From assembly GCF_023101665.1 (NCBI RefSeq), contig NZ_CP082161.1:2976001-3040000 (forward strand): 64,000 nucleotides of DNA, given 5' to 3'. Every line of letters starts with the position of its first letter. The stretch's first letter is position 1. Source of the stretch: Bradyrhizobium sp. 195 (GTDB taxonomy: Bacteria; Pseudomonadota; Alphaproteobacteria; Rhizobiales; Xanthobacteraceae). The notes under the pieces were generated by a model. It was not told the origin of the DNA. It ran no database searches and worked only from the letters and a program-made list of their open reading frames with translations. Positions 1 to 64,000 of this stretch are shown here, in pieces. The position numbers and the translations under genes are program-made.

Positions 1-520
1 ACTCGGCCTTGTCATTGTGCTGCCCGCAGCCCTCTCGTTGGTGCTCGGCGTGTCCTGGAAGGTTGAATGGCCGGAGCTGCGCGGCTTCAATTTCGTTGGC
101 GGGCTGACGCTCGCTCCGGAATATTTCGCGCTGCTGATTGCGCTCGTGACTTACACCTCGGCGTTCATCGCCGAGATCGTGCGCAGCGGCATCCAGTCCG
201 TACCGCGCGGGCAGTGGGACGCCGCCAATGCGCTTGGTCTCCGCCGCAGCTTCATGCTGCGGCAGATCATCCTGCCGCAGGCGCTGCGCGTCATCGTGCC
301 GCCGATGACGAGCCAGTATCTCAACCTGACCAAGAATTCCTCGCTCGCGGTGGCAATCGGCTACCAGGACGTTGTCTCGATCGCCAACACCACGCTGAAC
401 CAGACCGGCCAGGCGATCGAAGCCATCGCGCTGATCATGGCCGTGTTCCTGACCATCAGTCTTTCCATCAGCTTCTTTATGAACTGGTACAATGCGCGCA
501 TCGCGCTGGTGGAGCGCTGA
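1..520 (+). CDS. aapQ: Amino-acid ABC transporter permease AapQ, 3' part only
   Basis: The gene enters from the left edge in an open frame beginning at base 2; about 172 C-terminal residues are visible. They form hydrophobic segments and carry the EAA-type cytoplasmic loop (SVPRGQWDAANALGLRRSF) that in polar amino-acid permeases contacts the ATPase. The stop is followed after 2 bases by the next permease, which has a closely similar loop, the usual aapQ-aapM arrangement for general L-amino-acid uptake across the inner membrane. The GTG at 17 is an internal codon, not the start. The transporter class is secure; the exact substrate is inferred from family and gene pair. Confidence 0.85.
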   Translation, partial: LGLVIVLPAALSLVLGVSWKVEWPELRGFNFVGGLTLAPEYFALLIALVTYTSAFIAEIVRSGIQSVPRGQWDAANALGLRRSFMLRQIILPQALRVIVPPMTSQYLNLTKNSSLAVAIGYQDVVSIANTTLNQTGQAIEAIALIMAVFLTISLSISFFMNWYNARIALVER

Positions 521-522
521 TC

Positions 523-1629
523 ATGACTGTGATCGCCGACATCCCCGATGCACCCCGCGCAGCCCGCCGACCGCAAGCCGGCAATCCGGCGCTGCGCTGG
601 CTCCGCGCCAATTTGTTCTCGTCGATCCCGAACGGCATCCTCACGATCGTGCTGCTGGCAGTGGTCGCCAAGGGTATCTTCAGCTTCGTTCAGTGGGGCA
701 TCGCCAATGCCGTCTGGCTGACGCCGGCGAACGACTCAGCCGCCTGCCGCGCAGTGCGAGGCGTCGGGGCCTGCTGGGCGATCATCCCGGAAAAATACCG
801 TTTCATCCTGTTCGGCACCTATCCGTTCGACGAGCAGTGGCGGCCGGCTCTGTCGGTGCTGCTGTTCATCGCGCTGTTCTATCTCTCTACCCGCCGCGCG
901 CTGTGGCGGCGCGAGCTGGTCCTTGTCTGGATCGGTGCGCTCGCGCTGATCAGCGTGCTGATGTGGGGCGGGGTGCTCGGGCTCTCCTTCGTCTCGCAGG
1001 ACCGCTGGGGTGGCCTACCGGTGACGCTGATCCTGGCGACGTTCGGGCTGGCGTTCGGTTTTCCGCTCGGCATCCTCGTCGCGCTCGGCCGACGCTCGAA
1101 GCTGCCGGCGATCCGCTCGCTCAGCGTGCTCTATGTCGAGCTGATCCGCGGCGTGCCGCTGGTGAGCCTGTTGTTCATGGCGAGCGTGATGTTCCCACTG
1201 TTCATGCCGGCTGGATTCAACATCGACAAGCTCTTGCGTGCGCAGATCGCGATCATCCTGTTCGCGGGCGCCTACCTTGCCGAAGTCATCCGCGGTGGCC
1301 TTCAGGCCGTGCCCCGCGGGCAGTACGAGGCGGCCGATGCGCTCGGGCTGTCCTATTGGCGCAAGCACCGGCTGATCGTGCTGCCGCAGGCGATCCGCCA
1401 TGTCATCCCGCCGCTGGTCAATACCTTCATCGCCTTCTTCAAGGACACCAGCCTTGTGTTGATCATCGGCATCTTCAACCTGCTGACGACGGCGAAGACC
1501 GCGATCATTGATCCCGCGTGGCAACAGTTCTCGGTCGAGGTCTACATTTTCGTCGCCGCGATCTATTTCGTATTCTGCTTCGCGATGTCGCGCTATAGCC
1601 GCAGCCTGGAAGCGACGAGCGGAAGGTGA
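523..1629 (+). CDS. aapM: Amino-acid ABC transporter permease AapM
   Basis: This is a 368-residue inner-membrane permease, the second membrane subunit of a general amino-acid importer. The ATG at 523 lies 2 bases after the aapQ stop; longer in-frame readings run back through aapQ and are artefacts. After a hydrophilic N-terminus of about 40 residues come membrane segments. A Cys-containing loop before GACWA (about residues 70-90) is typical of AapM. The EAA loop AVPRGQYEAADALGL lies near residues 260-275. The family normally continues with the ATPase aapP, but here a repeat element and a convergent amidase gene follow, so the ATPase is not in its expected place. Confidence 0.88.
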   Translation: MTVIADIPDAPRAARRPQAGNPALRWLRANLFSSIPNGILTIVLLAVVAKGIFSFVQWGIANAVWLTPANDSAACRAVRGVGACWAIIPEKYRFILFGTYPFDEQWRPALSVLLFIALFYLSTRRALWRRELVLVWIGALALISVLMWGGVLGLSFVSQDRWGGLPVTLILATFGLAFGFPLGILVALGRRSKLPAIRSLSVLYVELIRGVPLVSLLFMASVMFPLFMPAGFNIDKLLRAQIAIILFAGAYLAEVIRGGLQAVPRGQYEAADALGLSYWRKHRLIVLPQAIRHVIPPLVNTFIAFFKDTSLVLIIGIFNLLTTAKTAIIDPAWQQFSVEVYIFVAAIYFVFCFAMSRYSRSLEATSGR

Positions 1630-1633
1630 TCTT

Positions 1634-1783
1634 CCTTCTCCCCTTGTGGGAGAAGGTGGCGCGAAGCGCCGGATGAGGGGTTGCTTCAGCGAACTCCCAC
1701 GATGAGATTTCAGCGCGGAGAGATACCTCTCACCCGTCTCGCCGCTATGCGGCGAGCCACCCTCTCCCACAAGGGGAGAGGGG
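1634..1783. repeat. Intergenic palindromic repeat, family A copy 1
   Basis: The outer arms are inverted copies (CCTTCTCCCCTTGTGGGAGA at the left, a version of its complement at the right). Inner arms contain small GCGAAGCGC and CGCCGCTATGCGGCG palindromes. The same arrangement returns at 5359 and 62079. It lies between the ends of convergent aapM and the amidase gene, where a folded transcript could protect or terminate both messages. Confidence 0.85.
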
Positions 1784-1808
1784 TACCGCGCTAGCATTAT
1801 GGATCCCG

Positions 1809-3227
1809 CTACTTCTTCGCCTTCGGATCGATCGGCGTCGTGCCGCGCAGGCCCAAAATATCCTCCAGCACCTTCGCGCCCGCGAGTACGTCGGCGTCGC
1901 TTCGCGGCGCTCCGACCACCTGCACGCCGACCGGCAGACCCGACGCCGTGAAGCCGCACGGCAGCGACAGCGAGGGGCAGCAGGCCAGCGTGATGGCGTA
2001 GACGATGCCGAGCCATTCGACGTAATTGTCGAACCTCTTGCCGGCGCATTCGGCGACATAGCGGTGCTCGATCGGGAAGGGCGGCACGATCGTGGTGGGG
2101 GTCAGCAAGAGATCGTAGGTCTTGAAGAACTCGACGGCCCGCGCGGTCATGCCGACGCGCTGGGCCTCGGCGCGCTCGAGCCGCTCCACCGTGAGCTTGA
2201 GGCCTTCCTCGATGTTCCAGATCACCTCGGGCTTGAGCAGGTCGCGTTTGGTCCGGAGAAGTTGCGCTTTGCTGATCGCGAAGTCGAAGGCACGCAGCAC
2301 GTGGAAGCATTCATGCGCCTCGCGCCAGTCCGGATGCGCCTCCTCGACGATGGCGCCCGCCTCGGCAAAGCGTTCAGCTGCCTTGCGGGTGATCGCCTTC
2401 ACCTCGGGATCGACAGGCGTAATGCCGAGATCGGGCGAATAGGCGATGCGCTTCGGCTTCCTGCCCGACTGTGCCGCCGACAGGAACGAGATCACGGGCG
2501 CCGGCAGCGACAGTGGATCGGCGGCATAGTCGCCGCTCATGGCATCGAGCAGCAGCGCGAGATCCTCGACATTGCGCGCCATCGGGCCCTGTACGCCGAG
2601 ATTGCGATCTATGCCCGCTTTCGGCGTATGCGCAACGCGGCCGATGCTCGGCCGCATGCCGACGATGCCGCAGAAAGCCGCCGGGCTGCGCAAGCTGCCG
2701 CCCATGTCGGAGCCCTGCGCGAGCCAGGCCATGCCGGTGGCGAGCGCCACTGCCGCGCCGCCGGAGGAGCCTGCCGCGGATTTCGAAATATCCCAGGGGT
2801 TGAGCGTCGCGCCGAACACCTCGTTGAAGGTGTTGGCGCCGGCGCCGAATTCCGGCGTGTTGGATTTCGCGTAGACCACCGCGCCATTGGCTTCGAGATT
2901 CTCGACCATGAGGTCGGACTTGGCAGGGATATTGTCCTTGAAGATCGGCGAGCCCTGGGTGTTCAGCACGCCCGCAACGTCGGTCAGATCCTTGATCGGC
3001 ACCGGCAGGCCCGCGAGCAGCCCCCTCGCGCCGGCGGGTTTCCGCATCAGCGCCTTGGCGCTGTCCCGCGCGCGATCGAAGCACAGTATCGGCAGTGCAT
3101 TGACCTTGCCGTCGACCTCACTGATGCGCTGCTCTACCGTATCCAGCAGTTCGAGCGGCGAGACGTCGCCGGAGCGCAGCTTGTCGACGACGGCGCATGC
3201 GGTTTCGCGGATCAGCTCTTGAGACAA
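1809..3227 (-). CDS. Amidase signature family amidohydrolase
   Basis: This 472-residue enzyme hydrolyses an amide bond; its substrate cannot be read from sequence. The amidase-signature catalytic set is visible: Lys in PIKDLTDV (about residue 78), the cis-Ser in AAGSSGGAA (about 153) and the nucleophilic Ser in GSDMGGSLRSPA (about 177). I chose the TTG at 3227 because AGGAG lies just upstream on the coding strand; the frame stays open to 3278, but those codons lie in repeat C1. It may be co-transcribed with the SDR gene upstream, separated by that repeat. Glutaminyl-tRNA amidotransferase subunit A is less likely because no gatB or gatC neighbours are present. Confidence 0.85.
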   Translation of the reverse strand: MSQELIRETACAVVDKLRSGDVSPLELLDTVEQRISEVDGKVNALPILCFDRARDSAKALMRKPAGARGLLAGLPVPIKDLTDVAGVLNTQGSPIFKDNIPAKSDLMVENLEANGAVVYAKSNTPEFGAGANTFNEVFGATLNPWDISKSAAGSSGGAAVALATGMAWLAQGSDMGGSLRSPAAFCGIVGMRPSIGRVAHTPKAGIDRNLGVQGPMARNVEDLALLLDAMSGDYAADPLSLPAPVISFLSAAQSGRKPKRIAYSPDLGITPVDPEVKAITRKAAERFAEAGAIVEEAHPDWREAHECFHVLRAFDFAISKAQLLRTKRDLLKPEVIWNIEEGLKLTVERLERAEAQRVGMTARAVEFFKTYDLLLTPTTIVPPFPIEHRYVAECAGKRFDNYVEWLGIVYAITLACCPSLSLPCGFTASGLPVGVQVVGAPRSDADVLAGAKVLEDILGLRGTTPIDPKAKK

Positions 3228-3253
3228 CGATTTTTCTCCTGTGCTTACTGTGT

Positions 3254-3336
3254 CGTCATTGCGAGCGCAGCGAAGCAATCCGGACTATTGCCCGCTGATA
3301 CATTCCTGGACTGCTTCACTGCGCTCGCAATGACGG
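3254..3336. repeat. Intergenic palindromic repeat, family C copy 1
   Basis: Left arm CGTCATTGCGAGCGCAGCGA and right arm CTGCGCTCGCAATGACGG are inverted copies around a variable centre. Copies recur at 12133 and 60524. It separates the SDR gene from the amidase gene downstream of it on the same strand. Confidence 0.85.
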
Positions 3337-3341
3337 ATAAA

Positions 3342-4118
3342 CTAACCCCACCCGGCGCTGATGCCGCCGTCCACCGTATAGATCACGCCCGACGTATACC
3401 CGGCGCGATCCGACGCCAGGAACGCCATGAGATCCCCGATCTCACGCGCATGCGCAGGGCGGCCGAGCGGCAGGCTCTTCTGGAATTCCTTGTAGCGGCT
3501 CTCGTCGCCGAACTGGTGCTTGGCCCTCGTCTTCAGCAGTGTGACGTGGCGGTCCGTGCCGACAGGACCGGGATTGATGCCGACCACGCGGATGTTGTCG
3601 GCAAGACTCTTGCCGCCGAGCGCGCGGGTAAAGGCCATCAGCGCGGCATTGCCGGCACTGCCGCAGATGTAGTTGGCGTCGAACTTTTCGCCGGCAGCCC
3701 CGATGTCGTTGACGATGACGCCGCCGCCTCTAGCTTTCATCTGCGCGTAGATCTGCCGTGTGAGGTTGATGTAGCCGAATACTTTCAATTCCCAGGCGTG
3801 GCGCCAGGTCGTCTCGTCGATCTTGTCGATCGAACCGCCGGGGATGTCGCCGGCATTGTTGACGAGCACGTCGATGTCGGCGGCTTCGCTGGCGAGCCGC
3901 GCCACGTCCTCCGCCTTGCGCAGGTCGACGATGCTCGTTGCGGCGTCGATCTGGTGTGCGGAACGCAATCGGTCGGCCAGCGCCTTGAGCTGGTCGCCGC
4001 TGCGGGCGGCGAGCAGGAGGTGCGCGCCTTCCTCGGCAAACGCCTCGGCGGCGGCAGCGCCAATGCCCTTTGACGCGCCCGTGATCAGGACACGCTTGCC
4101 ACTCAGATGCAAATCCAT
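3342..4118 (-). CDS. Short-chain dehydrogenase/reductase-fold protein with atypical active site
   Basis: The 258-residue protein has the Rossmann signature GASKGIG near residue 13, the NNAG motif near 85 and the C-terminal GxxYTSGVIYTVDGG segment of classical SDRs. Where the family usually has Ser and YxxxK, this protein reads IVNDIGAAGE and then Y150-I-C-G-S154, so both the catalytic Ser and the Lys appear to be replaced. Coenzyme binding looks intact; ordinary hydride transfer is doubtful, or uses other residues. I believe a subfamily with this ICGSAGN segment exists elsewhere, so this is unlikely to be a sequencing error. The substrate is unknown. The gene is divergent from the tartrate-dehydrogenase-like gene. 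Confidence 0.82.
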   Translation of the reverse strand: MDLHLSGKRVLITGASKGIGAAAAEAFAEEGAHLLLAARSGDQLKALADRLRSAHQIDAATSIVDLRKAEDVARLASEAADIDVLVNNAGDIPGGSIDKIDETTWRHAWELKVFGYINLTRQIYAQMKARGGGVIVNDIGAAGEKFDANYICGSAGNAALMAFTRALGGKSLADNIRVVGINPGPVGTDRHVTLLKTRAKHQFGDESRYKEFQKSLPLGRPAHAREIGDLMAFLASDRAGYTSGVIYTVDGGISAGWG

Positions 4119-4182
4119 GAGGGGTACTCGCAGGATAGGAACAGGATAAAATCAGTAGGCGCTTGGCCGCGCCATGGTCAAC

Positions 4183-4230
4183 ATTGCAGTGCAGCGTTGC
4201 ACTGCCGACGCGTTTGGTCCATTGCAGTGC
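4183..4230. promoter_or_regulatory. Candidate operator between SDR gene and ttuC-like gene
   Basis: A perfect inverted repeat, GCAGTGCA (4186-4193), four bases, then TGCACTGC (4198-4205), lies between the divergent genes. The word ATTGCAGTGC occurs twice in direct orientation (4183-4192 and 4221-4230), 38 bases apart, each preceded by GGTC. This looks like a binding site for a dimeric regulator. No regulator gene is adjacent, so its identity is open. Confidence 0.5.
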
Positions 4231-4273
4231 GGTCAAAAGGCGGCGGCTGCCGGACCAACCAAGGACGTTCTCG

Positions 4274-5347
4274 ATGAGCAAGAAACAATACCGGATCGCA
4301 GTCATTCCCGGCGACGGCATCGGCAAGGAAGTGATGCCCGAAGGCCTGCGCGTTCTGGAGGCTGCGGCGAAGAAGCACGGGGTCGCCGTGCATTTCGACC
4401 ATTTCGACTTCTCGTCCTGGGACTATTACGAGAAGCACGGCCAGATGATGCCGGACGATTGGAAGGACAAAATCGGCAAGCACGATGCGATCTATTTCGG
4501 CGCGGTCGGCTGGCCGGCCAAGATTCCGGACCACGTCTCGCTGTGGGGCTCGCTGATCAAGTTTCGCCGCGAGTTCGACCAATATGTGAACCTGCGCCCG
4601 GTGCGACTGATGCCCGGCGTGCCGTCGCCGCTGGCGGGCCGCAAGCCTGGCGATATCGATTTCTGGGTGGTGCGCGAGAACACGGAAGGCGAATATTCCT
4701 CCGTCGGCGGCCGCATGTTCCCGGACACCGACCGCGAGTTCGTGACGCAGCAGACCGTGATGACCCGCACCGGCGTCGATCGCATCCTGAAGTTCGCCTT
4801 CGAGCTCGCGCAGTCGCGGCCGAAAAAGCACCTGACTTCAGCGACCAAGTCGAACGGCATCTCCATCACCATGCCCTATTGGGACGAGCGCGTGGAGGCG
4901 ATGGCCAAGAAGTTTCCGGGCGTGAAGTGGGACAAGTACCACATCGATATTTTGACGGCGAACTTCGTGCTGCATCCGGACTGGTTCGACGTCGTGGTCG
5001 GCTCGAATCTGTTCGGCGACATCCTCTCCGATCTCGGCCCGGCCTGCACCGGCACCATCGGCATCGCGCCGTCTGGCAATATCAACCCCGAGGGCGATTT
5101 CCCCTCGGTGTTCGAGCCGGTGCACGGCTCGGCGCCCGATATCGCAGGCCAGGGTATCGCTAACCCGATCGGCGCGATCTGGTCAGGGGCGATGATGCTC
5201 GAGCATCTCGGCGAGAAGGAAGCCGGCAAGTCGATTGTCGATGCGATCGAGCGCACGCTCGCCGAACGCACGCTGCGCACCAAGGACCTCGGCGGCAACG
5301 CGGATACGACAGCGTGCGGCAAGGCGGTCGCGGATATGGTGGATTGA
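4274..5347 (+). CDS. ttuC: Tartrate dehydrogenase / D-malate-type beta-decarboxylating dehydrogenase (TtuC family)
   Basis: A 357-residue member of the isocitrate/isopropylmalate dehydrogenase family; TtuC/DmlA enzymes oxidise tartrate or D-malate with NAD and may decarboxylate the product. Visible features are the N-terminal IPGDGIGKEV, the substrate loop WVVRENTEGEYSSVGGR (about residues 133-149), SNLFGDILSDL with the metal-binding Asp residues, and the cofactor loop PVHGSAPDIAGQGIANP. The W-containing GAVGWP motif and ENTEGEYS favour the tartrate/malate branch over LeuB. ATG at 4274 is chosen over an in-frame extension to 4163 that runs through the operator. Exact substrate is inferred. 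Confidence 0.85.
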   Translation: MSKKQYRIAVIPGDGIGKEVMPEGLRVLEAAAKKHGVAVHFDHFDFSSWDYYEKHGQMMPDDWKDKIGKHDAIYFGAVGWPAKIPDHVSLWGSLIKFRREFDQYVNLRPVRLMPGVPSPLAGRKPGDIDFWVVRENTEGEYSSVGGRMFPDTDREFVTQQTVMTRTGVDRILKFAFELAQSRPKKHLTSATKSNGISITMPYWDERVEAMAKKFPGVKWDKYHIDILTANFVLHPDWFDVVVGSNLFGDILSDLGPACTGTIGIAPSGNINPEGDFPSVFEPVHGSAPDIAGQGIANPIGAIWSGAMMLEHLGEKEAGKSIVDAIERTLAERTLRTKDLGGNADTTACGKAVADMVD

Positions 5348-5358
5348 GGTGCTACTTT

Positions 5359-5518
5359 CCCTCTCCCCTTGTGGGAGAGGGTGGCTCGCCGCGTAGCGGC
5401 GAGACGGGTGAGGGGTCTGTCTCCGCGGAGACAGGCGTCTATCAGTTGCACGATTGCTCGCGGATAGAACCCCTCATCCGGCGCTTCGCGCCACCTTCTC
5501 CCACAAGGGGAGAAGGGA
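5359..5518. repeat. Intergenic palindromic repeat, family A copy 2
   Basis: It has the same outer arms as the copy at 1634, in inverted orientation, and fills the junction between convergent ttuC and the next leftward gene. It begins 12 bases after the ttuC stop and ends about 20 bases before the neighbouring stop. Confidence 0.85.
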
Positions 5519-5540
5519 AGGGAACGTGCTCCCGCGCCGT

Positions 5541-6614
5541 TCAGCCCGCGATCTTCTCGATTGCTGCCTGATCCAGCCCGAACTTCTTCCCGGCCTCCAG
5601 GATCTCCTGCCACGTGGTCGGATCGACCGGAATGCCTTCGGCGAGGCGCTTCTTCCTGGTTTCGCGTTCGGGGTCGCCCGCGATCTTGACCTTGTCGATG
5701 CCGGCTGCGGGCGGCGAGCCGGTGTGCCAGGCGACGAAGCTCTCGGCCTCGCGCGCGAGGTTTTCGCCGGTGCCGAGCTTGCTCGGGTCGATGACAATCG
5801 AGAGCATACCGTTGAGGACGTTGTACTTGCCGTCGGACGGGCCCTTGACCACCTGCCCGCCGGAGAGCGCGCCGCCGAGGATTTCGCACACCAGCGCGAG
5901 CCCCGAACCCTTGTGCTCGCCGAACGGCAGGATGGCGCCGTACGGCGGGATCACGGTATAGCGCGGATTGACCGTGGGCCTGCCTTCATCGTCGATGATG
6001 GTGCCGCCCTCAAGCTCGACGCCCTTGTTGTGGGCAACGCGGGTCTTGCCCTGCGCGATCTTGCTGGTGGCGAAGTCGAGCACGATCGGGTCCTTGCCCC
6101 TGCGCGGAATGCCGACGCAGAACGGGTTGGTGCCGTGGCGCGCATCGCTGCCGCCCCAGGGCGCCACGATCGGCCGTGAGATCACGTTGACGAAGTGGAT
6201 CGAGACGAGGCCGTGGTCGATGCACTGCTCGGCCCAATGGCCGATGCGGCCGATATGGTGCGAGTTGGAAAGACCGACGAGGCACACGCCGTTTTGCTTG
6301 GCGCGCTCGGCCGCGAGCTCCATCGCTTCATGGCCGATCACCTGGCCGTAGCCGGTGAGGCCGTCGAGGGTGAGAAGCGGCCCGGTGTCGAGCACGATCT
6401 TGACGTGCTGGTTTACGGCGAGGCCGCCGTTGGTGACGCTCTGGACATAGCGCGGGATCATGCCGACGCCGTGGGAGTCGTGGCCTTTGAGATTGGCCTC
6501 GACGAGATTGGTGGACACGAGCTCGGCCTCGCGGTCCGAGGAGCCGCCGGCCTTGACGATGGCGCGGATGGCGTTGGTGAGCGGCTCTGCCTTGATGGTG
6601 CGATAGTCGGCCAT
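5541..6614 (-). CDS. Malate/L-lactate dehydrogenase family oxidoreductase (Ldh2 / HcxB type)
   Basis: A 357-residue NAD(P)-dependent 2-hydroxyacid dehydrogenase of the family that includes sulfolactate, ureidoglycolate and hydroxycarboxylate dehydrogenases. It carries the hallmark GHDSHGVGMIPRY (about residues 44-56), SNSHHIGRIGHW (about 117-128) and the cofactor region FATSKIAQGK. It is the last gene of a leftward set with a D-2-hydroxyacid dehydrogenase, an M20 hydrolase and a LysR regulator, which suggests oxidation of a hydroxyacid released or made by its neighbours. A small repeat separates it from the upstream gene. Substrate is not determinable. Confidence 0.85.
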   Translation of the reverse strand: MADYRTIKAEPLTNAIRAIVKAGGSSDREAELVSTNLVEANLKGHDSHGVGMIPRYVQSVTNGGLAVNQHVKIVLDTGPLLTLDGLTGYGQVIGHEAMELAAERAKQNGVCLVGLSNSHHIGRIGHWAEQCIDHGLVSIHFVNVISRPIVAPWGGSDARHGTNPFCVGIPRRGKDPIVLDFATSKIAQGKTRVAHNKGVELEGGTIIDDEGRPTVNPRYTVIPPYGAILPFGEHKGSGLALVCEILGGALSGGQVVKGPSDGKYNVLNGMLSIVIDPSKLGTGENLAREAESFVAWHTGSPPAAGIDKVKIAGDPERETRKKRLAEGIPVDPTTWQEILEAGKKFGLDQAAIEKIAG

Positions 6615-6651
6615 TGTTGTTGCTCTTGTCCCTTCACGATTTGGCGGGAAG

Positions 6652-6689
6652 CGTAGGGTGGGTTAGGCGAAGCCGTAACCCACTCTACG
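6652..6689. repeat. Short inverted repeat (family K) supplying a stop codon
   Basis: CGTAGGGTGGGTTAGGCGAA and GCCGTAACCCACTCTACG form a short hairpin-capable element. Its right end (CTACG on the plus strand) supplies the TAG stop of the leftward dehydrogenase gene ending at 6685. Confidence 0.7.
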
Positions 6690-7596
6690 ATTTCACGATC
6701 CGGCGGCAGTGAACCCATGCCGCTTCGATCAGGTTCTCGCTCGCTTCCGGCGTGCGGAACGCCGAATGCGCCGACAGAGTCACGTTCGGGATCTTCGTCA
6801 GCGGATGATCGCCGGGCAAGGGCTCGGTGTTGAACACGTCGAGACCGGCATGGCGGATATGGCCCGACTTCAGCGCATCGATCATCGCCGCTTCGTCGAC
6901 GATCGCGGCACGGGCGGTGTTGACGAGGATGACACCGCGCTTCATCGCAAATATCTTCTCGCGCGTGATCATGCCGCGCGTCTCGTCGTTGAGCAGCAGA
7001 TGCAGCGAAACGACGTCGCTTCTGGCCAGCACCGTATCGAGATCGGTGAACTCCACGCTCGCGTGGCTCTTCGGCGAGCGGTTCCAGGCGATCACCTTCA
7101 TGCCGCTGCCCGATGCGATGCGCGCAACCTCGGCGGCGATGCCGCCGAACCCGATCAGGCCGAGCGTCTTGCCGGTGAGCTGCATGCCGTCCTCACGCAG
7201 CCAGTTGCCGCCGCGCATCTCGCGATCCATCATCGCGATGACACGAGCCGAGGCCCACATCAACGCGATCGCGGATTCGGCGACCGCAGTGTCGCCGTAA
7301 CCCTTGATCAGATGCACGGAGATGCCGAGTTCGCTGAGCTCCTCCGGATTCATGTAGCTGCGCGCGCCGGTGCCGAGGAATACGACGTGCTTCAGCCCGG
7401 TGCACTTCTTTGCCACGTCGGTCGGCAGGGCGGTGTGGTCGACGATCGCGATCTCGGCCCCATCGAGGATCTCGGGATATTGCTCGGGCTTGATATCGGG
7501 ATTCCTGTGGATCCGCACCTTGGGATCATCAGGCTGCTCCAGCCGCTCCATGATCACGGCCAAGGTTTCGTTGGCGTCGACGAATACTCCGCGCAT
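6685..7596 (-). CDS. D-2-hydroxyacid dehydrogenase (NAD-dependent)
   Basis: 303 residues of the formate/glycerate dehydrogenase fold, oxidising a 2-hydroxyacid or reducing a 2-oxoacid. Seen are the NAD-binding GKTLGLIGFGGIA (about residues 142-154), the catalytic Arg region VNTARAAIVDE, Glu in LDVFNTEPLPGD and the catalytic His in SAHSAFRTPEA, so it looks complete. It lies 12 bases downstream of the M20 hydrolase gene, indicating co-transcription. Its stop codon is part of a repeat element. Substrate is unknown; phosphoglycerate dehydrogenase is unlikely given the short length and context. Confidence 0.85.
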   Translation of the reverse strand: MRGVFVDANETLAVIMERLEQPDDPKVRIHRNPDIKPEQYPEILDGAEIAIVDHTALPTDVAKKCTGLKHVVFLGTGARSYMNPEELSELGISVHLIKGYGDTAVAESAIALMWASARVIAMMDREMRGGNWLREDGMQLTGKTLGLIGFGGIAAEVARIASGSGMKVIAWNRSPKSHASVEFTDLDTVLARSDVVSLHLLLNDETRGMITREKIFAMKRGVILVNTARAAIVDEAAMIDALKSGHIRHAGLDVFNTEPLPGDHPLTKIPNVTLSAHSAFRTPEASENLIEAAWVHCRRIVKS

Positions 7597-7608
7597 GGCT
7601 CTCTCCGG

Positions 7609-8859
7609 TCAGGACGCGACGCCGGCGATCGCCAGCACGGTATGCATGAGGACGTTGGTGCCTGCGGCGCAATCCGGCTGCGTTGCGTCCTCCAGCTCGT
7701 TGTGGCTGATGCCGTCCTTGCAGGGCACGAACACCATCGCGGCAGGCATGACGGTGTTGAGGTTGCAGGCATCGTGGCCGGCGCCGGAGGTGATGCGGCG
7801 AGAGGAATAGCCGAGCGTCTTCGCCGCGTTCTCGACTGCCGAAATGAGCTTGGGATCGAAATGCGTCGGCGGCTTGCGCCAGACCAGATCAACCTTGACC
7901 TCGACCTTGCGGCGCGCGGAGATCTCGGCGATCGCGGCGCGCAGATCGCGATCGAGCGCGTCCATGATGGCGCCGTCCGCGCTGCGGCAATCCATGGTGA
8001 AGGCGATCTCGCCGGGAATGACGTTGCGCGATGGATTTGCGATCACAGCCTCGCCGATGGTGCCGACGGCGTTCGGCCCGTGCTTCCTGGCAATGGCCTC
8101 CATCGCCAGCACGATCTCCGACAGTGTCGCCAGCGCATCGCGCCGCAGCGGCATGGGGGTCGAGCCCGCATGGCTCTCGAAGCCGGAGATCTTGCCGTCA
8201 TACCACAGCACGCCCTGGCCGGAATCGACCACGCCGATGGTCTTTCCTTCGGCCTCCAGGATCGGGCCCTGCTCGATGTGCAGCTCGACGAAGCAGCCGA
8301 GCTTCTGGAAGCCGACCGGCTTGTCGCCGCGATAGCCGATGCTGTCGAGCGCCTGCCCGACGGTCGTGCCCTCGGCGTCCTTGCGCGACAAAATGTCGTC
8401 GGTGGTGAAGTCGCCGACGTAGGCCGCGGAGGCCATCATCGCAGGTGCGAAGCGCGAGCCTTCCTCGTTGGTCCAGTTGACCACGCAGATCGGCGCTTCA
8501 GTTTCGATACCGGCGTCGTTCAGCGTGCGGATCACCTCCAGCGCGCCGAGCGTTCCCAGGATGCCGTCATACTTGCCGCCGGTCGGCTGCGTGTCGAGAT
8601 GCGAGCCGATGCCGACAGGCGGCTTCGACATGTCGCGGCCCTTGCGCAGGCCGAACTGCGATCCGAGCGCGTCGACGTGGACTTCCAGTCCGGCGTCTTC
8701 GCAGGCGTTGCGGAACCAGTCGCGCACCTGCTTGTCTTCGTTGCTCAGTGTCAGCCGCCGCACGCCGCCTTTGGCTGTCGCACCGAATTGTGCGGTCTCG
8801 TGGATCGAGCCCCAGAGGCGGGCGGAATCGATTTGCAGATTGGTGGCGGCTCGGCTCAT
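7609..8859 (-). CDS. M20-family Zn amidohydrolase (N-carbamoyl-L-amino-acid hydrolase / allantoate amidohydrolase type)
   Basis: A 416-residue di-zinc hydrolase of the hydantoinase/carbamoylase branch, which cleaves ureido or amide groups from small acids. Metal-ligand motifs are visible: IGSHLDTQPTGGKYDG (His and Asp), NEEGSRFAP (Glu), ELHIEQGP (His) and the late SGAGHDACNL (His). I place the start at the ATG at 8859 (MSRAATNLQ), preceded by GAGAGA; an in-frame ATG at 8895 would overlap the LysR gene end. It is downstream of the LysR gene and upstream of two hydroxyacid dehydrogenase genes. Allantoate is unlikely to be settled by context because no other purine genes are here. Confidence 0.85.
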   Translation of the reverse strand: MSRAATNLQIDSARLWGSIHETAQFGATAKGGVRRLTLSNEDKQVRDWFRNACEDAGLEVHVDALGSQFGLRKGRDMSKPPVGIGSHLDTQPTGGKYDGILGTLGALEVIRTLNDAGIETEAPICVVNWTNEEGSRFAPAMMASAAYVGDFTTDDILSRKDAEGTTVGQALDSIGYRGDKPVGFQKLGCFVELHIEQGPILEAEGKTIGVVDSGQGVLWYDGKISGFESHAGSTPMPLRRDALATLSEIVLAMEAIARKHGPNAVGTIGEAVIANPSRNVIPGEIAFTMDCRSADGAIMDALDRDLRAAIAEISARRKVEVKVDLVWRKPPTHFDPKLISAVENAAKTLGYSSRRITSGAGHDACNLNTVMPAAMVFVPCKDGISHNELEDATQPDCAAGTNVLMHTVLAIAGVAS

Positions 8860-8891
8860 GCGGTCGTTCTCTCTTTTGTCCGGCGCCTGTT

Positions 8892-9809
8892 TCAATGACG
8901 CGCCAGCGCGGGCGCGTCAACCGCGAGGCTGCTCTGCGCAATCTGCCGAGCCAGCTCGGCGACGCGCTCCACGGCGACGACGTCGGGCGAGGCGAGCCAG
9001 CTCGCGGTGAAGGTCAGAGGTGCGATCGCAAGATCGGTATCGAGCAGTTGCAGCCGCCCGTCGGCGAGCTCGTTCTCCACAATGGCGTCGGGGATCACGG
9101 CGACGCCGAGCCCTTCCACCGCCATGTGGATCACGGTCGCAAGCGAGGCGGAGGCGTGCAGCCGGATCGGCGGCAGCTCGGGGCGGTCGAATACCTCGCG
9201 CACGACCTCGTAAGGCTTGGTCTTGCGCGGGAAGGTGATGATCGGAAACCGCGCAAGCTCCGCCGGCGTCACCGGGCCATTGCCAAGGCCGAGCGAGGGG
9301 CTTGCGAGGAAGCCGATTGGATAATCGGCAAGCACGCGATTGTGCACGCCGGAAGCGGACAGAGGGCCGACGACGAAGGCAAGCTCGATCTCCTGTGCGA
9401 GCAGGCGCGCAGTGAGGTTCGGCGTGATGTCGACTTCGATCTCCAGCGAGAGGTTCGGATAGACCTGGTTCACGCTCTTCACGAGGCGCGGCAGCCAGGT
9501 GTGCACGATGGTCTCGGCAACGCCGAGCCGCATCACGCCGCGCATCGCCGAGCGGTCGCCGATCTCCGCCATCATCTGAGCACGCAGGCCGATCAGCTTC
9601 TCCGCATAGACCATCATCTGCCGGCCGCTCGGGGTCGGTGAGGCCACGCGATGATCGCGGTTGAGGAGCTTCACGCCCATCTCGCGCTCCAGCTGGGCGA
9701 TGCGCTGGGAGATCGCCGGCTGGGTCGTGTTGAGCCGTTGGGCGGCACCGCGGAAGCTGCCGAGCTTCACAACCCAGAGGAACGTCTCGATCGACCTGAA
9801 GTCCAGCAT
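8892..9809 (-). CDS. LysR-family transcriptional regulator
   Basis: 305 residues with an N-terminal winged helix-turn-helix (residues 1-60: SIETFLWVVKLGSFRGAA, then TTQPAISQRIAQLE) and a periplasmic-binding-like effector domain (about 90-295). It heads the leftward operon and is divergent from the DUF1445 gene, with a perfect inverted repeat in the 120-base gap. That arrangement is typical of a LysR protein controlling the divergent genes and its own. The effector is unknown but is plausibly the compound handled by the M20 hydrolase and the Liv-type transporter. Confidence 0.92.
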   Translation of the reverse strand: MLDFRSIETFLWVVKLGSFRGAAQRLNTTQPAISQRIAQLEREMGVKLLNRDHRVASPTPSGRQMMVYAEKLIGLRAQMMAEIGDRSAMRGVMRLGVAETIVHTWLPRLVKSVNQVYPNLSLEIEVDITPNLTARLLAQEIELAFVVGPLSASGVHNRVLADYPIGFLASPSLGLGNGPVTPAELARFPIITFPRKTKPYEVVREVFDRPELPPIRLHASASLATVIHMAVEGLGVAVIPDAIVENELADGRLQLLDTDLAIAPLTFTASWLASPDVVAVERVAELARQIAQSSLAVDAPALARH

Positions 9810-9825
9810 TGGAAGGATTTTCCCA

Positions 9826-9848
9826 ATCGATAAATTGGATTTATCGAT
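9826..9848. promoter_or_regulatory. Candidate LysR operator between divergent arms
   Basis: A perfect inverted repeat: ATCGATAAAT (9826-9835), centre TGG, ATTTATCGAT (9839-9848). It lies 17 bases upstream of the LysR start and about 80 bases before the DUF1445 start. The AT-rich symmetric site with a short centre is of LysR type; it was found by eye and binding is inferred. Confidence 0.65.
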
Positions 9849-9929
9849 ATTGATTAGAAACGACGATTAGACTTTATAGCACGCTTGGTGTTGGCTTGTC
9901 CTTGTCGAGTTTATAGGCAGGTCGATTAC

Positions 9930-10745
9930 ATGACTGTTTTGGTGGCAGCGCAGCAAACTGAAACGCCCGACGCCCTTCCGAGCCGCAAGGCCCGGCTCGC
10001 CTATCGCGAGGGGCTGGTGGCCTCCACCGCCGGCGTCGCCCCTGGCTTCGTCCAGGGCAATCTGGCGATCCTGCCGGCGGAATATGCCAGCGCCTTTCAC
10101 CGCTTCTGCCAGCTCAACCCGAAGCCGTGCCCGATCATCGGCATGTCCGATGCCGGCAGTCCATTCATCCCCTCGCTCGGCGCCGACCTCGACATTCGCA
10201 CCGACGTGCCGCGCTACCGCGTCTGGCGCGACGGCGAGGTCGTGGATGAGCCGACCGACGTGACGAAGCATTGGCGCGACGATCTCGTCACCTTCGTGCT
10301 CGGTTGCTCCTTCTCGTTCGAAGAGGCGCTGCTCGACGAGGGCATGCCGATCCGCCACATCGAGAAGAACGTGCGCGTGCCGATGTATCGCACCAACATC
10401 GCCTGCGGCGAGGCGGGGCCGTTCGCCGGTCCCATGGTGGTGTCGATGCGCCCGTTCAAGCCGGCGGACGCGATCCGTGCGGTGCAGATCACCTCGCGCT
10501 ACCCGGCCGTGCACGGCGCGCCCGTGCATCTCGGCCATCCGCATCTGATCGGCATCAAGGATATCGCCAAGCCCGACTACGGCGATCCGGTGCCCGTCGC
10601 CGACGACGAGATTCCGGTGTTCTGGGCCTGCGGCGTGACGCCGCAATCCGTGATCAACGCCGCGAAACTCCCGTTCGCCATTACGCATTCGCCCGGCCTG
10701 ATGCTGGTGACGGATCTCAAGAACAGGACCATGGCCGTGATTTAG
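9930..10745 (+). CDS. DUF1445 family protein (putative hydro-lyase / D-glutamate cyclase-like)
   Basis: 271 residues matching the UPF0317/DUF1445 family, whose mammalian relative is a D-glutamate cyclase and whose bacterial members are annotated as putative hydro-lyases. Characteristic stretches are [14 protein letters not shown] near the N-terminus, [15 protein letters not shown] mid-protein, and [12 protein letters not shown] near the C-terminus. I chose the ATG at 9930 over an in-frame start at 9885 because the family start is close to MTVLVAAQQ. First gene of the rightward arm of the LysR regulon, followed by an ABC transporter; it probably acts on the imported compound or a derivative. 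No motif fixes the reaction. Confidence 0.8.
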
Positions 10746-10834
10746 TGGGCAGCGTTTGCTGCTTCTTCGAGCTTTACCGCATTCATCAATCGCTTCATTC
10801 GATCAGCCGAAATTCAGTCACAGGGGACTCTGCC

Positions 10835-12079
10835 ATGACGATCACTCGCCGCGACGTATTGTTAGGTGCCACCGCCACCGCTGCGCTGGTGCCGCTCGCT
10901 GCACGCGCACAGACTTCGGAAGTCGTGATCGGCGTGATCTATCCGTTCTCCGGCGGCAGCGCGCAGCAGGGCGTCGATGCGCAGAAGGCCTATGAGACCG
11001 CGCTCGAGGTCATCAACAAGGACACCGATTTCGACTTGCCGCTGGGCAAGGGCGAGGGCCTGCCGGGCCTCGGCGGCGCCAAGGTCCGCCTCGTATTCGC
11101 CGATCACCAGGCCGATCCGCAGAAGGGCCGCGCCGAGGCCGAGCGCCTGATCACGCAGGAGAAGGTCAGCGCCATCATCGGCACCTATCAGAGCGCGGTC
11201 GCCGTGACCGTCAGCCAGATCTGCGAACGCTACCAGGTCCCGTTCGTCTCCGCCGACAATTCCTCGCCGAGCCTGCATCGCCGCGGCCTCAAATATTACT
11301 TCCGCGCCGCGCCGCATGACGAGATGTACTCGGCCGCGATGTTCGACTTCTTCGATGCCATGAAGAAGAAGGGCACCAAGATCGAGACGCTGTCCCTGTT
11401 CCACGAGGACACCATCTTCGGAACCGATTCCGGCAACGCCCAGGCCAAGATCGCCGGCGAGCGCGGCTACAAGATCGTCACCGACATCAAGTATCGCGCC
11501 AACTCGCCCTCGCTCTCGGCCGAGGTGCAGCAGCTCAAGTCTGCGAATGCCGACGTGCTGATGCCCTCGAGCTACACCACCGACGGCATCCTGCTGGTCA
11601 AGACCATGGCCGAGCTCGGCTACAAGCCGAACGCGATCGTGGCGCAGGACGCGGGCTTCTCCGAGAAGGCGCTCTATGATGCGGTCGGCGACAAGCTCGA
11701 GGGCGTGATCTCGCGCGGCACCTTCTCGCTCGACCTCGCGCAGAAGCGCCCGATGGTCGGCAAGATCAACGACATGTTCAAGGCGCGGTCGGGCAAGGAT
11801 TTCAACGACCTCACCTCGCGCCAGTTCATGGGCCTGATCATCCTCGCCGACGCCATCAGCCGCGCCAAGTCGACCGACGGCGAGAAGATCCGCGATGCGC
11901 TGGCGGCGACCGACATCCCGGGCGAGCAGACCATCATGCCCTGGAAGCGCGTCAAGTTCGACGAGATGGGCCAGAACAACGACGCCGACCCGGTGCTGCT
12001 GCAATATGTCGGCGGCAAGTTCGTCACCATCTTCCCGCCGCAGGCCGCGATCGCCGAGGCGATCTGGCCGATGAAGTAA
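10835..12079 (+). CDS. Liv-type ABC transporter substrate-binding protein
   Basis: 414 residues with an N-terminal export signal (TRRDVLLG followed by a hydrophobic run and an AARAQ cleavage site near residue 25; the paired Arg suggests possible Tat export). The mature part is a type I periplasmic binding fold of the Leu/Ile/Val family (EVVIGVIYPFSGG, then RLVFADHQADPQKGRAEAERL). It captures the transported solute in the periplasm. LivH, LivM, LivG and LivF homologues follow. The partners next door (DUF1445, M20 hydrolase) suggest an amide or acidic amino-acid derivative rather than branched-chain amino acids. Confidence 0.88.
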   Translation: MTITRRDVLLGATATAALVPLAARAQTSEVVIGVIYPFSGGSAQQGVDAQKAYETALEVINKDTDFDLPLGKGEGLPGLGGAKVRLVFADHQADPQKGRAEAERLITQEKVSAIIGTYQSAVAVTVSQICERYQVPFVSADNSSPSLHRRGLKYYFRAAPHDEMYSAAMFDFFDAMKKKGTKIETLSLFHEDTIFGTDSGNAQAKIAGERGYKIVTDIKYRANSPSLSAEVQQLKSANADVLMPSSYTTDGILLVKTMAELGYKPNAIVAQDAGFSEKALYDAVGDKLEGVISRGTFSLDLAQKRPMVGKINDMFKARSGKDFNDLTSRQFMGLIILADAISRAKSTDGEKIRDALAATDIPGEQTIMPWKRVKFDEMGQNNDADPVLLQYVGGKFVTIFPPQAAIAEAIWPMK

Positions 12080-12132
12080 ACGTTTCGGGGAGGGCAGGGG
12101 CCGGCGTTGTAGGAAGCAGGCTGCTCCCACAC

Positions 12133-12247
12133 CGTCATTGCGAGGAGCCCGCGACAAATTGCGCAGCAATTTGCGCGGGCGACGAAGCAATCCGGACTGC
12201 TTCCTTGGCGACATTTTCTGGATTGCTTCGCTTCGCTCGCAATGACG
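12133..12247. repeat. Intergenic palindromic repeat, family C copy 2, inside ABC operon
   Basis: The outer arms CGTCATTGCGAG and CTCGCAATGACGG match the copies at 3254 and 60524; an extra inner hairpin (GCGACAAATTGCGC / GCAATTTGCGC) is present. It lies between the binding-protein gene and the first permease gene. A hairpin here could stabilise the upstream message and raise binding protein over permease. Confidence 0.8.
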
Positions 12248-12282
12248 GAGCAAATGATGACGCTTCGAACGGGGGACGACTT

Positions 12283-13161
12283 TTGACAGCCCAAGCCATT
12301 ATCCAGAGTCTCGCAAGCGGCCTGCTCATGGGCCTGCTGTACGGACTGATCGCCGTCGGCCTCGCGCTGATCTTCGGCCTGATGGACGTCACGAACTTCG
12401 CCCATGGCGAGTTCCTGATGATCGCGATGTACCTGTCCTTCTTCCTGTTCGCGTTCTTCGCCATCGACCCCTTGCTGTCGGCGCCATTGGTCGCCGCGGG
12501 GCTCTTCATCTTCGGGGCGGTGATCTATCTCTTGATTGTACGCTTCGCCATGCGGGCCAAGGCCAATGCCGGCATGGTGCAGATCTTCACGACCTTTGGC
12601 CTTGCCATCGTCATGCGCGGCCTGGCGCAGTTCTTCTTCACGCCGGACTATCGCAGCATTCCGCAGTCCTGGCTCGGCGGCAAAACCATCTCGATTGGCG
12701 GGATCTTCCTGCCGGAGCCGCAGCTGGTCGGTGCGCTGGTGTCGATCGCGGCCTTTGCCGGTCTCTACTTCTTCATCCACCGCACCGATTTCGGCCGCGC
12801 GATCGAAGCCACCCGCGAAGATCCCGGTGCGGTCGCACTGGTTGGCATCGACAAGAACCGCGTGTTCGCGTTCGGCTGGGGCCTTGGCGCCGCGCTGGTC
12901 GGCCTCGCCGGCGCGATCATGGCGAGCTTCTTCTACATTTATCCCGACGTCGGCGCGTCCTTTGCCCTGATCGCCTATGTCACCGTGGCGCTCGGCGGCT
13001 TCGGCAGCGTGTTCGGCGCCTTTGCCGGTGGTATCATCGTCGGCCTCGTCGAAGCCACCACCGCCCTGGTGCTCCCGCCGTCGTTGAAATCGGTCGGCAT
13101 CTACGCGGTCTATCTGCTGGTCGTCTTCATCCGGCCGCGCGGCCTGTTCGGATCGATCTGA
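12283..13161 (+). CDS. LivH-family ABC permease
   Basis: 292-residue inner-membrane permease of the branched-chain amino-acid transporter class. Hydrophobic segments run through the protein, with the family hallmark GLIFGLMDVTNFAHGEFLM-like stretch near residues 28-46 and the cytoplasmic loop FGRAIEATREDPGAVALVGI (about 165-185). The start is a TTG at 12283 with GGGGGA 6-7 bases upstream; the frame is open back to 12205 but that DNA is the repeat. The stop overlaps the start of the next permease by one base, indicating translational coupling. Confidence 0.87.
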   Translation: MTAQAIIQSLASGLLMGLLYGLIAVGLALIFGLMDVTNFAHGEFLMIAMYLSFFLFAFFAIDPLLSAPLVAAGLFIFGAVIYLLIVRFAMRAKANAGMVQIFTTFGLAIVMRGLAQFFFTPDYRSIPQSWLGGKTISIGGIFLPEPQLVGALVSIAAFAGLYFFIHRTDFGRAIEATREDPGAVALVGIDKNRVFAFGWGLGAALVGLAGAIMASFFYIYPDVGASFALIAYVTVALGGFGSVFGAFAGGIIVGLVEATTALVLPPSLKSVGIYAVYLLVVFIRPRGLFGSI

Positions 13162-14140
13162 TGGACAAGGATTTTGCAGCGCGGCGCCGCCGCGACCTCA
13201 TCATCGCCGCGGTGCTTGCCGCGATCGCCGCGCTCACGCCGTTGTTCGTGAAGGACGTCGTCGTCCAGAACATCCTGATCCTGACGCTGATGTATGCGGG
13301 ACTGTCGCAGAGCTGGAACATCCTGTCCGGCTATTGCGGGCAGATCTCGCTCGGGCACGCGCTGTATTTCGGCCTGGGTGCCTACACCACCGAGCTGCTG
13401 TTCACCAAGTTCGGCGTGCTGCCCTGGTTCGGCATGCTGGCGGGCGGCGTGGTGTCGGCGCTGATCGCGATGGGCCTCGGTTATCCCTTCTTCCGCCTGC
13501 GTGGCCATTACTTCGTGATCGCCACCATCGTCATCGCCGAGATCGGATTGCTGCTGTTCCACAACTGGGAATGGGCCGGTGCGGCGATGGGCATCACCAT
13601 TCCGATCCGCGGCGACAGCTGGCTGAAATTCCAATTCCTGCGCACCAAGCTGCCGTATTTCTATTTCGCGCTGGCGCTGTGCTGCCTCGCCTGGTTCGTC
13701 ACCTGGTGGCTGGAAAACTCCAAATGGGGATTCTGGTGGCGCGCGGTGAAGGACAATCCGGATGCGGCCGAGAGTCTCGGCGTCGACGTGTTCAATTCCA
13801 AGATGGGTGCGGCCGCCGTCTCCGCCTTCCTTGTCGCGGTGGGGGGCAGCTTCTATGCCCAGTTCGTCTCCTACATCGACCCTGAGAGCGTCATGGGCTT
13901 CCAGTTTTCGCTGCTGATGGCGCTGCCCGCCGTGCTCGGCGGCATCGGCACCCTGTGGGGGCCGGTGTTAGGAGCCGCCATTCTGATCCCGCTGACCGAG
14001 CTGACGCGCTTCAAGTTCGGCGGCTCGGGGCGCGGTGTCGATCTCATTGTCTACGGCACGCTGATCGTCCTGATCTCGCTGGCCTTGCCGCGGGGACTGC
14101 TGAGCCTGTTTTCGCGACCGAAGAAGACGGGAGCCGCAAG

Positions 14141-14144
<4 letters not shown>
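13161..14144 (+). CDS. LivM-family ABC permease
   Basis: 327-residue second membrane subunit of the same importer. It shows the LivM signature SGYCGQISLGHALYFGLGAY (about residues 54-73) and the cytoplasmic loop WRAVKDNPDAAESLGVDV (about 193-210). It overlaps livH-like by one base and the ATPase gene by four bases (ATGA), so the permeases and first ATPase are tightly coupled. Substrate as for the binding protein. Confidence 0.87.
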
Positions 14145-14855
<711 letters not shown>

Positions 14856-14872
<17 letters not shown>

Positions 14873-15560
14873 AGTCACGACCGCCTATCAGGGCCTGGTT
14901 GCGATCTCCGCGGTCTCGATCGAAGTCCAGAAGGGCGAGATCGTCTGCGTGGCCGGCGCCAACGGCGCGGGCAAGTCGACGCTGCTCAAATCCATCGCCG
15001 GTGCCGAGCGCCCGCGCTCGGGCACCGTGACATTCGACGGCAAGCGCCTCGATGGCATGGCGCAGCACCACATCACCGCCACCGGCATCGCCTATGTGCC
15101 GGAGAACCGCCGCCTGTTTCCGCGCCTGTCGGTGCGCGACAATCTCCGCCTCGGCAGCTATCTCTACCGAAGCGAGGCGAACCGCGAGGGGCCGCTCGAT
15201 CTCGTGTTCCAGCTGTTTCCGCGCCTGTCCGAACGTTTGGAGCAGCGCGCCGAAACACTCTCCGGCGGCGAGCAGCAGATGCTCGCGATTGGCCGTGCGC
15301 TGATGACGCGCCCGCGGCTGTTGATGCTGGACGAGCCGTCGCAGGGCATCATGCCGAAGCTGGTCGACGAGATCTTCCAGGCCGTGAAGCGCATCCGCGA
15401 CGCCGGCATGACCGTCCTGATCGTCGAGCAGCGCATGGCCGAGTGCCTGGAGATCGCCGACCGCGCCTACATCCTGCAAACCGGCCGCGTGCTGATGCAG
15501 GGGCCGGCAGCCGAGATCAGGGGCAATCCGGACGTGCGCAAGGCGTATCTGGGACTGTAA
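14856..15560 (+). CDS. LivF-family ABC transporter ATPase
   Basis: 234-residue second ATPase of the importer. Walker A GANGAGKSTLLKS (about residues 34-46), signature LSGGEQQMLAIGRAL (about 138-152), Walker B LLMLDEPSQG and the switch His-region Gln in IVEQRMAE are all present. Thus the pair has one canonical signature (here) and one degenerate (LivG-like). It ends the rightward operon; a family B repeat follows directly and may form the transcript end. Confidence 0.88.
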
Positions 15561-15576
15561 CGGCAGGGAAGATTTC

Positions 15577-15654
15577 GTAGGGTGGGCAAAGCGAAGCGTG
15601 CCCACGCCTTCCAAAGACGTGGGCACGGCGCTGGCGCGCCTTTGCCCACCCTAC
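15577..15654. repeat. Intergenic palindromic repeat, family B copy 1
   Basis: CGTAGGGTGGGCAAAGCGAA at the left and GCCTTTGCCCACCCTAC at the right are inverted arms; inner arms GTGCCCACG and CGTGGGCAC also pair. Five more copies occur in the window. It sits between convergent LivF-like and otnC genes. Confidence 0.9.
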
Positions 15655-15683
15655 AGCATCCTCGCAACGGCGGTGTACGTGGC

Positions 15684-16370
15684 TCAATGCCCGTGCCCGT
15701 GCTCCGGCAACGTCACCCCGAACACCTTCACCAGATCCGTCACCTGCTCCGGCGACAGATACCGCGGGTTCATCCCGCGGAGCAGCAGATACAGCTTCGC
15801 CGTCTCCTCCAGCTCCTCGGTCGCGAACACCGCGGCTTCCAGCGTGTCGCCGGCGACGACCGGGCCGTGATTGGCGAGCAGCACGGATGAATATTTCCCC
15901 GCCAAGCCCTTGATCGCGTCCGCGACCGCGGGATCGCCGGGGCGGTAATAGGGCACGAGCGCGGTGGCGCCGCATTTCATCAGGTAATAGGCCGTCATCG
16001 GCGGCAGCGCGGCGCGCGGGTCGATCTCGGGCAGCATCGACAGCGCGACCGAATGCGTGGAGTGCAGATGCACGATCGCCCTCGCGCTCCCGCGCGTGTC
16101 GTAGAGCGCATTGTGCAGCGGAACTTCCTTGGTCGGCGCATCGCCCGAAACCAGCCGGCCCTGATCGTCGAGCCGCGACAGCTTTGCGGGATCGAGGAAG
16201 CCGAGCGAGGCATTGGTCGGCGTCACCAGCCAGCCGCCACCGTCCAGCCTGATGCTAATGTTGCCGGAGAACCCCGGCGTCAGCCCGCGCTCGAACAGCG
16301 ACCGTCCGAAGCGGCAGATGTCCTCGCGCAGCCTGGTCTCGTTGCTGTTCTCAGTCCTCATGGCCGTCAT
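15684..16370 (-). CDS. otnC: 3-oxo-tetronate 4-phosphate decarboxylase (class II aldolase family)
   Basis: 228-residue class II aldolase/adducin-fold enzyme. OtnC decarboxylates 3-oxo-tetronate 4-phosphate to dihydroxyacetone phosphate, the last step of threonate/erythronate catabolism. Metal ligands are seen: Glu in APTKEVPLH, His pair in IVHLHSTHSVAL, and the later His in LLANHGPVVAG; the N-terminal GFSGNISIR is typical. Start at ATG 16370, with another ATG at 16361 possible. It is divergent from ltnD with 106 bases between, and the other three pathway genes lie beyond, so the assignment rests on family plus context; a fuculose-phosphate-type aldolase is the alternative by sequence alone. 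Confidence 0.85.
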   Translation of the reverse strand: MTAMRTENSNETRLREDICRFGRSLFERGLTPGFSGNISIRLDGGGWLVTPTNASLGFLDPAKLSRLDDQGRLVSGDAPTKEVPLHNALYDTRGSARAIVHLHSTHSVALSMLPEIDPRAALPPMTAYYLMKCGATALVPYYRPGDPAVADAIKGLAGKYSSVLLANHGPVVAGDTLEAAVFATEELEETAKLYLLLRGMNPRYLSPEQVTDLVKVFGVTLPEHGHGH

Positions 16371-16476
16371 GTCCGCTTGTCTCACGCTTTGGCAGCGCGG
16401 CCAAGCCGTGTTATCGGTTCGCCGAGCCGCCGCAAAGGCCGGCCGTCCGGGAAACGTTCGCAAGGGTCAGTTGCAT

Positions 16477-17394
16477 ATGTCCGCCTCCACCTCACAAAAT
16501 CAGCGCATCGCCGTCATCGGGCTCGGCTCGATGGGATTCGGCATGGCGACCTCGCTGAAGCGCGCCGGCCATGCCGTGACCGGCTGCGACGTTTCGGCGG
16601 ATGCCGTCGCGCGCTTCGTGAAGGATGGCGGCGCGGGTGCGAAGACCCCGGCCGAAGCGGCCAAGGAGGCCGATACCGTCGTCAGCGTCGTCGTCAATGC
16701 GGCGCAGACCGAGACGATCCTGTTCGGCAAGGACGGCGCCGCCGAGACCATGCCCGCAGGCGGCGTCTTCATATCCTCTGCCACTATGGATCCCGACGTG
16801 GCGCGGCGCCTCGCCAAGCAGCTCGAGGCGACGGGCCGGCACTATCTGGATGCGCCGATCTCCGGTGGGGCGCAGCGCGCTGCACAAGGCGAGCTGACGA
16901 TCCTGGCCTCCGGCAGTCCCGCCGCGTTTGCCAAAGCACGGCCCGCGCTCGATGCCATGGCGGCAAAGCTCTACGAGCTCGGTGATGCCGCGGGCCAGGG
17001 TGCCGCCTTCAAGATGATCAACCAATTGCTCGCCGGCGTGCACATCGCCGCCGCCAGCGAAGCCATGGCATTCGCGGCCAAGCAGGGCCTCGACATCCGC
17101 AAGGTCTACGAGGTGATTACGGCCTCCGCCGGCAATTCCTGGATGTTCGAGAACCGGATGCCGCATGTGCTCGACGGCGATTACACGCCGCGCAGCGCCG
17201 TCGAGATTTTCGTCAAGGATCTCGGCATCATCCAGGACATGGCGCGCAGTGCCAGATTTCCGGTGCCGGTCTCCGCTGCCGCGCTCCAGATGTTCTTGAT
17301 GACAGCCGCCGCCGGCATGGGCCGCGACGACGACGCATCGGTGGCGCGGATGTATGCGCAGGTCACCGGCGTCAAGTTGCCCGGCGACAAGTAA
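16477..17394 (+). CDS. ltnD: L-threonate dehydrogenase (beta-hydroxyacid dehydrogenase family)
   Basis: 305 residues with N-terminal NAD-binding GLGSMGFGMATSL (about residues 14-26), the substrate-binding DAPISGGAQRAAQGEL (about 127-142), and the catalytic Lys in GAAFKMINQLLAGVH (about 180). LtnD oxidises L-threonate to 2-oxo-tetronate with NAD. The ATG at 16477 begins MSASTSQNQ; the in-frame extension to 16213 overlaps otnC. 12 bases separate it from otnI. Alone it could be a 3-hydroxyisobutyrate or tartronate-semialdehyde enzyme; with otnI, otnK and otnC alongside, threonate is the best call. Confidence 0.86.
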   Translation: MSASTSQNQRIAVIGLGSMGFGMATSLKRAGHAVTGCDVSADAVARFVKDGGAGAKTPAEAAKEADTVVSVVVNAAQTETILFGKDGAAETMPAGGVFISSATMDPDVARRLAKQLEATGRHYLDAPISGGAQRAAQGELTILASGSPAAFAKARPALDAMAAKLYELGDAAGQGAAFKMINQLLAGVHIAAASEAMAFAAKQGLDIRKVYEVITASAGNSWMFENRMPHVLDGDYTPRSAVEIFVKDLGIIQDMARSARFPVPVSAAALQMFLMTAAAGMGRDDDASVARMYAQVTGVKLPGDK

Positions 17395-17406
17395 AAAGGG
17401 ACTCCG

Positions 17407-18189
17407 ATGCCGCGTTTTGCCGCCAACCTCTCGATGATGTTCACCGAGGTGCCTTTCCTCGATCGCTTCGATGCCGCAGCTCAGGCCGGCTTCACCGCGG
17501 TCGAGTTTCTCTTTCCCTATGATCATCCGGCGGAGGCGGTTGGCGAGCGGCTCAAGCGCAACGGCCTGACCCAGGCACTGTTCAACCTGCCGCCGGGCGA
17601 CTGGAATGCCGGCGAGAAGGGTTTTGCGGCGCTCCCCTCGCGCTTTTCCGATCTCAAGGCGAGCCTGGAGACGGCGTTGCCCTACGCCAAGGCGACCGGC
17701 GTCAAGCGCCTGCATTTGATGGCCGGCATTGCCAACCGCGGCGAGCGCGTGGCGATCGAAGCATTCTACAAGTCGGTGGCATGGGCCGCGGAATTCTTCG
17801 CACCCCACGGCATCGACATCGTGATCGAGCCGATCAATGCCCGCAACGTGCCCGGCTACTTCCTCAACGATTTCGGCTTCGCCCGCGACCTGATCCAGGA
17901 GCTGAGGCTTGCAAACCTGAAGCTCCAGTTCGACATCTATCATTGCGGGATCATCCATGGCGACGTCACCATGCGCCTGCGCGAGATGATGCCGATCATC
18001 GGCCACATCCAGATCGCCAGCATCCCCTCGCGCAACGAGCCCGACGGCGAGGAGCTGAACTATCCGTTCCTGTTCGAAGAGCTTGACCGCCTCGGCTATG
18101 CCGGCTTCGTCGGCTGCGAATACAACCCGCGGGGCAAGACAATCGACGGCCTCGCCTGGTTCAAGCCTTACGCTGGAGTGAAGCCGTGA
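17407..18189 (+). CDS. otnI: 2-oxo-tetronate isomerase (hydroxypyruvate-isomerase family)
   Basis: 260-residue TIM-barrel isomerase. OtnI converts 2-oxo-tetronate to 3-oxo-tetronate; family relatives are hydroxypyruvate isomerases. Typical stretches are the start MPRFAANLSMMFTEVPFLDR, catalytic Glu in IVIEPINARNVPGYF (about residues 139-153), LQFDIYHCGIIHGD (about 177-190), and GCEYNPRGKT with the second catalytic Glu near the C-terminus. Its stop overlaps the GTG start of otnK, so both are translated together. Confidence 0.88.
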   Translation: MPRFAANLSMMFTEVPFLDRFDAAAQAGFTAVEFLFPYDHPAEAVGERLKRNGLTQALFNLPPGDWNAGEKGFAALPSRFSDLKASLETALPYAKATGVKRLHLMAGIANRGERVAIEAFYKSVAWAAEFFAPHGIDIVIEPINARNVPGYFLNDFGFARDLIQELRLANLKLQFDIYHCGIIHGDVTMRLREMMPIIGHIQIASIPSRNEPDGEELNYPFLFEELDRLGYAGFVGCEYNPRGKTIDGLAWFKPYAGVKP

Positions 18190-19463
18190 CACTTGCGTTG
18201 GGCTGCATAGCCGACGATTACACCGGCGCGTCCGATCTCGCCAACACGCTGACGCGCGCGGGCCTGCGCACCGTGCAGACCATCGGCGTGCCCGCGGACG
18301 ATCTGGCGCTGCCCGAGGTCGACGCCGTCGTGGTGTCGCTGAAGAGCCGCTCGATCGAGGCTGGCCTTGCCGTGTCGCGCTCGCGCGCGGCGGAGACATG
18401 GCTGCGCGGCCGCGGCGCTGGTCACGTGCTGTTCAAGATCTGTTCGACCTTCGATTCCACCGATGCCGGCAATATCGGCCCGGTGATGGATGCGCTGCGC
18501 GCCGACTGCGGCGAAGCTGCCGTTCTGGTGACGCCGGCGTTCCCGGAGACCGGGCGCACCGTCTACCAGGGTAACCTCTTCGTCGGCGCCGTGCCGTTGA
18601 ACGAGAGCCCGTTGAAGGACCATCCGCTGAACCCGATGCATGATTCCAACCTGGTGCGCGTGCTGGCGCGCCAGAGCAGGACGCAGATCGGTCTCGTCGA
18701 CCTCGCCACCGTGGCACGCGGCGCGGATGCCGTGCGGACGCGGCTGGCCGAGCTCGCGGGCAAGGGCATCGGCGCCGCCATCATCGACGCCGTGTTCGAC
18801 CGCGACCTCGAGACTATCGGCCTCGTGGCCGGCGAACATCGCTTGTCGGTCGGTGCCTCCGGCATCGGTCTCGGGCTTGCGCGCGCGCTGGTGTCGACAG
18901 GCAAGGTCAAATCGGCTGCTGCGAGCAGCGAGGCAGGCGCGGCGGTCGGCGGACCGGCGGCCTGCCTTGCCGGAAGCTGCTCGCAGGCGACGCTTCAGCA
19001 GATCGCCAATGCCGAACGCGTCATGCCGGTGTTACATCTCGATCCGGAGCAGATTGTCTCAGGCCGGGGCGAAGCGCAGCGCGCGCTCGGCTGGGCTCGG
19101 CCGCTTCTGGCGGATGGTCCGGTCTTGATCGCTTCGAGCGCGACACCGGAAGCCGTTGCCGCCGTTCAGGCACGACACGGCCGCGATGCGGCCGGGCATG
19201 CCATCGAGCAGGCCATGGCCGACATCGCCGACGGCCTGGTGCAGGCCGGCGTCCGGCGCCTGATCGTTGCCGGCGGCGAGACGTCTGGTGCCGTGGTCGA
19301 CCGGTTGAAGATTCCTGGATTTCTCGTCGGAGTAGAGATCGCCCCGGGGGTCCCGGTCCTGCGCGCGGTCGGTGCGGACGCGGGCGAGATGTTGCTTGCC
19401 CTCAAATCGGGCAATTTCGGCGGCGCGGAGTTTTTCACGGAGGCGCTTGGCCTCATGCGCTGA
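18186..19463 (+). CDS. otnK: 3-oxo-tetronate kinase (four-carbon acid sugar kinase)
   Basis: 425-residue DUF1537-type kinase phosphorylating 3-oxo-tetronate at C4. N-terminal substrate domain begins with LGCIADDYTGASDLAN (the DDxTGA motif, residues 5-20); the C-terminal nucleotide-binding half carries RRLIVAGGETSGAVVDRL (about 357-374) and GVEIAPGVPVLRAV. The GTG start at 18186 overlaps the otnI stop. Family members act on threonate or erythronate intermediates, consistent with the three adjacent genes. Length is normal. Confidence 0.9.
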   Translation: MTLALGCIADDYTGASDLANTLTRAGLRTVQTIGVPADDLALPEVDAVVVSLKSRSIEAGLAVSRSRAAETWLRGRGAGHVLFKICSTFDSTDAGNIGPVMDALRADCGEAAVLVTPAFPETGRTVYQGNLFVGAVPLNESPLKDHPLNPMHDSNLVRVLARQSRTQIGLVDLATVARGADAVRTRLAELAGKGIGAAIIDAVFDRDLETIGLVAGEHRLSVGASGIGLGLARALVSTGKVKSAAASSEAGAAVGGPAACLAGSCSQATLQQIANAERVMPVLHLDPEQIVSGRGEAQRALGWARPLLADGPVLIASSATPEAVAAVQARHGRDAAGHAIEQAMADIADGLVQAGVRRLIVAGGETSGAVVDRLKIPGFLVGVEIAPGVPVLRAVGADAGEMLLALKSGNFGGAEFFTEALGLMR

Positions 19464-19504
19464 GCGCAGGGCATTCTTAGCTGCCCATTCATTTCTTTCT
19501 GGCT

Positions 19505-19520
19505 TCCGTACTCGTACGGA
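19505..19520. promoter_or_regulatory. Short perfect inverted repeat upstream of chemoreceptor
   Basis: TCCGTAC (19505-19511), two bases, GTACGGA (19514-19520) lies about 110 bases before the chemoreceptor start. No oligo-T follows, so it is more likely a binding site than a terminator for otnK; function is open. Confidence 0.3.
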
Positions 19521-19630
19521 GTCGTAGTTAACATCTGCTCAGGTGCTCTGGTGTTGGATGTCGGCGCTGCTCCCTTTGGTTGATTCGTAATTCCCGGACG
19601 CCCGCCGGCTCCAGTATAAAGAGACCCAAT

Positions 19631-21322
19631 ATGCTTGCCACCATTTCCATCCGCGCCAAGATTATCAGTGTCGTGGCGTTCCTGCTGGTCGCGATGGCCG
19701 GCATGGGTCTGCTCGCCGTCATGAAAATGCGATCGATGAATGCCAACACCGTCGACATCACCACGAGCTGGATGCCGAGCGTCCGGGTGCTGGGCGATCT
19801 TCGCGCCAGCGTGATCACCTATCGCAACGTGGTGCGCCAGCACATGCTGTCCGAGACCCTCGAAGACAAGCTGGCAAACGAGAAGACCGCCGGCACCGTG
19901 ATCGAGGCACTCGTCAAGGCCCGCGCAAAGTACGAGCCGATGATCACCTCCCCCGAGGAGCGGAAGCTCTACAACGACTGGGCCAAGCTCTGGGACGACT
20001 ACAAGAAGGGCACCGACGAGGTCATGGCGCTGTCGCGCAAGGAGGCCGGCAAGGTCCCGCACGAGGCGCAGGAGCTGAACACCAAGACCGTCAACAAGAT
20101 CGGCCTCGCATCGGATGAGGTTCTGACCAAGGACATCGAGCTCAACACCAAGGGCGGTGACCAAGCCGCGCAGGACGCGGCGGACAGCTATTCCTTCGCC
20201 TTCATGCTGGTCTCGATCATCCTGGGCTCCGCCATCATCGTCGGTATCGGCATCAGCTTCTATCTCGTTCGCGACGTCTCGAGCGGCATCAACTCGATCG
20301 TCGAGCCGATGCAGGCGCTGGGCAGGGGCGACCTTTCCGCCGAGGTCCCGCATCGCGGCGAGAAGACGGAGATCGGCGCCATGGCCGACGTACTCCAGAT
20401 CTTCAAGGAGGCGCTCATCGCCAAGAAGGCCGCGGACGAGGCCGCGGCCGCGGATGCCGAAGCCAAGATCGAGCGCGGCCGCCGCGTCGACAACATCACC
20501 CGCGAATTCGAAACCATGATCGGCGAGATCGTCCAGACCGTGTCGTCGGCTTCGACCCAGCTGGAGGCCTCCGCCTCGACGCTGACGTCGACGGCCGACC
20601 GCTCGCAGAGGCTGGCGACCACCGTTGCCGGAGCTTCGGAGGAAGCCTCGACCAACGTGCAGTCGGTGGCCTCGGCGACCGAAGAGATGGCCTCGTCGGT
20701 CGGCGAGATCAGCCGTCAGGTGCAAGAATCGGCGCGGATGGCGGGCGACGCCGTCGGCCAGGCGCGCGCCACCACCGAACGCGTCAGCGAGCTGTCCAAG
20801 GCCGCGTCCCGCATCGGCGACGTCGTCGAGCTGATCAACACCATCGCCGGCCAGACCAATCTGCTGGCGTTGAACGCAACCATCGAAGCCGCACGTGCCG
20901 GTGAAGCCGGCCGCGGCTTCGCGGTGGTGGCCTCCGAGGTCAAGGCGCTCGCCGAGCAGACCGCGAAGGCGACCGGCGAGATCGGCCAGCAGATCTCCGG
21001 CATCCAGGCGGCGACCAACGATTCGGTCGGCGCCATCAAGGAGATCTCCTCGACCATCGAGCGTCTGTCGGAGATATCGTCGGCGATCGCAGCGGCGGTG
21101 GAAGAGCAGGGCGCGGCGACGCAAGAGATCGCCCGCAACGTGCAGCAGGCCGCGCAGGGCACGCAGCAGGTCTCCTCCAACATCACCGACGTGCAACGCG
21201 GCGCGACCGAGACCGGCACGGCCTCTTCGCAGGTGCTGTCGGCGGCGCAAATGCTGTCGAACGACTCGGGCCGGCTGAAGACCGAAGTCAGCAAGTTCCT
21301 GACCAACGTGCGCGCGGCGTAA
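19631..21322 (+). CDS. Methyl-accepting chemotaxis protein with 4-helix-bundle sensor
   Basis: 563 residues. Layout: membrane segment at about 10-32, a periplasmic helical sensor (about 33-182, four-helix-bundle type), second membrane segment at about 187-208, HAMP linker (about 209-262), and the cytoplasmic signalling domain with the conserved hairpin tip ([20 protein letters not shown], then [16 protein letters not shown], about 400-440). It senses a ligand and controls CheA. ATG at 19631 is used; an upstream in-frame start at 19580 lacks a membrane-anchor context. The C-terminus has no CheR-docking pentapeptide. The ligand is unknown; proximity to the otn genes allows an acid sugar but does not show it. 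Confidence 0.93.
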
Positions 21323-21350
21323 TCCTTCGCGCGACCTGCCGACCAAACCA

Positions 21351-21383
21351 CGAGCGGCGCCAAAAGCGCCGCTCGTCTTGTTT
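21351..21383 (+). terminator. Rho-independent terminator after the chemoreceptor gene
   Basis: Perfect 10-bp stem CGAGCGGCGC / GCGCCGCTCG with a CAAAA loop, followed by TCTTGTTT, 28 bases after the stop codon. It is the clearest classical terminator in the window. Confidence 0.85.
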
Positions 21384-21559
21384 AGGTCGCCTGCGCCCGG
21401 TCGCATAGCTGCGATGTAGATTTCGCAGTGCGGTAGCAGGGAAGTGAATGCAGGATAGTTCTGGTTATTAGCGTTTCCGGCGGTGCTCGGTTAAAGGGGG
21501 ACGGGGATCGCCGTGGGGGCGGCTTCCGTGTTCTCGCTTGACCTGGATTTGCCTGGCGC

Positions 21560-24500
21560 ATGATTGCTCTGGTCCGTATTGCCCTGAGCCGGCCCTACAC
21601 GTTCGTCGTGCTCGCGCTTCTGCTGCTGATCATCGGACCGCTCGCGGCGCTGCGGACCCCGACCGACATCTTCCCGGACATCCGCATTCCCGTGATCGGC
21701 GTGGTCTGGCAGTACACCGGCCTGCCGCCGGACCAGATGTCCGGCCGCATCACGACGCCATTCCAGCGCGCGTTGACGACGACGGTCAACGACATCGAGC
21801 ACATCACGGCCAATTCCTACAACGGCTTTGGCATCATCAAGATCTTCTTCCAGCCCAACGTCGACATCCGCACCGCCAACGCGCAGGTCACCGCGATCTC
21901 GCAGACGCTGCTCAAGCAGATGCCGCCGGGCGCGACGCCGCCCTTGATCCTGAACTACTCGGCGTCCACCGTGCCGATCATCCAGGTGGCGCTGTCGGGC
22001 GACGGCCTGACCGAGCAGAACCTCGCCGATATCGGCATCAACCAGCTCCGCACGCCGCTGGTCACCGTGCCCGGCGCCGCGATCCCTTATCCGTTCGGCG
22101 GCAAGCAGCGTCAGGTCCAGATCGACCTCGATCCCACCGCGCTCCAGGCCCGCGGCCTGTCCGGGCAGGACGTCGCCAATGCGCTCGCGGCCCAGAACCT
22201 GATCACGCCGGTCGGCACCCAGAAGATCGGCCAGTTCGAATACAACATCCAGCTCAACAATTCGCCGCTGCGGATCGAGGAGCTCGGCAATCTGCCGATC
22301 AAGACCGTCAATGGCGCGATGGTCTATGTGCGCGACGTCGCCACCGTCCGCGACGGCAATCCGCCGCAAACGAACATCGTCCATGTCGACGGCAACCGCT
22401 CCGTGCTGATGATGGTGCTGAAGGCGGGCGCGACCTCGACGCTCGATATCATCGCCGGCGTCAAGCAGAAGGTCATCGACGTCAAGGACCAGCTCCCCGA
22501 CGCGCTCAAGATCGGCTTCATCGGTGACCAGTCGGTGTTCGTTCGTGGCGCCATCCAAGGCGTCGCGGTCGAGGGCGTGATCGCGGCGCTGCTCACCAGC
22601 GTCATGATCCTGTTGTTCCTCGGCAGCTGGCGTTCCACGATCATCATCGCGGTCTCGATCCCGCTGTCAGTGCTCGGCGCCATCATCATGCTGTCGGCGA
22701 TCGGCGAGACGCTCAACATCATGACGCTCGGCGGCCTCGCACTCGCGGTCGGCATCCTCGTCGACGACGCCACCGTGACCATCGAGAACATCAACTACCA
22801 TCTGGAGCAGGGCAAGCCGGTCGAGCAGTCGATCCTCGACGGCGCCAACCAGATCGTGACGCCGGCTTTCGTGTCGCTGCTCTGCATCTGCATCGTGTTC
22901 GTGCCGATGTTCTTCCTCAGCGGCGTTGCGCGCTTCCTGTTCGTGCCGATGGCGGAAGCCGTGATGTTCGCGATGATCTGGTCGTTCATCCTGTCGCGCA
23001 CGCTGGTGCCGACCATGGCGAACTATTTGTTGAAGGCGCATGTCCATCACCAGGGTGGGCCGCCGAAATCGCGCAATCCCTTGGTCTGGTTCCAGCGCGG
23101 CTTCGAGGCGCGGTTCGAGCGCATCCGTGGTGGCTACCATGACTTCCTCGGGCTCGCGCTGGCGCACCGTGCGGTGTTCGTGATCGGCTTCATCTGCGTC
23201 GTCGGCGTGTCCTTCGCGCTGGTGCCGTTCTTGGGGCGCAACTTCTTTCCCGCGGTCGATGCCGGCAACATCCTGATGCACGTCCGCACCCAAGTCGGCA
23301 CCCGCGTCGAGGAGACCGCGAACCAGCTCGCCGACGTGCAGAAGGCGGTCCGCAAGCTGATCCCGGGCGAGATCGAGACCATGACCGACAATATCGGCAT
23401 GCCGATCTCCGGCATCAACATGACCTACAACAACACCGGCGTGATCGGCCCGCAGGACGGCGACATCCAGATCAAGCTCAGGGAAGGCCACAAGCCGACG
23501 GAAGAGCACGTGAAGGTGCTCCGCGAGCAGCTGCCGCGGCTATTCCCCGGCGTCAGCTTCGCGTTCCTGCCGGCCGACATCGTCAGCCAGATCCTGAACT
23601 TCGGCGCGCCGGCGCCGATCGACCTGCAGATCCGCGGCGCCAACCTTGCGGCCAACTTCGCTTACGCCAACAATTTGCTCGCCAAGGTCCGCAGGATCCC
23701 CGGCGTTGCCGATGCGCGCATCCAGCAATCGCCGAACGCTCCGACCTTCAACATCGATGTCGACCGCACCCGCGCGCAATATGTTGGGCTGACCGAGCGC
23801 GATGTCACCAACAGCCTTGTGGTCAATCTCGCCGGCTCCTCACAGGTGGCGCCGACCTATTACCTCAACCCCGACAACGGCGTGTCCTACTCGATCGTGA
23901 TGCAGACGCCGCAGTACCAGATGGACTCGCTCAGCGCGCTGCAGACCCTGCCGATCACGGCGGCCGGCAATGCGCAGTCGCCGATCCTCGGCGGCATTGC
24001 CGACATCAAGCGATCGGCCTCGAGCGCGGTGGTCTCGCAATACGACATCCAGTCGATGGTGCAGATCTTTGCGACCACCTCGGGCCGCGATCTCGGCGCG
24101 GTTGCCGCCGACATCCGCCAGGTGATCGCCGACACCGCAAAGGAGGTGCCGAAGGGCTCCTCCGTCGTGCTGCTCGGGCAGGTGCAGACCATGAACAGCG
24201 CCTTCACCGGCCTCTTGTTCGGCTTGTTGGGTGCGGTCGTGCTGATCTACTTCCTGATCGTCGTGAACTTCCAGTCCTGGTCCGATCCGTTCGTGATCAT
24301 CACCGCCCTGCCGGCCGCGCTCGCCGGCATCGTCTGGATGCTGTTCACGACCGGGACCACGCTCTCGGTGCCCGCGCTGACCGGCGCCATCATGTGCATG
24401 GGCGTTGCCACCGCCAACAGCGTGCTCGTGATCTCCTTCGCGCGCGAGCGCTACGAGGCGCTCGGCGATCCCGTCGCCGCCGCGCTGGAAGCCGGCTTCG

Positions 24501-24739
24501 TCCGGTTCCGCCCGGTGCTGATGACTGCGCTCGCCATGATCATCGGCATGGCGCCGATGGCGCTGGGGCTGGGTGAGGGCGGCGAACAGAATGCGCCGCT
24601 CGGCCGCGCCGTGATCGGCGGCCTGGTCTTTGCAACCTTCGCCACGCTGATGTTTGTCCCCGTGGTGTTCAGCATGGTACACAAAAAGCAAGGCGCCAAA
24701 GCCGCCGCCCCATTGGAGACCTCGCATGTCGCCCACTGA
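21560..24739 (+). CDS. RND efflux pump inner-membrane transporter (AcrB/HAE1-like)
   Basis: 1059 residues, typical length for a trimeric proton-driven exporter. It begins with a cytoplasmic helix and TM1 (about residues 10-32), then a large periplasmic loop, TM2-TM6 with IMTLGGLALAVGILVDDATVTIEN (about 389-412, containing the proton-relay Asp pair), a second periplasmic loop, and TM8-TM12 with GAIMCMGVATANSVL near 945-960 and GxxxxPLGRAVIGGL-like end. It overlaps the adaptor gene by 14 bases. The gene order transporter then adaptor is the reverse of the commonest arrangement. Substrates are not predictable. Confidence 0.93.
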   Translation: MIALVRIALSRPYTFVVLALLLLIIGPLAALRTPTDIFPDIRIPVIGVVWQYTGLPPDQMSGRITTPFQRALTTTVNDIEHITANSYNGFGIIKIFFQPNVDIRTANAQVTAISQTLLKQMPPGATPPLILNYSASTVPIIQVALSGDGLTEQNLADIGINQLRTPLVTVPGAAIPYPFGGKQRQVQIDLDPTALQARGLSGQDVANALAAQNLITPVGTQKIGQFEYNIQLNNSPLRIEELGNLPIKTVNGAMVYVRDVATVRDGNPPQTNIVHVDGNRSVLMMVLKAGATSTLDIIAGVKQKVIDVKDQLPDALKIGFIGDQSVFVRGAIQGVAVEGVIAALLTSVMILLFLGSWRSTIIIAVSIPLSVLGAIIMLSAIGETLNIMTLGGLALAVGILVDDATVTIENINYHLEQGKPVEQSILDGANQIVTPAFVSLLCICIVFVPMFFLSGVARFLFVPMAEAVMFAMIWSFILSRTLVPTMANYLLKAHVHHQGGPPKSRNPLVWFQRGFEARFERIRGGYHDFLGLALAHRAVFVIGFICVVGVSFALVPFLGRNFFPAVDAGNILMHVRTQVGTRVEETANQLADVQKAVRKLIPGEIETMTDNIGMPISGINMTYNNTGVIGPQDGDIQIKLREGHKPTEEHVKVLREQLPRLFPGVSFAFLPADIVSQILNFGAPAPIDLQIRGANLAANFAYANNLLAKVRRIPGVADARIQQSPNAPTFNIDVDRTRAQYVGLTERDVTNSLVVNLAGSSQVAPTYYLNPDNGVSYSIVMQTPQYQMDSLSALQTLPITAAGNAQSPILGGIADIKRSASSAVVSQYDIQSMVQIFATTSGRDLGAVAADIRQVIADTAKEVPKGSSVVLLGQVQTMNSAFTGLLFGLLGAVVLIYFLIVVNFQSWSDPFVIITALPAALAGIVWMLFTTGTTLSVPALTGAIMCMGVATANSVLVISFARERYEALGDPVAAALEAGFVRFRPVLMTALAMIIGMAPMALGLGEGGEQNAPLGRAVIGGLVFATFATLMFVPVVFSMVHKKQGAKAAAPLETSHVAH

Positions 24740-25922
24740 ACCCCGCTCCCCGGTCTCGCGCCGGAAACTGGGCATCTTCGGCGTGGTGGCGCTGATTGCG
24801 GCTGGCCTCGTCGTGGGCACCGGCATCCGCGCCCGCGAAGAGCAGGGCTCCAGGCTGAAGGAGTGGACCGACGACCAGGCCGTTCCCAGCGTCGCGGTGA
24901 CCCAGCCGAGCGCGAAGGCGCTCAGCGCCGCCATCGACCTGCCGGGCCGGCTGGAGGCCTATTACCGCGCGCCGATCTTCTCGCGCGTCTCGGGTTATCT
25001 CAAGAGCTGGAGCGCCGACATCGGCGCCCGCGTCAAGGCAGGGCAGGTGATCGCCGAGATCGAGGCGCCGGACCTGGACCAGCAATTGCTGCAAGCCCGA
25101 GCCGATCTCGCCAGCCAGCAGGCCAGCGCGCGGCTGTCGGAGGCCACGCTGAACCGGCGCAAGACGCTGGTCGCGTCCAACTTCGTTTCCGCGCAGGAGA
25201 TCGACGAGCGCACGGCCGATCTCTCCAACAAGAACGCCGCCGTAAATTCAGGCAAGGCCAACGTCGAGCGTCTGGAAGCGCTGGCCGGCTACAAGAAGAT
25301 CACCGCGCCGTTCGACGGCGTCGTCACCGCGCGCGACACCGACGTCGGTGCGCTGATCAATGCCGGCGGTGGCTCGGGCCCGGCGATGTTCGTGGTCTCC
25401 GACATCACCAAGCTGCGCGTCTACGTCAACGTGCCCCAGAATTACGTGCCGGCCATCAAGATCGGCGCCAAGGCGACGATCACGCTGCCGGAATACCCGA
25501 ACCGGACTTTCCAGGCGACCGTGGAAGCTTCCTCGCAGGCAGTCGACGTCGCCTCCGGTACCACGCGCATGCAGCTCGGGCTCGACAATTCGAGCGGAGA
25601 GCTGATGCCCGGCGGCTATGCCAGCGTGAAGCTGAATCTCCAGCGTGACTCCGCACCGCTCAGCATCCCCGCCAGCGCGTTAATCTTCAACAGCATCGGC
25701 CTGCGCGTTGCCACCGTCGGGCCCGACGACAAGGTGTTGTTCAAGCCCGTGACCATCGCCCGCGACCTCGGCCGCGAGATCGAGCTCGCCTCAGGCATTG
25801 CAGCGGATGACCGCGTCATCACCGCGCCGCCGGACGGCCTCTCCGATGGCGATGTGGTGCGTGTGGTCGGCGCCAAGGCTAAGCCGGCCACGGCCTCCGA
25901 AAAGCAGGCGCCGAAGGGTTAG
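24726..25922 (+). CDS. RND efflux pump periplasmic adaptor (membrane-fusion protein)
   Basis: 398 residues with one N-terminal membrane anchor (about 14-33), a split lipoyl domain (YYRAPIFSRVSGYLKSWSAD near 80-100 and KITAPFDGVVTARDTDVGA near 193-211) enclosing a coiled-coil hairpin (QQLLQARADLASQQASARLSEATLNRRK), then a beta-barrel and membrane-proximal domain. It links the transporter to an outer-membrane channel. It starts within the end of the transporter gene, implying coupled translation. No TolC-like gene follows; a family B repeat does, so the channel must be encoded elsewhere. Confidence 0.92.
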   Translation: MSPTEPRSPVSRRKLGIFGVVALIAAGLVVGTGIRAREEQGSRLKEWTDDQAVPSVAVTQPSAKALSAAIDLPGRLEAYYRAPIFSRVSGYLKSWSADIGARVKAGQVIAEIEAPDLDQQLLQARADLASQQASARLSEATLNRRKTLVASNFVSAQEIDERTADLSNKNAAVNSGKANVERLEALAGYKKITAPFDGVVTARDTDVGALINAGGGSGPAMFVVSDITKLRVYVNVPQNYVPAIKIGAKATITLPEYPNRTFQATVEASSQAVDVASGTTRMQLGLDNSSGELMPGGYASVKLNLQRDSAPLSIPASALIFNSIGLRVATVGPDDKVLFKPVTIARDLGREIELASGIAADDRVITAPPDGLSDGDVVRVVGAKAKPATASEKQAPKG

Positions 25923-25950
25923 GGCGGTCTCGCTCTCCAGACGCAGCTCT

Positions 25951-26075
25951 CGTAGGGTGGGCAAAGGCGCTCTTGCGCCGTGCCCACGAAATTTCTCCAT
26001 CGCATCGAGATCGTGGGCACGCTTCCGCCTTCGCTCTTCGAGCTACGGCGGACAAGTCGCTTTGCCCACCCTACG
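25951..26075. repeat. Intergenic palindromic repeat, family B copy 2
   Basis: Outer arms CGTAGGGTGGGCAAAG and CTTTGCCCACCCTACG with inner GTGCCCACG / CGTGGGCAC pairing. It fills the junction between the convergent adaptor gene and the thiolase-like gene, ending three bases before the latter's stop. Confidence 0.9.
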
Positions 26076-26078
26076 AGA

Positions 26079-27593
26079 TCACGCGACTCTCCACTCCGGC
26101 ACGCCGTCCGCGGCCATCGCGATCTCGCCGAGCGAACCGACCGGCGTCCTCTCCATATTCAGCAGATGCGCCAGCGTCGCGCTATCGCTCGCCGGGATCC
26201 GCGCCAGCGTGCGCCGGTCATCGTTAGTCCGCAGCATGACCACGCCGTGCTCGACATCGCCGCCACGGCCGTAGAGCACCGTGAAGCTCTCCACCTTGCC
26301 CTTGCCGTTTGCCTCCGTCACGAACTCCGGCACCGCGCGCTTGTTACGGTCGGCCTCTGCCTGCACACTGGTCTCCTGCGCCAGCGCCTCGCGCGGCGCC
26401 GTCTTCGACACCACCAGCGCATGATGCTTGGTGACGAAGCCGCCCTGGCCATAGAGCAGGCCAAGCTTGGCGCCGTCGCGCACACGCCGCACCATCGCGC
26501 AGGCGGCATGCGTCATGTAGGTGTTGAGCGGCGCGCCGAAAAAGGTGAGGCCGCCGGTCACGGTCGGCTGCACGTCGGCGCCAAGACCGAGCGTCCGCCG
26601 CGCCATCTTGGGCACGCATGGGAAGCAGCTGTAGAGCTCGATCGCGTCGAACCTCTTGCCGTCGCCGCCGGCGAGATCCATCACGGCCTTGAGCACCGCG
26701 TTCTGCGGATGACTCTCGAAAAACTGGTCGCGCAAGAGATAGTCGCGCGGCTCTTCAGCCGAGGCGCCGCCGAGCGGATAGACCAGCTTGTCTTCCGCAA
26801 TCCCCGCCGCGCGCGCCTTGGCGAGGCTGGTGAGCAGCAGCGCGCCGCCCATGTTAACGCTCGGGTTGGCGACCATGAGCTTGCTGTAGGGCCAGGCGAT
26901 CAGGCGATTGTCGGCGGTGGGCGTCGTGATCTCTTCAGGCGCATAGCGCCGCTTCAGCCAGGCATTGGGATTCTGTGTGGCGGCTTCCGAATAGCGGGAC
27001 CACAGCGTGCCGGATTCCGCCATCGCCTCGCGCGGCGTCTGGCCCCAATGCGCGGAGGAGGCGGCCTCGTAGAACGGATAGACGGTGACGGGACGGAACA
27101 CGCCGAGCTCCACCGCCAGCGGCTTCTGGAACGCCGCGCCGCGCTTGGGCTCCTCGACATCATGGGCGAACGGCGTCCATGGCAGCTTCGCGCCCGCGCG
27201 CTCGGCTTTGGTCGCGGTCGACTGCGCCTCGGCGCCGCAGACGGCCGCCACGGTGCATTCGCCGCGCGCGATGCGCTTGGCGGCTTCGTGGATGTAGCGG
27301 ATCGGGCTCTCGCCGCCGACAGGGCCGTAATAGCAATGCGCAGGCGTGATGCCGAGCCGCTGCGCCAACAGCCTCTCCGGATCGCGATAGCGCCAGCTCA
27401 GGAAGTTGACGACGTCGAGCGATTGCACCTCGCCGAGCAGCTTGGCGCCGGCGTCAGCCTCGGCACGGCGTAGCGCCTGCTCGAGCAGATCGAGCGGCTC
27501 GAGGCCGTCGCTGATCTCCTTGGGGCGGTCGACGATCTCGCCGACGCCGACGATGACGGGGATGCGGTCTTCGGGGATGTTGGTCTTGGTCAT
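26079..27593 (-). CDS. Thiolase-superfamily protein (acetyl-CoA acetyltransferase-like) lacking the catalytic Cys
   Basis: 504 residues, longer than a standard thiolase (about 390). The N-terminal half resembles the thiolase fold (PVIVGVGEIVDRP, then VAAVCGAEAQSTA). At the position of the nucleophilic Cys motif (NxCxTGS) it reads YYGPVGGESP, so the Cys appears replaced by Pro. The usual late GHPxGxSG motif is also altered (GLTFFGAPLNTYMTHA). A C-terminal extension of about 110 residues resembles an OB-fold-like tail. Start ATG at 27593 has AAGAAG upstream; a GTG at 27608 is an alternative. It may be a lyase or CoA-binding scaffold rather than an acyltransferase. It is downstream of, and perhaps co-expressed with, the nitronate-monooxygenase-like gene's neighbour repeat. 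Confidence 0.8.
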   Translation of the reverse strand: MTKTNIPEDRIPVIVGVGEIVDRPKEISDGLEPLDLLEQALRRAEADAGAKLLGEVQSLDVVNFLSWRYRDPERLLAQRLGITPAHCYYGPVGGESPIRYIHEAAKRIARGECTVAAVCGAEAQSTATKAERAGAKLPWTPFAHDVEEPKRGAAFQKPLAVELGVFRPVTVYPFYEAASSAHWGQTPREAMAESGTLWSRYSEAATQNPNAWLKRRYAPEEITTPTADNRLIAWPYSKLMVANPSVNMGGALLLTSLAKARAAGIAEDKLVYPLGGASAEEPRDYLLRDQFFESHPQNAVLKAVMDLAGGDGKRFDAIELYSCFPCVPKMARRTLGLGADVQPTVTGGLTFFGAPLNTYMTHAACAMVRRVRDGAKLGLLYGQGGFVTKHHALVVSKTAPREALAQETSVQAEADRNKRAVPEFVTEANGKGKVESFTVLYGRGGDVEHGVVMLRTNDDRRTLARIPASDSATLAHLLNMERTPVGSLGEIAMAADGVPEWRVA

Positions 27594-27634
27594 TTCTTCT
27601 TGCTTCACGTTTTCAGATTTCGGGCACGCCGTCG

Positions 27635-27748
27635 CCCTTCGAGGCCTTCGCTACGCTACGGCACCTCAGGATGACGGCTACGGAGGAAGCGTCATCCTGA
27701 GGTGCGAGCCAAGCGACGCCTGCGGCGCTTGGGGAGCCTCGAAGGATG
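27635..27748. repeat. Intergenic palindromic repeat, family I
   Basis: The core is CTCAGGATGACGG facing CGTCATCCTGAG, with flanking CTTCGAGG and CCTCGAAG arms, a nested inverted repeat. One copy seen. It lies between two leftward genes. Confidence 0.8.
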
Positions 27749-27757
27749 GGCCGCGAG

Positions 27758-28891
27758 TCACTCCGCCACCAGCGCATTCATGTGCTCGACGGCTTCGGCA
27801 AAATCTTCCTTGAACTCCTGCACCACGGCGCCAGCCGACTTCACGCTGTCGATCAGGCCGACGCCCTGGCCGACGAAATAGCTGACGAGATCGCGCGCCT
27901 TGGCGTTGCCGCTCGCCGCGGCCCGGTCGATCGAGTTGAAGGCATCGCGGCTGATGATGCTCTGCAGCGGCATCGGCAGCGCGCCCGGACTGTCCGGCGC
28001 GCGGTCCCAGGCATCGGTCCAGACCGAGCGGAGCTGCCGCGCCGGCTTTCCGGTGCGGCCCCTGGAGCGCACCGCGTCGCGCGAAGACGCCGCGATCATC
28101 TTCTCGCGGAAAATCTCGGTGGTCTCGGCCTCGACGGTGGCCAGCCACACCGAACCGGTCCAGGCGCCGGCGGCGCCCATCGCCATGCAGGCCGCCATCT
28201 GCCGCCCGGTCATGATGCCGCCGGCCGCCAGCACCGGCACGTCGCGGATCTCTTTGATCGCCTTGATCACCTCGGGCACCAGCACCATGGTCGAGACCTC
28301 GCCGCAATGGCCGCCGGCCTCGGTGCCCTGCACCACGAGGATGTCGACACCGGCCGCGACCTGGCGCAGCGCGTGCTCCTTGGCGCCGACGAGCGCTGCG
28401 ACCGGCACGCCGTGTTTCTTGCCCATCTCGATCATCGCCTTCGGCGGCACGCCGAGCGCGTTGGCGATCAGGCGGATCGGATGATTGAAGGAGACCTCGA
28501 GCAGCTCCAGCGCCGTCTTCCCATCGAACGGCTGCGGCTGGTTGGCGTCCACATCAGTCGTGGTCAGCTCGATGTCGTATTTCTTCAGGAGGTCGCGCGT
28601 GTAGGCGCGGTGCTCCTGCGGCACGCGCGCTTCCAGGCTCTTCCAGGTGACATCCTTCTCGCCCGAGGTCGAGATGTTCTCGGGAATCAGCACGTCGATG
28701 CCGTACGGTTTGCCGTCGACGTGATCGTCGATCCATTTCAACTCGCGTTCGAGCGTATCCGGCGTGTGCACCGTGGCACCCAGCACACCGAAGCCGCCGG
28801 CGCGGCTGACGGCGGCGACGACGTCGCGGCAATGGCTGAAGGCCAGCAATGGGAACTCGATGCCCAGCATGTCGCAGATCGGCGATTTCAT
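27758..28891 (-). CDS. Nitronate monooxygenase / 2-nitropropane dioxygenase-family flavoprotein
   Basis: 377-residue FMN-binding TIM-barrel protein. Family members oxidise nitronates or serve as NAD(P)H-dependent flavin oxidoreductases, and are often found among acyl-CoA enzymes. Seen are GIEFPLLAFSHCRD at the N-terminus, VQGTEAGGHCG (about 190-200, active-site His region) and the phosphate-binding PVLAAGGIMTGRQ followed by GAAGAWTGSVWLA. ATG 28891 has GGGAGAG upstream; an in-frame start at 28942 lacks support. The nearby thiolase-like gene suggests a lipid role, but no substrate is shown. Confidence 0.83.
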   Translation of the reverse strand: MKSPICDMLGIEFPLLAFSHCRDVVAAVSRAGGFGVLGATVHTPDTLERELKWIDDHVDGKPYGIDVLIPENISTSGEKDVTWKSLEARVPQEHRAYTRDLLKKYDIELTTTDVDANQPQPFDGKTALELLEVSFNHPIRLIANALGVPPKAMIEMGKKHGVPVAALVGAKEHALRQVAAGVDILVVQGTEAGGHCGEVSTMVLVPEVIKAIKEIRDVPVLAAGGIMTGRQMAACMAMGAAGAWTGSVWLATVEAETTEIFREKMIAASSRDAVRSRGRTGKPARQLRSVWTDAWDRAPDSPGALPMPLQSIISRDAFNSIDRAAASGNAKARDLVSYFVGQGVGLIDSVKSAGAVVQEFKEDFAEAVEHMNALVAE

Positions 28892-29038
28892 GGCTCTCTC
28901 CCGGCGGCCTTGGCGTTCTCGTTGCTTTCGCTGGCGAAGCAAGGTGACGCGACCCGATCGATGACATGCCGGATTCGGCGAGGCATCTTGTGTGTAGGCG
29001 TCGCGTCATCCGCAGGCCGCGGCGTCCATGGTGAGCTC

Positions 29039-29143
29039 GTCATTCCGGGGCTCGCGCCAGCGAGAACCCGGAATCCATCTCTCCAGATAGCCCTGCGGCC
29101 CGATGGATTCCGGGGTCACCCTGCGGGCGCCCCGGAATGACGG
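29039..29143. repeat. Intergenic palindromic repeat, family D copy 1
   Basis: CGTCATTCCGGGGC at the left and GCCCCGGAATGACGG at the right, with inner GGAATCCAT / ATGGATTCC arms. It lies in a 375-base gap (28892-29266) between divergent genes; nothing else was recognised in that gap beyond likely promoters. Confidence 0.88.
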
Positions 29144-29266
29144 GGAAGGGGGCTTGCCATGACAAAACGTGAAGTTGCCCCGCCCGGCAATGCGTTGCGG
29201 TGCCCTTGCCATTGGCTATTCCCGGGCTAATTAATGCAGGCGCATCTTTCCGCCGGAGCCCCTCGT

Positions 29267-30142
29267 ATGACCGACACCCCCGCCTACGTGCCGCCCAAAG
29301 TCTGGACCTGGAACAAGGAGAATGGCGGGCAGTTCGCCAGCATCAACCGCCCGATCGCCGGCCCGACCCACGACAAGGAGCTGCCGGTCGGCAAGCATCC
29401 CTTCCAGCTCTATTCGCTGGCGACGCCGAACGGGGTGAAGGTCACGGTGATGCTGGAGGAGCTTCTGGCGCTCGGCCACAAGGGTGCCGAATACGACGCC
29501 TGGCTGATCAAGATCGGCAATGGTGATCAGTTCGGCAGCGGCTTTGTCGACATCAACCCGAACTCGAAGATTCCTGCGCTGGTGGATCGCTCCGGTCCAG
29601 AGCCAATCCGGGTGTTCGAATCCGGCTCGATTCTGTTCTACCTCGCCGAGAAGTTCGGCGCGTTCCTGCCGAAGGATATCAAGACCCGCACCGAAGCGAT
29701 GTCCTGGCTGTTCTGGCAGATGGGCAGCGCACCCTATCTCGGCGGCGGCTTTGGCCATTTCTACGCCTACGCGCCGACCAAGATCGAATACGCCATCGAT
29801 CGCTTCGCGATGGAGACCAAGCGCCAGCTCGACGTGCTCGACCGGCGCCTTGCCGACAACGAATACCTTGCGGGCAAGGAGTATACGATCGCCGACATGG
29901 CGGTATGGCCGTGGTACGGCGCGCTCGCCAAGGGTCTGGTCTATGGCGCCGGCGAATTCCTCTCGGTGCAGGACTACAAGAACGTGCAGCGTTGGACCGA
30001 CCGGATTGCGCAGCGCCCCGCCGTGAAGCGCGGCCGCATGGTCAACCGCGTCTCCGGCGATCCCGCCAGCCAGCTCCACGAGCGGCACGACGCCAGCGAT
30101 TTCGAGACCAGGACGCAGGACAAGATCGCACCGGCGACCTAG
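29267..30142 (+). CDS. yghU: Glutathione S-transferase family protein, YghU-like disulfide-bond oxidoreductase
   Basis: 291 residues with the YghU layout: an N-terminal extension (VPPKVWTWNKENGGQFASIN) before a thioredoxin-like domain (PFQLYSLATPNGVKVTVMLEE, about 46-66; FESGSILFYLAEKFG near 120-134), then an all-helical domain with YTIADMAVWPWYG (about 205-217). YghU proteins bind two glutathiones and reduce disulfides. The start is ATG 29267 with GGAG upstream; an in-frame ATG at 29234 is also possible. Converges on the GNAT-GFA gene across a repeat. High confidence in family. Confidence 0.88.
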   Translation: MTDTPAYVPPKVWTWNKENGGQFASINRPIAGPTHDKELPVGKHPFQLYSLATPNGVKVTVMLEELLALGHKGAEYDAWLIKIGNGDQFGSGFVDINPNSKIPALVDRSGPEPIRVFESGSILFYLAEKFGAFLPKDIKTRTEAMSWLFWQMGSAPYLGGGFGHFYAYAPTKIEYAIDRFAMETKRQLDVLDRRLADNEYLAGKEYTIADMAVWPWYGALAKGLVYGAGEFLSVQDYKNVQRWTDRIAQRPAVKRGRMVNRVSGDPASQLHERHDASDFETRTQDKIAPAT

Positions 30143-30145
30143 GTG

Positions 30146-30224
30146 CGTAGGGCGGATTAGCCGAAGGCGTAATCCGCCATCCCTTGGCGATTCGGCGGAT
30201 TACGCTTCGCTAATCCGCCCTACG
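30146..30224. repeat. Intergenic palindromic repeat, family E copy 1
   Basis: CGTAGGGCGGATTAGCCGAA versus CGCTAATCCGCCCTACG with inner GCGTAATCCGCC / GGCGGATTACGC arms. It exactly fills the gap between two convergent genes. Confidence 0.9.
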
Positions 30225-30225
30225 A

Positions 30226-30951
30226 TCAATCCGGCAACATTTCCCCGGAGCCGCCGAGTTCCGCCGGCAGGTCGGCATATTTCGGCAGGCTATCTCGGAC
30301 CGACACCATCTTGCTTGCGTAGTTCGCATGCAGGGTTGGCTGGTGTCGGTATCCCTTCAGCAGATTGGCGTAGACGTCGATCAGCCGCATCCGCGGATGC
30401 TCGGTCATGACGTGGCCGCCGCAGCGTTTGCAGAATTTTCGGTAGGAATGCTCGGTCTTGTTGAACGTCCCGAGCTCCGCCTCGCCCTTGGTGATGCGCA
30501 CACTGTCCGACTTCCACAGGCTGAAAGCGTTGATCGGCGCCGCTGACCACGCCTGGCAGTCGGCGCAATGGCAATAGCCTGCAAACATCGGCTTGCCGGT
30601 CACCTCGACCTCGACGGCTCCGCAGAAGCAGCCGGCGCGAGAGCTCGCCTGCGGCTCGGCCTGCGCATCCCCGGCATCGACCAAGAGGTCGTTGTAGCTG
30701 GGATCCTTGCGCATGAAATTGCGGATGAAATCGCACTCGACGGAGAGCTTGCGCCCCTGTGCCCGCACTGCATCCAGCGTGGCGCGGCCAAGCTTCGAGC
30801 CGATGCCGCGGCCGCCGAGCTCCGGCGGCACCTCGGTGTGCACGAGCGTGATCGCGCCATCGGTCTTGCGGTAAGTCACGAAGGCGATCGGCCCGTCGAC
30901 CTCAAGCTCGAACCGGCTGCGTTCTTCGTTGTCGCGAAAGAATTCCGGCAT
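30226..30951 (-). CDS. Fusion of YidJ-type N-acetyltransferase and GFA-family zinc domain
   Basis: 241 residues in two modules. Residues 1-90 look like the small GNAT acetyltransferase family COG2388 (FFRDNEERSRFELE, PELGGRGIGSKL for acetyl-CoA, RNFMRKDPSYNDLL). Residues about 105-225 match GFA-like proteins, with zinc ligands in GCFCGAVEVEVTG, YCHCADCQ and KFCKRCGGHVM. The GFA family was named for glutathione-dependent formaldehyde activation, though many members have unknown roles. ATG 30951 has AGGAG 8 bases upstream. It lies 20 bases after the flavin reductase gene, probably one operon. Joining these two domains in one chain is uncommon in my experience. Confidence 0.82.
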   Translation of the reverse strand: MPEFFRDNEERSRFELEVDGPIAFVTYRKTDGAITLVHTEVPPELGGRGIGSKLGRATLDAVRAQGRKLSVECDFIRNFMRKDPSYNDLLVDAGDAQAEPQASSRAGCFCGAVEVEVTGKPMFAGYCHCADCQAWSAAPINAFSLWKSDSVRITKGEAELGTFNKTEHSYRKFCKRCGGHVMTEHPRMRLIDVYANLLKGYRHQPTLHANYASKMVSVRDSLPKYADLPAELGGSGEMLPD

Positions 30952-30971
30952 CGTCTCGCTCCTGGCTTCGG

Positions 30972-31589
30972 CTATTTGGTCTTTGCGCCTTCCGCCGCCG
31001 GAAACACGACGCGGTCGTCGGTGCGGCAGTAGCGGTCGGCGAACATGCGGCCGATCGGGTGATAGCGATCCATATGCACCCGCATCGCCTTGTCGTCCCA
31101 CAGCTCGTCGCGTATGTGGAAGTGGATGCCTTCGCCCATGATCAGGCGGCGATCGTCGTTGACGTCGATCAGCTTCCAGAGCTTGCACTCCATCGCCCAG
31201 GGCGTGTCGGCGAGTCGCGGCACCGCGATCTTCGTCGAAGGCGCAAGCTCGAGGCCGAGATAGTCGGGCTCGCCGATGTCAGGTGGAAAATCGCCGCTGC
31301 TCTCGTGCATCGCCCGGGCCAGCGGCTCGTCCGCCAGGTTGACCACGAACTCGCCGGTGCGCTGGATATTGAGGAAGGTGTCCTTGTCCTCACCATCAGG
31401 CTTCCGGTTCGCCGCGAACATGCAGAGTGGCGGGTCCTCGCAGAACGCGTTGAAGAAGCTGAACGGGGCGGCGTTGACCACGCCGGTCGGCCCGAGCGTG
31501 GTCACCCACGCGATCGGCCGCGGCAGGATGAAGGACGTCAGCACCTTGTAGCGCTCGCGTGGCGTGAGGTCGCTGGCGGCGTAGTCCAT
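30972..31589 (-). CDS. Flavin reductase-like FMN-binding protein
   Basis: 205 residues of the flavin-reductase split-barrel family, which bind FMN and often supply reduced flavin to a monooxygenase. Seen: LPRPIAWVTTLGPTGVVNAAPFS (about residues 22-44, the FMN-binding start of the domain) and NIQRTGEFVVNL. ATG 31589 begins MDYAASDLTPRER. Upstream of the GNAT-GFA gene with 20 bases between. No partner oxygenase is adjacent. Confidence 0.85.
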   Translation of the reverse strand: MDYAASDLTPRERYKVLTSFILPRPIAWVTTLGPTGVVNAAPFSFFNAFCEDPPLCMFAANRKPDGEDKDTFLNIQRTGEFVVNLADEPLARAMHESSGDFPPDIGEPDYLGLELAPSTKIAVPRLADTPWAMECKLWKLIDVNDDRRLIMGEGIHFHIRDELWDDKAMRVHMDRYHPIGRMFADRYCRTDDRVVFPAAEGAKTK

Positions 31590-31613
31590 GGGCGCTCCTG
31601 CAAGGGGAGGTCT

Positions 31614-31695
31614 CGTAGGGTGGGCAAAGCGAAGCGTGCCCACCACTTCTTGATGGTGGGCACGGCGCGAAGAGCGCGCCTTTGTCCACCCTACG
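31614..31695. repeat. Intergenic palindromic repeat, family B copy 3
   Basis: Same arms as the other B copies (one substitution, TTTGTCCACC). It lies just upstream of the flavin reductase start and next to an E element, giving two elements in tandem in the 245-base gap. Confidence 0.88.
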
Positions 31696-31716
31696 GCACT
31701 TCCGTCGAACGACCTT

Positions 31717-31825
31717 CGTAGGGCGGATTAGCCCGCGGCTGCGCGAAGCGCAGTCCGCCGGCGTAATCCGCCACTTTTCATGCCATAGGCGTTCGGCGGA
31801 TCACGCTTCGCTAATCCGCCCTACG
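31717..31825. repeat. Intergenic palindromic repeat, family E copy 2
   Basis: CGTAGGGCGGATTAG and CTAATCCGCCCTACG outer arms with a longer centre (GCCCGCGGCTGCGCGAAGCG) than the copy at 30146. It ends about 10 bases before the stop of the acyl-CoA dehydrogenase. Confidence 0.88.
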
Positions 31826-31834
31826 ACATCTCGA

Positions 31835-33112
31835 TCACGCCATGCTCAGCTCGTGGCGGCCGACCACCATCCAGTGCACCTCGTCCGGACCGTCGGCGAA
31901 GCGCAGATGGCGGACGTCCTGGTACATCTCGGCCAGCGGGGTCCAGTGCGAGATGCCGGTGGCGCCGTGCATCTGGATGGCCTGGTCGATGATCTTGCAG
32001 GCGCGCTCGGGCACCATGGCCTTGACCATGGAGACCCAGACGCGGGCCTCTTTGTTGCCGAGCACGTCCATCGCCTTGGCGGCCTTCAGCACCATCAGCC
32101 GCATCGCTTCGATCTCGCAGCGGGCCTGGGCGATGATCTGCATGTTGCCGCCGAGATGGGCGATCTTCTTGCCGAAGGCTTCGCGGGTGAGGCCCCGCTG
32201 CACCATCAGATCGAGCGCTTTCTCGGCCTTGCCGATGGTGCGCATGCAGTGATGGATGCGGCCGGGGCCGAGGCGGAGCTGCGAGATCTCGAAGCCGCGG
32301 CCTTCGCCGAGCAGGATGTTCTCCTTGGGCACACGGACATTGTTGAATCGCATGTGCATGTGGCCGCGCGGGGCGTGGTCCTGGCCGAATACGTACATGG
32401 GGCCGAGCACCTCGACGCCGGGCGTGTCGCGCGGCACCAGGATCTGCGACTGCTGCTTGCTCGGCGCCGCATCCGGATTGGTCTTGACCATCACGATGAG
32501 GATCTTGCAGCGGGGATCGCCGACGCCGGAGATGTAATATTTCTCGCCGTTGATGACCCAATCGTCGCCGACGAGCTTTGCCGTCGTCGAGATGTTCTTG
32601 GCGTCGGAAGAGGCGACGTTCGGCTCGGTCATGACATAGGCCGAACGGATCTCGCCGTTGAGCAGCGGCTTCAGCCACTTCTCCTTCTGCTCCTTGGTGC
32701 CGACGCGCTCCAGCACCTCCATGTTGCCGGTGTCCGGCGCCGAGCAGTTCATGCTCTCCGAAGCGAGCGGGCTCTTGCCGAGCTCGGATGCGATATAGGC
32801 GTAGTCGAGATTCTTCAGGCCCTGGCCGGTCTCGTCGTCCGGCAGGAAGAAGTTCCAGAGACCTTCCTGCTTGGCCTTGTTCTTGGCCTTCTCCAGCACC
32901 TCGAGCTGCTTCGGCGTGAAGCTCCAGCGGTCTTCCTTGCCTTCGCCGGCCTTGGCGAACTCGATCGACATCGGCTCGACGGTGTCGCGGATAAATTTCT
33001 TGACGTGATCATAGAGCGGCCGGACCTGGTTCGACATGCGGAGGTCGTTGAGCTCGTCGCCGGGATTGAGGGTGTAGTTGGTGGTGCGGGGAATGTAGGT
33101 GTGTTTTGTCAT
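31835..33112 (-). CDS. Acyl-CoA dehydrogenase, ACAD11-like (LvaC-like)
   Basis: 425-residue flavoenzyme. The middle and C-terminal parts closely follow the dehydrogenase half of ACAD10/11: SSDAKNISTTA, VPRDTPGVEVLGP, then the run GEGRGFEISQLRLGPGRIHH and the end FADGPDEVH. At the usual catalytic Glu position (YEGT in MCAD) there is Asp in ADGP. In ACAD11-type systems a partner kinase phosphorylates 4-hydroxyacyl-CoA and the dehydrogenase-fold enzyme removes the phosphate, giving enoyl-CoA. Such a kinase gene is at 35663. ATG 33112 has GAGGAAC upstream. The specific pathway role is inferred from sequence likeness and neighbours. Confidence 0.86.
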   Translation of the reverse strand: MTKHTYIPRTTNYTLNPGDELNDLRMSNQVRPLYDHVKKFIRDTVEPMSIEFAKAGEGKEDRWSFTPKQLEVLEKAKNKAKQEGLWNFFLPDDETGQGLKNLDYAYIASELGKSPLASESMNCSAPDTGNMEVLERVGTKEQKEKWLKPLLNGEIRSAYVMTEPNVASSDAKNISTTAKLVGDDWVINGEKYYISGVGDPRCKILIVMVKTNPDAAPSKQQSQILVPRDTPGVEVLGPMYVFGQDHAPRGHMHMRFNNVRVPKENILLGEGRGFEISQLRLGPGRIHHCMRTIGKAEKALDLMVQRGLTREAFGKKIAHLGGNMQIIAQARCEIEAMRLMVLKAAKAMDVLGNKEARVWVSMVKAMVPERACKIIDQAIQMHGATGISHWTPLAEMYQDVRHLRFADGPDEVHWMVVGRHELSMA

Positions 33113-33307
33113 TGTTCCTCCCGGGACGCTTGAGATCATTCTGGGCGCAAGAATAGTCGCAGCGCGGCCAAAGTGCGAGCGCGCATTTTTCACGCGGAGC
33201 CATGCCATGCGATGGAATTTGGCAGAGGCGTTTGAAATGTTGTTTGAACGGGATGGGGAGAACTCCCTCCAGGTGTCGTCCCGGACAAGCGCGCCTCACT
33301 CTCCGCT

Positions 33308-33410
33308 GTCATCGCCCGGCGAAGACCGGGCGATCCAGTATTCCAGAGACCGTCGTGAGTGGGCCGAGAAGCCGCGGCGTACTGGATTCCCCGCTTTCGC
33401 GGGGAATGAC
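33308..33410. repeat. Intergenic palindromic repeat, family G copy 1
   Basis: GTCATCGCCCGGCGAAGACC, GATCCAGTA / TACTGGATT and CCCGCTTTCGCGGGGAATGAC pair in inverted orientation. A second copy is at 37051. The 312-base gap 33113-33424 otherwise holds only likely promoter DNA and a partial family J-like end (TCGTCCCGGACAAGCGCGCC near 33278). Confidence 0.85.
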
Positions 33411-33424
33411 ACCAACCGTGTGGG

Positions 33425-33808
33425 TTAGTTCGGCATCCGATGCATCGCACAGATCTTGTTGCCGTCGAGGTCGCGCAAATAGGCGAGATACATCTTGCCG
33501 GCCGCGCCGCCATCGCGGATGCCCGGTGGATTCTCACAGGTCTTGCCGCCGGCCGCGAGACCGGCCGCGTGCCAGGCTTCGACTTGCTCGGGCGAGCTGC
33601 ACGCAAAACCGATCGTGCCGCCGTTCGCGCAGGTCGCCGGTTCGCCGTTGATCGGCTTCGACACCGAGAACACACCGGTCTTGGTGATGTAGAAGATGCG
33701 GTGGCCGTCGACCCTGGCCGGCCGCACCTCGAGCGTGCTCAGCAGGCTGTCGTAGAATGATTTGGCCTTGTCGAGATCGTTGGTGCCGACCATCACGTGC
33801 GAGAACAT
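33425..33808 (-). CDS. VOC-family (glyoxalase/bleomycin-resistance fold) protein
   Basis: 127-residue single-module VOC protein. It starts FSHVMVGTNDLDKAKSFYDS with the metal-ligand His near residue 4, has the loop GGTIGFACSSPEQVEAWHAAGLAAGG, and ends YLRDLDGNKICAMHR with the typical RDPDGN-like turn. VOC proteins bind a metal and act as isomerases, dioxygenases or sequestering proteins; which one cannot be told. Same strand as the SDR gene upstream, separated by repeat F. Confidence 0.83.
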   Translation of the reverse strand: MFSHVMVGTNDLDKAKSFYDSLLSTLEVRPARVDGHRIFYITKTGVFSVSKPINGEPATCANGGTIGFACSSPEQVEAWHAAGLAAGGKTCENPPGIRDGGAAGKMYLAYLRDLDGNKICAMHRMPN

Positions 33809-33826
33809 TTGCTTCCCCTCAGTGTT

Positions 33827-33908
33827 GTAGCCCGGATGGAGCGAAGCGAAATCCGGGTCTTGCTTGCTTTTCTCAGTCCCGGATTGCGCTTCGCTCCATC
33901 CGGGCTAC
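33827..33908. repeat. Intergenic palindromic repeat, family F copy 1
   Basis: GTAGCCCGGATGGAGCGAAG at the left and GCTTCGCTCCATCCGGGCTAC at the right are near-perfect inverted arms around about 35 bases. Second copy at 45063. Confidence 0.9.
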
Positions 33909-33918
33909 GAGATCGAAA

Positions 33919-34698
33919 TCAAAACGCGGTATAGCCGCCGTCGATCACGAACGTATCGGCCGTGTGATACGACGACGCCTTGCTCATCAGATAGACGGCG
34001 ATGCCGCCGAAATCGCTCGGCTCGCCGAAGCGGCGAACCGGAATCCGCGGCATCACGTTGGCGACGAACTTCTCGTTCGCCATGATGCCCGCGGTCATGT
34101 CGCTCTTGATCCAGCCGGGCAGGATCGCATTGGCGGTGACGCCGTGGCGGGCGAGCTCGACGCCCAGCGCGCGCACCAGTGCGTTGATCGCGGCCTTGGT
34201 TGCCGCGTAATGCTCGTTGCGCGCGGTGCCGAAGATCGAAGCAAGACTCGAGGTCGCCACCAGCCGGCCGAAGGAATCGCCGGCATTGGCGCGATCGGTC
34301 ATGTGGCGCGCGGCGGCCTGGAACGCGTGGAATACGCCGTCGAGATTGGTCGCAAACATTGTGCGCCATTCCTCCTCGGTGCGCTCGATGAAGGAGCGCC
34401 GGCCGCCGCCGCCGATGCCGGCATTGGCGAAGCAGCCGTCGACCCGGCCGAATATGTCGAGCGTCGCCTTCATCGCCGCGTCGACCGAGGCTGGGTCGGT
34501 GACGTCGCAGACGCGGGTGTCGACCTTGCCTGATAGCCCCGCCATGCTCGCGGCAGCAGCCTTGTTCTTGTCAGCATTGCGCCCCCAGATCGAGACGTTG
34601 CAGCCTTGGGCCGCGAGCGCCTGCGCGATGCCGAGGCCGATGCCGCCATTGCCCCCGGTGATGACGGCCACGCGGCCGGAGAGGTCGAAGATGTTCAT
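33919..34698 (-). CDS. SDR-family oxidoreductase (3-oxoacyl reductase type)
   Basis: 259 residues, classical SDR. TGGNGGIGLG NAD(P)-binding turn at about residues 12-21, FANAGIG near 93, catalytic Ser in VATSSLASIFG and Y-A-A-T-K (about 164-168), and the C-terminal FVIDGGYTAF. All catalytic residues are intact. It is divergent from the crotonase-kinase-DUF6285 operon, sharing a 180-base promoter region. In the lva pathway an SDR (LvaD) reduces 4-oxo-acyl-CoA to 4-hydroxyacyl-CoA; this gene is the best positional candidate for that role here, which is an inference. Confidence 0.87.
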   Translation of the reverse strand: MNIFDLSGRVAVITGGNGGIGLGIAQALAAQGCNVSIWGRNADKNKAAAASMAGLSGKVDTRVCDVTDPASVDAAMKATLDIFGRVDGCFANAGIGGGGRRSFIERTEEEWRTMFATNLDGVFHAFQAAARHMTDRANAGDSFGRLVATSSLASIFGTARNEHYAATKAAINALVRALGVELARHGVTANAILPGWIKSDMTAGIMANEKFVANVMPRIPVRRFGEPSDFGGIAVYLMSKASSYHTADTFVIDGGYTAF

Positions 34699-34877
34699 GG
34701 CGCGTTTCCTGTTTTTGGCAAGTCTTCTTGATGTGCGGCGCATCAGCCGCTGCGCGCAAGATTGCTTGCTATGCTCTGATCACCATGGACAAGACCGCGC
34801 CAAAAATCAAATATGCGCCCAGGCAAAACGAATTCCGGCCTGCGAAACTGACGCGGGCCGCAACTCACGAGGAAACC

Positions 34878-35666
34878 ATGCAGTTCAAACACGTCACGCT
34901 CGATTTCGATGGCTCGGTCGCGATCCTCAAGCTCGACCATCAGGAGGTGATGAACGCGGTCTCGGTGGACATGCTGGGCGGTCTCGCCGAAGCGCTCGAT
35001 ACGATCGAGGAGAAAAAGGACGAGGTCCGCTGCATCGTCTTGACCGGCGCGGGGCGGGCGTTCTGCACCGGCGCGAACCTTCAGGGCCGCAACGACCAGT
35101 CGAAGAAGACCAAGGCCGGGTTGACGCTCGAGACCGGCTTTCATCCCTTTCTGCGGCGCATCCGAAATCTACATTGCCCGATTGTGACCGCGGTCAACGG
35201 TCCGGCGGCGGGCGCCGGCATGAGCTTCGCGCTGCTCGGCGACATGATCCTGTGCGCGCGTTCCTCTTACTTCCTTCAGGCCTTCCGCCGCATCGGCCTT
35301 GTGCCGGATTGCGGCTCGACCTGGCTGTTGCCGCGCCTCATCGGTCGGGCGCGCTCGATCGAATTGTCGCTGATGGGCGAGCGGCTGCCGGCGGAAAAAG
35401 CGCTGGAATGGGGCCTCGTCAACCGCGTCTACGATGACGGCATGCTGATGGAGGAGGCGATGAAGCTCGCGCGCGACCTTGCCAGCGGCCCGACGGTCGC
35501 GCTGTCGATGATCCGCAAGCTCTACTGGGACAGCCCGGAAAATTCCTTCGAGGACCAGCTCAACCTCGAATTCCAGTGCCAGCTCCGCGCCGGCGACACC
35601 CAGGATTTCCGCGAGGGCGTCGGCGCGTTCCTGGAGAAGCGACCCGCGCAGTTCAAAGGCAAATGA
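34878..35666 (+). CDS. Enoyl-CoA hydratase/isomerase family protein
   Basis: 262-residue crotonase. Oxyanion-hole segments are AGRAFCTGANLQGR (about residues 59-72) and VNGPAAGAGMSFALLGDMI (about 106-124). At the catalytic positions of hydratases it has FRRIGLVPDCGSTWLLP (about 141-157), where Asp replaces one usual Glu, a pattern shared with isomerase/PaaG-like members. ATG 34878 follows GAGGAAACC. The kinase gene overlaps its stop by four bases (ATGA), so the two are translationally coupled. Confidence 0.87.
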   Translation: MQFKHVTLDFDGSVAILKLDHQEVMNAVSVDMLGGLAEALDTIEEKKDEVRCIVLTGAGRAFCTGANLQGRNDQSKKTKAGLTLETGFHPFLRRIRNLHCPIVTAVNGPAAGAGMSFALLGDMILCARSSYFLQAFRRIGLVPDCGSTWLLPRLIGRARSIELSLMGERLPAEKALEWGLVNRVYDDGMLMEEAMKLARDLASGPTVALSMIRKLYWDSPENSFEDQLNLEFQCQLRAGDTQDFREGVGAFLEKRPAQFKGK

Positions 35667-36649
35667 TCGAGGCGGAGCTTTCACGCAGCGTCCGGCGCTG
35701 GTGTCCGGGGGCGACCGGCGTCACCGGAGCAGCAAAACTGTCCGGCGGCGCCAGCCAGGAAACCTGGCGCTTCGATATCGTGCATCCCGATGGGCCGATC
35801 GGCGCGATCCTGCGCCGCTCGCCGAAAGGATATGGCGCGGCGCCAACGCGCGCGGCAGGTCTTGCCGCTGAAGCGCAGCTGATGCAGACCGCGTTCGAGG
35901 CCGGCGTGCCGTCGCCGCGCGTGATGCATGTGCTGGTGCCGGAGGACGATCTCGGCACCGGCTTCATCATGCAACGGGTCGAAGGCGAGACCATTGCGCG
36001 CAAAATCTTGCGCGACGACGAGTTCGCCCCGGCGCGGCCGCATCTCGCGCGGCAGATCGGCGGCATTCTCGCTGGCCTGCATCGACTGCCAAAGGACAAG
36101 CTGCCGGAGCTACGCAGCCGTGGCGCCACCCAGGAGATCGCCGAGTTCGAGCGCGACTATCGCAGCCTGAACTGGCCGAAGCCGGTGTTCGAGCTGGCGC
36201 TGCGCTGGCTGCGGGACCACGATCCCGGCCCGTCGGCCGAGACCACGCTGGTGCACGGCGATTTCCGCAACGGCAATCTCATCATCGGCGCCGACGGTGT
36301 CCGCGCGGTGCTCGACTGGGAGCTCGCCCATCTCGGCGATCCCATGGAGGATCTCGGCTGGGTCTGCGTCAACTCCTGGCGTTTCGGCGAGATCGACAAG
36401 CCGGTCGGCGGCTTTGGCTCGCGTGAAGAGCTGTTTGCAGGGTATGAGGCCGCCGGCAGCAAGGCCGATCCGGCGCGCGTGAAATTCTGGGAAGTGATGG
36501 GCACGCTGCGCTGGGGCATCATGTGCGGCGGCATGATGCAGCGTTTTCGCGAGGGCCCGGATCATTCCATGGAACGCGCGATGATTGGCCGCCGTGCGTC
36601 CGAGACCGAAATCGATCTGTTGCGGCTGCTGGCGCCGCGCGGGAGCTGA
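35663..36649 (+). CDS. Aminoglycoside-phosphotransferase-fold acyl-CoA kinase (LvaA/ACAD10-11 kinase-like)
   Basis: 328-residue kinase-fold protein. Seen: N-terminal GGASQETWRFDI (nucleotide loop, about residues 28-39), ETTLVHGDFRNGNLIIG (Brenner motif with catalytic Asp, about 193-209) and VLDWELAHLGDPMEDLGW (metal-binding Asp, about 215-232). These are the features of the kinase half of ACAD10/11 and of LvaA, which phosphorylate the 4-hydroxyl of 4-hydroxyacyl-CoA. It overlaps the crotonase gene by four bases and the small DUF6285-like gene follows after 2 bases. Antibiotic phosphorylation is unlikely given these neighbours. Confidence 0.86.
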   Translation: MIEAELSRSVRRWCPGATGVTGAAKLSGGASQETWRFDIVHPDGPIGAILRRSPKGYGAAPTRAAGLAAEAQLMQTAFEAGVPSPRVMHVLVPEDDLGTGFIMQRVEGETIARKILRDDEFAPARPHLARQIGGILAGLHRLPKDKLPELRSRGATQEIAEFERDYRSLNWPKPVFELALRWLRDHDPGPSAETTLVHGDFRNGNLIIGADGVRAVLDWELAHLGDPMEDLGWVCVNSWRFGEIDKPVGGFGSREELFAGYEAAGSKADPARVKFWEVMGTLRWGIMCGGMMQRFREGPDHSMERAMIGRRASETEIDLLRLLAPRGS

Positions 36650-36651
36650 CC

Positions 36652-37029
36652 ATGCAGGACGAACCGACACCCCTCGAGCTGACGAAGTCAGTCGCCGACT
36701 TCCTCCGCAGCGACATCACGCCGCTGATCTCCGGCCACCAGGCCTTCAAGCTGCGCGTCGCCATCAACATCCTCGACCTCGTCACGCGGCAGCTGACGCA
36801 GGAGGAGGGGAGTGATGCGAAGGAGGTGGAGCGTCTGCGCCTGCTGCTTGGGGAGGACGGCTCGGTGACGGATCTCAACCGTGCGCTGGCCGAGCGCATC
36901 GCCAAAGGCGAGATCGACCTCGCAACACCGGGCCTTGCCGAGCATCTGTGGGCAACCACGATGGACAAGCTCGCGGTCGATCAGCCGAACTACGCGTCGT
37001 ACAAGCGGGAGCTGGGGCGGAACGGGTAG
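36652..37029 (+). CDS. DUF6285-like small protein, probable kinase partner (LvaB-like)
   Basis: 125-residue, mostly helical, acidic soluble protein without membrane segments. It starts MQDEPTPLELTKSVADFLRS, has ITPLISGHQAFKLRVAINIL near 25-44, a variable acidic middle, and ends LWATTMDKLAVDQPNYASYK. It resembles the DUF6285 family that sits beside phosphotransferase and acyl-CoA dehydrogenase genes. In P. putida a small protein of about this size (LvaB) is needed together with the kinase LvaA. It begins 2 bases after the kinase stop. The partner role is inferred from order and size. Confidence 0.75.
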   Translation: MQDEPTPLELTKSVADFLRSDITPLISGHQAFKLRVAINILDLVTRQLTQEEGSDAKEVERLRLLLGEDGSVTDLNRALAERIAKGEIDLATPGLAEHLWATTMDKLAVDQPNYASYKRELGRNG

Positions 37030-37050
37030 GCGGACGCCACACTCTCTGCT

Positions 37051-37151
37051 GTCATCGCCCGCGAAAGCGGGCGATCCAGTATTCCAGAGGCGGCAGTGAG
37101 ATGCGGAGAGGCTGCGGCGTACTGGATGCCCCGGTCAAGCCGGGGCATGAC
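37051..37151. repeat. Intergenic palindromic repeat, family G copy 2
   Basis: GTCATCGCCCGCGAAAGCGG and the right end TACTGGATGCCCCGG...GGGGCATGAC pair as at 33308, with a changed right half. It lies between convergent DUF6285-like and crotonase genes. Confidence 0.85.
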
Positions 37152-37194
37152 ACCGCTGATGTGGGGCCGTCTCGTTGTGGCGGCGAAAGACCGT

Positions 37195-37974
37195 CTACTT
37201 CCCCACCCATTTCGGCGGCCGCTTCTCCGAAAACGCCTTCGGTCCCTCGATGTAATCCTGCGATGCCGCCATTGCCTTCACCGCCGGATACTCTCGCTGC
37301 TCCTCGATCGCCTGTTCCAGCGACACGCCGAGCCCCTTCTGGATCGCCTGCTTTGAAGCGCGGATCGACATCGGCGAATTCTTGGCGATCGTCTCGGCCC
37401 AGCGCAGCGCGGCGTTGAGTGCTTCGCCCTGCGGCACCACCTCGTTGACGAAGCCGAGCTCCTGGCCTTCCTTGGCGCTGACATGGCGCGCGGTCAGGAT
37501 CATGCCCATGGCGCGCTTCAGCCCGATCTGGCGCGGCAGCCGGTGCAGGCCGCCGGCGAGCGCGGCGAGGCCAACACGCGGCTCGGGCAGGGCGAAGGTC
37601 GCATTCTCCGCGGCGATGATCAGGTCGCAGGCGAGCGCGATCTCGAAGCCGCCGCCCATGGCGACGCCGTTCACCGCGGCGATGATCGGCTTGTCGCAGT
37701 CGAAGCGCGAGGTGAGGCCGGCAAAGCCGCCCTTGTCCCAGCCGCGCTTTCCTCCCGCCGCCTGCCACTTCAGATCGTTGCCGGCGCAGAACGCCTTGTC
37801 GCCGCTGCCTGTGACGACCGCAATCCATTGCTCCGGGTCGGCAGCGAAATCGTCGAACACCTTTTGCAGCTCGAAATGCGCATCGGTGTGCAGCGCGTTG
37901 TAGACCTCGGGGCGCGACAGCGTGACGATCGCGATCGGCCCCCTGCGTTCCACCGTCGAGAATTTCAACTCCAT
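37195..37974 (-). CDS. Enoyl-CoA hydratase/isomerase family protein
   Basis: 259-residue crotonase with oxyanion-hole segments DKAFCAGNDLKWQ (about residues 61-73) and VNGVAMGGGFEIALACDLI (about 98-116), followed by FALPEPRVGLAALAGGLHRLP (about 124-144) with Glu at one of the hydratase positions. ATG 37974 has GGGAGC upstream; the in-frame extension to 38199 would run into the divergent acyl-CoA dehydrogenase start and is rejected. Divergent from the acyl-CoA dehydrogenase at 38187, with a 212-base shared promoter region. Substrate unknown. Confidence 0.87.
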   Translation of the reverse strand: MELKFSTVERRGPIAIVTLSRPEVYNALHTDAHFELQKVFDDFAADPEQWIAVVTGSGDKAFCAGNDLKWQAAGGKRGWDKGGFAGLTSRFDCDKPIIAAVNGVAMGGGFEIALACDLIIAAENATFALPEPRVGLAALAGGLHRLPRQIGLKRAMGMILTARHVSAKEGQELGFVNEVVPQGEALNAALRWAETIAKNSPMSIRASKQAIQKGLGVSLEQAIEEQREYPAVKAMAASQDYIEGPKAFSEKRPPKWVGK

Positions 37975-38186
37975 CGCGCGCTCCCGCATTTTCTTGTGAA
38001 GGAATATTGCCGGCATAGTAGCGCGCGGCGGCGCTTGAGCACCATCGAATTGCGCTGGTGCGCCTTGCGCGTCTGGCACGCCTCGCCTTGCTTGACTTGG
38101 ATGCGCTCTTCTCCGCTTAATCACGCGAAGCAAGACCGCGTCTAGCGTCTTAACGCAAAACAACAAGATCATTCCGGGAGAGAACC

Positions 38187-39461
38187 TTGGATTTCTCATT
38201 GCCTGCCGATCTCGTCGCCTATCTCGGAGAGCTCGATCGTTTCATCGAACGCGAGATCAAGCCGCTGGAAGAAGCCGACGACAACATCCGCTTCTTCGAT
38301 CACCGCCGCGAATGGGCGCGCACCGATTTCGAGAACGGCGGCCTGCCCCGGCACGAATGGGAAGCGCTGCTGCGGAAAGCCAAGGATCTCGCCGACGCCG
38401 CGGGTCATCTGCGCTTCCCGGTGCCGAAGCAATATGGCGGTAAGGACGGCTCGAACCTCTGGATGGCCGTGATCCGCGAGCATTTTGCCGCGAAGGGTCT
38501 CGGCCTGCACAACGACCTCCAGAACGAGCATTCGATCGTCGGCAATTTCCCCGTCGTCACCATGCTCGACCGCTACGGCCGCGACGACCAGAAAGCGATG
38601 ATCGACGGCTCGATCAAGGGCAAGTACCGCATCACCTTTGGACTGACGGAGCCGCATCACGGCTCGGATGCCACCCACATGGAAACGCGCGCGGTGCCCG
38701 CGACCCGCGACAACGTCAAGGGCTGGATCATCAACGGCGAGAAGATGTGGACGACAGGCATGCACGTCGCCACGCATTGCGCGCTGTTCGCGCGCACATC
38801 AGGCAATGACGGCGATGCCCGCGGCATCACCTGCTTCCTGGTTCCGGCGAAAAGCCATGGGGTGAAGGTCGAAGAATACATGTGGACCTTCAACATGCCG
38901 ACTGACCATCCCCGCGTCAGTTTTACCGACGTGTTCGTGCCGGAGGATGCGCTGTTCGGCGAGGTCGGCCGCGGGCTGTCGCTGGCGCAATGCTTCGTGC
39001 ATCAGAACCGCATCCGCCAGGCGGCAAGCTCGCTCGGCGCAGCCGTTTACTGCATCAATGAGAGCGTCAAATACGCGCGTGAGCGAAAGCCGTTCGGCAA
39101 GGCGTTGGCGGAAAACCAGGCGATCCAGTTCCCGCTGGTGGAGCTTGCGACGCAAGCCGAGATGCTGCGCCTGCTGATCCGCAAGACCGCCTGGGAGATG
39201 GACCAGCTCAACGAGGAGCAGATCGAGCGCACGCTCTCCGACCGCGTCTCCATGTGCAACTACTGGGCAAACCGCCTCTGCTGCGAATCCGCCGATCGCG
39301 CCATGCAGGTCCACGGCGGCATGGGCTATTCACGCCATAAGCCGTTCGAGCACATCTACCGCCACCACCGCCGCTACCGCATCACCGAAGGCAGCGAGGA
39401 AATCCAGATGCGCAAGGTGGCGGGATTCCTGTTCGGCTATATGGGGCCGGGGAAGCATTGA
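38187..39461 (+). CDS. Acyl-CoA dehydrogenase
   Basis: 424-residue flavoprotein. FAD- and substrate-contact segments are ITFGLTEPHHGSDATHMET (about residues 151-169), IINGEKMWTTGMH, and a C-terminal MQVHGGMGYSRHKPFEHIYR then YRITEGSEEIQMRK, with the catalytic Glu in TEGSEE. Unlike the gene at 31835 it has the usual Glu. The start is a TTG at 38187 after GGGAGAGAA. It is flanked by a divergent crotonase gene and, beyond a repeat, a convergent acyl-CoA ligase gene, consistent with beta-oxidation-type reactions. Confidence 0.88.
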   Translation: MDFSLPADLVAYLGELDRFIEREIKPLEEADDNIRFFDHRREWARTDFENGGLPRHEWEALLRKAKDLADAAGHLRFPVPKQYGGKDGSNLWMAVIREHFAAKGLGLHNDLQNEHSIVGNFPVVTMLDRYGRDDQKAMIDGSIKGKYRITFGLTEPHHGSDATHMETRAVPATRDNVKGWIINGEKMWTTGMHVATHCALFARTSGNDGDARGITCFLVPAKSHGVKVEEYMWTFNMPTDHPRVSFTDVFVPEDALFGEVGRGLSLAQCFVHQNRIRQAASSLGAAVYCINESVKYARERKPFGKALAENQAIQFPLVELATQAEMLRLLIRKTAWEMDQLNEEQIERTLSDRVSMCNYWANRLCCESADRAMQVHGGMGYSRHKPFEHIYRHHRRYRITEGSEEIQMRKVAGFLFGYMGPGKH

Positions 39462-39473
39462 TTGCGCCGCTAT

Positions 39474-39563
39474 CGTAGGGTGGGCAAAGCGAAGCGTGCC
39501 CACCACCTCTCTCGTCATCAAAGAATGGTGGGCACGGCGCTTTGCGCCTTTGCCCACCCTACG
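39474..39563. repeat. Intergenic palindromic repeat, family B copy 4
   Basis: Complete B element between convergent genes, ending about 10 bases before the ligase stop. Confidence 0.9.
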
Positions 39564-39573
39564 GCACCGCGTA

Positions 39574-41151
39574 TCAATTCACTCTTCTGTCCTTCCCCGC
39601 CCAGTACGGCTCCCTCAATTGCCGTCGCAAAATCTTGCCCGACGGATTCCGCGGCAGCGCCGGCAAGAACTCCACGCTCTTCGGCGTCTTGTAGCCGGCG
39701 ATGCGCTCGCGGGTGAAGTTGATGATGTCGGTGGCGCTCGCCTCCTTGCCCGGCTTCATCACCACGACGGCTTTCACTGCCTCGCCCCATTTGTCGTCGG
39801 GCACGCCGATCACCGCGGCCTCAGCGACGTCGGGGTGGTCGCACAACGCGCTCTCGACCTCGGCGGGGTAGATGTTCTCGCCGCCGGAGATGATCATGTC
39901 CTTGATGCGGTCGTGGATGTAGAGATAGCCGTCCTCGTCCATGTAGCCGGCATCGCCGGTGCGCAGCCAGCCGTCACTGCGCAGCGTCGATGCGGTCGCC
40001 TCCGGCAGATTCCAGTAGCCGGCCATGTTCGAGCCCGATCGCGTCGCGATCTCGCCGACCTCGCGCGGCGGCAGCGGTTTGCCGTCCACATCCAGGATCG
40101 CGATCTCGACGCCCGGTAGCGCCTTGCCAGCCGAGCGCATCCGCTCCAGCCCTTCGACGTGATCCTCCGGCGGCAGCGCCACGATGGTGCCGGTGGTCTC
40201 GGTCATGCCGTACAATTGCACGAAGCCGCATTTGAAGACCTCGATGCACTCCTTCAGCAGCGCGGCCGGAATAGGCGAGGCGCCATAGAGCATGTATTTC
40301 AGCCGCGAGAAATCGACCGTCCTGGCGCGCGGCTGCCGCACCACGAACTGCATCGCCGCCGGCACCATGAACAGTTTTGTGATGCCCGACTGCTCGAAGA
40401 AATCCAGCACCTTGGTTGGATCGAATTCGCGGGCGATCACGCCGCGGGCGCCGTGATAGAGGCCCATCACGCCCCAGCCGGAGCCGCCGATATGGAAGAC
40501 CGGCATGGCGACCAACGACACGTCGTCGGTCGACCACCGGTTCCACTCCGGCTTGTCCTCGGCATTGCCTGATTGCACGAGGTTGAGGAAGTTGGCATGC
40601 GACAGCATCGCGCCCTTCGGCTTGCCCGTGGTGCCGGACGTGTAGAGCTGGATCGCGATGTCCCTGCTGTCGATCGGAACCTTCGGGTCGTTGCCGCTCT
40701 GCGCATCGCGCCACGCCGCAAAATCCTGCCACTCCGCCGCACCGCCCTCGGTGGTGATGATCGTGCGCACGCCCGGCAGCTGGTCCTTGATCTGGCGGAC
40801 CTGTGTGATGAACTCCGGCCCGACGAACAGCACCGGCGCCTTGCAGTCTTCGACGATGAAGGCAACCTCGGGCCCCGCCAGCCGCCAGTTCACCGGCGCC
40901 ATCACGACGCCAGCCTTCATGGCGCCCATCAGGAGCTCGAAATAGAGATCGCTGTTCTTGCCGAGATAGGCGATGCGATCGCCCTTCCTCACGCCCATTG
41001 CGAGAAGCGCGTTGGCGACCTTGTTGGTCCTGGCGTCGAATTCGGCAAAGCTGGTGAGGCGGCCCTCGAATTCGTAGGCGATGGCATCGCCGCGGCTCTT
41101 GGCGCGCTCGCGCACCATCTCGGCGAGGTCAGCCAATGGCTGTATGGACAT
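39574..41151 (-). CDS. AMP-dependent acyl-CoA synthetase/ligase
   Basis: 525-residue adenylate-forming enzyme that activates a carboxylic acid to its CoA thioester with ATP. Core motifs: LYTSGTTGKPKGAMLSHANF (P-loop, about residues 172-191), LYGMTETTG (about 308-316), GWLRTGDAGYMDEDGYLYI (about 395-413), DRIKDMIISGGENIYP and the C-terminal Lys in PRNPSGKILRR. ATG 41151 begins MSIQPLADL. It is downstream of the SDR gene on the same strand across a family J repeat. A fatty-acid or short hydroxy/keto-acid substrate (LvaE-like role) is plausible but not shown. Confidence 0.9.
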   Translation of the reverse strand: MSIQPLADLAEMVRERAKSRGDAIAYEFEGRLTSFAEFDARTNKVANALLAMGVRKGDRIAYLGKNSDLYFELLMGAMKAGVVMAPVNWRLAGPEVAFIVEDCKAPVLFVGPEFITQVRQIKDQLPGVRTIITTEGGAAEWQDFAAWRDAQSGNDPKVPIDSRDIAIQLYTSGTTGKPKGAMLSHANFLNLVQSGNAEDKPEWNRWSTDDVSLVAMPVFHIGGSGWGVMGLYHGARGVIAREFDPTKVLDFFEQSGITKLFMVPAAMQFVVRQPRARTVDFSRLKYMLYGASPIPAALLKECIEVFKCGFVQLYGMTETTGTIVALPPEDHVEGLERMRSAGKALPGVEIAILDVDGKPLPPREVGEIATRSGSNMAGYWNLPEATASTLRSDGWLRTGDAGYMDEDGYLYIHDRIKDMIISGGENIYPAEVESALCDHPDVAEAAVIGVPDDKWGEAVKAVVVMKPGKEASATDIINFTRERIAGYKTPKSVEFLPALPRNPSGKILRRQLREPYWAGKDRRVN

Positions 41152-41232
41152 GTTTCTCCCGTGGCGTCTTGTTTTTATGCCTGGGAGTGTGGAGTCAATT
41201 GCGGGTGAAGGCAATACAGCACAGAGCACACT

Positions 41233-41393
41233 GTCGTCCCGGACAAGCGCGCCTCAAGCGCGCGCAGATCCGGGACCCATAGCCACAGGGAGAGGTTTTG
41301 CGATGACTCGGAGTTGCTGTCTCGCACCACACTGCTCCCTGTGGTTATGGGTCCCCGCGCCCGTGCGCAATTGCGCACTAGGCGGGGACGACA
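41233..41393. repeat. Intergenic inverted repeat, family J
   Basis: GTCGTCCCGGACAAGCGCGC with ATCCGGGACCCATAGCCACA on the left faces TGTGGTTATGGGTCCCCGC and GGGGACGACAG on the right. It occupies most of the 298 bases between the ligase start and the SDR stop. A partial relative is near 33278. Confidence 0.78.
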
Positions 41394-41449
41394 GGTGAGG
41401 GCGGGGTGATAGCGTCAGCCCCTGACGTAGTCGCGTACTCGCAACACGA

Positions 41450-42322
41450 CTACCCCCGCTTCGCCCGGTCCTTTTCGTTCTGCGCCATGATGCTCTCGCG
41501 CGCGGTCTTCCAGTCGTCGTCGCTCCAGTCGCGGAGCTGGTAGAAATTGCCGCCCATCGCGAGCGCCTGCGCGCCGTCCATCGCGATGGTCTCGCCGCTG
41601 ATCCAGTCGCAGCCGCCGGAGATCAGGAACACCGCGAGGTTCTGTAATTCCTCCATGGTGCCGACGCGGCCCATCGGGTTCATCGCCTTGGTGCGCGCGC
41701 CGGCTTCGTCGCCGGGCTTGATGCGCTTGCTCATGCCCTCGGTCGGGATTTCGCCGGGCGCGATGGTGTTGAGGCGGATGCCGTATCGGCCCCATTCGGC
41801 TGCGAGCGACATCGTCATGGCATGGATCGCCGACTTGCTCATCGCCGACGGCACCACGTAAGGCGAGCCGTTGCGCACCCACGTCGTGGTGATCGACACC
41901 ACGTTGCCGGGTTGCTTCAACGCGATCCAGCGCTTGCCGATCGCTTGCGTCACGTAGAACGTGCCATGCATGACGATGTTGGCGACGGCGTCGAAGCCGC
42001 GCGGCGACAGCTCCTCGCTGCGCGAGATGAAATTGCCGGCGGCATTGTTGATGAGATCGGTCAGCGGCGCGTCGCGGAAGATGGTCTCCACCATCTCCTC
42101 GACCGCGAGCGCATTGCGGATGTCGACGCCGTGGCTGGTGACGCGGCCGCCATACTCGGCCATCAGCTCGGTCGCGGTTTCGTCGCACACGATCTTGCGC
42201 CGGCCGCAGATGTGCACCTCGGCGCCGAGCTGGAGGAAGCGCGCCGCCATCGACTTGCCGAGACCTGTGCCGCCGCCGGTCACGAGAATGCGCCGGCCGG
42301 CCAGAAGATTTTCCTTGAACAT
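41450..42322 (-). CDS. SDR-family oxidoreductase, 2,4-dienoyl-CoA-reductase-like
   Basis: 290 residues. VTGGGTGLGKSMA cofactor turn (about 14-26), ICGRRK (NADP-binding Arg residues), NNAAGNF near 93 and the segment SITTTWVRNGSPYVVPSAMSK, where the usual YxxxK Tyr is replaced by Ser (S-A-M-S-K) as in dienoyl-CoA reductases; a Tyr four residues earlier may serve. These enzymes reduce dienoyl-CoA during oxidation of unsaturated acids. It is divergent from the crotonase at 42428 with a candidate operator between them. Confidence 0.85.
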   Translation of the reverse strand: MFKENLLAGRRILVTGGGTGLGKSMAARFLQLGAEVHICGRRKIVCDETATELMAEYGGRVTSHGVDIRNALAVEEMVETIFRDAPLTDLINNAAGNFISRSEELSPRGFDAVANIVMHGTFYVTQAIGKRWIALKQPGNVVSITTTWVRNGSPYVVPSAMSKSAIHAMTMSLAAEWGRYGIRLNTIAPGEIPTEGMSKRIKPGDEAGARTKAMNPMGRVGTMEELQNLAVFLISGGCDWISGETIAMDGAQALAMGGNFYQLRDWSDDDWKTARESIMAQNEKDRAKRG

Positions 42323-42347
42323 GGCTGTTTCCCCCGTAGGGATTGTC

Positions 42348-42367
42348 AGTTAATTGGTCGATTGACT
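42348..42367. promoter_or_regulatory. Candidate TetR-type operator between SDR and crotonase genes
   Basis: Imperfect inverted repeat AGTTAATTG (42348-42356), two bases, CGATTGACT (42359-42367); 7 of 9 positions pair. It lies 26 bases upstream of the SDR start and 61 bases before the crotonase start, so one repressor could cover both. No regulator gene is adjacent. Confidence 0.45.
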
Positions 42368-42427
42368 AAATCTGGCTACCGGCGTCCTGTAAAGCGGCAC
42401 TGAACAAGAACAGGGGAGAATTCGTCC

Positions 42428-43237
42428 ATGGAAGAGCGCGTCTCGATCTCGATCTCGGAAGGCGTCGCCGACGTGCGCCTGGTGCGCGCGGACAAGATGA
42501 ACGCGCTGGATCAGGCGATGTTCGAGGCCCTTGTCGCCGCAACCGACCGCCTTTCGAAGGAAAAAGGCGTGCGCGTGGTCGTGCTGTCGGGCGAAGGCCG
42601 GGCCTTCTGCGCCGGGCTCGACATGGGGCGTTTTGCCGCCATGAAGGAGAAGGGCGGTAACGGAATTCCGGGTGGCGAAAATCGCGATCTCACCAAGCGG
42701 ACGCATGGCCAGGCCAACTTCGCGCAACAGGCGGTGTGGGGCTGGCGCCAGCTGCCGGTGCCTGTCATCGCGGCCGTGCACGGCGTCGCCTTCGGCGGCG
42801 GCTTCCAGCTCTCGCTCGGCGCCGACATGCGGTTCCTCTCAGCGGACGCGCGGATGTCGGTGATGGAGATCAAATGGGGCCTCATCCCTGACATGGCTGG
42901 CACGCCAATCCTGGCCTCGCTCGTGCGCGACGATATTTTGCGCGATCTCACCTACACCGGCCGCATCTTCTCCGCGCAGGAGGCGATGACGTACGGCCTC
43001 GCCACGCGCATCTGCGACGACCCGCGCGCCAGCGCCCTCGAAGTCGCGCGCGAGATCGCCGGCAAGAGCCCGGATGCGATCCGCGCGGCGAAGCGCCTGC
43101 TGAACAATCTCTCGGTGGACCCGGGTCCTGCACTGCTCGCCGAGTCGGTCGAGCAGCAGAAGCTGATCGGCAGCGCGAACCAGACCGAAGCGGTGCGCTC
43201 AAATCTGGAGAAGCGCGCGGCGAAGTATGCAGACTAG
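42428..43237 (+). CDS. Enoyl-CoA hydratase/isomerase (crotonase) family protein
   Basis: 269 residues. Oxyanion-hole segments GRAFCAGLDMGRFA (about 58-71) and VHGVAFGGGFQLSLGADMRF (about 119-138) are clear. The following segment reads MEIKWGLIPDMAGTPIL with Glu and Asp near the catalytic sites, a dienoyl-CoA-isomerase-like pattern. It is divergent from a dienoyl-CoA-reductase-like SDR and upstream of an acyl-CoA ligase, matching a role in unsaturated or modified acyl chains. A family D repeat separates it from the ligase. Confidence 0.87.
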   Translation: MEERVSISISEGVADVRLVRADKMNALDQAMFEALVAATDRLSKEKGVRVVVLSGEGRAFCAGLDMGRFAAMKEKGGNGIPGGENRDLTKRTHGQANFAQQAVWGWRQLPVPVIAAVHGVAFGGGFQLSLGADMRFLSADARMSVMEIKWGLIPDMAGTPILASLVRDDILRDLTYTGRIFSAQEAMTYGLATRICDDPRASALEVAREIAGKSPDAIRAAKRLLNNLSVDPGPALLAESVEQQKLIGSANQTEAVRSNLEKRAAKYAD

Positions 43238-43244
43238 CAACTCC

Positions 43245-43345
43245 CCGTCATTCCGGGGCGATGCGAAGCATCGAGCCCGGAATCCATAACTACGATCGGG
43301 AGTATGGATTCCGGGCCTGCGCCTTCGGTGCATCCCGGAATGACG
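43245..43345. repeat. Intergenic palindromic repeat, family D copy 2
   Basis: CCGTCATTCCGGGGCGATGC and GTGCATCCCGGAATGACG arms with inner CCGGAATCCATA / TATGGATTCCGG. It lies between two rightward genes and would be transcribed as an operon-internal hairpin. Confidence 0.88.
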
Positions 43346-43396
43346 ACCGTAGGCTTGGCCGCATTCTCGAACCCGACGAAAGATCGGAAAACAAAA

Positions 43397-44941
43397 ATGA
43401 GCGAAACGTCCGACTTCCTCGGCATCGTCTCCGGCGAGCGCCGACGCACCCACACTGAAATCGCAGCCCGCGCCGACCGCATCGCCGCCGGCCTCGCCAA
43501 GATCGGCGTCCGTCCAGGCGATTGCGTCTGCATGCTGATGCGCAACGACATCGCTTTTCTGGAAGCCGCCTATGCCGCGATGCGGCTCGGGGCCTATGGC
43601 GTGCCGATCAACTGGCACTTCAAGCCCGAAGAGATCGACTACATCCTGAACGACACCGGCACTTCGGTGCTGATCGGGCATGCGGACATGCTGCACGCCC
43701 TGCGCGACGCCATTCCGAAGGGCGTCACCGTGCTGAGCGTGCCGACGCCGCCGGAGATCCTGTCCAACTACAGGATCGATCCGGATCATCTAAAGACGCC
43801 TAGCTTCGCGATCGATTTCGAATACTGGCTCGCACAGCATCAGCCCTATGACGGCCCGGTCGTGCCGCAGCCGATGAACATGATCTACACCTCGGGGACC
43901 ACGGGCCATCCCAAGGGTGTCCGCCGCCACGCGCCGACGCCGGATCAGCAGGCGGCCGGCGAGCGCATGCGCGCGATGATCTATGGGCTGAAGCCCGGCG
44001 CCCGCGCGATCCTGCCGGGACCGCTCTATCATTCCGCGCCGAATTCGTTCGGCATCCGCGCCGGCAAGCTCGGCGGCGCGCTGGTGCTGATGCCGCGGTT
44101 CGAGCCGCAGGAATTCCTGGAGCTGATCGAACGTTACAGGATCGACACCATCTTCATGGTGCCGACCATGTTCATCCGCCTGATGAAGCTGCCGGAGGAG
44201 GTGCGCAGGAAATACGACGTCTCCTCGCTGCGCCACGTCATCCATGCCGCGGCGCCGTGTCCCGCGGACGTCAAGCGCGCCATGATCGAATGGTGGGGAC
44301 CGGTGATCTATGAATTCTACGGCTCGACCGAATCCAGCGCCGTCACCTTTGCGACGTCAGAGGATGCGTTGAAGAAGCCCGGCACCGTCGGCAAGATCTC
44401 GCCCGGCGCCGAGCTGCGCTTCCTCGGCGAGGACGGCCGCGTGCTTGGCGTCGGCGAGATCGGCGAGATCTATTCCCGCATGGCGGAGCTCGCCGATTTC
44501 ACCTACCACAACAAGCCGGAGAAGCGCGCCGAGATCGACCGCGACGGCTTCATCACCTCCGGCGACGTCGGCTACATCGACGAGGACGGCTACGTCTTCA
44601 TCTGCGACCGCAAGCGCGACATGGTGATCTCGGGCGGCGTCAACATCTATCCGGCGGAGATCGAATCGGTGCTGCACGCCGTGCCCGGTGTGCAGGATTG
44701 CGCCGTGTTCGGCATTCCCGACGCCGAGTTCGGCGAGGCGCTGATGGCGGTGGTGGAGCTGCAGGCGGGCATCACGCTCGAGGCCGGAGACGTCCGCGCC
44801 GCGCTCAAGGCGCATCTGGCCGATTACAAAGTGCCCAAGCACATCGAGATCCGCACCGGCCTGCCGCGCGAAGACTCGGGAAAGATCTTCAAGCGCCGCC
44901 TGCGCGATCCCTATTGGGAGCAGGCGGGACGGAAGATCTGA
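43397..44941 (+). CDS. AMP-dependent acyl-CoA synthetase/ligase
   Basis: 514-residue adenylate-forming ligase, second of two in the region. P-loop IYTSGTTGHPKGVRRH (about residues 155-170), FYGSTESSAVTF (about 303-314), DRDGFITSGDVGYIDEDGYV, RKRDMVISGGVNIYP and the C-terminal catalytic Lys in EDSGKIFKRRL are present. The ATG at 43397 (MSETSDF) is preferred over an in-frame start at 43304 inside repeat D. Probable co-transcription with the crotonase. Acid substrate unknown. Confidence 0.9.
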   Translation: MSETSDFLGIVSGERRRTHTEIAARADRIAAGLAKIGVRPGDCVCMLMRNDIAFLEAAYAAMRLGAYGVPINWHFKPEEIDYILNDTGTSVLIGHADMLHALRDAIPKGVTVLSVPTPPEILSNYRIDPDHLKTPSFAIDFEYWLAQHQPYDGPVVPQPMNMIYTSGTTGHPKGVRRHAPTPDQQAAGERMRAMIYGLKPGARAILPGPLYHSAPNSFGIRAGKLGGALVLMPRFEPQEFLELIERYRIDTIFMVPTMFIRLMKLPEEVRRKYDVSSLRHVIHAAAPCPADVKRAMIEWWGPVIYEFYGSTESSAVTFATSEDALKKPGTVGKISPGAELRFLGEDGRVLGVGEIGEIYSRMAELADFTYHNKPEKRAEIDRDGFITSGDVGYIDEDGYVFICDRKRDMVISGGVNIYPAEIESVLHAVPGVQDCAVFGIPDAEFGEALMAVVELQAGITLEAGDVRAALKAHLADYKVPKHIEIRTGLPREDSGKIFKRRLRDPYWEQAGRKI

Positions 44942-44963
44942 GGTGATGCCTCTGAGGTGATGC

Positions 44964-45057
44964 CGTAAGGGTGGGCAAAGCGGAAGCGTGCCCACCAGAT
45001 GTCGCTTACGGAGACAGATCGTGGGCACGGCGCAAACGCGCCTTTGCCCACCCTACG
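44964..45057. repeat. Intergenic palindromic repeat, family B copy 5
   Basis: B element with slightly diverged left arm (CGTAAGGGTGGGCAAAG) and intact right arm; immediately followed by an F element. Confidence 0.87.
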
Positions 45058-45062
45058 AGTCT

Positions 45063-45141
45063 GTAGCCCGGATGGAGCGCAGCGCAATCCGGGACGGTGC
45101 CAGCGGTTGAGACCGGATGTCGCTTCGCTCATCCGGGCTAC
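45063..45141. repeat. Intergenic palindromic repeat, family F copy 2
   Basis: GTAGCCCGGATGGAGCGCAG and CTTCGCTCATCCGGGCTAC arms. It begins five bases after B copy 5, a tandem of two families as at 31614-31825. Confidence 0.88.
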
Positions 45142-45217
45142 GGGGCATCGCCGCCGTCTTAGCAGCGACAGATTTCGACCCTATATAAGCGGAACCATTG
45201 ACCTCGCGGATCATCCC

Positions 45218-45622
45218 ATGGCTCCCGTTTCCATCATTCTCAACATCCTCTGGATCCTGATCGGCGGCGCCTGGATGGCGTTCGGCTGGCTGATCGCTGC
45301 GATCATCATGGCCGTCACCATCATCGGCCTGCCCTGGGCGCGGGCGGCGTTCAACATCGCCGTCTACACGCTGCTGCCGTTCGGCTCGCGAGCGGTCAGC
45401 CGCTACGATGTCACCGGCATGAGCGATATCGGCACCGGCCCGCTCGGGCTGATCGGCAACATCATCTGGTTCGTGCTCGCCGGCTGGTGGCTGGCGCTCG
45501 GCCATCTCGTGACGGCACTAGTCCTCGCGGTCACGATCATCGGCCTTCCCTTCGCCTGGGCGCATTTGAAGCTCGCCGGCATCGCGCTCTGGCCGATCGG
45601 CAAGGTGATCGTGCCGGCTTGA
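45218..45622 (+). CDS. YccF-family inner-membrane protein
   Basis: 134 residues with the internal repeat of YccF proteins: two similar halves each with NILWILIGGAWMAFGWL / NIIWFVLAGWWLALGHL followed by VTIIGLPWARAAF / VTIIGLPFAWAHL. Each half gives hydrophobic membrane segments. The function of the family is unknown. ATG 45218; TATATAAG at about 45183 may be a -10 element. It stands alone between repeats and a VOC gene. Confidence 0.88.
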   Translation: MAPVSIILNILWILIGGAWMAFGWLIAAIIMAVTIIGLPWARAAFNIAVYTLLPFGSRAVSRYDVTGMSDIGTGPLGLIGNIIWFVLAGWWLALGHLVTALVLAVTIIGLPFAWAHLKLAGIALWPIGKVIVPA

Positions 45623-45716
45623 AGTGCGGGCGGACCGCGCGAGCGCCGCTTTTGGCCCGAGGTTGGCTGAAGGACACGATGCCCTCAACTCCTATCGACT
45701 TCAAAAGGAGCGAAGG

Positions 45717-46121
45717 ATGCTAGGGAAAGCGAAGGTAGCCACCCGTCTTCCAGCCAAGGATCTGGACCGGGCGCGGGCGTTCTATTCCGAGAAACTCGGG
45801 CTCGACCCGGTCGAACAGCGCGACGGCGGACTGCGCTACGTCTGTGCAAGCGGCGAGTTTGCAATATTCATCTCGGCCGGCACGCAATCCGGCACGCACA
45901 CGCAGATGGGCTGGGAAGTCGAGGACATCGAGGCAACGGTGCAGGAGCTTCGCGCGCGCGGAGTCAAGTTCGAGGAATACGACCTGCCCGGGCTGAAGAC
46001 CGTGAACGGGATCGCCGAGATAGCCGGGAATTACACAAGCAAGGGCGTCGGTGAGAGAGGCGCATGGTTCCGCGACAGCGAAGGCAACCTTCTTGGAATC
46101 GGGCAGCCTGTTCGAGCCTGA
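45717..46121 (+). CDS. VOC-family (glyoxalase fold) protein
   Basis: 134-residue protein: N-terminal VATRLPAKDLDRARAFYSEK, middle MGWEVEDIEATVQELRARGV, and C-terminal AWFRDSEGNLLGIGQ, the two-fold beta-alpha-beta-beta-beta pattern of VOC proteins. The usual first metal His is not obvious (ATRLPA), so metal-dependent catalysis is uncertain. Start chosen at ATG 45717, with AAAGGAG upstream. Unrelated by sequence to the VOC gene at 33425. Confidence 0.85.
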   Translation: MLGKAKVATRLPAKDLDRARAFYSEKLGLDPVEQRDGGLRYVCASGEFAIFISAGTQSGTHTQMGWEVEDIEATVQELRARGVKFEEYDLPGLKTVNGIAEIAGNYTSKGVGERGAWFRDSEGNLLGIGQPVRA

Positions 46122-46126
46122 CAGCT

Positions 46127-46217
46127 CGTAGGATGGGTGGAGCGCCAGCGAAACCCATCAACTTCTCCGCCACTGACGAAACAGGATGGGTTTCGCAAGG
46201 GCTCGACCTATCCTACG
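46127..46217. repeat. Intergenic palindromic repeat, family H copy 1
   Basis: CGTAGGATGGGTGGAGCGCC, AACCCATCA / TGGGTTTCG and CGACCTATCCTACG make an imperfect inverted repeat. Second copy at 47429. It lies between convergent genes. Confidence 0.82.
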
Positions 46218-46245
46218 CGCTGCGTGCATCAACGGGCATGCTCCC

Positions 46246-47163
46246 TCAGGGACGAACGCGAATGATCGTATTCCCCTTGCGTCGCCCGGTCGGGTTTAAG
46301 GCGGCGACCGCATCGTCGAAGATCGAGACGTTGCCGATGTTCGTCCGCAGTCGTCCGTCCCGCACCCGCTGGACGATCTCACGCAGTTGGGCACGATCGG
46401 CCTCGACGACAAAGTCAATCGCCAGGCCGTCGGAGGGGCGCGCCTCTGCGGGCCCGACGATGGTGACCAGTGTTCCTCCGGCCCGAACCAGTTCTGCGGA
46501 CCGCTTCTGAACGTCGCCGCCGATGACATCGAACACCAGGTCGACTTTGCCGATGTCTTCCAGGGCGTCGTTGTCGAGGTCGATGAACTCATTCGCGCCG
46601 AAGCCCAGCACTGTCTGACGGTCGGCGGCGCGTCCGGAGCCGATGACGTGGGCGCCGGCCTCTCGCGCGAGTTGCGTCACCATGGAACCGACTGCGCCGG
46701 CCGCGCCGTGTGCGAGGACGCTCTGCCCCGCCTGAAGACGACCGTGCTGGAACAGCCCTTGCCACGCGGTTAGGCCCGAGACCGGCAGGCTTGCGCCCAC
46801 CGTGAAGTCGACGTCACCCGGGAGTGGCGCCAGGTTGCGTGCCTCGATCGCCACATACTCGGCGAGCGTGCCGTCGCGATACCAGTCCGCGAGGCCAAAC
46901 ACCCGCTGTCCTACCGACAACCCCGTAGTGCCATATCCGAGAGCGGTGACCACTCCAGCCAACTCGTGCCCAGGGATCGACGGTGTTCGGTCACGCTCGA
47001 GGCGATCGGTCCAGGTCGAGGGCCACGTCAGCTCGGTCGGAACAAACCCCGACGCATGAACCCGAACAACGACGTCGTTTATCGATGCTTGCGGCTCGGG
47101 CCGGTCCACCAGTTTCATCCCCGCCGTTCCCGCGGCCTGTTCCGTTACAACGATCGCCTTCAT
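46246..47163 (-). CDS. Zinc-free alcohol dehydrogenase / quinone oxidoreductase family
   Basis: 305-residue medium-chain reductase. N-terminal GroES-like domain (VVVRVHASGFVPTELTWP, then IPGHELAGVV), and the Rossmann domain with VLAHGAAGAVGSMVTQLARE (about residues 145-164). No structural zinc Cys cluster is seen, which fits the quinone oxidoreductase branch. The ATG at 47163 follows GAGGAG by eight bases and is decisive, although the frame stays open to 47595. Substrate is unknown; NADPH is likely. Confidence 0.85.
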   Translation of the reverse strand: MKAIVVTEQAAGTAGMKLVDRPEPQASINDVVVRVHASGFVPTELTWPSTWTDRLERDRTPSIPGHELAGVVTALGYGTTGLSVGQRVFGLADWYRDGTLAEYVAIEARNLAPLPGDVDFTVGASLPVSGLTAWQGLFQHGRLQAGQSVLAHGAAGAVGSMVTQLAREAGAHVIGSGRAADRQTVLGFGANEFIDLDNDALEDIGKVDLVFDVIGGDVQKRSAELVRAGGTLVTIVGPAEARPSDGLAIDFVVEADRAQLREIVQRVRDGRLRTNIGNVSIFDDAVAALNPTGRRKGNTIIRVRP

Positions 47164-47428
47164 GGGCTTATCTCCTCGGTCATTGTCTCCTGGTGCAACT
47201 GTTGCGAGCAGCGTGAACGCACCGGCTATCCACAAAATGCCTGATGGTGTGGAAGTGTCTGCAATCTGCGCTGTCTGCATTGACCGGGGCTCCCACTGAG
47301 AATGCCGATCGGGATCGCTTCGGTCGTGGTACTCGCAGGTAGATGCGTTGCGCCTGGTCATGAAACCAGTACCAAGATTGCAAATTCTGGCTGTACCAAG
47401 CGCATTGAGACGGCGAACAGATTGAGCT

Positions 47429-47506
47429 CGTAGGATGGGTAGGGCGCCAGCGAAACCCATCAATTCGCCTGCCGCTGACGAAACATGATGGGTTTCGCAA
47501 GGGCTT
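47429..47506. repeat. Intergenic palindromic repeat, family H copy 2, right end lost
   Basis: It matches the copy at 46127 from CTCGTAGGATGGGT to ATGGGTTTCGCAAGGGCTT but lacks the terminal CCTATCCTACG. The remaining parts of the 477-base gap 47164-47640 show only likely promoter DNA for the divergent genes. Confidence 0.78.
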
Positions 47507-47640
47507 AAATGGTGACCTTGGAAGTGCAGATGCCACCGCCCCATCGTCCGAACCCCGCCAAGACACCCCCTGTACAAGGCCACCTCTTGCGACAAAGATT
47601 GAGGAGCTTGCGTGATTTTTCGTCAACTTCGGGAGCAGGT

Positions 47641-48615
47641 ATGCTGCGGCGCAACTTCATTCGAATGTTGGGCAGTACAGTTTTGGTTTGGCCCGCTCTG
47701 GCAACGGGCCAGACCAGGAAAAAAGTTTGGCGTGTCGCATATCTCTATCCGGGCTCTCTCGCGAACCCGGCTGATCATGCGGTCTTTGATGTTTTTCGCG
47801 CGGAGATGAAGCGTCTTGGCTATGTCGAAGGTCAGACTCTCATCATCGACGACCGGAGCGCCGAGGGAAAGCTTGAACGTCTGCCTGCGTTCTTGACCGA
47901 GTTGATTGGTCTAAATCCCGACGTCATCGTTGCCGTCACGACTCCGGCCATTGCCGCAGCTCAACGCGCAACGTCGACCATCCCGATCATCATGGCCCCA
48001 GCGACGGACCCCATTGGATCGGGCTTCATCAAGAGCTTCTCCCATCCGGGCGCCAATATTACCGGCATGGCCAACATGGTGGGCGATTCCGTCGGCAAGG
48101 CCGTCGAACTCCTCCATACAATCGTCCCGTCGGCGAAGCGCATTGCCGTATTGACCTCCAACAATCCAACGCATCCTGAACAGTACCAATTGGCCAAAAC
48201 AGCCGCAAATACTCTAGGATTATCGGCGGTTCAGGTGGTTGCTCCGACGCTCGAGGATCTTGAGGCGGCTTTTGAGAGGATGAAGCAGGAAAGCTGCGAT
48301 GCCGTCTTTGTGCTCGGGGATGTCACGCGACCAACCATTTCCGGCTTGGCTGCGAAGTCAAAACTGCCGGCAGTCTACCAATCGAGCCCATTCCTGGCTC
48401 TGGGCGCGCTGGCGAGTTATCATCCAAAGATCGAGGCGATCTATGTGAAGGTGGCGCAGTACGTCGACCGGATCATCAAAGGAGCCAACCCGGCCGATTA
48501 CCCAGTCGAACAGCCGGTGGTTTTTGAGCTTGGCGTCAATCTGAAGACGGCCGCGGCGCTTGGCATTACAATTCCGGACAGCGTCTTGGCGCGGGCTGAT
48601 CGAATCATTGAGTAG
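47641..48615 (+). CDS. Orphan ABC-type substrate-binding protein (ABC_sub_bind family)
   Basis: 324 residues with an N-terminal signal (MLRRNFIRMLGSTVLVWPAL, cleavage near ATGQ at about 28) and the fold of uncharacterised ABC binding proteins: RVAYLYPGSLANPADHAVFD, VAVTTPAIAAAQRAT, STIPIIMA, and AEL-like end NLKTAAALGITIPDSVLARADRIIE, which is characteristic. No permease or ATPase is nearby. ATG 47641 follows GGGAG; the in-frame extension to 47509 crosses the repeat end. Lower GC than neighbours suggests recent acquisition. Many such orphan copies occur in Bradyrhizobium; substrate unknown. Confidence 0.86.
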   Translation: MLRRNFIRMLGSTVLVWPALATGQTRKKVWRVAYLYPGSLANPADHAVFDVFRAEMKRLGYVEGQTLIIDDRSAEGKLERLPAFLTELIGLNPDVIVAVTTPAIAAAQRATSTIPIIMAPATDPIGSGFIKSFSHPGANITGMANMVGDSVGKAVELLHTIVPSAKRIAVLTSNNPTHPEQYQLAKTAANTLGLSAVQVVAPTLEDLEAAFERMKQESCDAVFVLGDVTRPTISGLAAKSKLPAVYQSSPFLALGALASYHPKIEAIYVKVAQYVDRIIKGANPADYPVEQPVVFELGVNLKTAAALGITIPDSVLARADRIIE

Positions 48616-48905
48616 ACGCGGACTCCTGGCCCGATGCTGTCCCGTTGAAGGGACTGCATTCAAGGCTAGAACGTACGTTGCCGGCTTAACTTTCCTCAAT
48701 ACAGGCTGGCGTAAGGTATGAGTGATACGCTCTGATGCCAAAGTGAGTGGCAGACCGAAGCTCTGCCGTGCTCACGTCGCCTGCCGCTTGGTGACCCGAG
48801 CGAACATTGCGTTGCCTCCGGTCAATCAACCGCTTTTGAGCCGCAACGAAAGTTCCTGCGTGCCGCGGATAATCTATCATTCAGCTCAGGAAGTAAGGAA
48901 GGAGG

Positions 48906-49214
48906 ATGAAAGTGCGAGGTGATTTCGTCGTCTTTCCCATGTTCCTTTTGACGGTGATCTTCGCGATTATTTCTCTTTGGGTGAACATCAAGTTGGCAAG
49001 AGCGAGGGTTGGACGATGGGATTCCAATTCAACGGCTCGATTTATGATGTCCGTTGGAAACTTTGGAGACAGGCAGGTCGCGATGTGGCGACGGGTGGGA
49101 GGCTATAGCGAGACAGAGGCAAATACGATTATCGGCTATCAGTTCCTGAGCTTGGCGGGCATGTTACTCGGTTTCTTTGTGAGCGTGGTACTCGGCATCT
49201 TCATGATCGCCTGA
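48906..49214 (+). CDS. Hypothetical small membrane protein
   Basis: 102 residues with two predicted membrane segments (about 8-28 FVVFPMFLLTVIFAIISLWV and 78-101 FLSLAGMLLGFFVSVVLGIF) separated by a soluble stretch containing NFGDRQVAMWRRVGGYSETEA. It has an excellent AAGGAGG upstream of its ATG, so it is probably translated. No family recognised. It lies in the low-GC stretch with unusual codon use. The 290 bases before it (48616-48905) hold nothing recognisable. Confidence 0.6.
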   Translation: MKVRGDFVVFPMFLLTVIFAIISLWVNIKLARARVGRWDSNSTARFMMSVGNFGDRQVAMWRRVGGYSETEANTIIGYQFLSLAGMLLGFFVSVVLGIFMIA

Positions 49215-49284
49215 CGCCTCTTGGCGGACCTTCGCTCGGAGGGCTGCGAAGTCGGCTTTCAGGAGGCGAGCCGACAAATGCATT

Positions 49285-49839
49285 TTATACTTTCGTGTTT
49301 GCGGCCTGCTGCACAATTTTACGCTGGCGTTCGAACACCTCAGCTAACTCATGGATCGGCGCGTCAACGTCGCCAATCATAAACCTGCTTTGGCGAAGAT
49401 ACATCAAACGCATAAGACGAGACATTTCGAGATGCTCAATCGTGCCGGGCTTCAGGATGACCACTAAAGTCTTCGCGGACGACGCTGATCCTACATCTGT
49501 CACAAAGCAAGATATCACGTCTGTCCACCGTACCAGCGTTGGCGAGACCGGATGATAGATAAAGCCCTCGGAGGTCAGCGTTAGCTCTGGAAGCCCTTTT
49601 GCGTAAGAGCGAGCTGCGAGCGAGGTTAGGAGGAGCACGAACACGCCTGCAGCAGCGCTAAACATGTAAATAGCGCGCAGGCCGATGCTATGTGAGTTTG
49701 AAGCAGCGGCGAAGCCGAGGACACACGTGAGACCGAGAAGAACAACAAATCTGAAGGCAAATGCAAAGAAGCCCTGCGATCGAATCGACACAGGACCTTT
49801 CGCTAGATCAGCCTTGAGCCCTAAAGTCACGTCTTTCAC
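49285..49839 (-). CDS. Hypothetical membrane protein, PH-like (STM3941-type) candidate
   Basis: 184 residues. Two membrane segments near the N-terminus (about 25-47 and 54-74), then a cytoplasmic part with LTLTSEGFIYHPVSPTLVRW (about 86-105) and VISCFVTDV, similar to small bacterial proteins in which two helices precede a PH-like beta domain. The start is a GTG at 49839 with AGGATT upstream. No neighbour suggests a role. Codon use and GC are lower than in surrounding genes, like the genes on either side. Confidence 0.6.
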   Translation of the reverse strand: MKDVTLGLKADLAKGPVSIRSQGFFAFAFRFVVLLGLTCVLGFAAASNSHSIGLRAIYMFSAAAGVFVLLLTSLAARSYAKGLPELTLTSEGFIYHPVSPTLVRWTDVISCFVTDVGSASSAKTLVVILKPGTIEHLEMSRLMRLMYLRQSRFMIGDVDAPIHELAEVFERQRKIVQQAANTKV

Positions 49840-49990
49840 GAAGAAATCCTCACAGGCTTAGCTACCTGCAGATGCCGCGGAGCGGCACCGGTTCGTGACC
49901 TTGCGACAGAACCTCGGAAGCGAGCGCTGTGCACCAACGTGGCTGAGCCAATGTTTCAAATACAAGGCATCATCCCGGCGCTGAGTGATT

Positions 49991-50347
49991 TCAAGCGTTT
50001 GCTTCAGCTATCGCACCAAGCATCACGGCCGACAAGGCAGAAGCCGAGGGCCATCCGAATCCATATCTTGCTAATGCATCACGCAGTTGCAGTGCCCCGT
50101 ACCTAGTCCGCCAGGACAGGTAAGGAGACATATCGGCTTTAGTAGTCTTTTCACGTCTTCCCAAGCAAGTAGCGCTCTTACTTGCGCCATCAGAGCGTAT
50201 CACGCATACCTTACGCCAACCTATATCAAGCAAAGTTAAGCCAGCGATGGTCTCGAAGGTCACCAAGCCCTCGTTGCCACTCTGCCCGCCCTTTGGAGAA
50301 CGGGTGCTGCCCCCGACGTCCTGGCTTGAATTCAGGAGTATCCTCAA
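49991..50347 (-). CDS. Doubtful hypothetical protein
   Basis: An open frame of 118 residues beginning with TTG (MRILLNSSQDVGG) with no convincing Shine-Dalgarno, and no recognisable domain; it contains the stretch VTFETIAGLTLLDIGWRKVC. It could be a decayed or spurious frame. The whole 49840-50361 interval shows nothing else I recognise: no repeat of the families above and no RNA gene. Confidence 0.25.
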   Translation of the reverse strand: MRILLNSSQDVGGSTRSPKGGQSGNEGLVTFETIAGLTLLDIGWRKVCVIRSDGASKSATCLGRREKTTKADMSPYLSWRTRYGALQLRDALARYGFGWPSASALSAVMLGAIAEANA

Positions 50348-50361
50348 TAGGTAATTCTGAC

Positions 50362-50538
50362 ATGAACGAAAAGAGACAAGACACCGCTTTCTTGGATGAG
50401 CTCAACCCACTGCTTATCGGGCTCTACGTTCTTTTCGGGATCGCTCTCAGCTTCCATTCCTTCGAGGACTTCTTGGCGTTCGGATGCGCGGGCATCCTGT
50501 TCGCAATTGCATACAGATGGGTTGCTGCAAGGATGTAG
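50362..50538 (+). CDS. Hypothetical small membrane protein
   Basis: 58 residues, MNEKRQDTAFLDELNPLLIG, then a hydrophobic stretch LYVLFGIALSF and a second AFGCAGILFAIAYRWVA. Two short membrane segments or a hairpin are likely. The ATG at 50362 has no strong ribosome site. No family recognised; small membrane proteins of this size are easily missed. Confidence 0.4.
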   Translation: MNEKRQDTAFLDELNPLLIGLYVLFGIALSFHSFEDFLAFGCAGILFAIAYRWVAARM

Positions 50539-50699
50539 GGCTGGCGAGTAGTGGCTGGCATGCAGTGGTCGGGAATTCAGGCTTCTTACGAGCGCATTAG
50601 AGAGGACAGCAACGTGTGGCAGCCATGATCTCGAAGGTCTCTCCGGATATAAATAAGCCTGCGACCTAAGATGGGATTATTGTTGCTGGAGCTTGTTGA

Positions 50700-51450
50700 C
50701 GCAACTACGCACGCCATGTCTCGCGCTGCCGACGGGCAAAACACGCCACATGCAGGTCAAGGACTGCCACCACAAAATATTCTGATTGACCGAATTCGTT
50801 GTTTCGGGTAAACCGCAAGACATCCGGCCCGTCAAAGGGGCGTTTCGCGATCGTCACGATACGTAGGCCGGGATGCGATGGACGCGGCAGCGCCGGCGCG
50901 TGACGGGATGGCAGGGCGGGCGAGGCTCGTGAGCCATCACGATCCGCGGCACGACACGGCGCGGTTACAGCGTTTCTTTTCGGCATTGGGGGCGAGCACG
51001 CGCGAGCTTCCGATTGCCTGGGGAGTGACGTCCGCGGACGGCAAAAGCGTGTGGTCCTGACGCCCGGGGTCTGTGCGTCAAGTCTCAGCGGTGATGTGGC
51101 GACCCGACCGGGCACGCGCATCGATCATCCGCAAGGCGACGGGGGCAATAGTGCATCGCTCCCCGGGGAGAGCCCGCCATAAGCCGTAAAACCATTGCGC
51201 AGGGAAGGCCGGGATGGCCCGGCGTCACCTGTGGTCACCCCGCGTGCGTCTTCCGCGTGCGGACCCTGGGTGCCAGCCGGCGCCCGGCCTTCCCTGCGCC
51301 CTTTCTTCTTGATGAGGGCGAAACGGACAGCAAAGCTCGGGCGGAACGCGCCGCGGGGCTGCGAAGGCATGTTTGCAAAGACAAGCGAGAGAGCGCGTTC
51401 GGGACACCTAGGCGGCAGTGTGCACCGCTCCCAACTTCATCTTGCGCTGC
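50700..51450. other. Non-coding region resembling dispersed Bradyrhizobium repeat DNA
   Basis: The 977-base interval 50539-51515 has no convincing gene. From about 50700 on, GC is high again and frames are open on both strands with biased composition (for example CGPWVPAGARPSLRPFF-type reading near 51200). Parts of it look familiar as a block that recurs in Bradyrhizobium genomes and is often annotated as short hypothetical proteins; this is recollection, not a search. Frames at 50705-51121 (minus) and 51195-51455 (plus) are left out for that reason. 50539-50700 shows nothing. Confidence 0.45.
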
Positions 51451-51515
51451 GGTAGAAAAATATCGCACACTCCTTCGGACCGGGGCCCAAAGGTGCTCTT
51501 GAAGAGGAGCGAGCC

Positions 51516-54314
51516 ATGTCCCTCCAGACCATTCCATCCGATAGCGCGGAGCAGCGCCCCAACCGTCCCGAGGACGTTCAGGCAACGGAAGCGGAGACGC
51601 GGCTGCGGGACGATATCCGCTTGCTCGGGCGCATCCTCGGCGACACCGTGCGCGACCAGGAGGGCGCCGATGTGTTCGACCTGGTCGAGCGCATCCGGCA
51701 AACCTCGATCCGGTTCCACCGCGACGAGGACCGGCTTGCCCGCCGCGAGCTCGAGCAGATCCTGGACGGCATGTCGATCCCGGACACCCTGCGGATCGTG
51801 CGAGCCTTCAGCTATTTCTCGCACCTTGCCAACATCGCTGAGGACCACAACAACATCCGCCAGATGCGCGCACGCGGCGCCTCAAGGAGCGGCGGGGCAG
51901 GGGTGCTCGCGGGCACGCTGGCGAATGCCAAGAGTGCGGGCGTGAGCGCGTCGGAACTGCGGAAGTTCTTCAAGGACGCTCTCGTCAGCCCGGTGCTGAC
52001 GGCGCACCCGACCGAGGTCCGCCGCAAGAGCACCATGGACCGCGAGATGGAGGTCGCCAGCCTGCTCGACCGTCGCGAGCGCGTCGCGCTGACCGCGGAG
52101 GAGGCAGATGCCAGCGACGAGCAGCTTCGCCGCGAGGTGCTGACGCTGTGGCAGACCAATCTGCTCCGCCGGACTAAGCTCACGGTGCTCGACGAGGTCT
52201 CCAACGGCCTGTCGTTCTACGATTACACTTTTTTGCGCGAGGTGCCGCGCCTGGTCAACGCGCTGGAGGACCGGCTCGAGGAGGGCGGCGAGCAAGCGGC
52301 GGGCGAGCTCGCCTCGTTCCTGCGCATGGGCAGCTGGATCGGCGGCGACCGCGACGGCAATCCCTTCGTCACCGCCGACGTCATGCGCGGCACGCTGCGG
52401 CTGCAGTCGAGCCGGGTGATGCAGTTTTATCTCAACGAGCTGCACGTGCTCGGCTCGGAATTGTCGATCGCGGCGCATCTGGCCGACGTCTCCGAGGAGC
52501 TGCGTAACCTGGCGGAGCGCTCGCCGGATACCTCACCGCACCGGAGCGGCGAGCCTTATCGCCTCGCGGTGTCAGGCATCTATGCGCGCCTGACCGCGAC
52601 GGCGGAAATGCTCGAGGTCGAGATCACGCGCCGGCCGGTCGGCAAGGGCGCGCCTTACGGGAGCGTCAGGGAGCTGCAGGCCGATCTCGACGTGCTGCAC
52701 CGCTCGCTGATCTCCAACAATGCGCGAGTCATCGCGCGCGGCCGGCTGCGGCTGCTCCGGCGCGCGGTGGATTGCTTCGGTTTCCATCTCGCACGGCTCG
52801 ACATCCGCCAGAACTCGGCGGTGCACGAACGCACCATCGCCGAGCTGATGGATGCCGCCAATCCCGGCATGTCCTATCTCGCGCTCGGCGAAGACGCGCG
52901 CATCTCGCTGCTCACCAATGAATTGCGCTCGACGCGCGCGCTGGTCTCGCCATTCGTGAAGTACAGCGACGAGACCATGGGCGAGCTCAACGTGTTCCAT
53001 GCGGCCGCGGAGGCGCATGCCAAGTTCGGCTCGGACGCCATTCCCCAATGCATCATCTCGATGTGCAAGGGTATGTCCGACATGCTCGAGGTCGCGGTGC
53101 TCTTGAAGGAGGTCGGCCTCGTCCATCCCTCCGGCCGCAGCGCCATCAACATCGTGCCGCTGTTCGAGACCATCGAGGATCTGCAGGCATCATCCGGCAT
53201 CATGGACCGCATGCTGTCGCTGCACGATTACCGCCGCCTCGTCGACAGCCGCGGCAGCGTGCAGGAGGTCATGCTCGGCTATTCCGACAGCAACAAGGAT
53301 GGCGGCTTCGTCACCTCGGGCTGGGAGCTCTACAAGGCCGAGATCGGTCTCGTCGAGGTGTTCGAGCGCCACCACGTGCGGCTGCGCCTGTTCCACGGCC
53401 GCGGCGGTTCGGTCGGCCGCGGCGGCGGTCCGAGCTATGATGCCATCATCGCCCAGCCCGGCGGTGCGGTGAACGGCCAAATCCGGATCACCGAGCAGGG
53501 CGAGATCATCTCGTCGAAATATTCCAACGCCGAGGTCGGCCGCAACAATCTGGAAATCCTCGCCGCTGCGACGCTGGAAGCGAGCCTGCTCAATCCGCGC
53601 CAGAGCGCGCCGCGCCGCGAATATCTGACCGCGATGGATGAATTGTCGAACCTCGCCTTCAAAGCCTATCGCGGCCTCGTCTACGAGACTGACGGCTTCG
53701 TCGATTATTTCTGGTCATCGACCGTGATCAACGAGATCGCAACGCTCAACATCGGCAGCCGTCCGGCCTCGCGCAAGAAGACCCGTGCGATCGAGGATCT
53801 GCGTGCGATTCCCTGGGTGTTCTCGTGGGCACAATGCCGCCTGATGCTGCCGGGCTGGTACGGTTTCGGCAGCGCGGTCGAGCAGTGGATCGCGGATCAT
53901 CCCGACAAGGGCATGCCGTTCCTGAAAGAGCTGTACAAGGAATGGCCGTTCTTCCGCATGCTCTTGTCGAACATGGACATGGTGCTGGCGAAAAGCTCGA
54001 TCGCAATCGCCTCGCGCTATGCCGAGCTGGTGCCGGACGAAGCCCTGCGCGAAAAGATCTTCGGCCGCATCCGCCGCGAATGGCATTCCTGCATCGAGAC
54101 GCTGCTCGACATCATGGGCCAGGACCGGCTGCTGCAGGGCAATCCGCTGCTGGAGCGATCGGTCCGTCACCGCTTCCCCTATCTCGATCCGCTCAACCAC
54201 GTGCAGGTCGAACTGCTGAGGGAGCACCGCGCCCAGAACCCGGACGAGCAGGTGCTGCGCGGGATTCAGCTGACGATCAACGGGATCTCGGCGGGGTTGC
54301 GGAATACGGGGTAA
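51516..54314 (+). CDS. ppc: Phosphoenolpyruvate carboxylase
   Basis: 932 residues, normal length. It carboxylates phosphoenolpyruvate to oxaloacetate, replenishing the citric-acid cycle. Visible motifs: [13 protein letters not shown] (catalytic His, about residues 161-173), [16 protein letters not shown] (about 271-286), [20 protein letters not shown] (about 584-603, with the Lys) and [14 protein letters not shown] (about 627-640), and the C-terminal [14 protein letters not shown], which ends with the NTG found in the family. ATG 51516 follows GAAGAGGAG. It stands alone, bounded by the dispersed repeat and a family D element. Confidence 0.97.
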
Positions 54315-54319
54315 TCTCA

Positions 54320-54409
54320 CACCGTCGTTCCGGGGCGATGCGAAGCATCGAACCCGGAACCTCGAGATTCCGGGTTCGGCTCTACGAGCCGCCCCGGAAT
54401 GACGGTGTA
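54320..54409. repeat. Intergenic palindromic repeat, family D copy 3
   Basis: CACCGTCGTTCCGGGGCG and GCCCCGGAATGACGGTGTAG arms with inner GGAACCTCGA / TCGAGATTCCGG. It lies between convergent ppc and the SMP-30 gene, ending five bases before the latter's stop, and may end both transcripts. Confidence 0.88.
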
Positions 54410-54414
54410 GACCC

Positions 54415-55533
54415 TCAACAGAAATGCGCGCCCTGCGTCTCCACATAGACCGCATAGAGCGACTGGCTCGCGGTCATGAACAGGCGGTTGCGCTTCTTGC
54501 CGCCGAAGCAGACATTGGCGCAGGTCTCGGGCAAGAGGATCTGCCCGATGCGCGCGCCGTCGTTTGGCGCGAACACCTGCACGCCGTCATAGCCGGGTCC
54601 GACCCAGCCGGCGCCGACCCAGATGTTGCCGTCGGTGTCGACGCGCAGGCCATCGGGGAAGCCCGACTTGCCCTCGAGCTTCATGTCGATCAGCTTCTTC
54701 GGGTTCGACAGTTTTGCTCCGTCGATGTCGTAGGACCACACCACGTTCTCGGCTTGCGGATAATGCGTGATGCCGGTGTCGCAGACATAGAGCTTCTTGT
54801 AGTCGTGGCTGAAGGCGATGCCGTTCGGCTTGAACGGCTCGTCTGCGACCTTCGCGACCTGCCCGGTCTGGGTGTCCAGGCGATAGACCGCCTCCTTCTG
54901 GTGGGGCTGCAGCGAGCCGGTATTGGCAAGCTTGCCCTCGTAGATGCTGATCGCGCCATAGCCGGGATCGGTGAACCAGATCGCCTTGTCGTTGGGATGC
55001 ATCACCATGTCATTCGGCCCGTTCAGCGGCTTGCCATTGGCCTGCTCGGCCAGCGTCGTGATCGAGCCGTCATGCTCGTAGCGGACAAGGCGCGTGCGCT
55101 CGGCGGTGAGCTGGCGTCCCTCGGTGTCGAACGAATTGCCGTTGGCCTCGTTCGACGGCTTGTGGAACTGCTCGGAGATGTGGCCGTCGTCGTCGAGATA
55201 GCGAAGCTGCCGGTTGGCCGGGATGTCGCTCCAGACGAGATATTGTCCCTGCGCATTCCATGCCGGCCCCTCCGCCCAGAGGCAGCCGGTGTAGAGCCGC
55301 TTGATCGCGGTGTTGCCGACCTTGGCCTTGAAGCGCTTGGGATCGATGGCGACGATGTCGGGGTCGGGATAGCGCTGCGGCTCGGCATTGGCGCCGAAGT
55401 CGCGGGCGTCGGCTCGCGAGGCGAGCATGGCCGATGCCGCGACGGTCGCCGCGCCCTTGAGGAGCGTACGGCGGCCGAGACCGCCACGCTCGCTTGCAGT
55501 CGTGTCGTCGGAGTTGGTCAGTATTCTTGTCAT
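54415..55533 (-). CDS. Secreted SMP-30/gluconolactonase-family protein (Tat signal)
   Basis: 372 residues. N-terminal twin-arginine export signal (GRRTLLKGAATVAASAMLAS, cleavage near ADA at about 43), then a six-bladed beta-propeller of the SMP-30 family: WAEGPAWNAQGQYLVWSDI (about 85-103), GNSFDTEGRQL, NGPNDMVMHPNDKAIWFTDP (about 170-189), KPNGIAFSHDYKKLYVCD (about 234-251), PDGLRVDTDGNIWVG (about 285-299). Asn and Asp metal ligands are in place. Family members are calcium-dependent lactonases; the periplasmic substrate is unknown. ATG 55533 is used (MTRILTNSD). Confidence 0.87.
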   Translation of the reverse strand: MTRILTNSDDTTASERGGLGRRTLLKGAATVAASAMLASRADARDFGANAEPQRYPDPDIVAIDPKRFKAKVGNTAIKRLYTGCLWAEGPAWNAQGQYLVWSDIPANRQLRYLDDDGHISEQFHKPSNEANGNSFDTEGRQLTAERTRLVRYEHDGSITTLAEQANGKPLNGPNDMVMHPNDKAIWFTDPGYGAISIYEGKLANTGSLQPHQKEAVYRLDTQTGQVAKVADEPFKPNGIAFSHDYKKLYVCDTGITHYPQAENVVWSYDIDGAKLSNPKKLIDMKLEGKSGFPDGLRVDTDGNIWVGAGWVGPGYDGVQVFAPNDGARIGQILLPETCANVCFGGKKRNRLFMTASQSLYAVYVETQGAHFC

Positions 55534-55657
55534 GGTTTCCTCCCAAGATTGGGAGGCCACCATTCGCGTGCAATCAGGCGCAAACCGGGGCGATCTCCGG
55601 ACATAGACAACCGGAGATCGCAGGGCAGGAATGCCTGAAATGCGGCTGGATGGGTCC

Positions 55658-56572
55658 TTACACGGGATCCCAGGGAAAGATATCGGCGGAGCGGTCGAGC
55701 TTGTAGAACGAGCCCTTCAGCGCCGGCATACCGTGTTCCGCGATCGATTGCGGTGTCCAGCCTTCGCTTCGGTGCACGGAGCGCAGCGGACGATTCTGGC
55801 TGAACAGGAACAGTTCGTTCATGCGCGCGCCAAAAATCTGGCCCGAGACGTCCTTGGCGGCGTCGGAGAGCAGATAGGCGCAGATCGGCGCGATCTTCTC
55901 CGGTCCCATCTGCTTGATCTTTTCGACGCGCGCCTTCTCGGCTTCGGTCTCGGTCGGGATGGTGCCGATCATGCGCGTCCAGGCGAACGGCGAGACGCAG
56001 TTGGAGCGGACGTTGAAGCGGCCCATGTCGAGCGCGATCGATTTGGAGAGCCCGATGATGCCGAGCTTGGCGGCAGCGTAATTGGCCTGGCCAAAGTTGC
56101 CGATCAGGCCCGAGGTCGAGGTGAAGTGCACGAAGGAGCCGCTCTCCTGCTCGCGGAAGATGCGCGCGGCGGCGTGGCTGACGTAGAACGAGCCCATCAG
56201 ATGGACCTTGATGACGGCCTCGAACGCCTCCACGCTCATCTTGTGGAAGATCATGTCGCGCAAGATGCCGGCATTGTTGACGACACCGTCGAGCCGGCCG
56301 AAATGATCGGTCGCGGTCTTCACGATCTTGCTCGCCGGAATCGCCTCTGCGACGCTTTCGAAATTGGCGACCGCGGTGCCGCCGCGCTTCTTGATCTCCT
56401 CGACGACTTCCTCGGCCGGTGCAGCATTCGAGCCGGCGCCGTCGGAGGCGCCACCGGGATCGTTGACCACGACCTTGGCGCCTTCCGCCGCACAGAGCAG
56501 CGCGATCTCGCGCCCGATGCCGCGGCCTGCGCCGGTGACGATGATGACCTTGTCTTGCAGTGATTTGCTCAT
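55658..56572 (-). CDS. SDR-family 3-hydroxyacyl-CoA dehydrogenase (17beta-HSD4 N-domain-like)
   Basis: 304 residues resembling the dehydrogenase domain of peroxisomal multifunctional enzyme type 2: VTGAGRGIGREIALL (about 13-27), VVVNDPGG (about 37-44), VNNAGILRDMIFHKM (about 98-112), FTSTSGLIGNFGQANYAAAK (Ser and YxxxK intact) and FAWTRM. It oxidises 3-hydroxyacyl-CoA chains, possibly branched or steroid-type. It lies 5 bases after the thiolase-like gene, in one leftward operon (DUF35, thiolase, SDR). Confidence 0.87.
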   Translation of the reverse strand: MSKSLQDKVIIVTGAGRGIGREIALLCAAEGAKVVVNDPGGASDGAGSNAAPAEEVVEEIKKRGGTAVANFESVAEAIPASKIVKTATDHFGRLDGVVNNAGILRDMIFHKMSVEAFEAVIKVHLMGSFYVSHAAARIFREQESGSFVHFTSTSGLIGNFGQANYAAAKLGIIGLSKSIALDMGRFNVRSNCVSPFAWTRMIGTIPTETEAEKARVEKIKQMGPEKIAPICAYLLSDAAKDVSGQIFGARMNELFLFSQNRPLRSVHRSEGWTPQSIAEHGMPALKGSFYKLDRSADIFPWDPV

Positions 56573-56577
56573 GTGGA

Positions 56578-57717
56578 TTACCTCTCGTTCGTAAACACGA
56601 TCGTGCCACTCGCGGCGAACATGCCGCCGACGCCGTGACACACCGAAATCTTCGCATTCGGCACCTGTGCCGGCGCGATGCCGCGCATCTGGCGCACGCT
56701 CTCCTGCAGCGCGTACATGCCGTACATGCCGGAATGCATGTAGCTCAATCCGCCGCCATTGGTGTTGAGCGGCAGCTTGGCGCCGGGGCGCGTGTTGCCA
56801 TCCGCGATGAACTTGCCGGTCTCCTCATATGGCATGAAACCGAGATCGCCGAGGCCGAACAGCGGCAGATGCGCGAACGCGTCGTAGATCATGAGATGGT
56901 CGACATCCCCGTGCGCGATGCCGGCCTCCTTGAACGCGAGCGGCCCGGCGGTCTTGAACGCGCGCGACGAATTGAAGGTCTCCATCTGGCTGACCATCGG
57001 CGTCTCCACGCTCTCGCCGGTGCCCATGATGTAGACGGGCTTGCGCGGAAAATCCCTGGCGCGGTCGGCCGAGGTCAGGATCAGCGCACCGCCGCCGTCG
57101 GTGACGAGGCAGCACTGCAACAGACGAAACGGATAGGCGATCATGCGCGAGTTGAGCACGTCGGCGACGGTGATCGGGTCCTTCATCATCGCGCGCGGAT
57201 TCTTCGCCGCCCATTCCCGCTGCACCACGGCGACCGAGGCCAGCTGCTCGTGCGTGATGCCGTAGGTCTTCATGAAGCGCAGCACGGGAATCGGAAACAT
57301 GCTTGGCGGACCATTGACGCCGTAGGGCGCCTCGAACTGGCCGTTGAGGCTGTCCGCCGGCGTCGCGCGCGGCAGCTTGCCGATCATCGACTTGCCGCTC
57401 TCGGCATGCGTGATCAGCACGGTCTTGCACAGGCCGGCCTCGATCGCTGCGGCCGCATGGCGGACGTGCAGCATGAACGAGCAGCCGCCGACCGAGGTGC
57501 CGTCCACCCAGGTCGGCTTGACGCCGAGATAATGGCAGACCTGCTGCGGCGTTTCGACCGCGGTGGCAAAGCCGTCGATGTCGGAGAGTTTCAGCCCGGC
57601 GTCTGCAATGGCATTGAGCGCCGCGTCCGCGTGAAGCTGGAGCTGCGAGGCGTTGGGGATGATTCCAAGCTCGGTGGTCTCGGCCGCGCCGACAACGGCA
57701 ACCTGGTTGCTACGCAT
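56578..57717 (-). CDS. Thiolase-superfamily protein, SCP2/Ltp2-type, nucleophile Cys replaced
   Basis: 379 residues of the acetyl-CoA acetyltransferase/SCP-x fold: VAVVGAAETTELG start, THAESGKS, LVTDGGGALILTSADRAR (about 206-223), NTNGGGLSYMHSGMYGMYAL and the end VCHGVGGMFAASGTIVF. At the Cys nucleophile (NxCxTGS) it has GTSVGGCS, that is Ser for Cys. The gene after it upstream encodes a DUF35 protein 3 bases away. Thiolase-fold/DUF35 pairs of this kind include the Ltp2-ChsH2 retro-aldolase of steroid side-chain breakdown, so an aldolase activity is a serious alternative to thiolysis. Substrate unknown. Confidence 0.85.
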   Translation of the reverse strand: MRSNQVAVVGAAETTELGIIPNASQLQLHADAALNAIADAGLKLSDIDGFATAVETPQQVCHYLGVKPTWVDGTSVGGCSFMLHVRHAAAAIEAGLCKTVLITHAESGKSMIGKLPRATPADSLNGQFEAPYGVNGPPSMFPIPVLRFMKTYGITHEQLASVAVVQREWAAKNPRAMMKDPITVADVLNSRMIAYPFRLLQCCLVTDGGGALILTSADRARDFPRKPVYIMGTGESVETPMVSQMETFNSSRAFKTAGPLAFKEAGIAHGDVDHLMIYDAFAHLPLFGLGDLGFMPYEETGKFIADGNTRPGAKLPLNTNGGGLSYMHSGMYGMYALQESVRQMRGIAPAQVPNAKISVCHGVGGMFAASGTIVFTNER

Positions 57718-57720
57718 GAC

Positions 57721-58134
57721 CTACGCTTTCGCCGGACGGAAGACGGGGAGGGTGATCTTGTCGTCGAGCGCCTGGAAAGCGACCTCGAGCTTCATGTCGA
57801 GCTCGAGCGCTTCCGGCGTCTGTGGGCAATCGATGACGTTGCTCATCATCCGCGGGCCCTCGTCGAGCTCGACCACCGCGATCGCATAAGGCGGCGTGAA
57901 GCCGGGCGCGGCGGGACGATGGTTGATCACGTAGCTGTAGAGGAAGCCCTTGCCGCTCGCCTTGAAGACCGAAACCTTGCGCGAGGCGCAGGACGGGCAG
58001 AACGGGCGCGGCGGGAAGTAGACATGCGCGCAGGCGTCGCAGCGTTGCAGGCGCAATTCGCCCGCCTTCGTGCCGTCCCAGAAATGCTGGGTCTCCGGCG
58101 TCGGTTTCGGTCGCGCGCGCTGCGGTTCGGCCAT
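57721..58134 (-). CDS. DUF35/Zn-ribbon OB-fold protein, partner of thiolase-like protein
   Basis: 137 residues: N-terminal helix with TPETQHFWDGTKAGELRLQR, a zinc ribbon CDACAHVYFPPRPFCPSC (about 33-50), then an OB-fold (GKGFLYSYVINHRPAAPGF, AIAVVELDEGPRMMSNV). DUF35 proteins act as obligate partners of thiolase-fold enzymes, completing the acyl-CoA site. First gene of the operon with the thiolase-like and SDR genes, 3 bases before the former. Divergent from the amidase at 58312. Confidence 0.9.
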   Translation of the reverse strand: MAEPQRARPKPTPETQHFWDGTKAGELRLQRCDACAHVYFPPRPFCPSCASRKVSVFKASGKGFLYSYVINHRPAAPGFTPPYAIAVVELDEGPRMMSNVIDCPQTPEALELDMKLEVAFQALDDKITLPVFRPAKA

Positions 58135-58311
58135 CTCGGCGGCTCCTCCAGGAGACAGGCTTCACGCCTGCCTGTTTCGATCTTGATGCGACAATCGACC
58201 ATGGTGCGTCAACGGTCCAGCAATACGCATGCATGCCATCATGCGCACAATGCTTGTGTCGAACTGAGGCAGCGCTATAGATTGCGCGCGACAATATTCC
58301 GTGAGACAGAC

Positions 58312-59661
58312 ATGCCCGATTTTCCGACACTGGCGAGGCTCGCCGAGGACCTCGAAAGCGGCCGCACCACCGCCCGCAAGCTGGTCGAGGCCTGCATCGC
58401 CAGGATCGCCGATCCCGCCGGCGAAGGCCAGCGTACCTTCATCCATGTCGACAAGGACGCAGCGCTTGCGGCCGCCGACGCGATGGACGGCCTACGGAAG
58501 GCCAAGGCGGCGCCGTCGCGCTACGCCGGCATCCCGATCTCGATCAAGGATCTGTTCGACATCAAGGGCCAGGTGACGCGCGCCGGCTCGCGCGCGCTCG
58601 ACGATTCCCCACCGGCCGAGCAGGATGCCGCGACGGTAGCGCGCTTGCGCAAGGCCGGGTTCGTCGTGATCGGGCGCACCAACATGACCGAGTTCGCCTA
58701 TTCCGGCATCGGCATCAATCCGCATTACGGCACGCCGAAGGGTGTCTGGAACCGGGCCGCGGGCCATGTGCCGGGCGGCTCCTCCTCGGGTGCTGCGGTC
58801 TCCGTGCTCGATGGTATGGCGCACGGCGCGCTCGGCACCGACACCGGCGGCTCCTGCCGGATTCCTGCCGCTTATAACGGCATCGTCGGCTACAAGCCGA
58901 CGCAGCGGCGCGTGCCGCTCGATGGCTCCGTGCCGCTGTCGTTCTCGCTCGACAGCATCGGGCCGCTGGCGCGATCGGTCAGCTGCTGTGCCATTCTCGA
59001 CGCGGTGCTCGCGAACGAGCCGATCGCCCCGCTGAAGCCGCGGCCGATCCAGGGCATGCGGCTCGCGGTGCCGACCACGATCGCGCTGGACGAGCTCGAC
59101 GCAGAGGTGGCCGAGACGTTCGAACGCGCCCTGAAGACGCTGTCCGATCATGGCGCCATCATCGAGCGCATCGAGATGGCGGAGTTCCACGACATCGGTC
59201 CGATGAACGCCAAAGGCGGCTTTGCCGCGTCCGAGAGCTACGCCTGGCATCGCTATCTCCTCACCGCGAAGGGCGACGTCTACGATCCCAGAGTCTCCGT
59301 GCGGATCATGCGCGGCGAGGCGCAGAGCGCGGCCGATTACATCGATCTCCTCAACGAGCGCCGCTCGCTGATCGCCCGCGTCAATGCGCACATCGCGCCC
59401 TATGATGCGCTGGTGCTGCCGACCACCGCCAACACGCCGCCGAAGATCGCCGACCTCGCCAACGACAAGGCATTCACCAAAGAGAACCTGCGGGCGCTGC
59501 GCAACTGCACCCTGATCAACATGATCGACGGTTGCGCCATCTCGATCCCTGCGCATCGCCAGGGCGATGTTCCCGTCGGCCTGATGCTGGCGGGCGCCGG
59601 CGGATCGGACCACCGCATTTTCGAACTTGCTGCCGGCATGGAGGCCGTCATTCGTGTTTGA
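58312..59661 (+). CDS. Amidase signature family amidohydrolase
   Basis: 449 residues with the full catalytic set: Lys in PISIKDLFDIKG (about residue 79), cis-Ser in GGSSSGAAVS (about 157) and nucleophile Ser in GTDTGGSCRIPAAYNG (about 181). It hydrolyses a carboxamide, substrate unknown. ATG 58312; the frame is open for 1.7 kb further upstream across two oppositely directed genes, which is a coincidence of GC-rich sequence. The DUF2848 gene starts inside its last codons, indicating coupling. It shares only family features with the amidase at 1809. Confidence 0.9.
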   Translation: MPDFPTLARLAEDLESGRTTARKLVEACIARIADPAGEGQRTFIHVDKDAALAAADAMDGLRKAKAAPSRYAGIPISIKDLFDIKGQVTRAGSRALDDSPPAEQDAATVARLRKAGFVVIGRTNMTEFAYSGIGINPHYGTPKGVWNRAAGHVPGGSSSGAAVSVLDGMAHGALGTDTGGSCRIPAAYNGIVGYKPTQRRVPLDGSVPLSFSLDSIGPLARSVSCCAILDAVLANEPIAPLKPRPIQGMRLAVPTTIALDELDAEVAETFERALKTLSDHGAIIERIEMAEFHDIGPMNAKGGFAASESYAWHRYLLTAKGDVYDPRVSVRIMRGEAQSAADYIDLLNERRSLIARVNAHIAPYDALVLPTTANTPPKIADLANDKAFTKENLRALRNCTLINMIDGCAISIPAHRQGDVPVGLMLAGAGGSDHRIFELAAGMEAVIRV

Positions 59662-60340
59662 CCTCACTTTCACCGTCGACGCCCAGGACACCACCACGCC
59701 GCTGACCTTGGCGATCGATCAGATGGTCATCGCCGGCTGGACCGGCCGCGATCCCGTCGCGCGCGACAAGCACATCAAAGAGCTGCAGGAGATGGGCATC
59801 GCCCCGCCGGCCTCGACGCCGATCTATTACCGCGCTTCGGCGCGGCGGCTGACCCAGGAAGGCAGCATCGAATGCACCGGCGGCGATTCCTCCGGAGAGG
59901 TCGAGTTCGTGCTGATCGGCTGGCAGGGCCGCGTTTTCGTCGGCTGCGGATCCGACCACACCGACCGCAAGGTCGAGGCCTACAGCGTCACGGTCTCGAA
60001 GCAGATGTGCGACAAGCCGATCGCCTCGACGCTGTGGGAGCTGGAAGACGTCATCGGCCACTGGGACAAGATGATCCTGCGCTCCTGGGCCACGATCAAG
60101 GGCGAGCGCGTGCTCTACCAGGAGGGCACGCTGGACGCGATGCTGCCGGTTGCTGACCTCGTTGCACGCAGCTTTCCGGGCGGGAAGCTGCCCGACGGCT
60201 GCGCCATGTTCGGCGGCACCTTCGCCGCCAAGGGCGGCATCCGCCCCGCGGAGCGCTTCGACTTCGAGCTTGAGGACCCCGTGCTGAAACGCACGATCAG
60301 GCACGGCTACGACGTGGTGACGCTGCCGGTGCGGGGCTAA
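59654..60340 (+). CDS. DUF2848 family protein
   Basis: 228 residues beginning FDLTFTVDAQ from a GTG at 59654 that overlaps the amidase stop by eight bases, with GGAGG upstream. Typical parts are VIAGWTGRDPVARDKHIKEL (about 26-45), GCGSDHTDRKVEAYSV (about 99-114, conserved His/Asp) and LWELEDVIGHWDKMILRSW. DUF2848 is often linked with amidases and resembles fumarylacetoacetate-hydrolase-like proteins; its reaction is not established to my knowledge. Probable joint pathway with the amidase. Confidence 0.84.
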   Translation: MFDLTFTVDAQDTTTPLTLAIDQMVIAGWTGRDPVARDKHIKELQEMGIAPPASTPIYYRASARRLTQEGSIECTGGDSSGEVEFVLIGWQGRVFVGCGSDHTDRKVEAYSVTVSKQMCDKPIASTLWELEDVIGHWDKMILRSWATIKGERVLYQEGTLDAMLPVADLVARSFPGGKLPDGCAMFGGTFAAKGGIRPAERFDFELEDPVLKRTIRHGYDVVTLPVRG

Positions 60341-60392
60341 CTGCCTCCACACCAGGAGCGGTGGTGGGATAGCTGGCCCAAAGCGACGGTCC

Positions 60393-60490
60393 CGTAGGGT
60401 GGGCAAAGGCGCCCTTGCGCCGTGCCCAAGATCTCTCTACGCAATCGGCAGAACGTGGGCACGTCGCTTCGCGCCTTTGCCCACCCTACG
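60393..60490. repeat. Intergenic palindromic repeat, family B copy 6
   Basis: B element with CGTAGGGTGGGCAAAGGCGC and CTTTGCCCACCCTACG arms. With the C element that follows it takes up most of the 324-base gap 60341-60664; nothing else is recognisable there. Confidence 0.9.
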
Positions 60491-60523
60491 AGATCTCTCT
60501 GCCGGTGGGGGTTGATCTCTCCA

Positions 60524-60606
60524 CGTCATTGCGATGAGCCCTCGCGACGAAGCAATCCAGGCTGGTTCCGCGGAGAAGATTGCTTCGCTGCGCTCGCAAT
60601 GACGGG
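60524..60606. repeat. Intergenic palindromic repeat, family C copy 3
   Basis: CGTCATTGCGATGAGCC and GCGCTCGCAATGACGG arms, with GAAGCAATCC / GATTGCTTCG inside. It lies in the leader region of the 2OG oxygenase gene. Confidence 0.87.
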
Positions 60607-60664
60607 GAGATAGTCATCGGAAATCGGGTGGCGGCGTGAACTCCGGGCTGCAAGGGTAATTGCC

Positions 60665-61411
60665 ATGACAATGACCGCACGCAAATCGCCTCAAACGCCA
60701 TCCCCCGATCTCGCCGCCCATGTCGACACCCTCGACTGGCCCCAAGTCACCGCCGAACTCGACACCCAGGGCTGCGCCATCCTGAAGGGCCTGCTGACGC
60801 CGGACCAATGCCGCGCCGTCGCCGCGCTCTATCCTGACGACACGCACTTCCGCAGCCGCATCGTCATGGGCCGTCACGGCTTCGGCCGCGGCGAATACAA
60901 ATACTTCTCGTATCCGCTGCCTGATCTGATCGCGCAGCTGCGGCCGGCGCTCTATGCGCACCTGCAGGGCGTCGCCAACCGCTGGAACGAGACGATGGGC
61001 ATCGACATCAGCTATCCCACCGCGCACGCCGCCTTCCTCAAGCGCTGCCACGAGGCGGGGCAGGCGCGGCCGACGCCGCTGCTGTTGCAGTATGAAGCCG
61101 GCGACTTCAACTGCCTGCACCAGGACCTCTATGGCGAGCACGTGTTCCCGCTCCAGGTCGCGATCCTCCTCTCCGAGCCCGGGCGCGATTTCACCGGCGG
61201 CGAGTTCGTGCTGACCGAGCAGCGCCCGCGCATGCAGTCCCGCGCCGAGGTCGTGCCGCTGGCGCAGGGCGACGCGGTCGCGTTCGCCGTGCATCACCGC
61301 CCGGTGCAGGGGACACGCGGCAGCTATCGCGTTAACATGCGCCATGGCGTCAGCCGGATCAGGTCCGGCCAGCGCCACACGCTGGGTGTGATCTTCCATG
61401 ATGCCAAATGA
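60665..61411 (+). CDS. 2-oxoglutarate/Fe(II)-dependent oxygenase (prolyl-hydroxylase-like)
   Basis: 248 residues. The double-stranded beta-helix iron site is visible: HxD in CLHQDLYGEHVF (about residues 149-160) and the distal His in FAVHHRPVQGTRGSYRVNMR with the 2-oxoglutarate-binding Arg region (about 206-225). It begins MTMTARK at ATG 60665, with a second ATG at 60671. Family members hydroxylate protein or small-molecule targets. The alkB gene follows after 9 bases, so the two are likely co-transcribed, which hints at a nucleic-acid or damage-related target. Confidence 0.85.
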   Translation: MTMTARKSPQTPSPDLAAHVDTLDWPQVTAELDTQGCAILKGLLTPDQCRAVAALYPDDTHFRSRIVMGRHGFGRGEYKYFSYPLPDLIAQLRPALYAHLQGVANRWNETMGIDISYPTAHAAFLKRCHEAGQARPTPLLLQYEAGDFNCLHQDLYGEHVFPLQVAILLSEPGRDFTGGEFVLTEQRPRMQSRAEVVPLAQGDAVAFAVHHRPVQGTRGSYRVNMRHGVSRIRSGQRHTLGVIFHDAK

Positions 61412-61420
61412 GCGCAGGCC

Positions 61421-62074
61421 TTGACGGCTGACCTGTTCGACAACGTCGCCGAGGCGCAGTCGTCGCGTGAGGAGATCGCCGACGGCGCGGTACTGCTGCG
61501 CGGATTCGTCAAGCCGATCGAGAACGAGCTGATCTCAGCGGTGCGCGCGATCGTCGCGCAATCGCCGTTCCGGCGGATGACCACGCCAGGCGGCCACCTG
61601 ATGTCGGTGGCGATGACCAATTGCGGCGAGCGCGGCTGGATCACCGATCACACCGGCTATCGCTATGACCCGATCGATCCGCGAATTGGCGCGCCATGGC
61701 CCGAAATGCCGCCAGTATTGCGCGATCTCGCCCGCCGCGCAGCCGAGCAGGGCGGCTTCCAAGACTTCGCGCCCGATGCCTGCCTCGTCAACCGCTACGA
61801 GCCCGGCACGCGGCTGTCGCTGCATCAGGACAAGGACGAGCTGGACTATTCGGCGCCGATCGTCTCGGTCTCGCTCGGCTTGCCCGCGACCTTCCTGTTC
61901 GGCGGCCTGGCGCGCAGCGACAAACCGCGCCGTTTCCGGCTGGTGCATGGCGATGTCGTGGTCTGGGGCGGGCCGTCCAGGCTCGCCTATCACGGCGTCG
62001 CGCCGCTCACTGAGGGCGAGCACGCGCTGCTCGGGCGGAAGCGGATCAACCTGACGTTCCGCAGGACGCGCTGA
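61421..62074 (+). CDS. alkB: AlkB-family DNA/RNA repair dioxygenase
   Basis: 217 residues. It uses Fe(II) and 2-oxoglutarate to remove alkyl groups from 1-methyladenine and 3-methylcytosine. Motifs: DACLVNRYEPGTRLSLHQDK (HxD ligands at about residues 136-138), LVHGDVVVWGGPSRLAYHGV (third ligand His, about 190) and the cofactor- and substrate-binding Arg residues in RINLTFRRTR at the C-terminus, typical of E. coli-like AlkB. The start is a TTG at 61421; no in-frame ATG fits. Nine bases after the oxygenase gene. No ada gene is nearby. Confidence 0.92.
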   Translation: MTADLFDNVAEAQSSREEIADGAVLLRGFVKPIENELISAVRAIVAQSPFRRMTTPGGHLMSVAMTNCGERGWITDHTGYRYDPIDPRIGAPWPEMPPVLRDLARRAAEQGGFQDFAPDACLVNRYEPGTRLSLHQDKDELDYSAPIVSVSLGLPATFLFGGLARSDKPRRFRLVHGDVVVWGGPSRLAYHGVAPLTEGEHALLGRKRINLTFRRTR

Positions 62075-62078
62075 TCTT

Positions 62079-62216
62079 CCTTCTCCCCTTGTGGGAGAAG
62101 GTGGATCGCTGACGCGAAGCGGCAGCGAGACGGATGAGGGGTCTGTCTCCGCGGATAGAGACCCCTCATCCGCCTTCCCTTCAGGAAGGCACCTTCTCCC
62201 ACAAGGGGAGAAGGGA
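62079..62216. repeat. Intergenic palindromic repeat, family A copy 3
   Basis: Outer arms CCTTCTCCCCTTGTGGGAGA and its inverted copy, with an altered centre (CTTCCCTTCAGGAAGG). It begins five bases after the alkB stop, between convergent genes. Confidence 0.88.
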
Positions 62217-62242
62217 AGAGTCTCGGAACGACGATATTTCGA

Positions 62243-63868
62243 TTACGGCTTCGGCGGGTGAATGAACGCCCAAGGGCTGACTTCCGAATCCCGCGTCACT
62301 TCGATCGAAATCAGATTCGGCCCGCCATGCGCGAGCGCCTTCTCCATCGCTGCCTTGAACTGATCCGGCGCGGTGACACGCGCCGCCGCAACGCCAAAGG
62401 ACTCCGCGAGCTTGACGAAGTCTGGATTGACGAGGTCCGACGCCACCACGCGGCCGTCAAAACGTTCGCGCTGGTCGCGGCGGACGTTGCCGTAAGCGTT
62501 GTTGTTGAACACCAGCGTCACCACGCCAATGTTGAACTGCACGGCGGTGGCAAGCTCCTGCACGCCGAACATGAAGCCGCCGTCGCCGGTGATCGCCACC
62601 ACCGGCTTGTCGGGATTGGCGACCTTGGCCCCAAGCGCGGTCGGGAAGCCCGAGCCGAGCGTGCCCTGATAGCCCGAGGTGATGAAGGTGCGCGGCTCGT
62701 AGATCGGGAAGCCATACCAGGAGGCGAAGCCGAACTGCGACAATTCATCTGTGACGATCGCGTTCGCCGGCAGCACCTCGCGCAGGATGTTGAGATAGGC
62801 CATCTGCGGCTGGATGCGCTGGATCTCCCCTTGCGCGGTCGTGGTCGCCTCGCGGATCGCACCGCGGCGGCCGGCGGTCTTGCTGTAGCCGGCCTTGCGG
62901 ACGGCAGCAGTGAGATCGGCGGTCGCGGTCCTGGCGTCGGCGACGATGGCGGTGTCGGAGATGAAGCGCCGCATCTCGACGGGATCGATGTCGATGCGGA
63001 TGCTCTTCAGGCCCTCAGGCCGATACGGCCAGCGCGACATGGTCGGCAACTCCAGCCGCGTGCCGATGCCGATCATGAGGTCGGTTGTCGGCCACAGCTT
63101 ATAGGCAGCCGCCATGGTGAGGCCGAGTTCATGCGCGTTGGAGACGATGCCGCGGCCGCTGCGGAAGGCGACCACGGGCGCATCGATCATCTCAGCGAGT
63201 TCCAGGATCTCTTCGCCCGCCTCGATCGCGCCGCTGCCGACGAAGATCATCGGTGCCTTGCTGGTCTTGATCAGCGCGGCCGCCTGCTTGATCATATCGG
63301 GGTCGGGCTGCGGCGCAGGCAGCGGCTCCAGCACCTGTGCGGCGGCGGTGTCCGCGCGCTGGGTGAAGATATCCCAGGGCATCTCGACCGAAGCGGGCCC
63401 ACGGCGGCCGGACGTCATCTCCAGGAACGCACGCGCGACGACCGTCGGTGCGTTGCCGGGATATTCGATTCTATCAGCCCATTTCACATAGCTGCGCAAG
63501 GTCGCAAGCTGGTCCGGCATCTCGTGCAGATGGCCGCGGCCCTTTCCGAGGAACTGCGTCGGCACCTGACCGGTGACGCAGAGCACCGGCTCGTTGCAGC
63601 CGAACGCGGTGAGCAGCGCCGCGCTGGCATTGAGCACGCCGGGGCCGGGCACCACGCTGAACACGCCGGGCCTGCCGCTGGAGCGCGCATAGCCGAACGC
63701 CATGTACCCGCAGGCCTGCTCGTGCCGTGCCCCGATCACCTTGAGCTGGGCCTGATGGAAGGCGTCGAACAGGCCGTAGACCTGCGCACCGGGCAGGCCG
63801 AACACGGTGTCGACGCCGTGGGCGACCAGGCCGCTTACGATCGCTTCGCCGCCGGTGAGGGTGGTCAT
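62243..63868 (-). CDS. Thiamine-diphosphate-dependent enzyme (acetolactate-synthase-like)
   Basis: 541 residues with the three-domain layout of ThDP enzymes: N-terminal PYR domain with catalytic Glu in ARHEQACGYMAFGYA (about residue 49), a middle domain (about 190-320), and the C-terminal PP domain with the ThDP/Mg motif AITGDGGFMFG ... NNNAYGNVRR (about 424-466). Related to IlvB, oxalyl-CoA decarboxylase and 2-oxoacid decarboxylases; no ilvH-type regulatory subunit is next to it, so housekeeping acetolactate synthase is unlikely. A FAH-family gene lies upstream 25 bases away in the same direction, suggesting breakdown of a 2-oxoacid or diketone. Confidence 0.87.
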   Translation of the reverse strand: MTTLTGGEAIVSGLVAHGVDTVFGLPGAQVYGLFDAFHQAQLKVIGARHEQACGYMAFGYARSSGRPGVFSVVPGPGVLNASAALLTAFGCNEPVLCVTGQVPTQFLGKGRGHLHEMPDQLATLRSYVKWADRIEYPGNAPTVVARAFLEMTSGRRGPASVEMPWDIFTQRADTAAAQVLEPLPAPQPDPDMIKQAAALIKTSKAPMIFVGSGAIEAGEEILELAEMIDAPVVAFRSGRGIVSNAHELGLTMAAAYKLWPTTDLMIGIGTRLELPTMSRWPYRPEGLKSIRIDIDPVEMRRFISDTAIVADARTATADLTAAVRKAGYSKTAGRRGAIREATTTAQGEIQRIQPQMAYLNILREVLPANAIVTDELSQFGFASWYGFPIYEPRTFITSGYQGTLGSGFPTALGAKVANPDKPVVAITGDGGFMFGVQELATAVQFNIGVVTLVFNNNAYGNVRRDQRERFDGRVVASDLVNPDFVKLAESFGVAAARVTAPDQFKAAMEKALAHGGPNLISIEVTRDSEVSPWAFIHPPKP

Positions 63869-63893
63869 TTGGCTATTCCACTTCGATTATTGA

Positions 63894-64000
63894 TCAGGCT
63901 TCGTCGACGACACCGTTGCGCAACAAGCCGATGCCCTCGGCCTCGATCTCGACGACGTCGCCCGGCTTCAGGTAACGCGGCGGATCGAACCGGGCGCCGG
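63894..64000 (-). CDS. Fumarylacetoacetate hydrolase (FAH) family protein, 3' end only
   Basis: The last 35 codons of a leftward gene whose 5' part lies beyond the window. They read GARFDPPRYLKPGD, then VVEIEAEGIGLLRNGVVDEA and stop. This is the usual C-terminal end of FAH-family hydrolases/decarboxylases (hydrophobic residue, LKPGDVVE, then IEGIGxLxNxV). The stop at 63894 is 25 bases before the ThDP-enzyme start, so they form an operon. The FAH family splits C-C bonds in acylpyruvates or decarboxylates oxo-acids. Too little is visible for a substrate. Confidence 0.75.
   Translation of the reverse strand, partial: GARFDPPRYLKPGDVVEIEAEGIGLLRNGVVDEA

Follow-up and report, generated by a model that had tools for sequence, protein, structure and literature searches.

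Gene content of the locus

We analysed a stretch of 64,000 nt from Bradyrhizobium sp. 195 (hereafter the window), within which all positions are counted. The eleven genes named by an earlier note on this DNA were all present and fell into the families it had given. Together with a glyoxalase-superfamily ORF, they are as follows:

31835..33208, minus strand: ACAD11/LvaC-type acyl-CoA dehydrogenase (ACAD); equivalents of R626, H634, R637 and D753 at residues 312, 320, 323 and 439
33425..33808, minus strand: glyoxalase-superfamily ORF between the ACAD at 31835 and the SDR at 33919 (PF00903, E 1.5e-5)
33919..34743, minus strand: SDR oxidoreductase, 30% identical to LvaD, a generic level
34878..35666, plus strand: crotonase (PRK05981 equivalog, 485.8 bits against a cut-off of 351)
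35663..36649, plus strand: APH-fold kinase of the 'KIN' type, LvaA-related but outside the LvaA clade (PF01636, E 3e-35)
36652..37029, plus strand: DUF6285 small partner, LvaB family (PF19802, E 1e-32)
37195..38199, minus strand: crotonase, true start probably near 37970
38187..39461, plus strand: 'ACAD2' acyl-CoA dehydrogenase with a catalytic Glu and F/Q/S/E at the ACAD11 signature sites
39574..41229, minus strand: acyl-CoA ligase (PRK06187 subfamily, 666.9 bits against a cut-off of 476)
41450..42322, minus strand: SDR, nearest model 2,4-dienoyl-CoA reductase PRK07677 (227.6 bits, under the cut-off of 318)
42428..43237, plus strand: crotonase (PRK07509, 364.5 bits against a cut-off of 249)
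43304..44941, plus strand: acyl-CoA ligase (AMP-binding)

The stop of the crotonase at 34878 overlaps the start of the kinase (positions 35663-35666), and two bases separate the kinase from the DUF6285 gene. The crotonase ORF at 37195 is N-terminally over-extended, 24 of the 25 family matches listed starting at residues 73-88 of 334, and the last ligase, previously given as 43397, has a possible start at 43304.

The kinase and its DUF6285 partner

The earlier note had assigned the kinase to the APH fold, and this was confirmed by the PF01636 match and the VHGDFRNGN motif, the HGDxRxGN and DWE motifs of the fold both being found. Its neighbour is indeed a member of DUF6285, the family of LvaB, and is the sole DUF6285 match in the genome. 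The kinase is related to LvaA, with 34.5% identity over 307 aa to that of a Pseudomonas lva-like operon (E 1e-45), and the top PDB match, 3dxp, is itself of the ACAD10/11-kinase type, so that the best score does not fall to a non-acyl-CoA APH family. The match to the ACAD11 kinase was at E 4e-9, compared with 6e-74 for another kinase of the same genome (locus L093). In a kinase tree of 53 rows, the LvaA clade (13 rows, support 100/99) excluded the window kinase. Kinase profiles of three types were used (LvaA, ACAD10/11 and KIN). The KIN-type kinases form no single supported clade in the tree, and the one from genome G139 is placed next to the LvaA clade (92/96). The CoA-contact motifs of ACAD11, sought by eye in KIN-type kinases, were not conserved.

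Kinase and DUF6285 are fused in one ORF at 24 of 80 loci of the ACAD2 family, to which the dehydrogenase at 38187 belongs, and a model of one natural kinase-DUF6285 fusion reached a pLDDT of 87.6 and a pTM of 0.87. The two window proteins probably form an LvaAB-like two-subunit (hydroxy)acyl-CoA kinase. If such a kinase does act with a different dehydrogenase, DUF6285 would gain a likely kinase-subunit role beyond LvaB; no paper on DUF6285 was found in the open-licence literature, which does not prove absence elsewhere.

The Pseudomonas lva operon, for which plasmid p12939-PER stood in, likewise places a DUF6285 partner after an APH-fold kinase, with an acyl-CoA ligase, an SDR and an ACAD nearby. 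However, the window kinase, at 34.5% identity, is not part of the LvaA clade, its regular partner is ACAD2 rather than an LvaC-type enzyme, and the window has extra crotonases. No homologue of LvaR, LvaF or LvaG was found in the window (phmmer, proteins of the plasmid locus L046 against ORFs of at least 80 aa, E up to 1e-3), and the SDR and ligase are 29-33% identical to LvaD and LvaE, a likeness generic for such enzymes. A levulinate operon was dropped as a candidate since LvaR, LvaF and LvaG are missing from the window, and kinase plus DUF6285 alone should not be taken to imply one. The earlier note had read the locus as carrying the Lva chemistry, distributed among several units. Its components stood, namely an LvaC/ACAD11-type ACAD, an LvaA-related kinase and an LvaB-family partner, but the sameness of the chemistry is not supported in the form proposed, given the position of the kinase outside the LvaA clade, its regular partner of the 38187 type and the lack of LvaR, LvaF and LvaG homologues in the window.

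Two dehydrogenases and their partners

The ACAD at 31835 is of the ACAD11 type, as had been proposed. Its top PDB match is ACAD11 (8v3u, E 9e-117), with four sequences at about 1e-109 or better before a drop to 1e-38, and it carries all four of R626, H634, R637 and the catalytic D753 (ACAD11 numbering), the residues named in PMC12440821 (section 7). In these features it resembles the kinase-ACAD fusions ACAD10/ACAD11 as well as the kinase-ACAD pairs of bacteria, two of which (ACAD10/11 type) occur elsewhere in the same genome. Unlike in ACAD10/ACAD11, the window kinase is unfused to this enzyme, lies 2.5 kb away on the opposite strand and matches the ACAD11 kinase weakly. No LvaA- or ACAD10/11-type kinase was found fused to it or within 1.5 kb (locus L002); 9 of the 30 LvaC-type loci examined likewise had no profiled kinase within that distance.

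The ACAD at 38187 is not ACAD11-like (ACAD11 match at E 1e-24 only), a point absent from the earlier note. The catalytic Glu is present and the phosphate-binding residues of ACAD11 are absent, with F, Q, S and E at the four sites. Its fold and Glu are those of SCAD, MCAD and caffeyl-CoA reductase CarC, and generic ACADs alone appeared among the 50 matches listed in a fold search. Unlike these, ACAD2 forms a close family, in which 38 other members share 58-72% identity with the window copy, and it is found with kinase and DUF6285.

Among 398 sampled Pseudomonadota genomes, DUF6285 was present in 39 and ACAD2 in 30, with 29 in common (Fisher p 2e-34, phylogeny not corrected for); by genus, DUF6285 was present in 16 of 17 ACAD2 genera (p 9e-18, again uncorrected for phylogeny). 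The sole ACAD2 genome without a DUF6285 match, G301, has, adjoining ACAD2, a KIN-type ORF that itself bears a DUF6285 trace of 28.0 bits (cut-off 28.1). Ten DUF6285 genomes have no ACAD2, and these coincide exactly with the 10 in the LvaA kinase clade; the 29 with kinases outside it all carry ACAD2. Using a partner distance of 1.5 kb, 30 LvaC-type loci had an LvaA-type kinase in 8 cases, an ACAD10/11-type in 13, none in 9 and a KIN-type in 0; 30 ACAD2 loci had a KIN-type kinase in 9 cases and no kinase in 21. Within about 6 kb on genome contigs, a KIN-type kinase was found at 54 of 80 ACAD2 loci and DUF6285 at 51 of 80 by local profile, and 8 of the 26 loci without a nearby KIN-type kinase had one of the ACAD10/11 type. 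The genome studied here contains kinase, DUF6285 and ACAD2 together, the three being often adjacent in genomes that have them. From clade membership, co-occurrence with ACAD2 and partner specificity, it is therefore probable that the window contains a cassette of kinase, DUF6285 and ACAD2, with an LvaC-type ACAD next to it.

In a model following the earlier note, the kinase and DUF6285 would phosphorylate 4-hydroxyacyl-CoA while, as we fill it in, 31835 eliminates the phosphate and 38187 is an ordinary beta-oxidation ACAD. This fits the complete ACAD11 signature of 31835 and the lack of any profiled kinase within 1.5 kb of it, which leaves 35663 as the nearest known one. At all 10 same-genus loci, one of them the window's, the kinase also has an LvaC-type ACAD no more than 10 kb off, so a joint role is conceivable; the one Sulfitobacter locus examined shows this proximity too. 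By profile score, LvaC-type ACADs are present in 39/39 DUF6285 genomes and 44/44 further ACAD2 genomes tested, compared with 137/398 overall, and the cassette may therefore depend on them. We nevertheless consider the model unlikely, because no KIN-type kinase lies within 1.5 kb of an LvaC-type ACAD at the 30 loci, ACAD2 follows the KIN-type and not the LvaA-clade genomes, a sister-genus locus (L069, 19.9 kb) keeps ACAD2 without an LvaC-type ACAD, and each of the genomes G087, G353 and G380 has a single LvaC-type ACAD, which is already accompanied, at a distance of about 1.2 kb or less, by a kinase of the ACAD10/11 type.

The kinase-DUF6285 pair could instead serve both dehydrogenases, whose substrates might differ, for example, by stereoisomer, hydroxyl position or chain type. 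The constant company of LvaC-type ACADs in the genomes tested would suit this, and so would the preference of the ACAD10 kinase part, which according to PMC11342911 yielded roughly four times as much product with the R isomer and leaves room for another kinase. It is a doubtful reading, as the four ACAD2 residues give no sign of phosphorylated-substrate binding and the co-occurrence may merely reflect a lipid-catabolic lifestyle.

The only genes common to a broad range of ACAD2 loci are the kinase and DUF6285, whereas thiolase, ligase and crotonase genes are limited to smaller groups of loci; since neighbourhoods vary outside this pair, we deduce no substrate from them. That variability, the breadth of the APH family and the weak and diverse NCBIfam matches of the kinase would agree with a kinase whose substrate is no hydroxyacyl-CoA but, for instance, a free hydroxy acid or an alcohol, the ACAD neighbourhoods being generic catabolic islands. 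This is improbable in view of an LvaB-family partner and the pairing of KIN-type kinases with one ACAD family across phyla.

A proposed phospho-route

Phosphorylation ahead of beta-oxidation is a strategy whose enzymes have been assigned recently, for 4-hydroxy acids (ACAD10/11 and LvaABC). Our preferred reading, to which we give a probability of roughly 60%, is a fatty-acyl-CoA catabolic island that contains the kinase-DUF6285-ACAD2 cassette (35663, 36652 and 38187, with the coupled crotonase 34878) and, separately, an LvaC/ACAD11-type ACAD. The kinase-DUF6285 pair would use ATP to form a phosphoacyl-CoA, from which phosphate would leave more readily than water. ACAD2 would most likely dehydrogenate at alpha,beta with electrons passing to ETF, the activated enoyl-CoA would then lose its phosphate, either on ACAD2 or on the crotonase, and the other enzymes would channel the product into beta-oxidation. 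The separate ACAD at 31835 would need phosphoacyl-CoA from some kinase. Our data establish which genes are present, their signature residues, the clades to which they belong, and how they co-occur and adjoin one another; we infer the order of the reactions, hydroxyacyl-CoA as the substrate and any passage of intermediates between 31835 and ACAD2.

We tentatively suggest that this may represent a second kinase-dependent entry into beta-oxidation, in which a DUF6285-assisted acyl-CoA kinase supplies a dedicated catalytic-Glu enzyme, ACAD2, which would accept the phosphorylated acyl-CoA although it lacks the phosphate pocket of ACAD11. Such a route would be widely scattered among Pseudomonadota (30 of the 398 genomes) and present in Actinomycetota and haloarchaea. 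If a related kinase does work with a different dehydrogenase, the phosphorylation strategy would be broader than one substrate class, and the cassette would offer a defined three-protein system for it. No title on this cassette was among the matches listed in the open-licence literature beyond two papers on ACAD10/11 and one on P. citronellolis, which is not proof that it is unpublished.

Beyond Pseudomonadota, the putative ACAD2 route extends to Actinomycetota and, with a different small partner, to haloarchaea. Homology of the haloarchaeal protein to DUF6285 was considered and dropped for lack of detectable similarity, with no PF19802 match in three proteins and an hhalign probability of 6%. 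The haloarchaeal copies have hydantoinase A/B, luciferase-like and acetoacetate-decarboxylase-family genes as neighbours, and the one mycobacterial copy examined lies among HMG-CoA lyase-like, CaiB-family and HgmA-like genes.

Gene identities in the window and the LvaB family

The earlier note identified the genes correctly: all eleven that it named were found in the window, each with the family stated. In a PDB sequence search the acyl-CoA dehydrogenase (ACAD) at 31835 matched ACAD11 with E = 9e-117, and its list was headed by two ACAD11 sequences (8v3u/8v3v), one from 2wbi and the Mycobacterium abscessus ACAD 4hr3, with the next ACAD at 1e-38. The protein at 38187 is a different ACAD (family ACAD2), for which the best PDB match was the caffeyl-CoA reductase CarC and ACAD11 scored only 1e-24. 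The crotonase (34878), kinase and DUF6285 genes are packed head to tail.

35663, kinase, PF01636 match
36652, PF19802 (DUF6285) match

Three further genes lie beyond the locus, the first two immediately so; nitronate monooxygenase-like genes also occur in several related loci.

26079-27608 (-), thiolase-like protein with a TLP1 C-terminal domain
27758-28942 (-), nitronate monooxygenase-family ORF
51516-54314 (+), phosphoenolpyruvate carboxylase, apparently unrelated to the island

Reference lva sequences were taken from Pseudomonas plasmid p12939-PER (L046), whose gene content fits the account of the lva operon given in PMC6692424. Its protein annotated LvaB matches PF19802 at 4.8e-24, a sequence match by which LvaB is a DUF6285 family member; the window DUF6285 protein is 23% identical to it. 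The predicted structure of a natural kinase-DUF6285 fusion (L226, Gammaproteobacteria MAG; pLDDT 87.6, pTM 0.87) is consistent with a fixed arrangement of the two proteins. In two lva-like clusters a histidine phosphatase gene lies directly 3' of the kinase-DUF6285 pair.

L047 8286-9047, Stutzerimonas
L049 7279-7932, Thermus

PMC6692424 reports no lvaB in Pseudomonas citronellolis. In the Stutzerimonas cluster, where a histidine phosphatase gene is likewise present, a DUF6285 gene separates it from the kinase gene, so we would guess that lvaB was perhaps overlooked in P. citronellolis.

Dehydrogenase signatures and kinase types

ACAD11 activity on 4-phosphoacyl-CoA is attributed to R626, H634, R637 and catalytic D753 in PMC12440821. 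Equivalents of all four are present in 31835 and in the LvaC-position ACADs of L046, L047 and L049 (Thermus pTT27), whereas 38187 has F, Q, S and E at these sites. The L046 LvaC and the window ACAD are only 29% identical, discordant with the 56-62% between LvaC and ACAD11/ACAD10 given in PMC11342911. The predicted ACAD2 structure (pLDDT 89.0, pTM 0.88) has an ordinary ACAD fold.

A tree of 53 kinases from fetched loci placed 13, including those of L046 and L047, in an LvaA clade (support 100/99) with the window kinase outside; 10 of the 13 have an LvaC-type (ACAD11/LvaC-like) ACAD in the fetched stretch. Another 35 related kinases outside this clade, the window's among them (KIN type), form no single supported clade, and one (G139) is placed next to the LvaA clade with support of 92/96. 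Within the fetched stretch ACAD2 accompanies 20 of the 35, 11 of these together with an LvaC-type ACAD; an LvaC-type ACAD alone accompanies one (Thermus), and the remaining 14 lack both. A distant third group holds five ACAD10/11-type kinases, including two of this genome that adjoin LvaC-type ACADs outside the window. Against the ACAD11 kinase, the kinase of L093 scores 6e-74 and that of the window 3.6e-9. As candidates for 4-hydroxyacyl-CoA catabolism, both pairs would be stronger than the window kinase.

G000:C1:5394536-5396673, ACAD10/11-type kinase-ACAD pair (L093)
6333196-6335444, ACAD10/11-type kinase-ACAD pair (L094)

Three kinases (L051, Cupriavidus metallidurans; L052, Variovorax; L074, G379) form one subclade and adjoin pairs of divergent, possibly heteromeric ACADs; two have a DUF6285 match and the third a hypothetical protein in that position.

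Pairing of the window kinase type with ACAD2

Thirty LvaC-type loci, assigned to that type by profile score and sampled non-randomly as the best-scoring ones of DUF6285 genomes, had an LvaA-type kinase (8), an ACAD10/11-type kinase (13) or none (9) within ±1.5 kb; a KIN-type kinase was found in 0/30. Within the same distance, 9 of 30 ACAD2 loci had a KIN-type kinase and 21 none; in 11 of those 21, of the window's family, the KIN-type kinase lay a few kb off beyond a crotonase gene. No kinase lay within ±1.5 kb of seven further ACAD loci in this genome. At least 590 ACAD2 loci from genome contigs were ranked with a haloarchaeal query, and the best 80 were examined (±6 kb, less at contig ends): 54 had a KIN-type kinase as their best, 8 an ACAD10/11-type and 2 a weakly LvaA-like one, and 16 had none. 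DUF6285, called by local profile at E < 0.01, was present in 51 of these best 80, in 24 as one ORF with the kinase. Whole-genome searches for 23 of the other 29 gave a match in 21, one marginal at a contig end; the two genomes lacking one are both MAGs, one of 1.5 Mb and the other haloarchaeal.

Among 398 Pseudomonadota genomes, 39 contained DUF6285 and 30 contained ACAD2, with 29 holding both (Fisher p 2e-34; at genus level, DUF6285 in 16/17 ACAD2 genera, p 9e-18; kinship ignored in both). ACAD2 is missing from 10 DUF6285 genomes, and these coincide exactly with the genomes in the LvaA clade. In G301, the sole ACAD2 genome without a DUF6285 match, a KIN-type kinase ORF directly adjoins ACAD2 and carries a DUF6285 trace (28.0 bits; cut-off 28.1).

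The earlier note had proposed a split LvaABC-like 4-hydroxyacyl-CoA locus. The signature residues of 31835 and the membership of LvaB in DUF6285 favour this, but the kinase falls outside the LvaA clade and its type pairs with ACAD2. The proposal is still live as one of several readings; kinase-DUF6285-ACAD2 is the better-supported unit for the window kinase, with a substrate and reaction order that we can only infer. Against the independence of this cassette, LvaC-type ACADs were present, by profile score alone, in all 39 DUF6285 genomes (137/398 overall) and in all 44 ACAD2 genomes examined (44 of 80). One lies near the kinase in 10/10 loci of the same genus, window included, and not in sister-genus locus L069. 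Pointing the other way, in G087, G353 and G380 the cassette is probably not the dedicated kinase of the LvaC-type ACAD, because the sole such ACAD lies within ~1.2 kb of an ACAD10/11-type kinase.

Range beyond Pseudomonadota

Haloarchaeal plasmids carry ACAD2 (56-58% identical), which in all four loci examined (L177, L178, L179, L183) adjoins a kinase and a small protein (157-159 aa) that belongs to no known family and in which no DUF6285 similarity was detectable. In three of the four, hydantoinase A/B and luciferase-like genes follow downstream, and acetoacetate-decarboxylase-family sequence, annotated in two, precedes them upstream of the run. In a Nocardia record the genes follow one another in the order DUF6285, kinase, ACAD2. 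One mycobacterial ACAD2 copy is preceded by CoA-transferase and HMG-CoA lyase-like genes and by a regulator.

L231 924-8557, mycobacterial ACAD2-kinase-DUF6285 run adjoining HMG-CoA lyase-like, CaiB-family and homogentisate-dioxygenase-like genes
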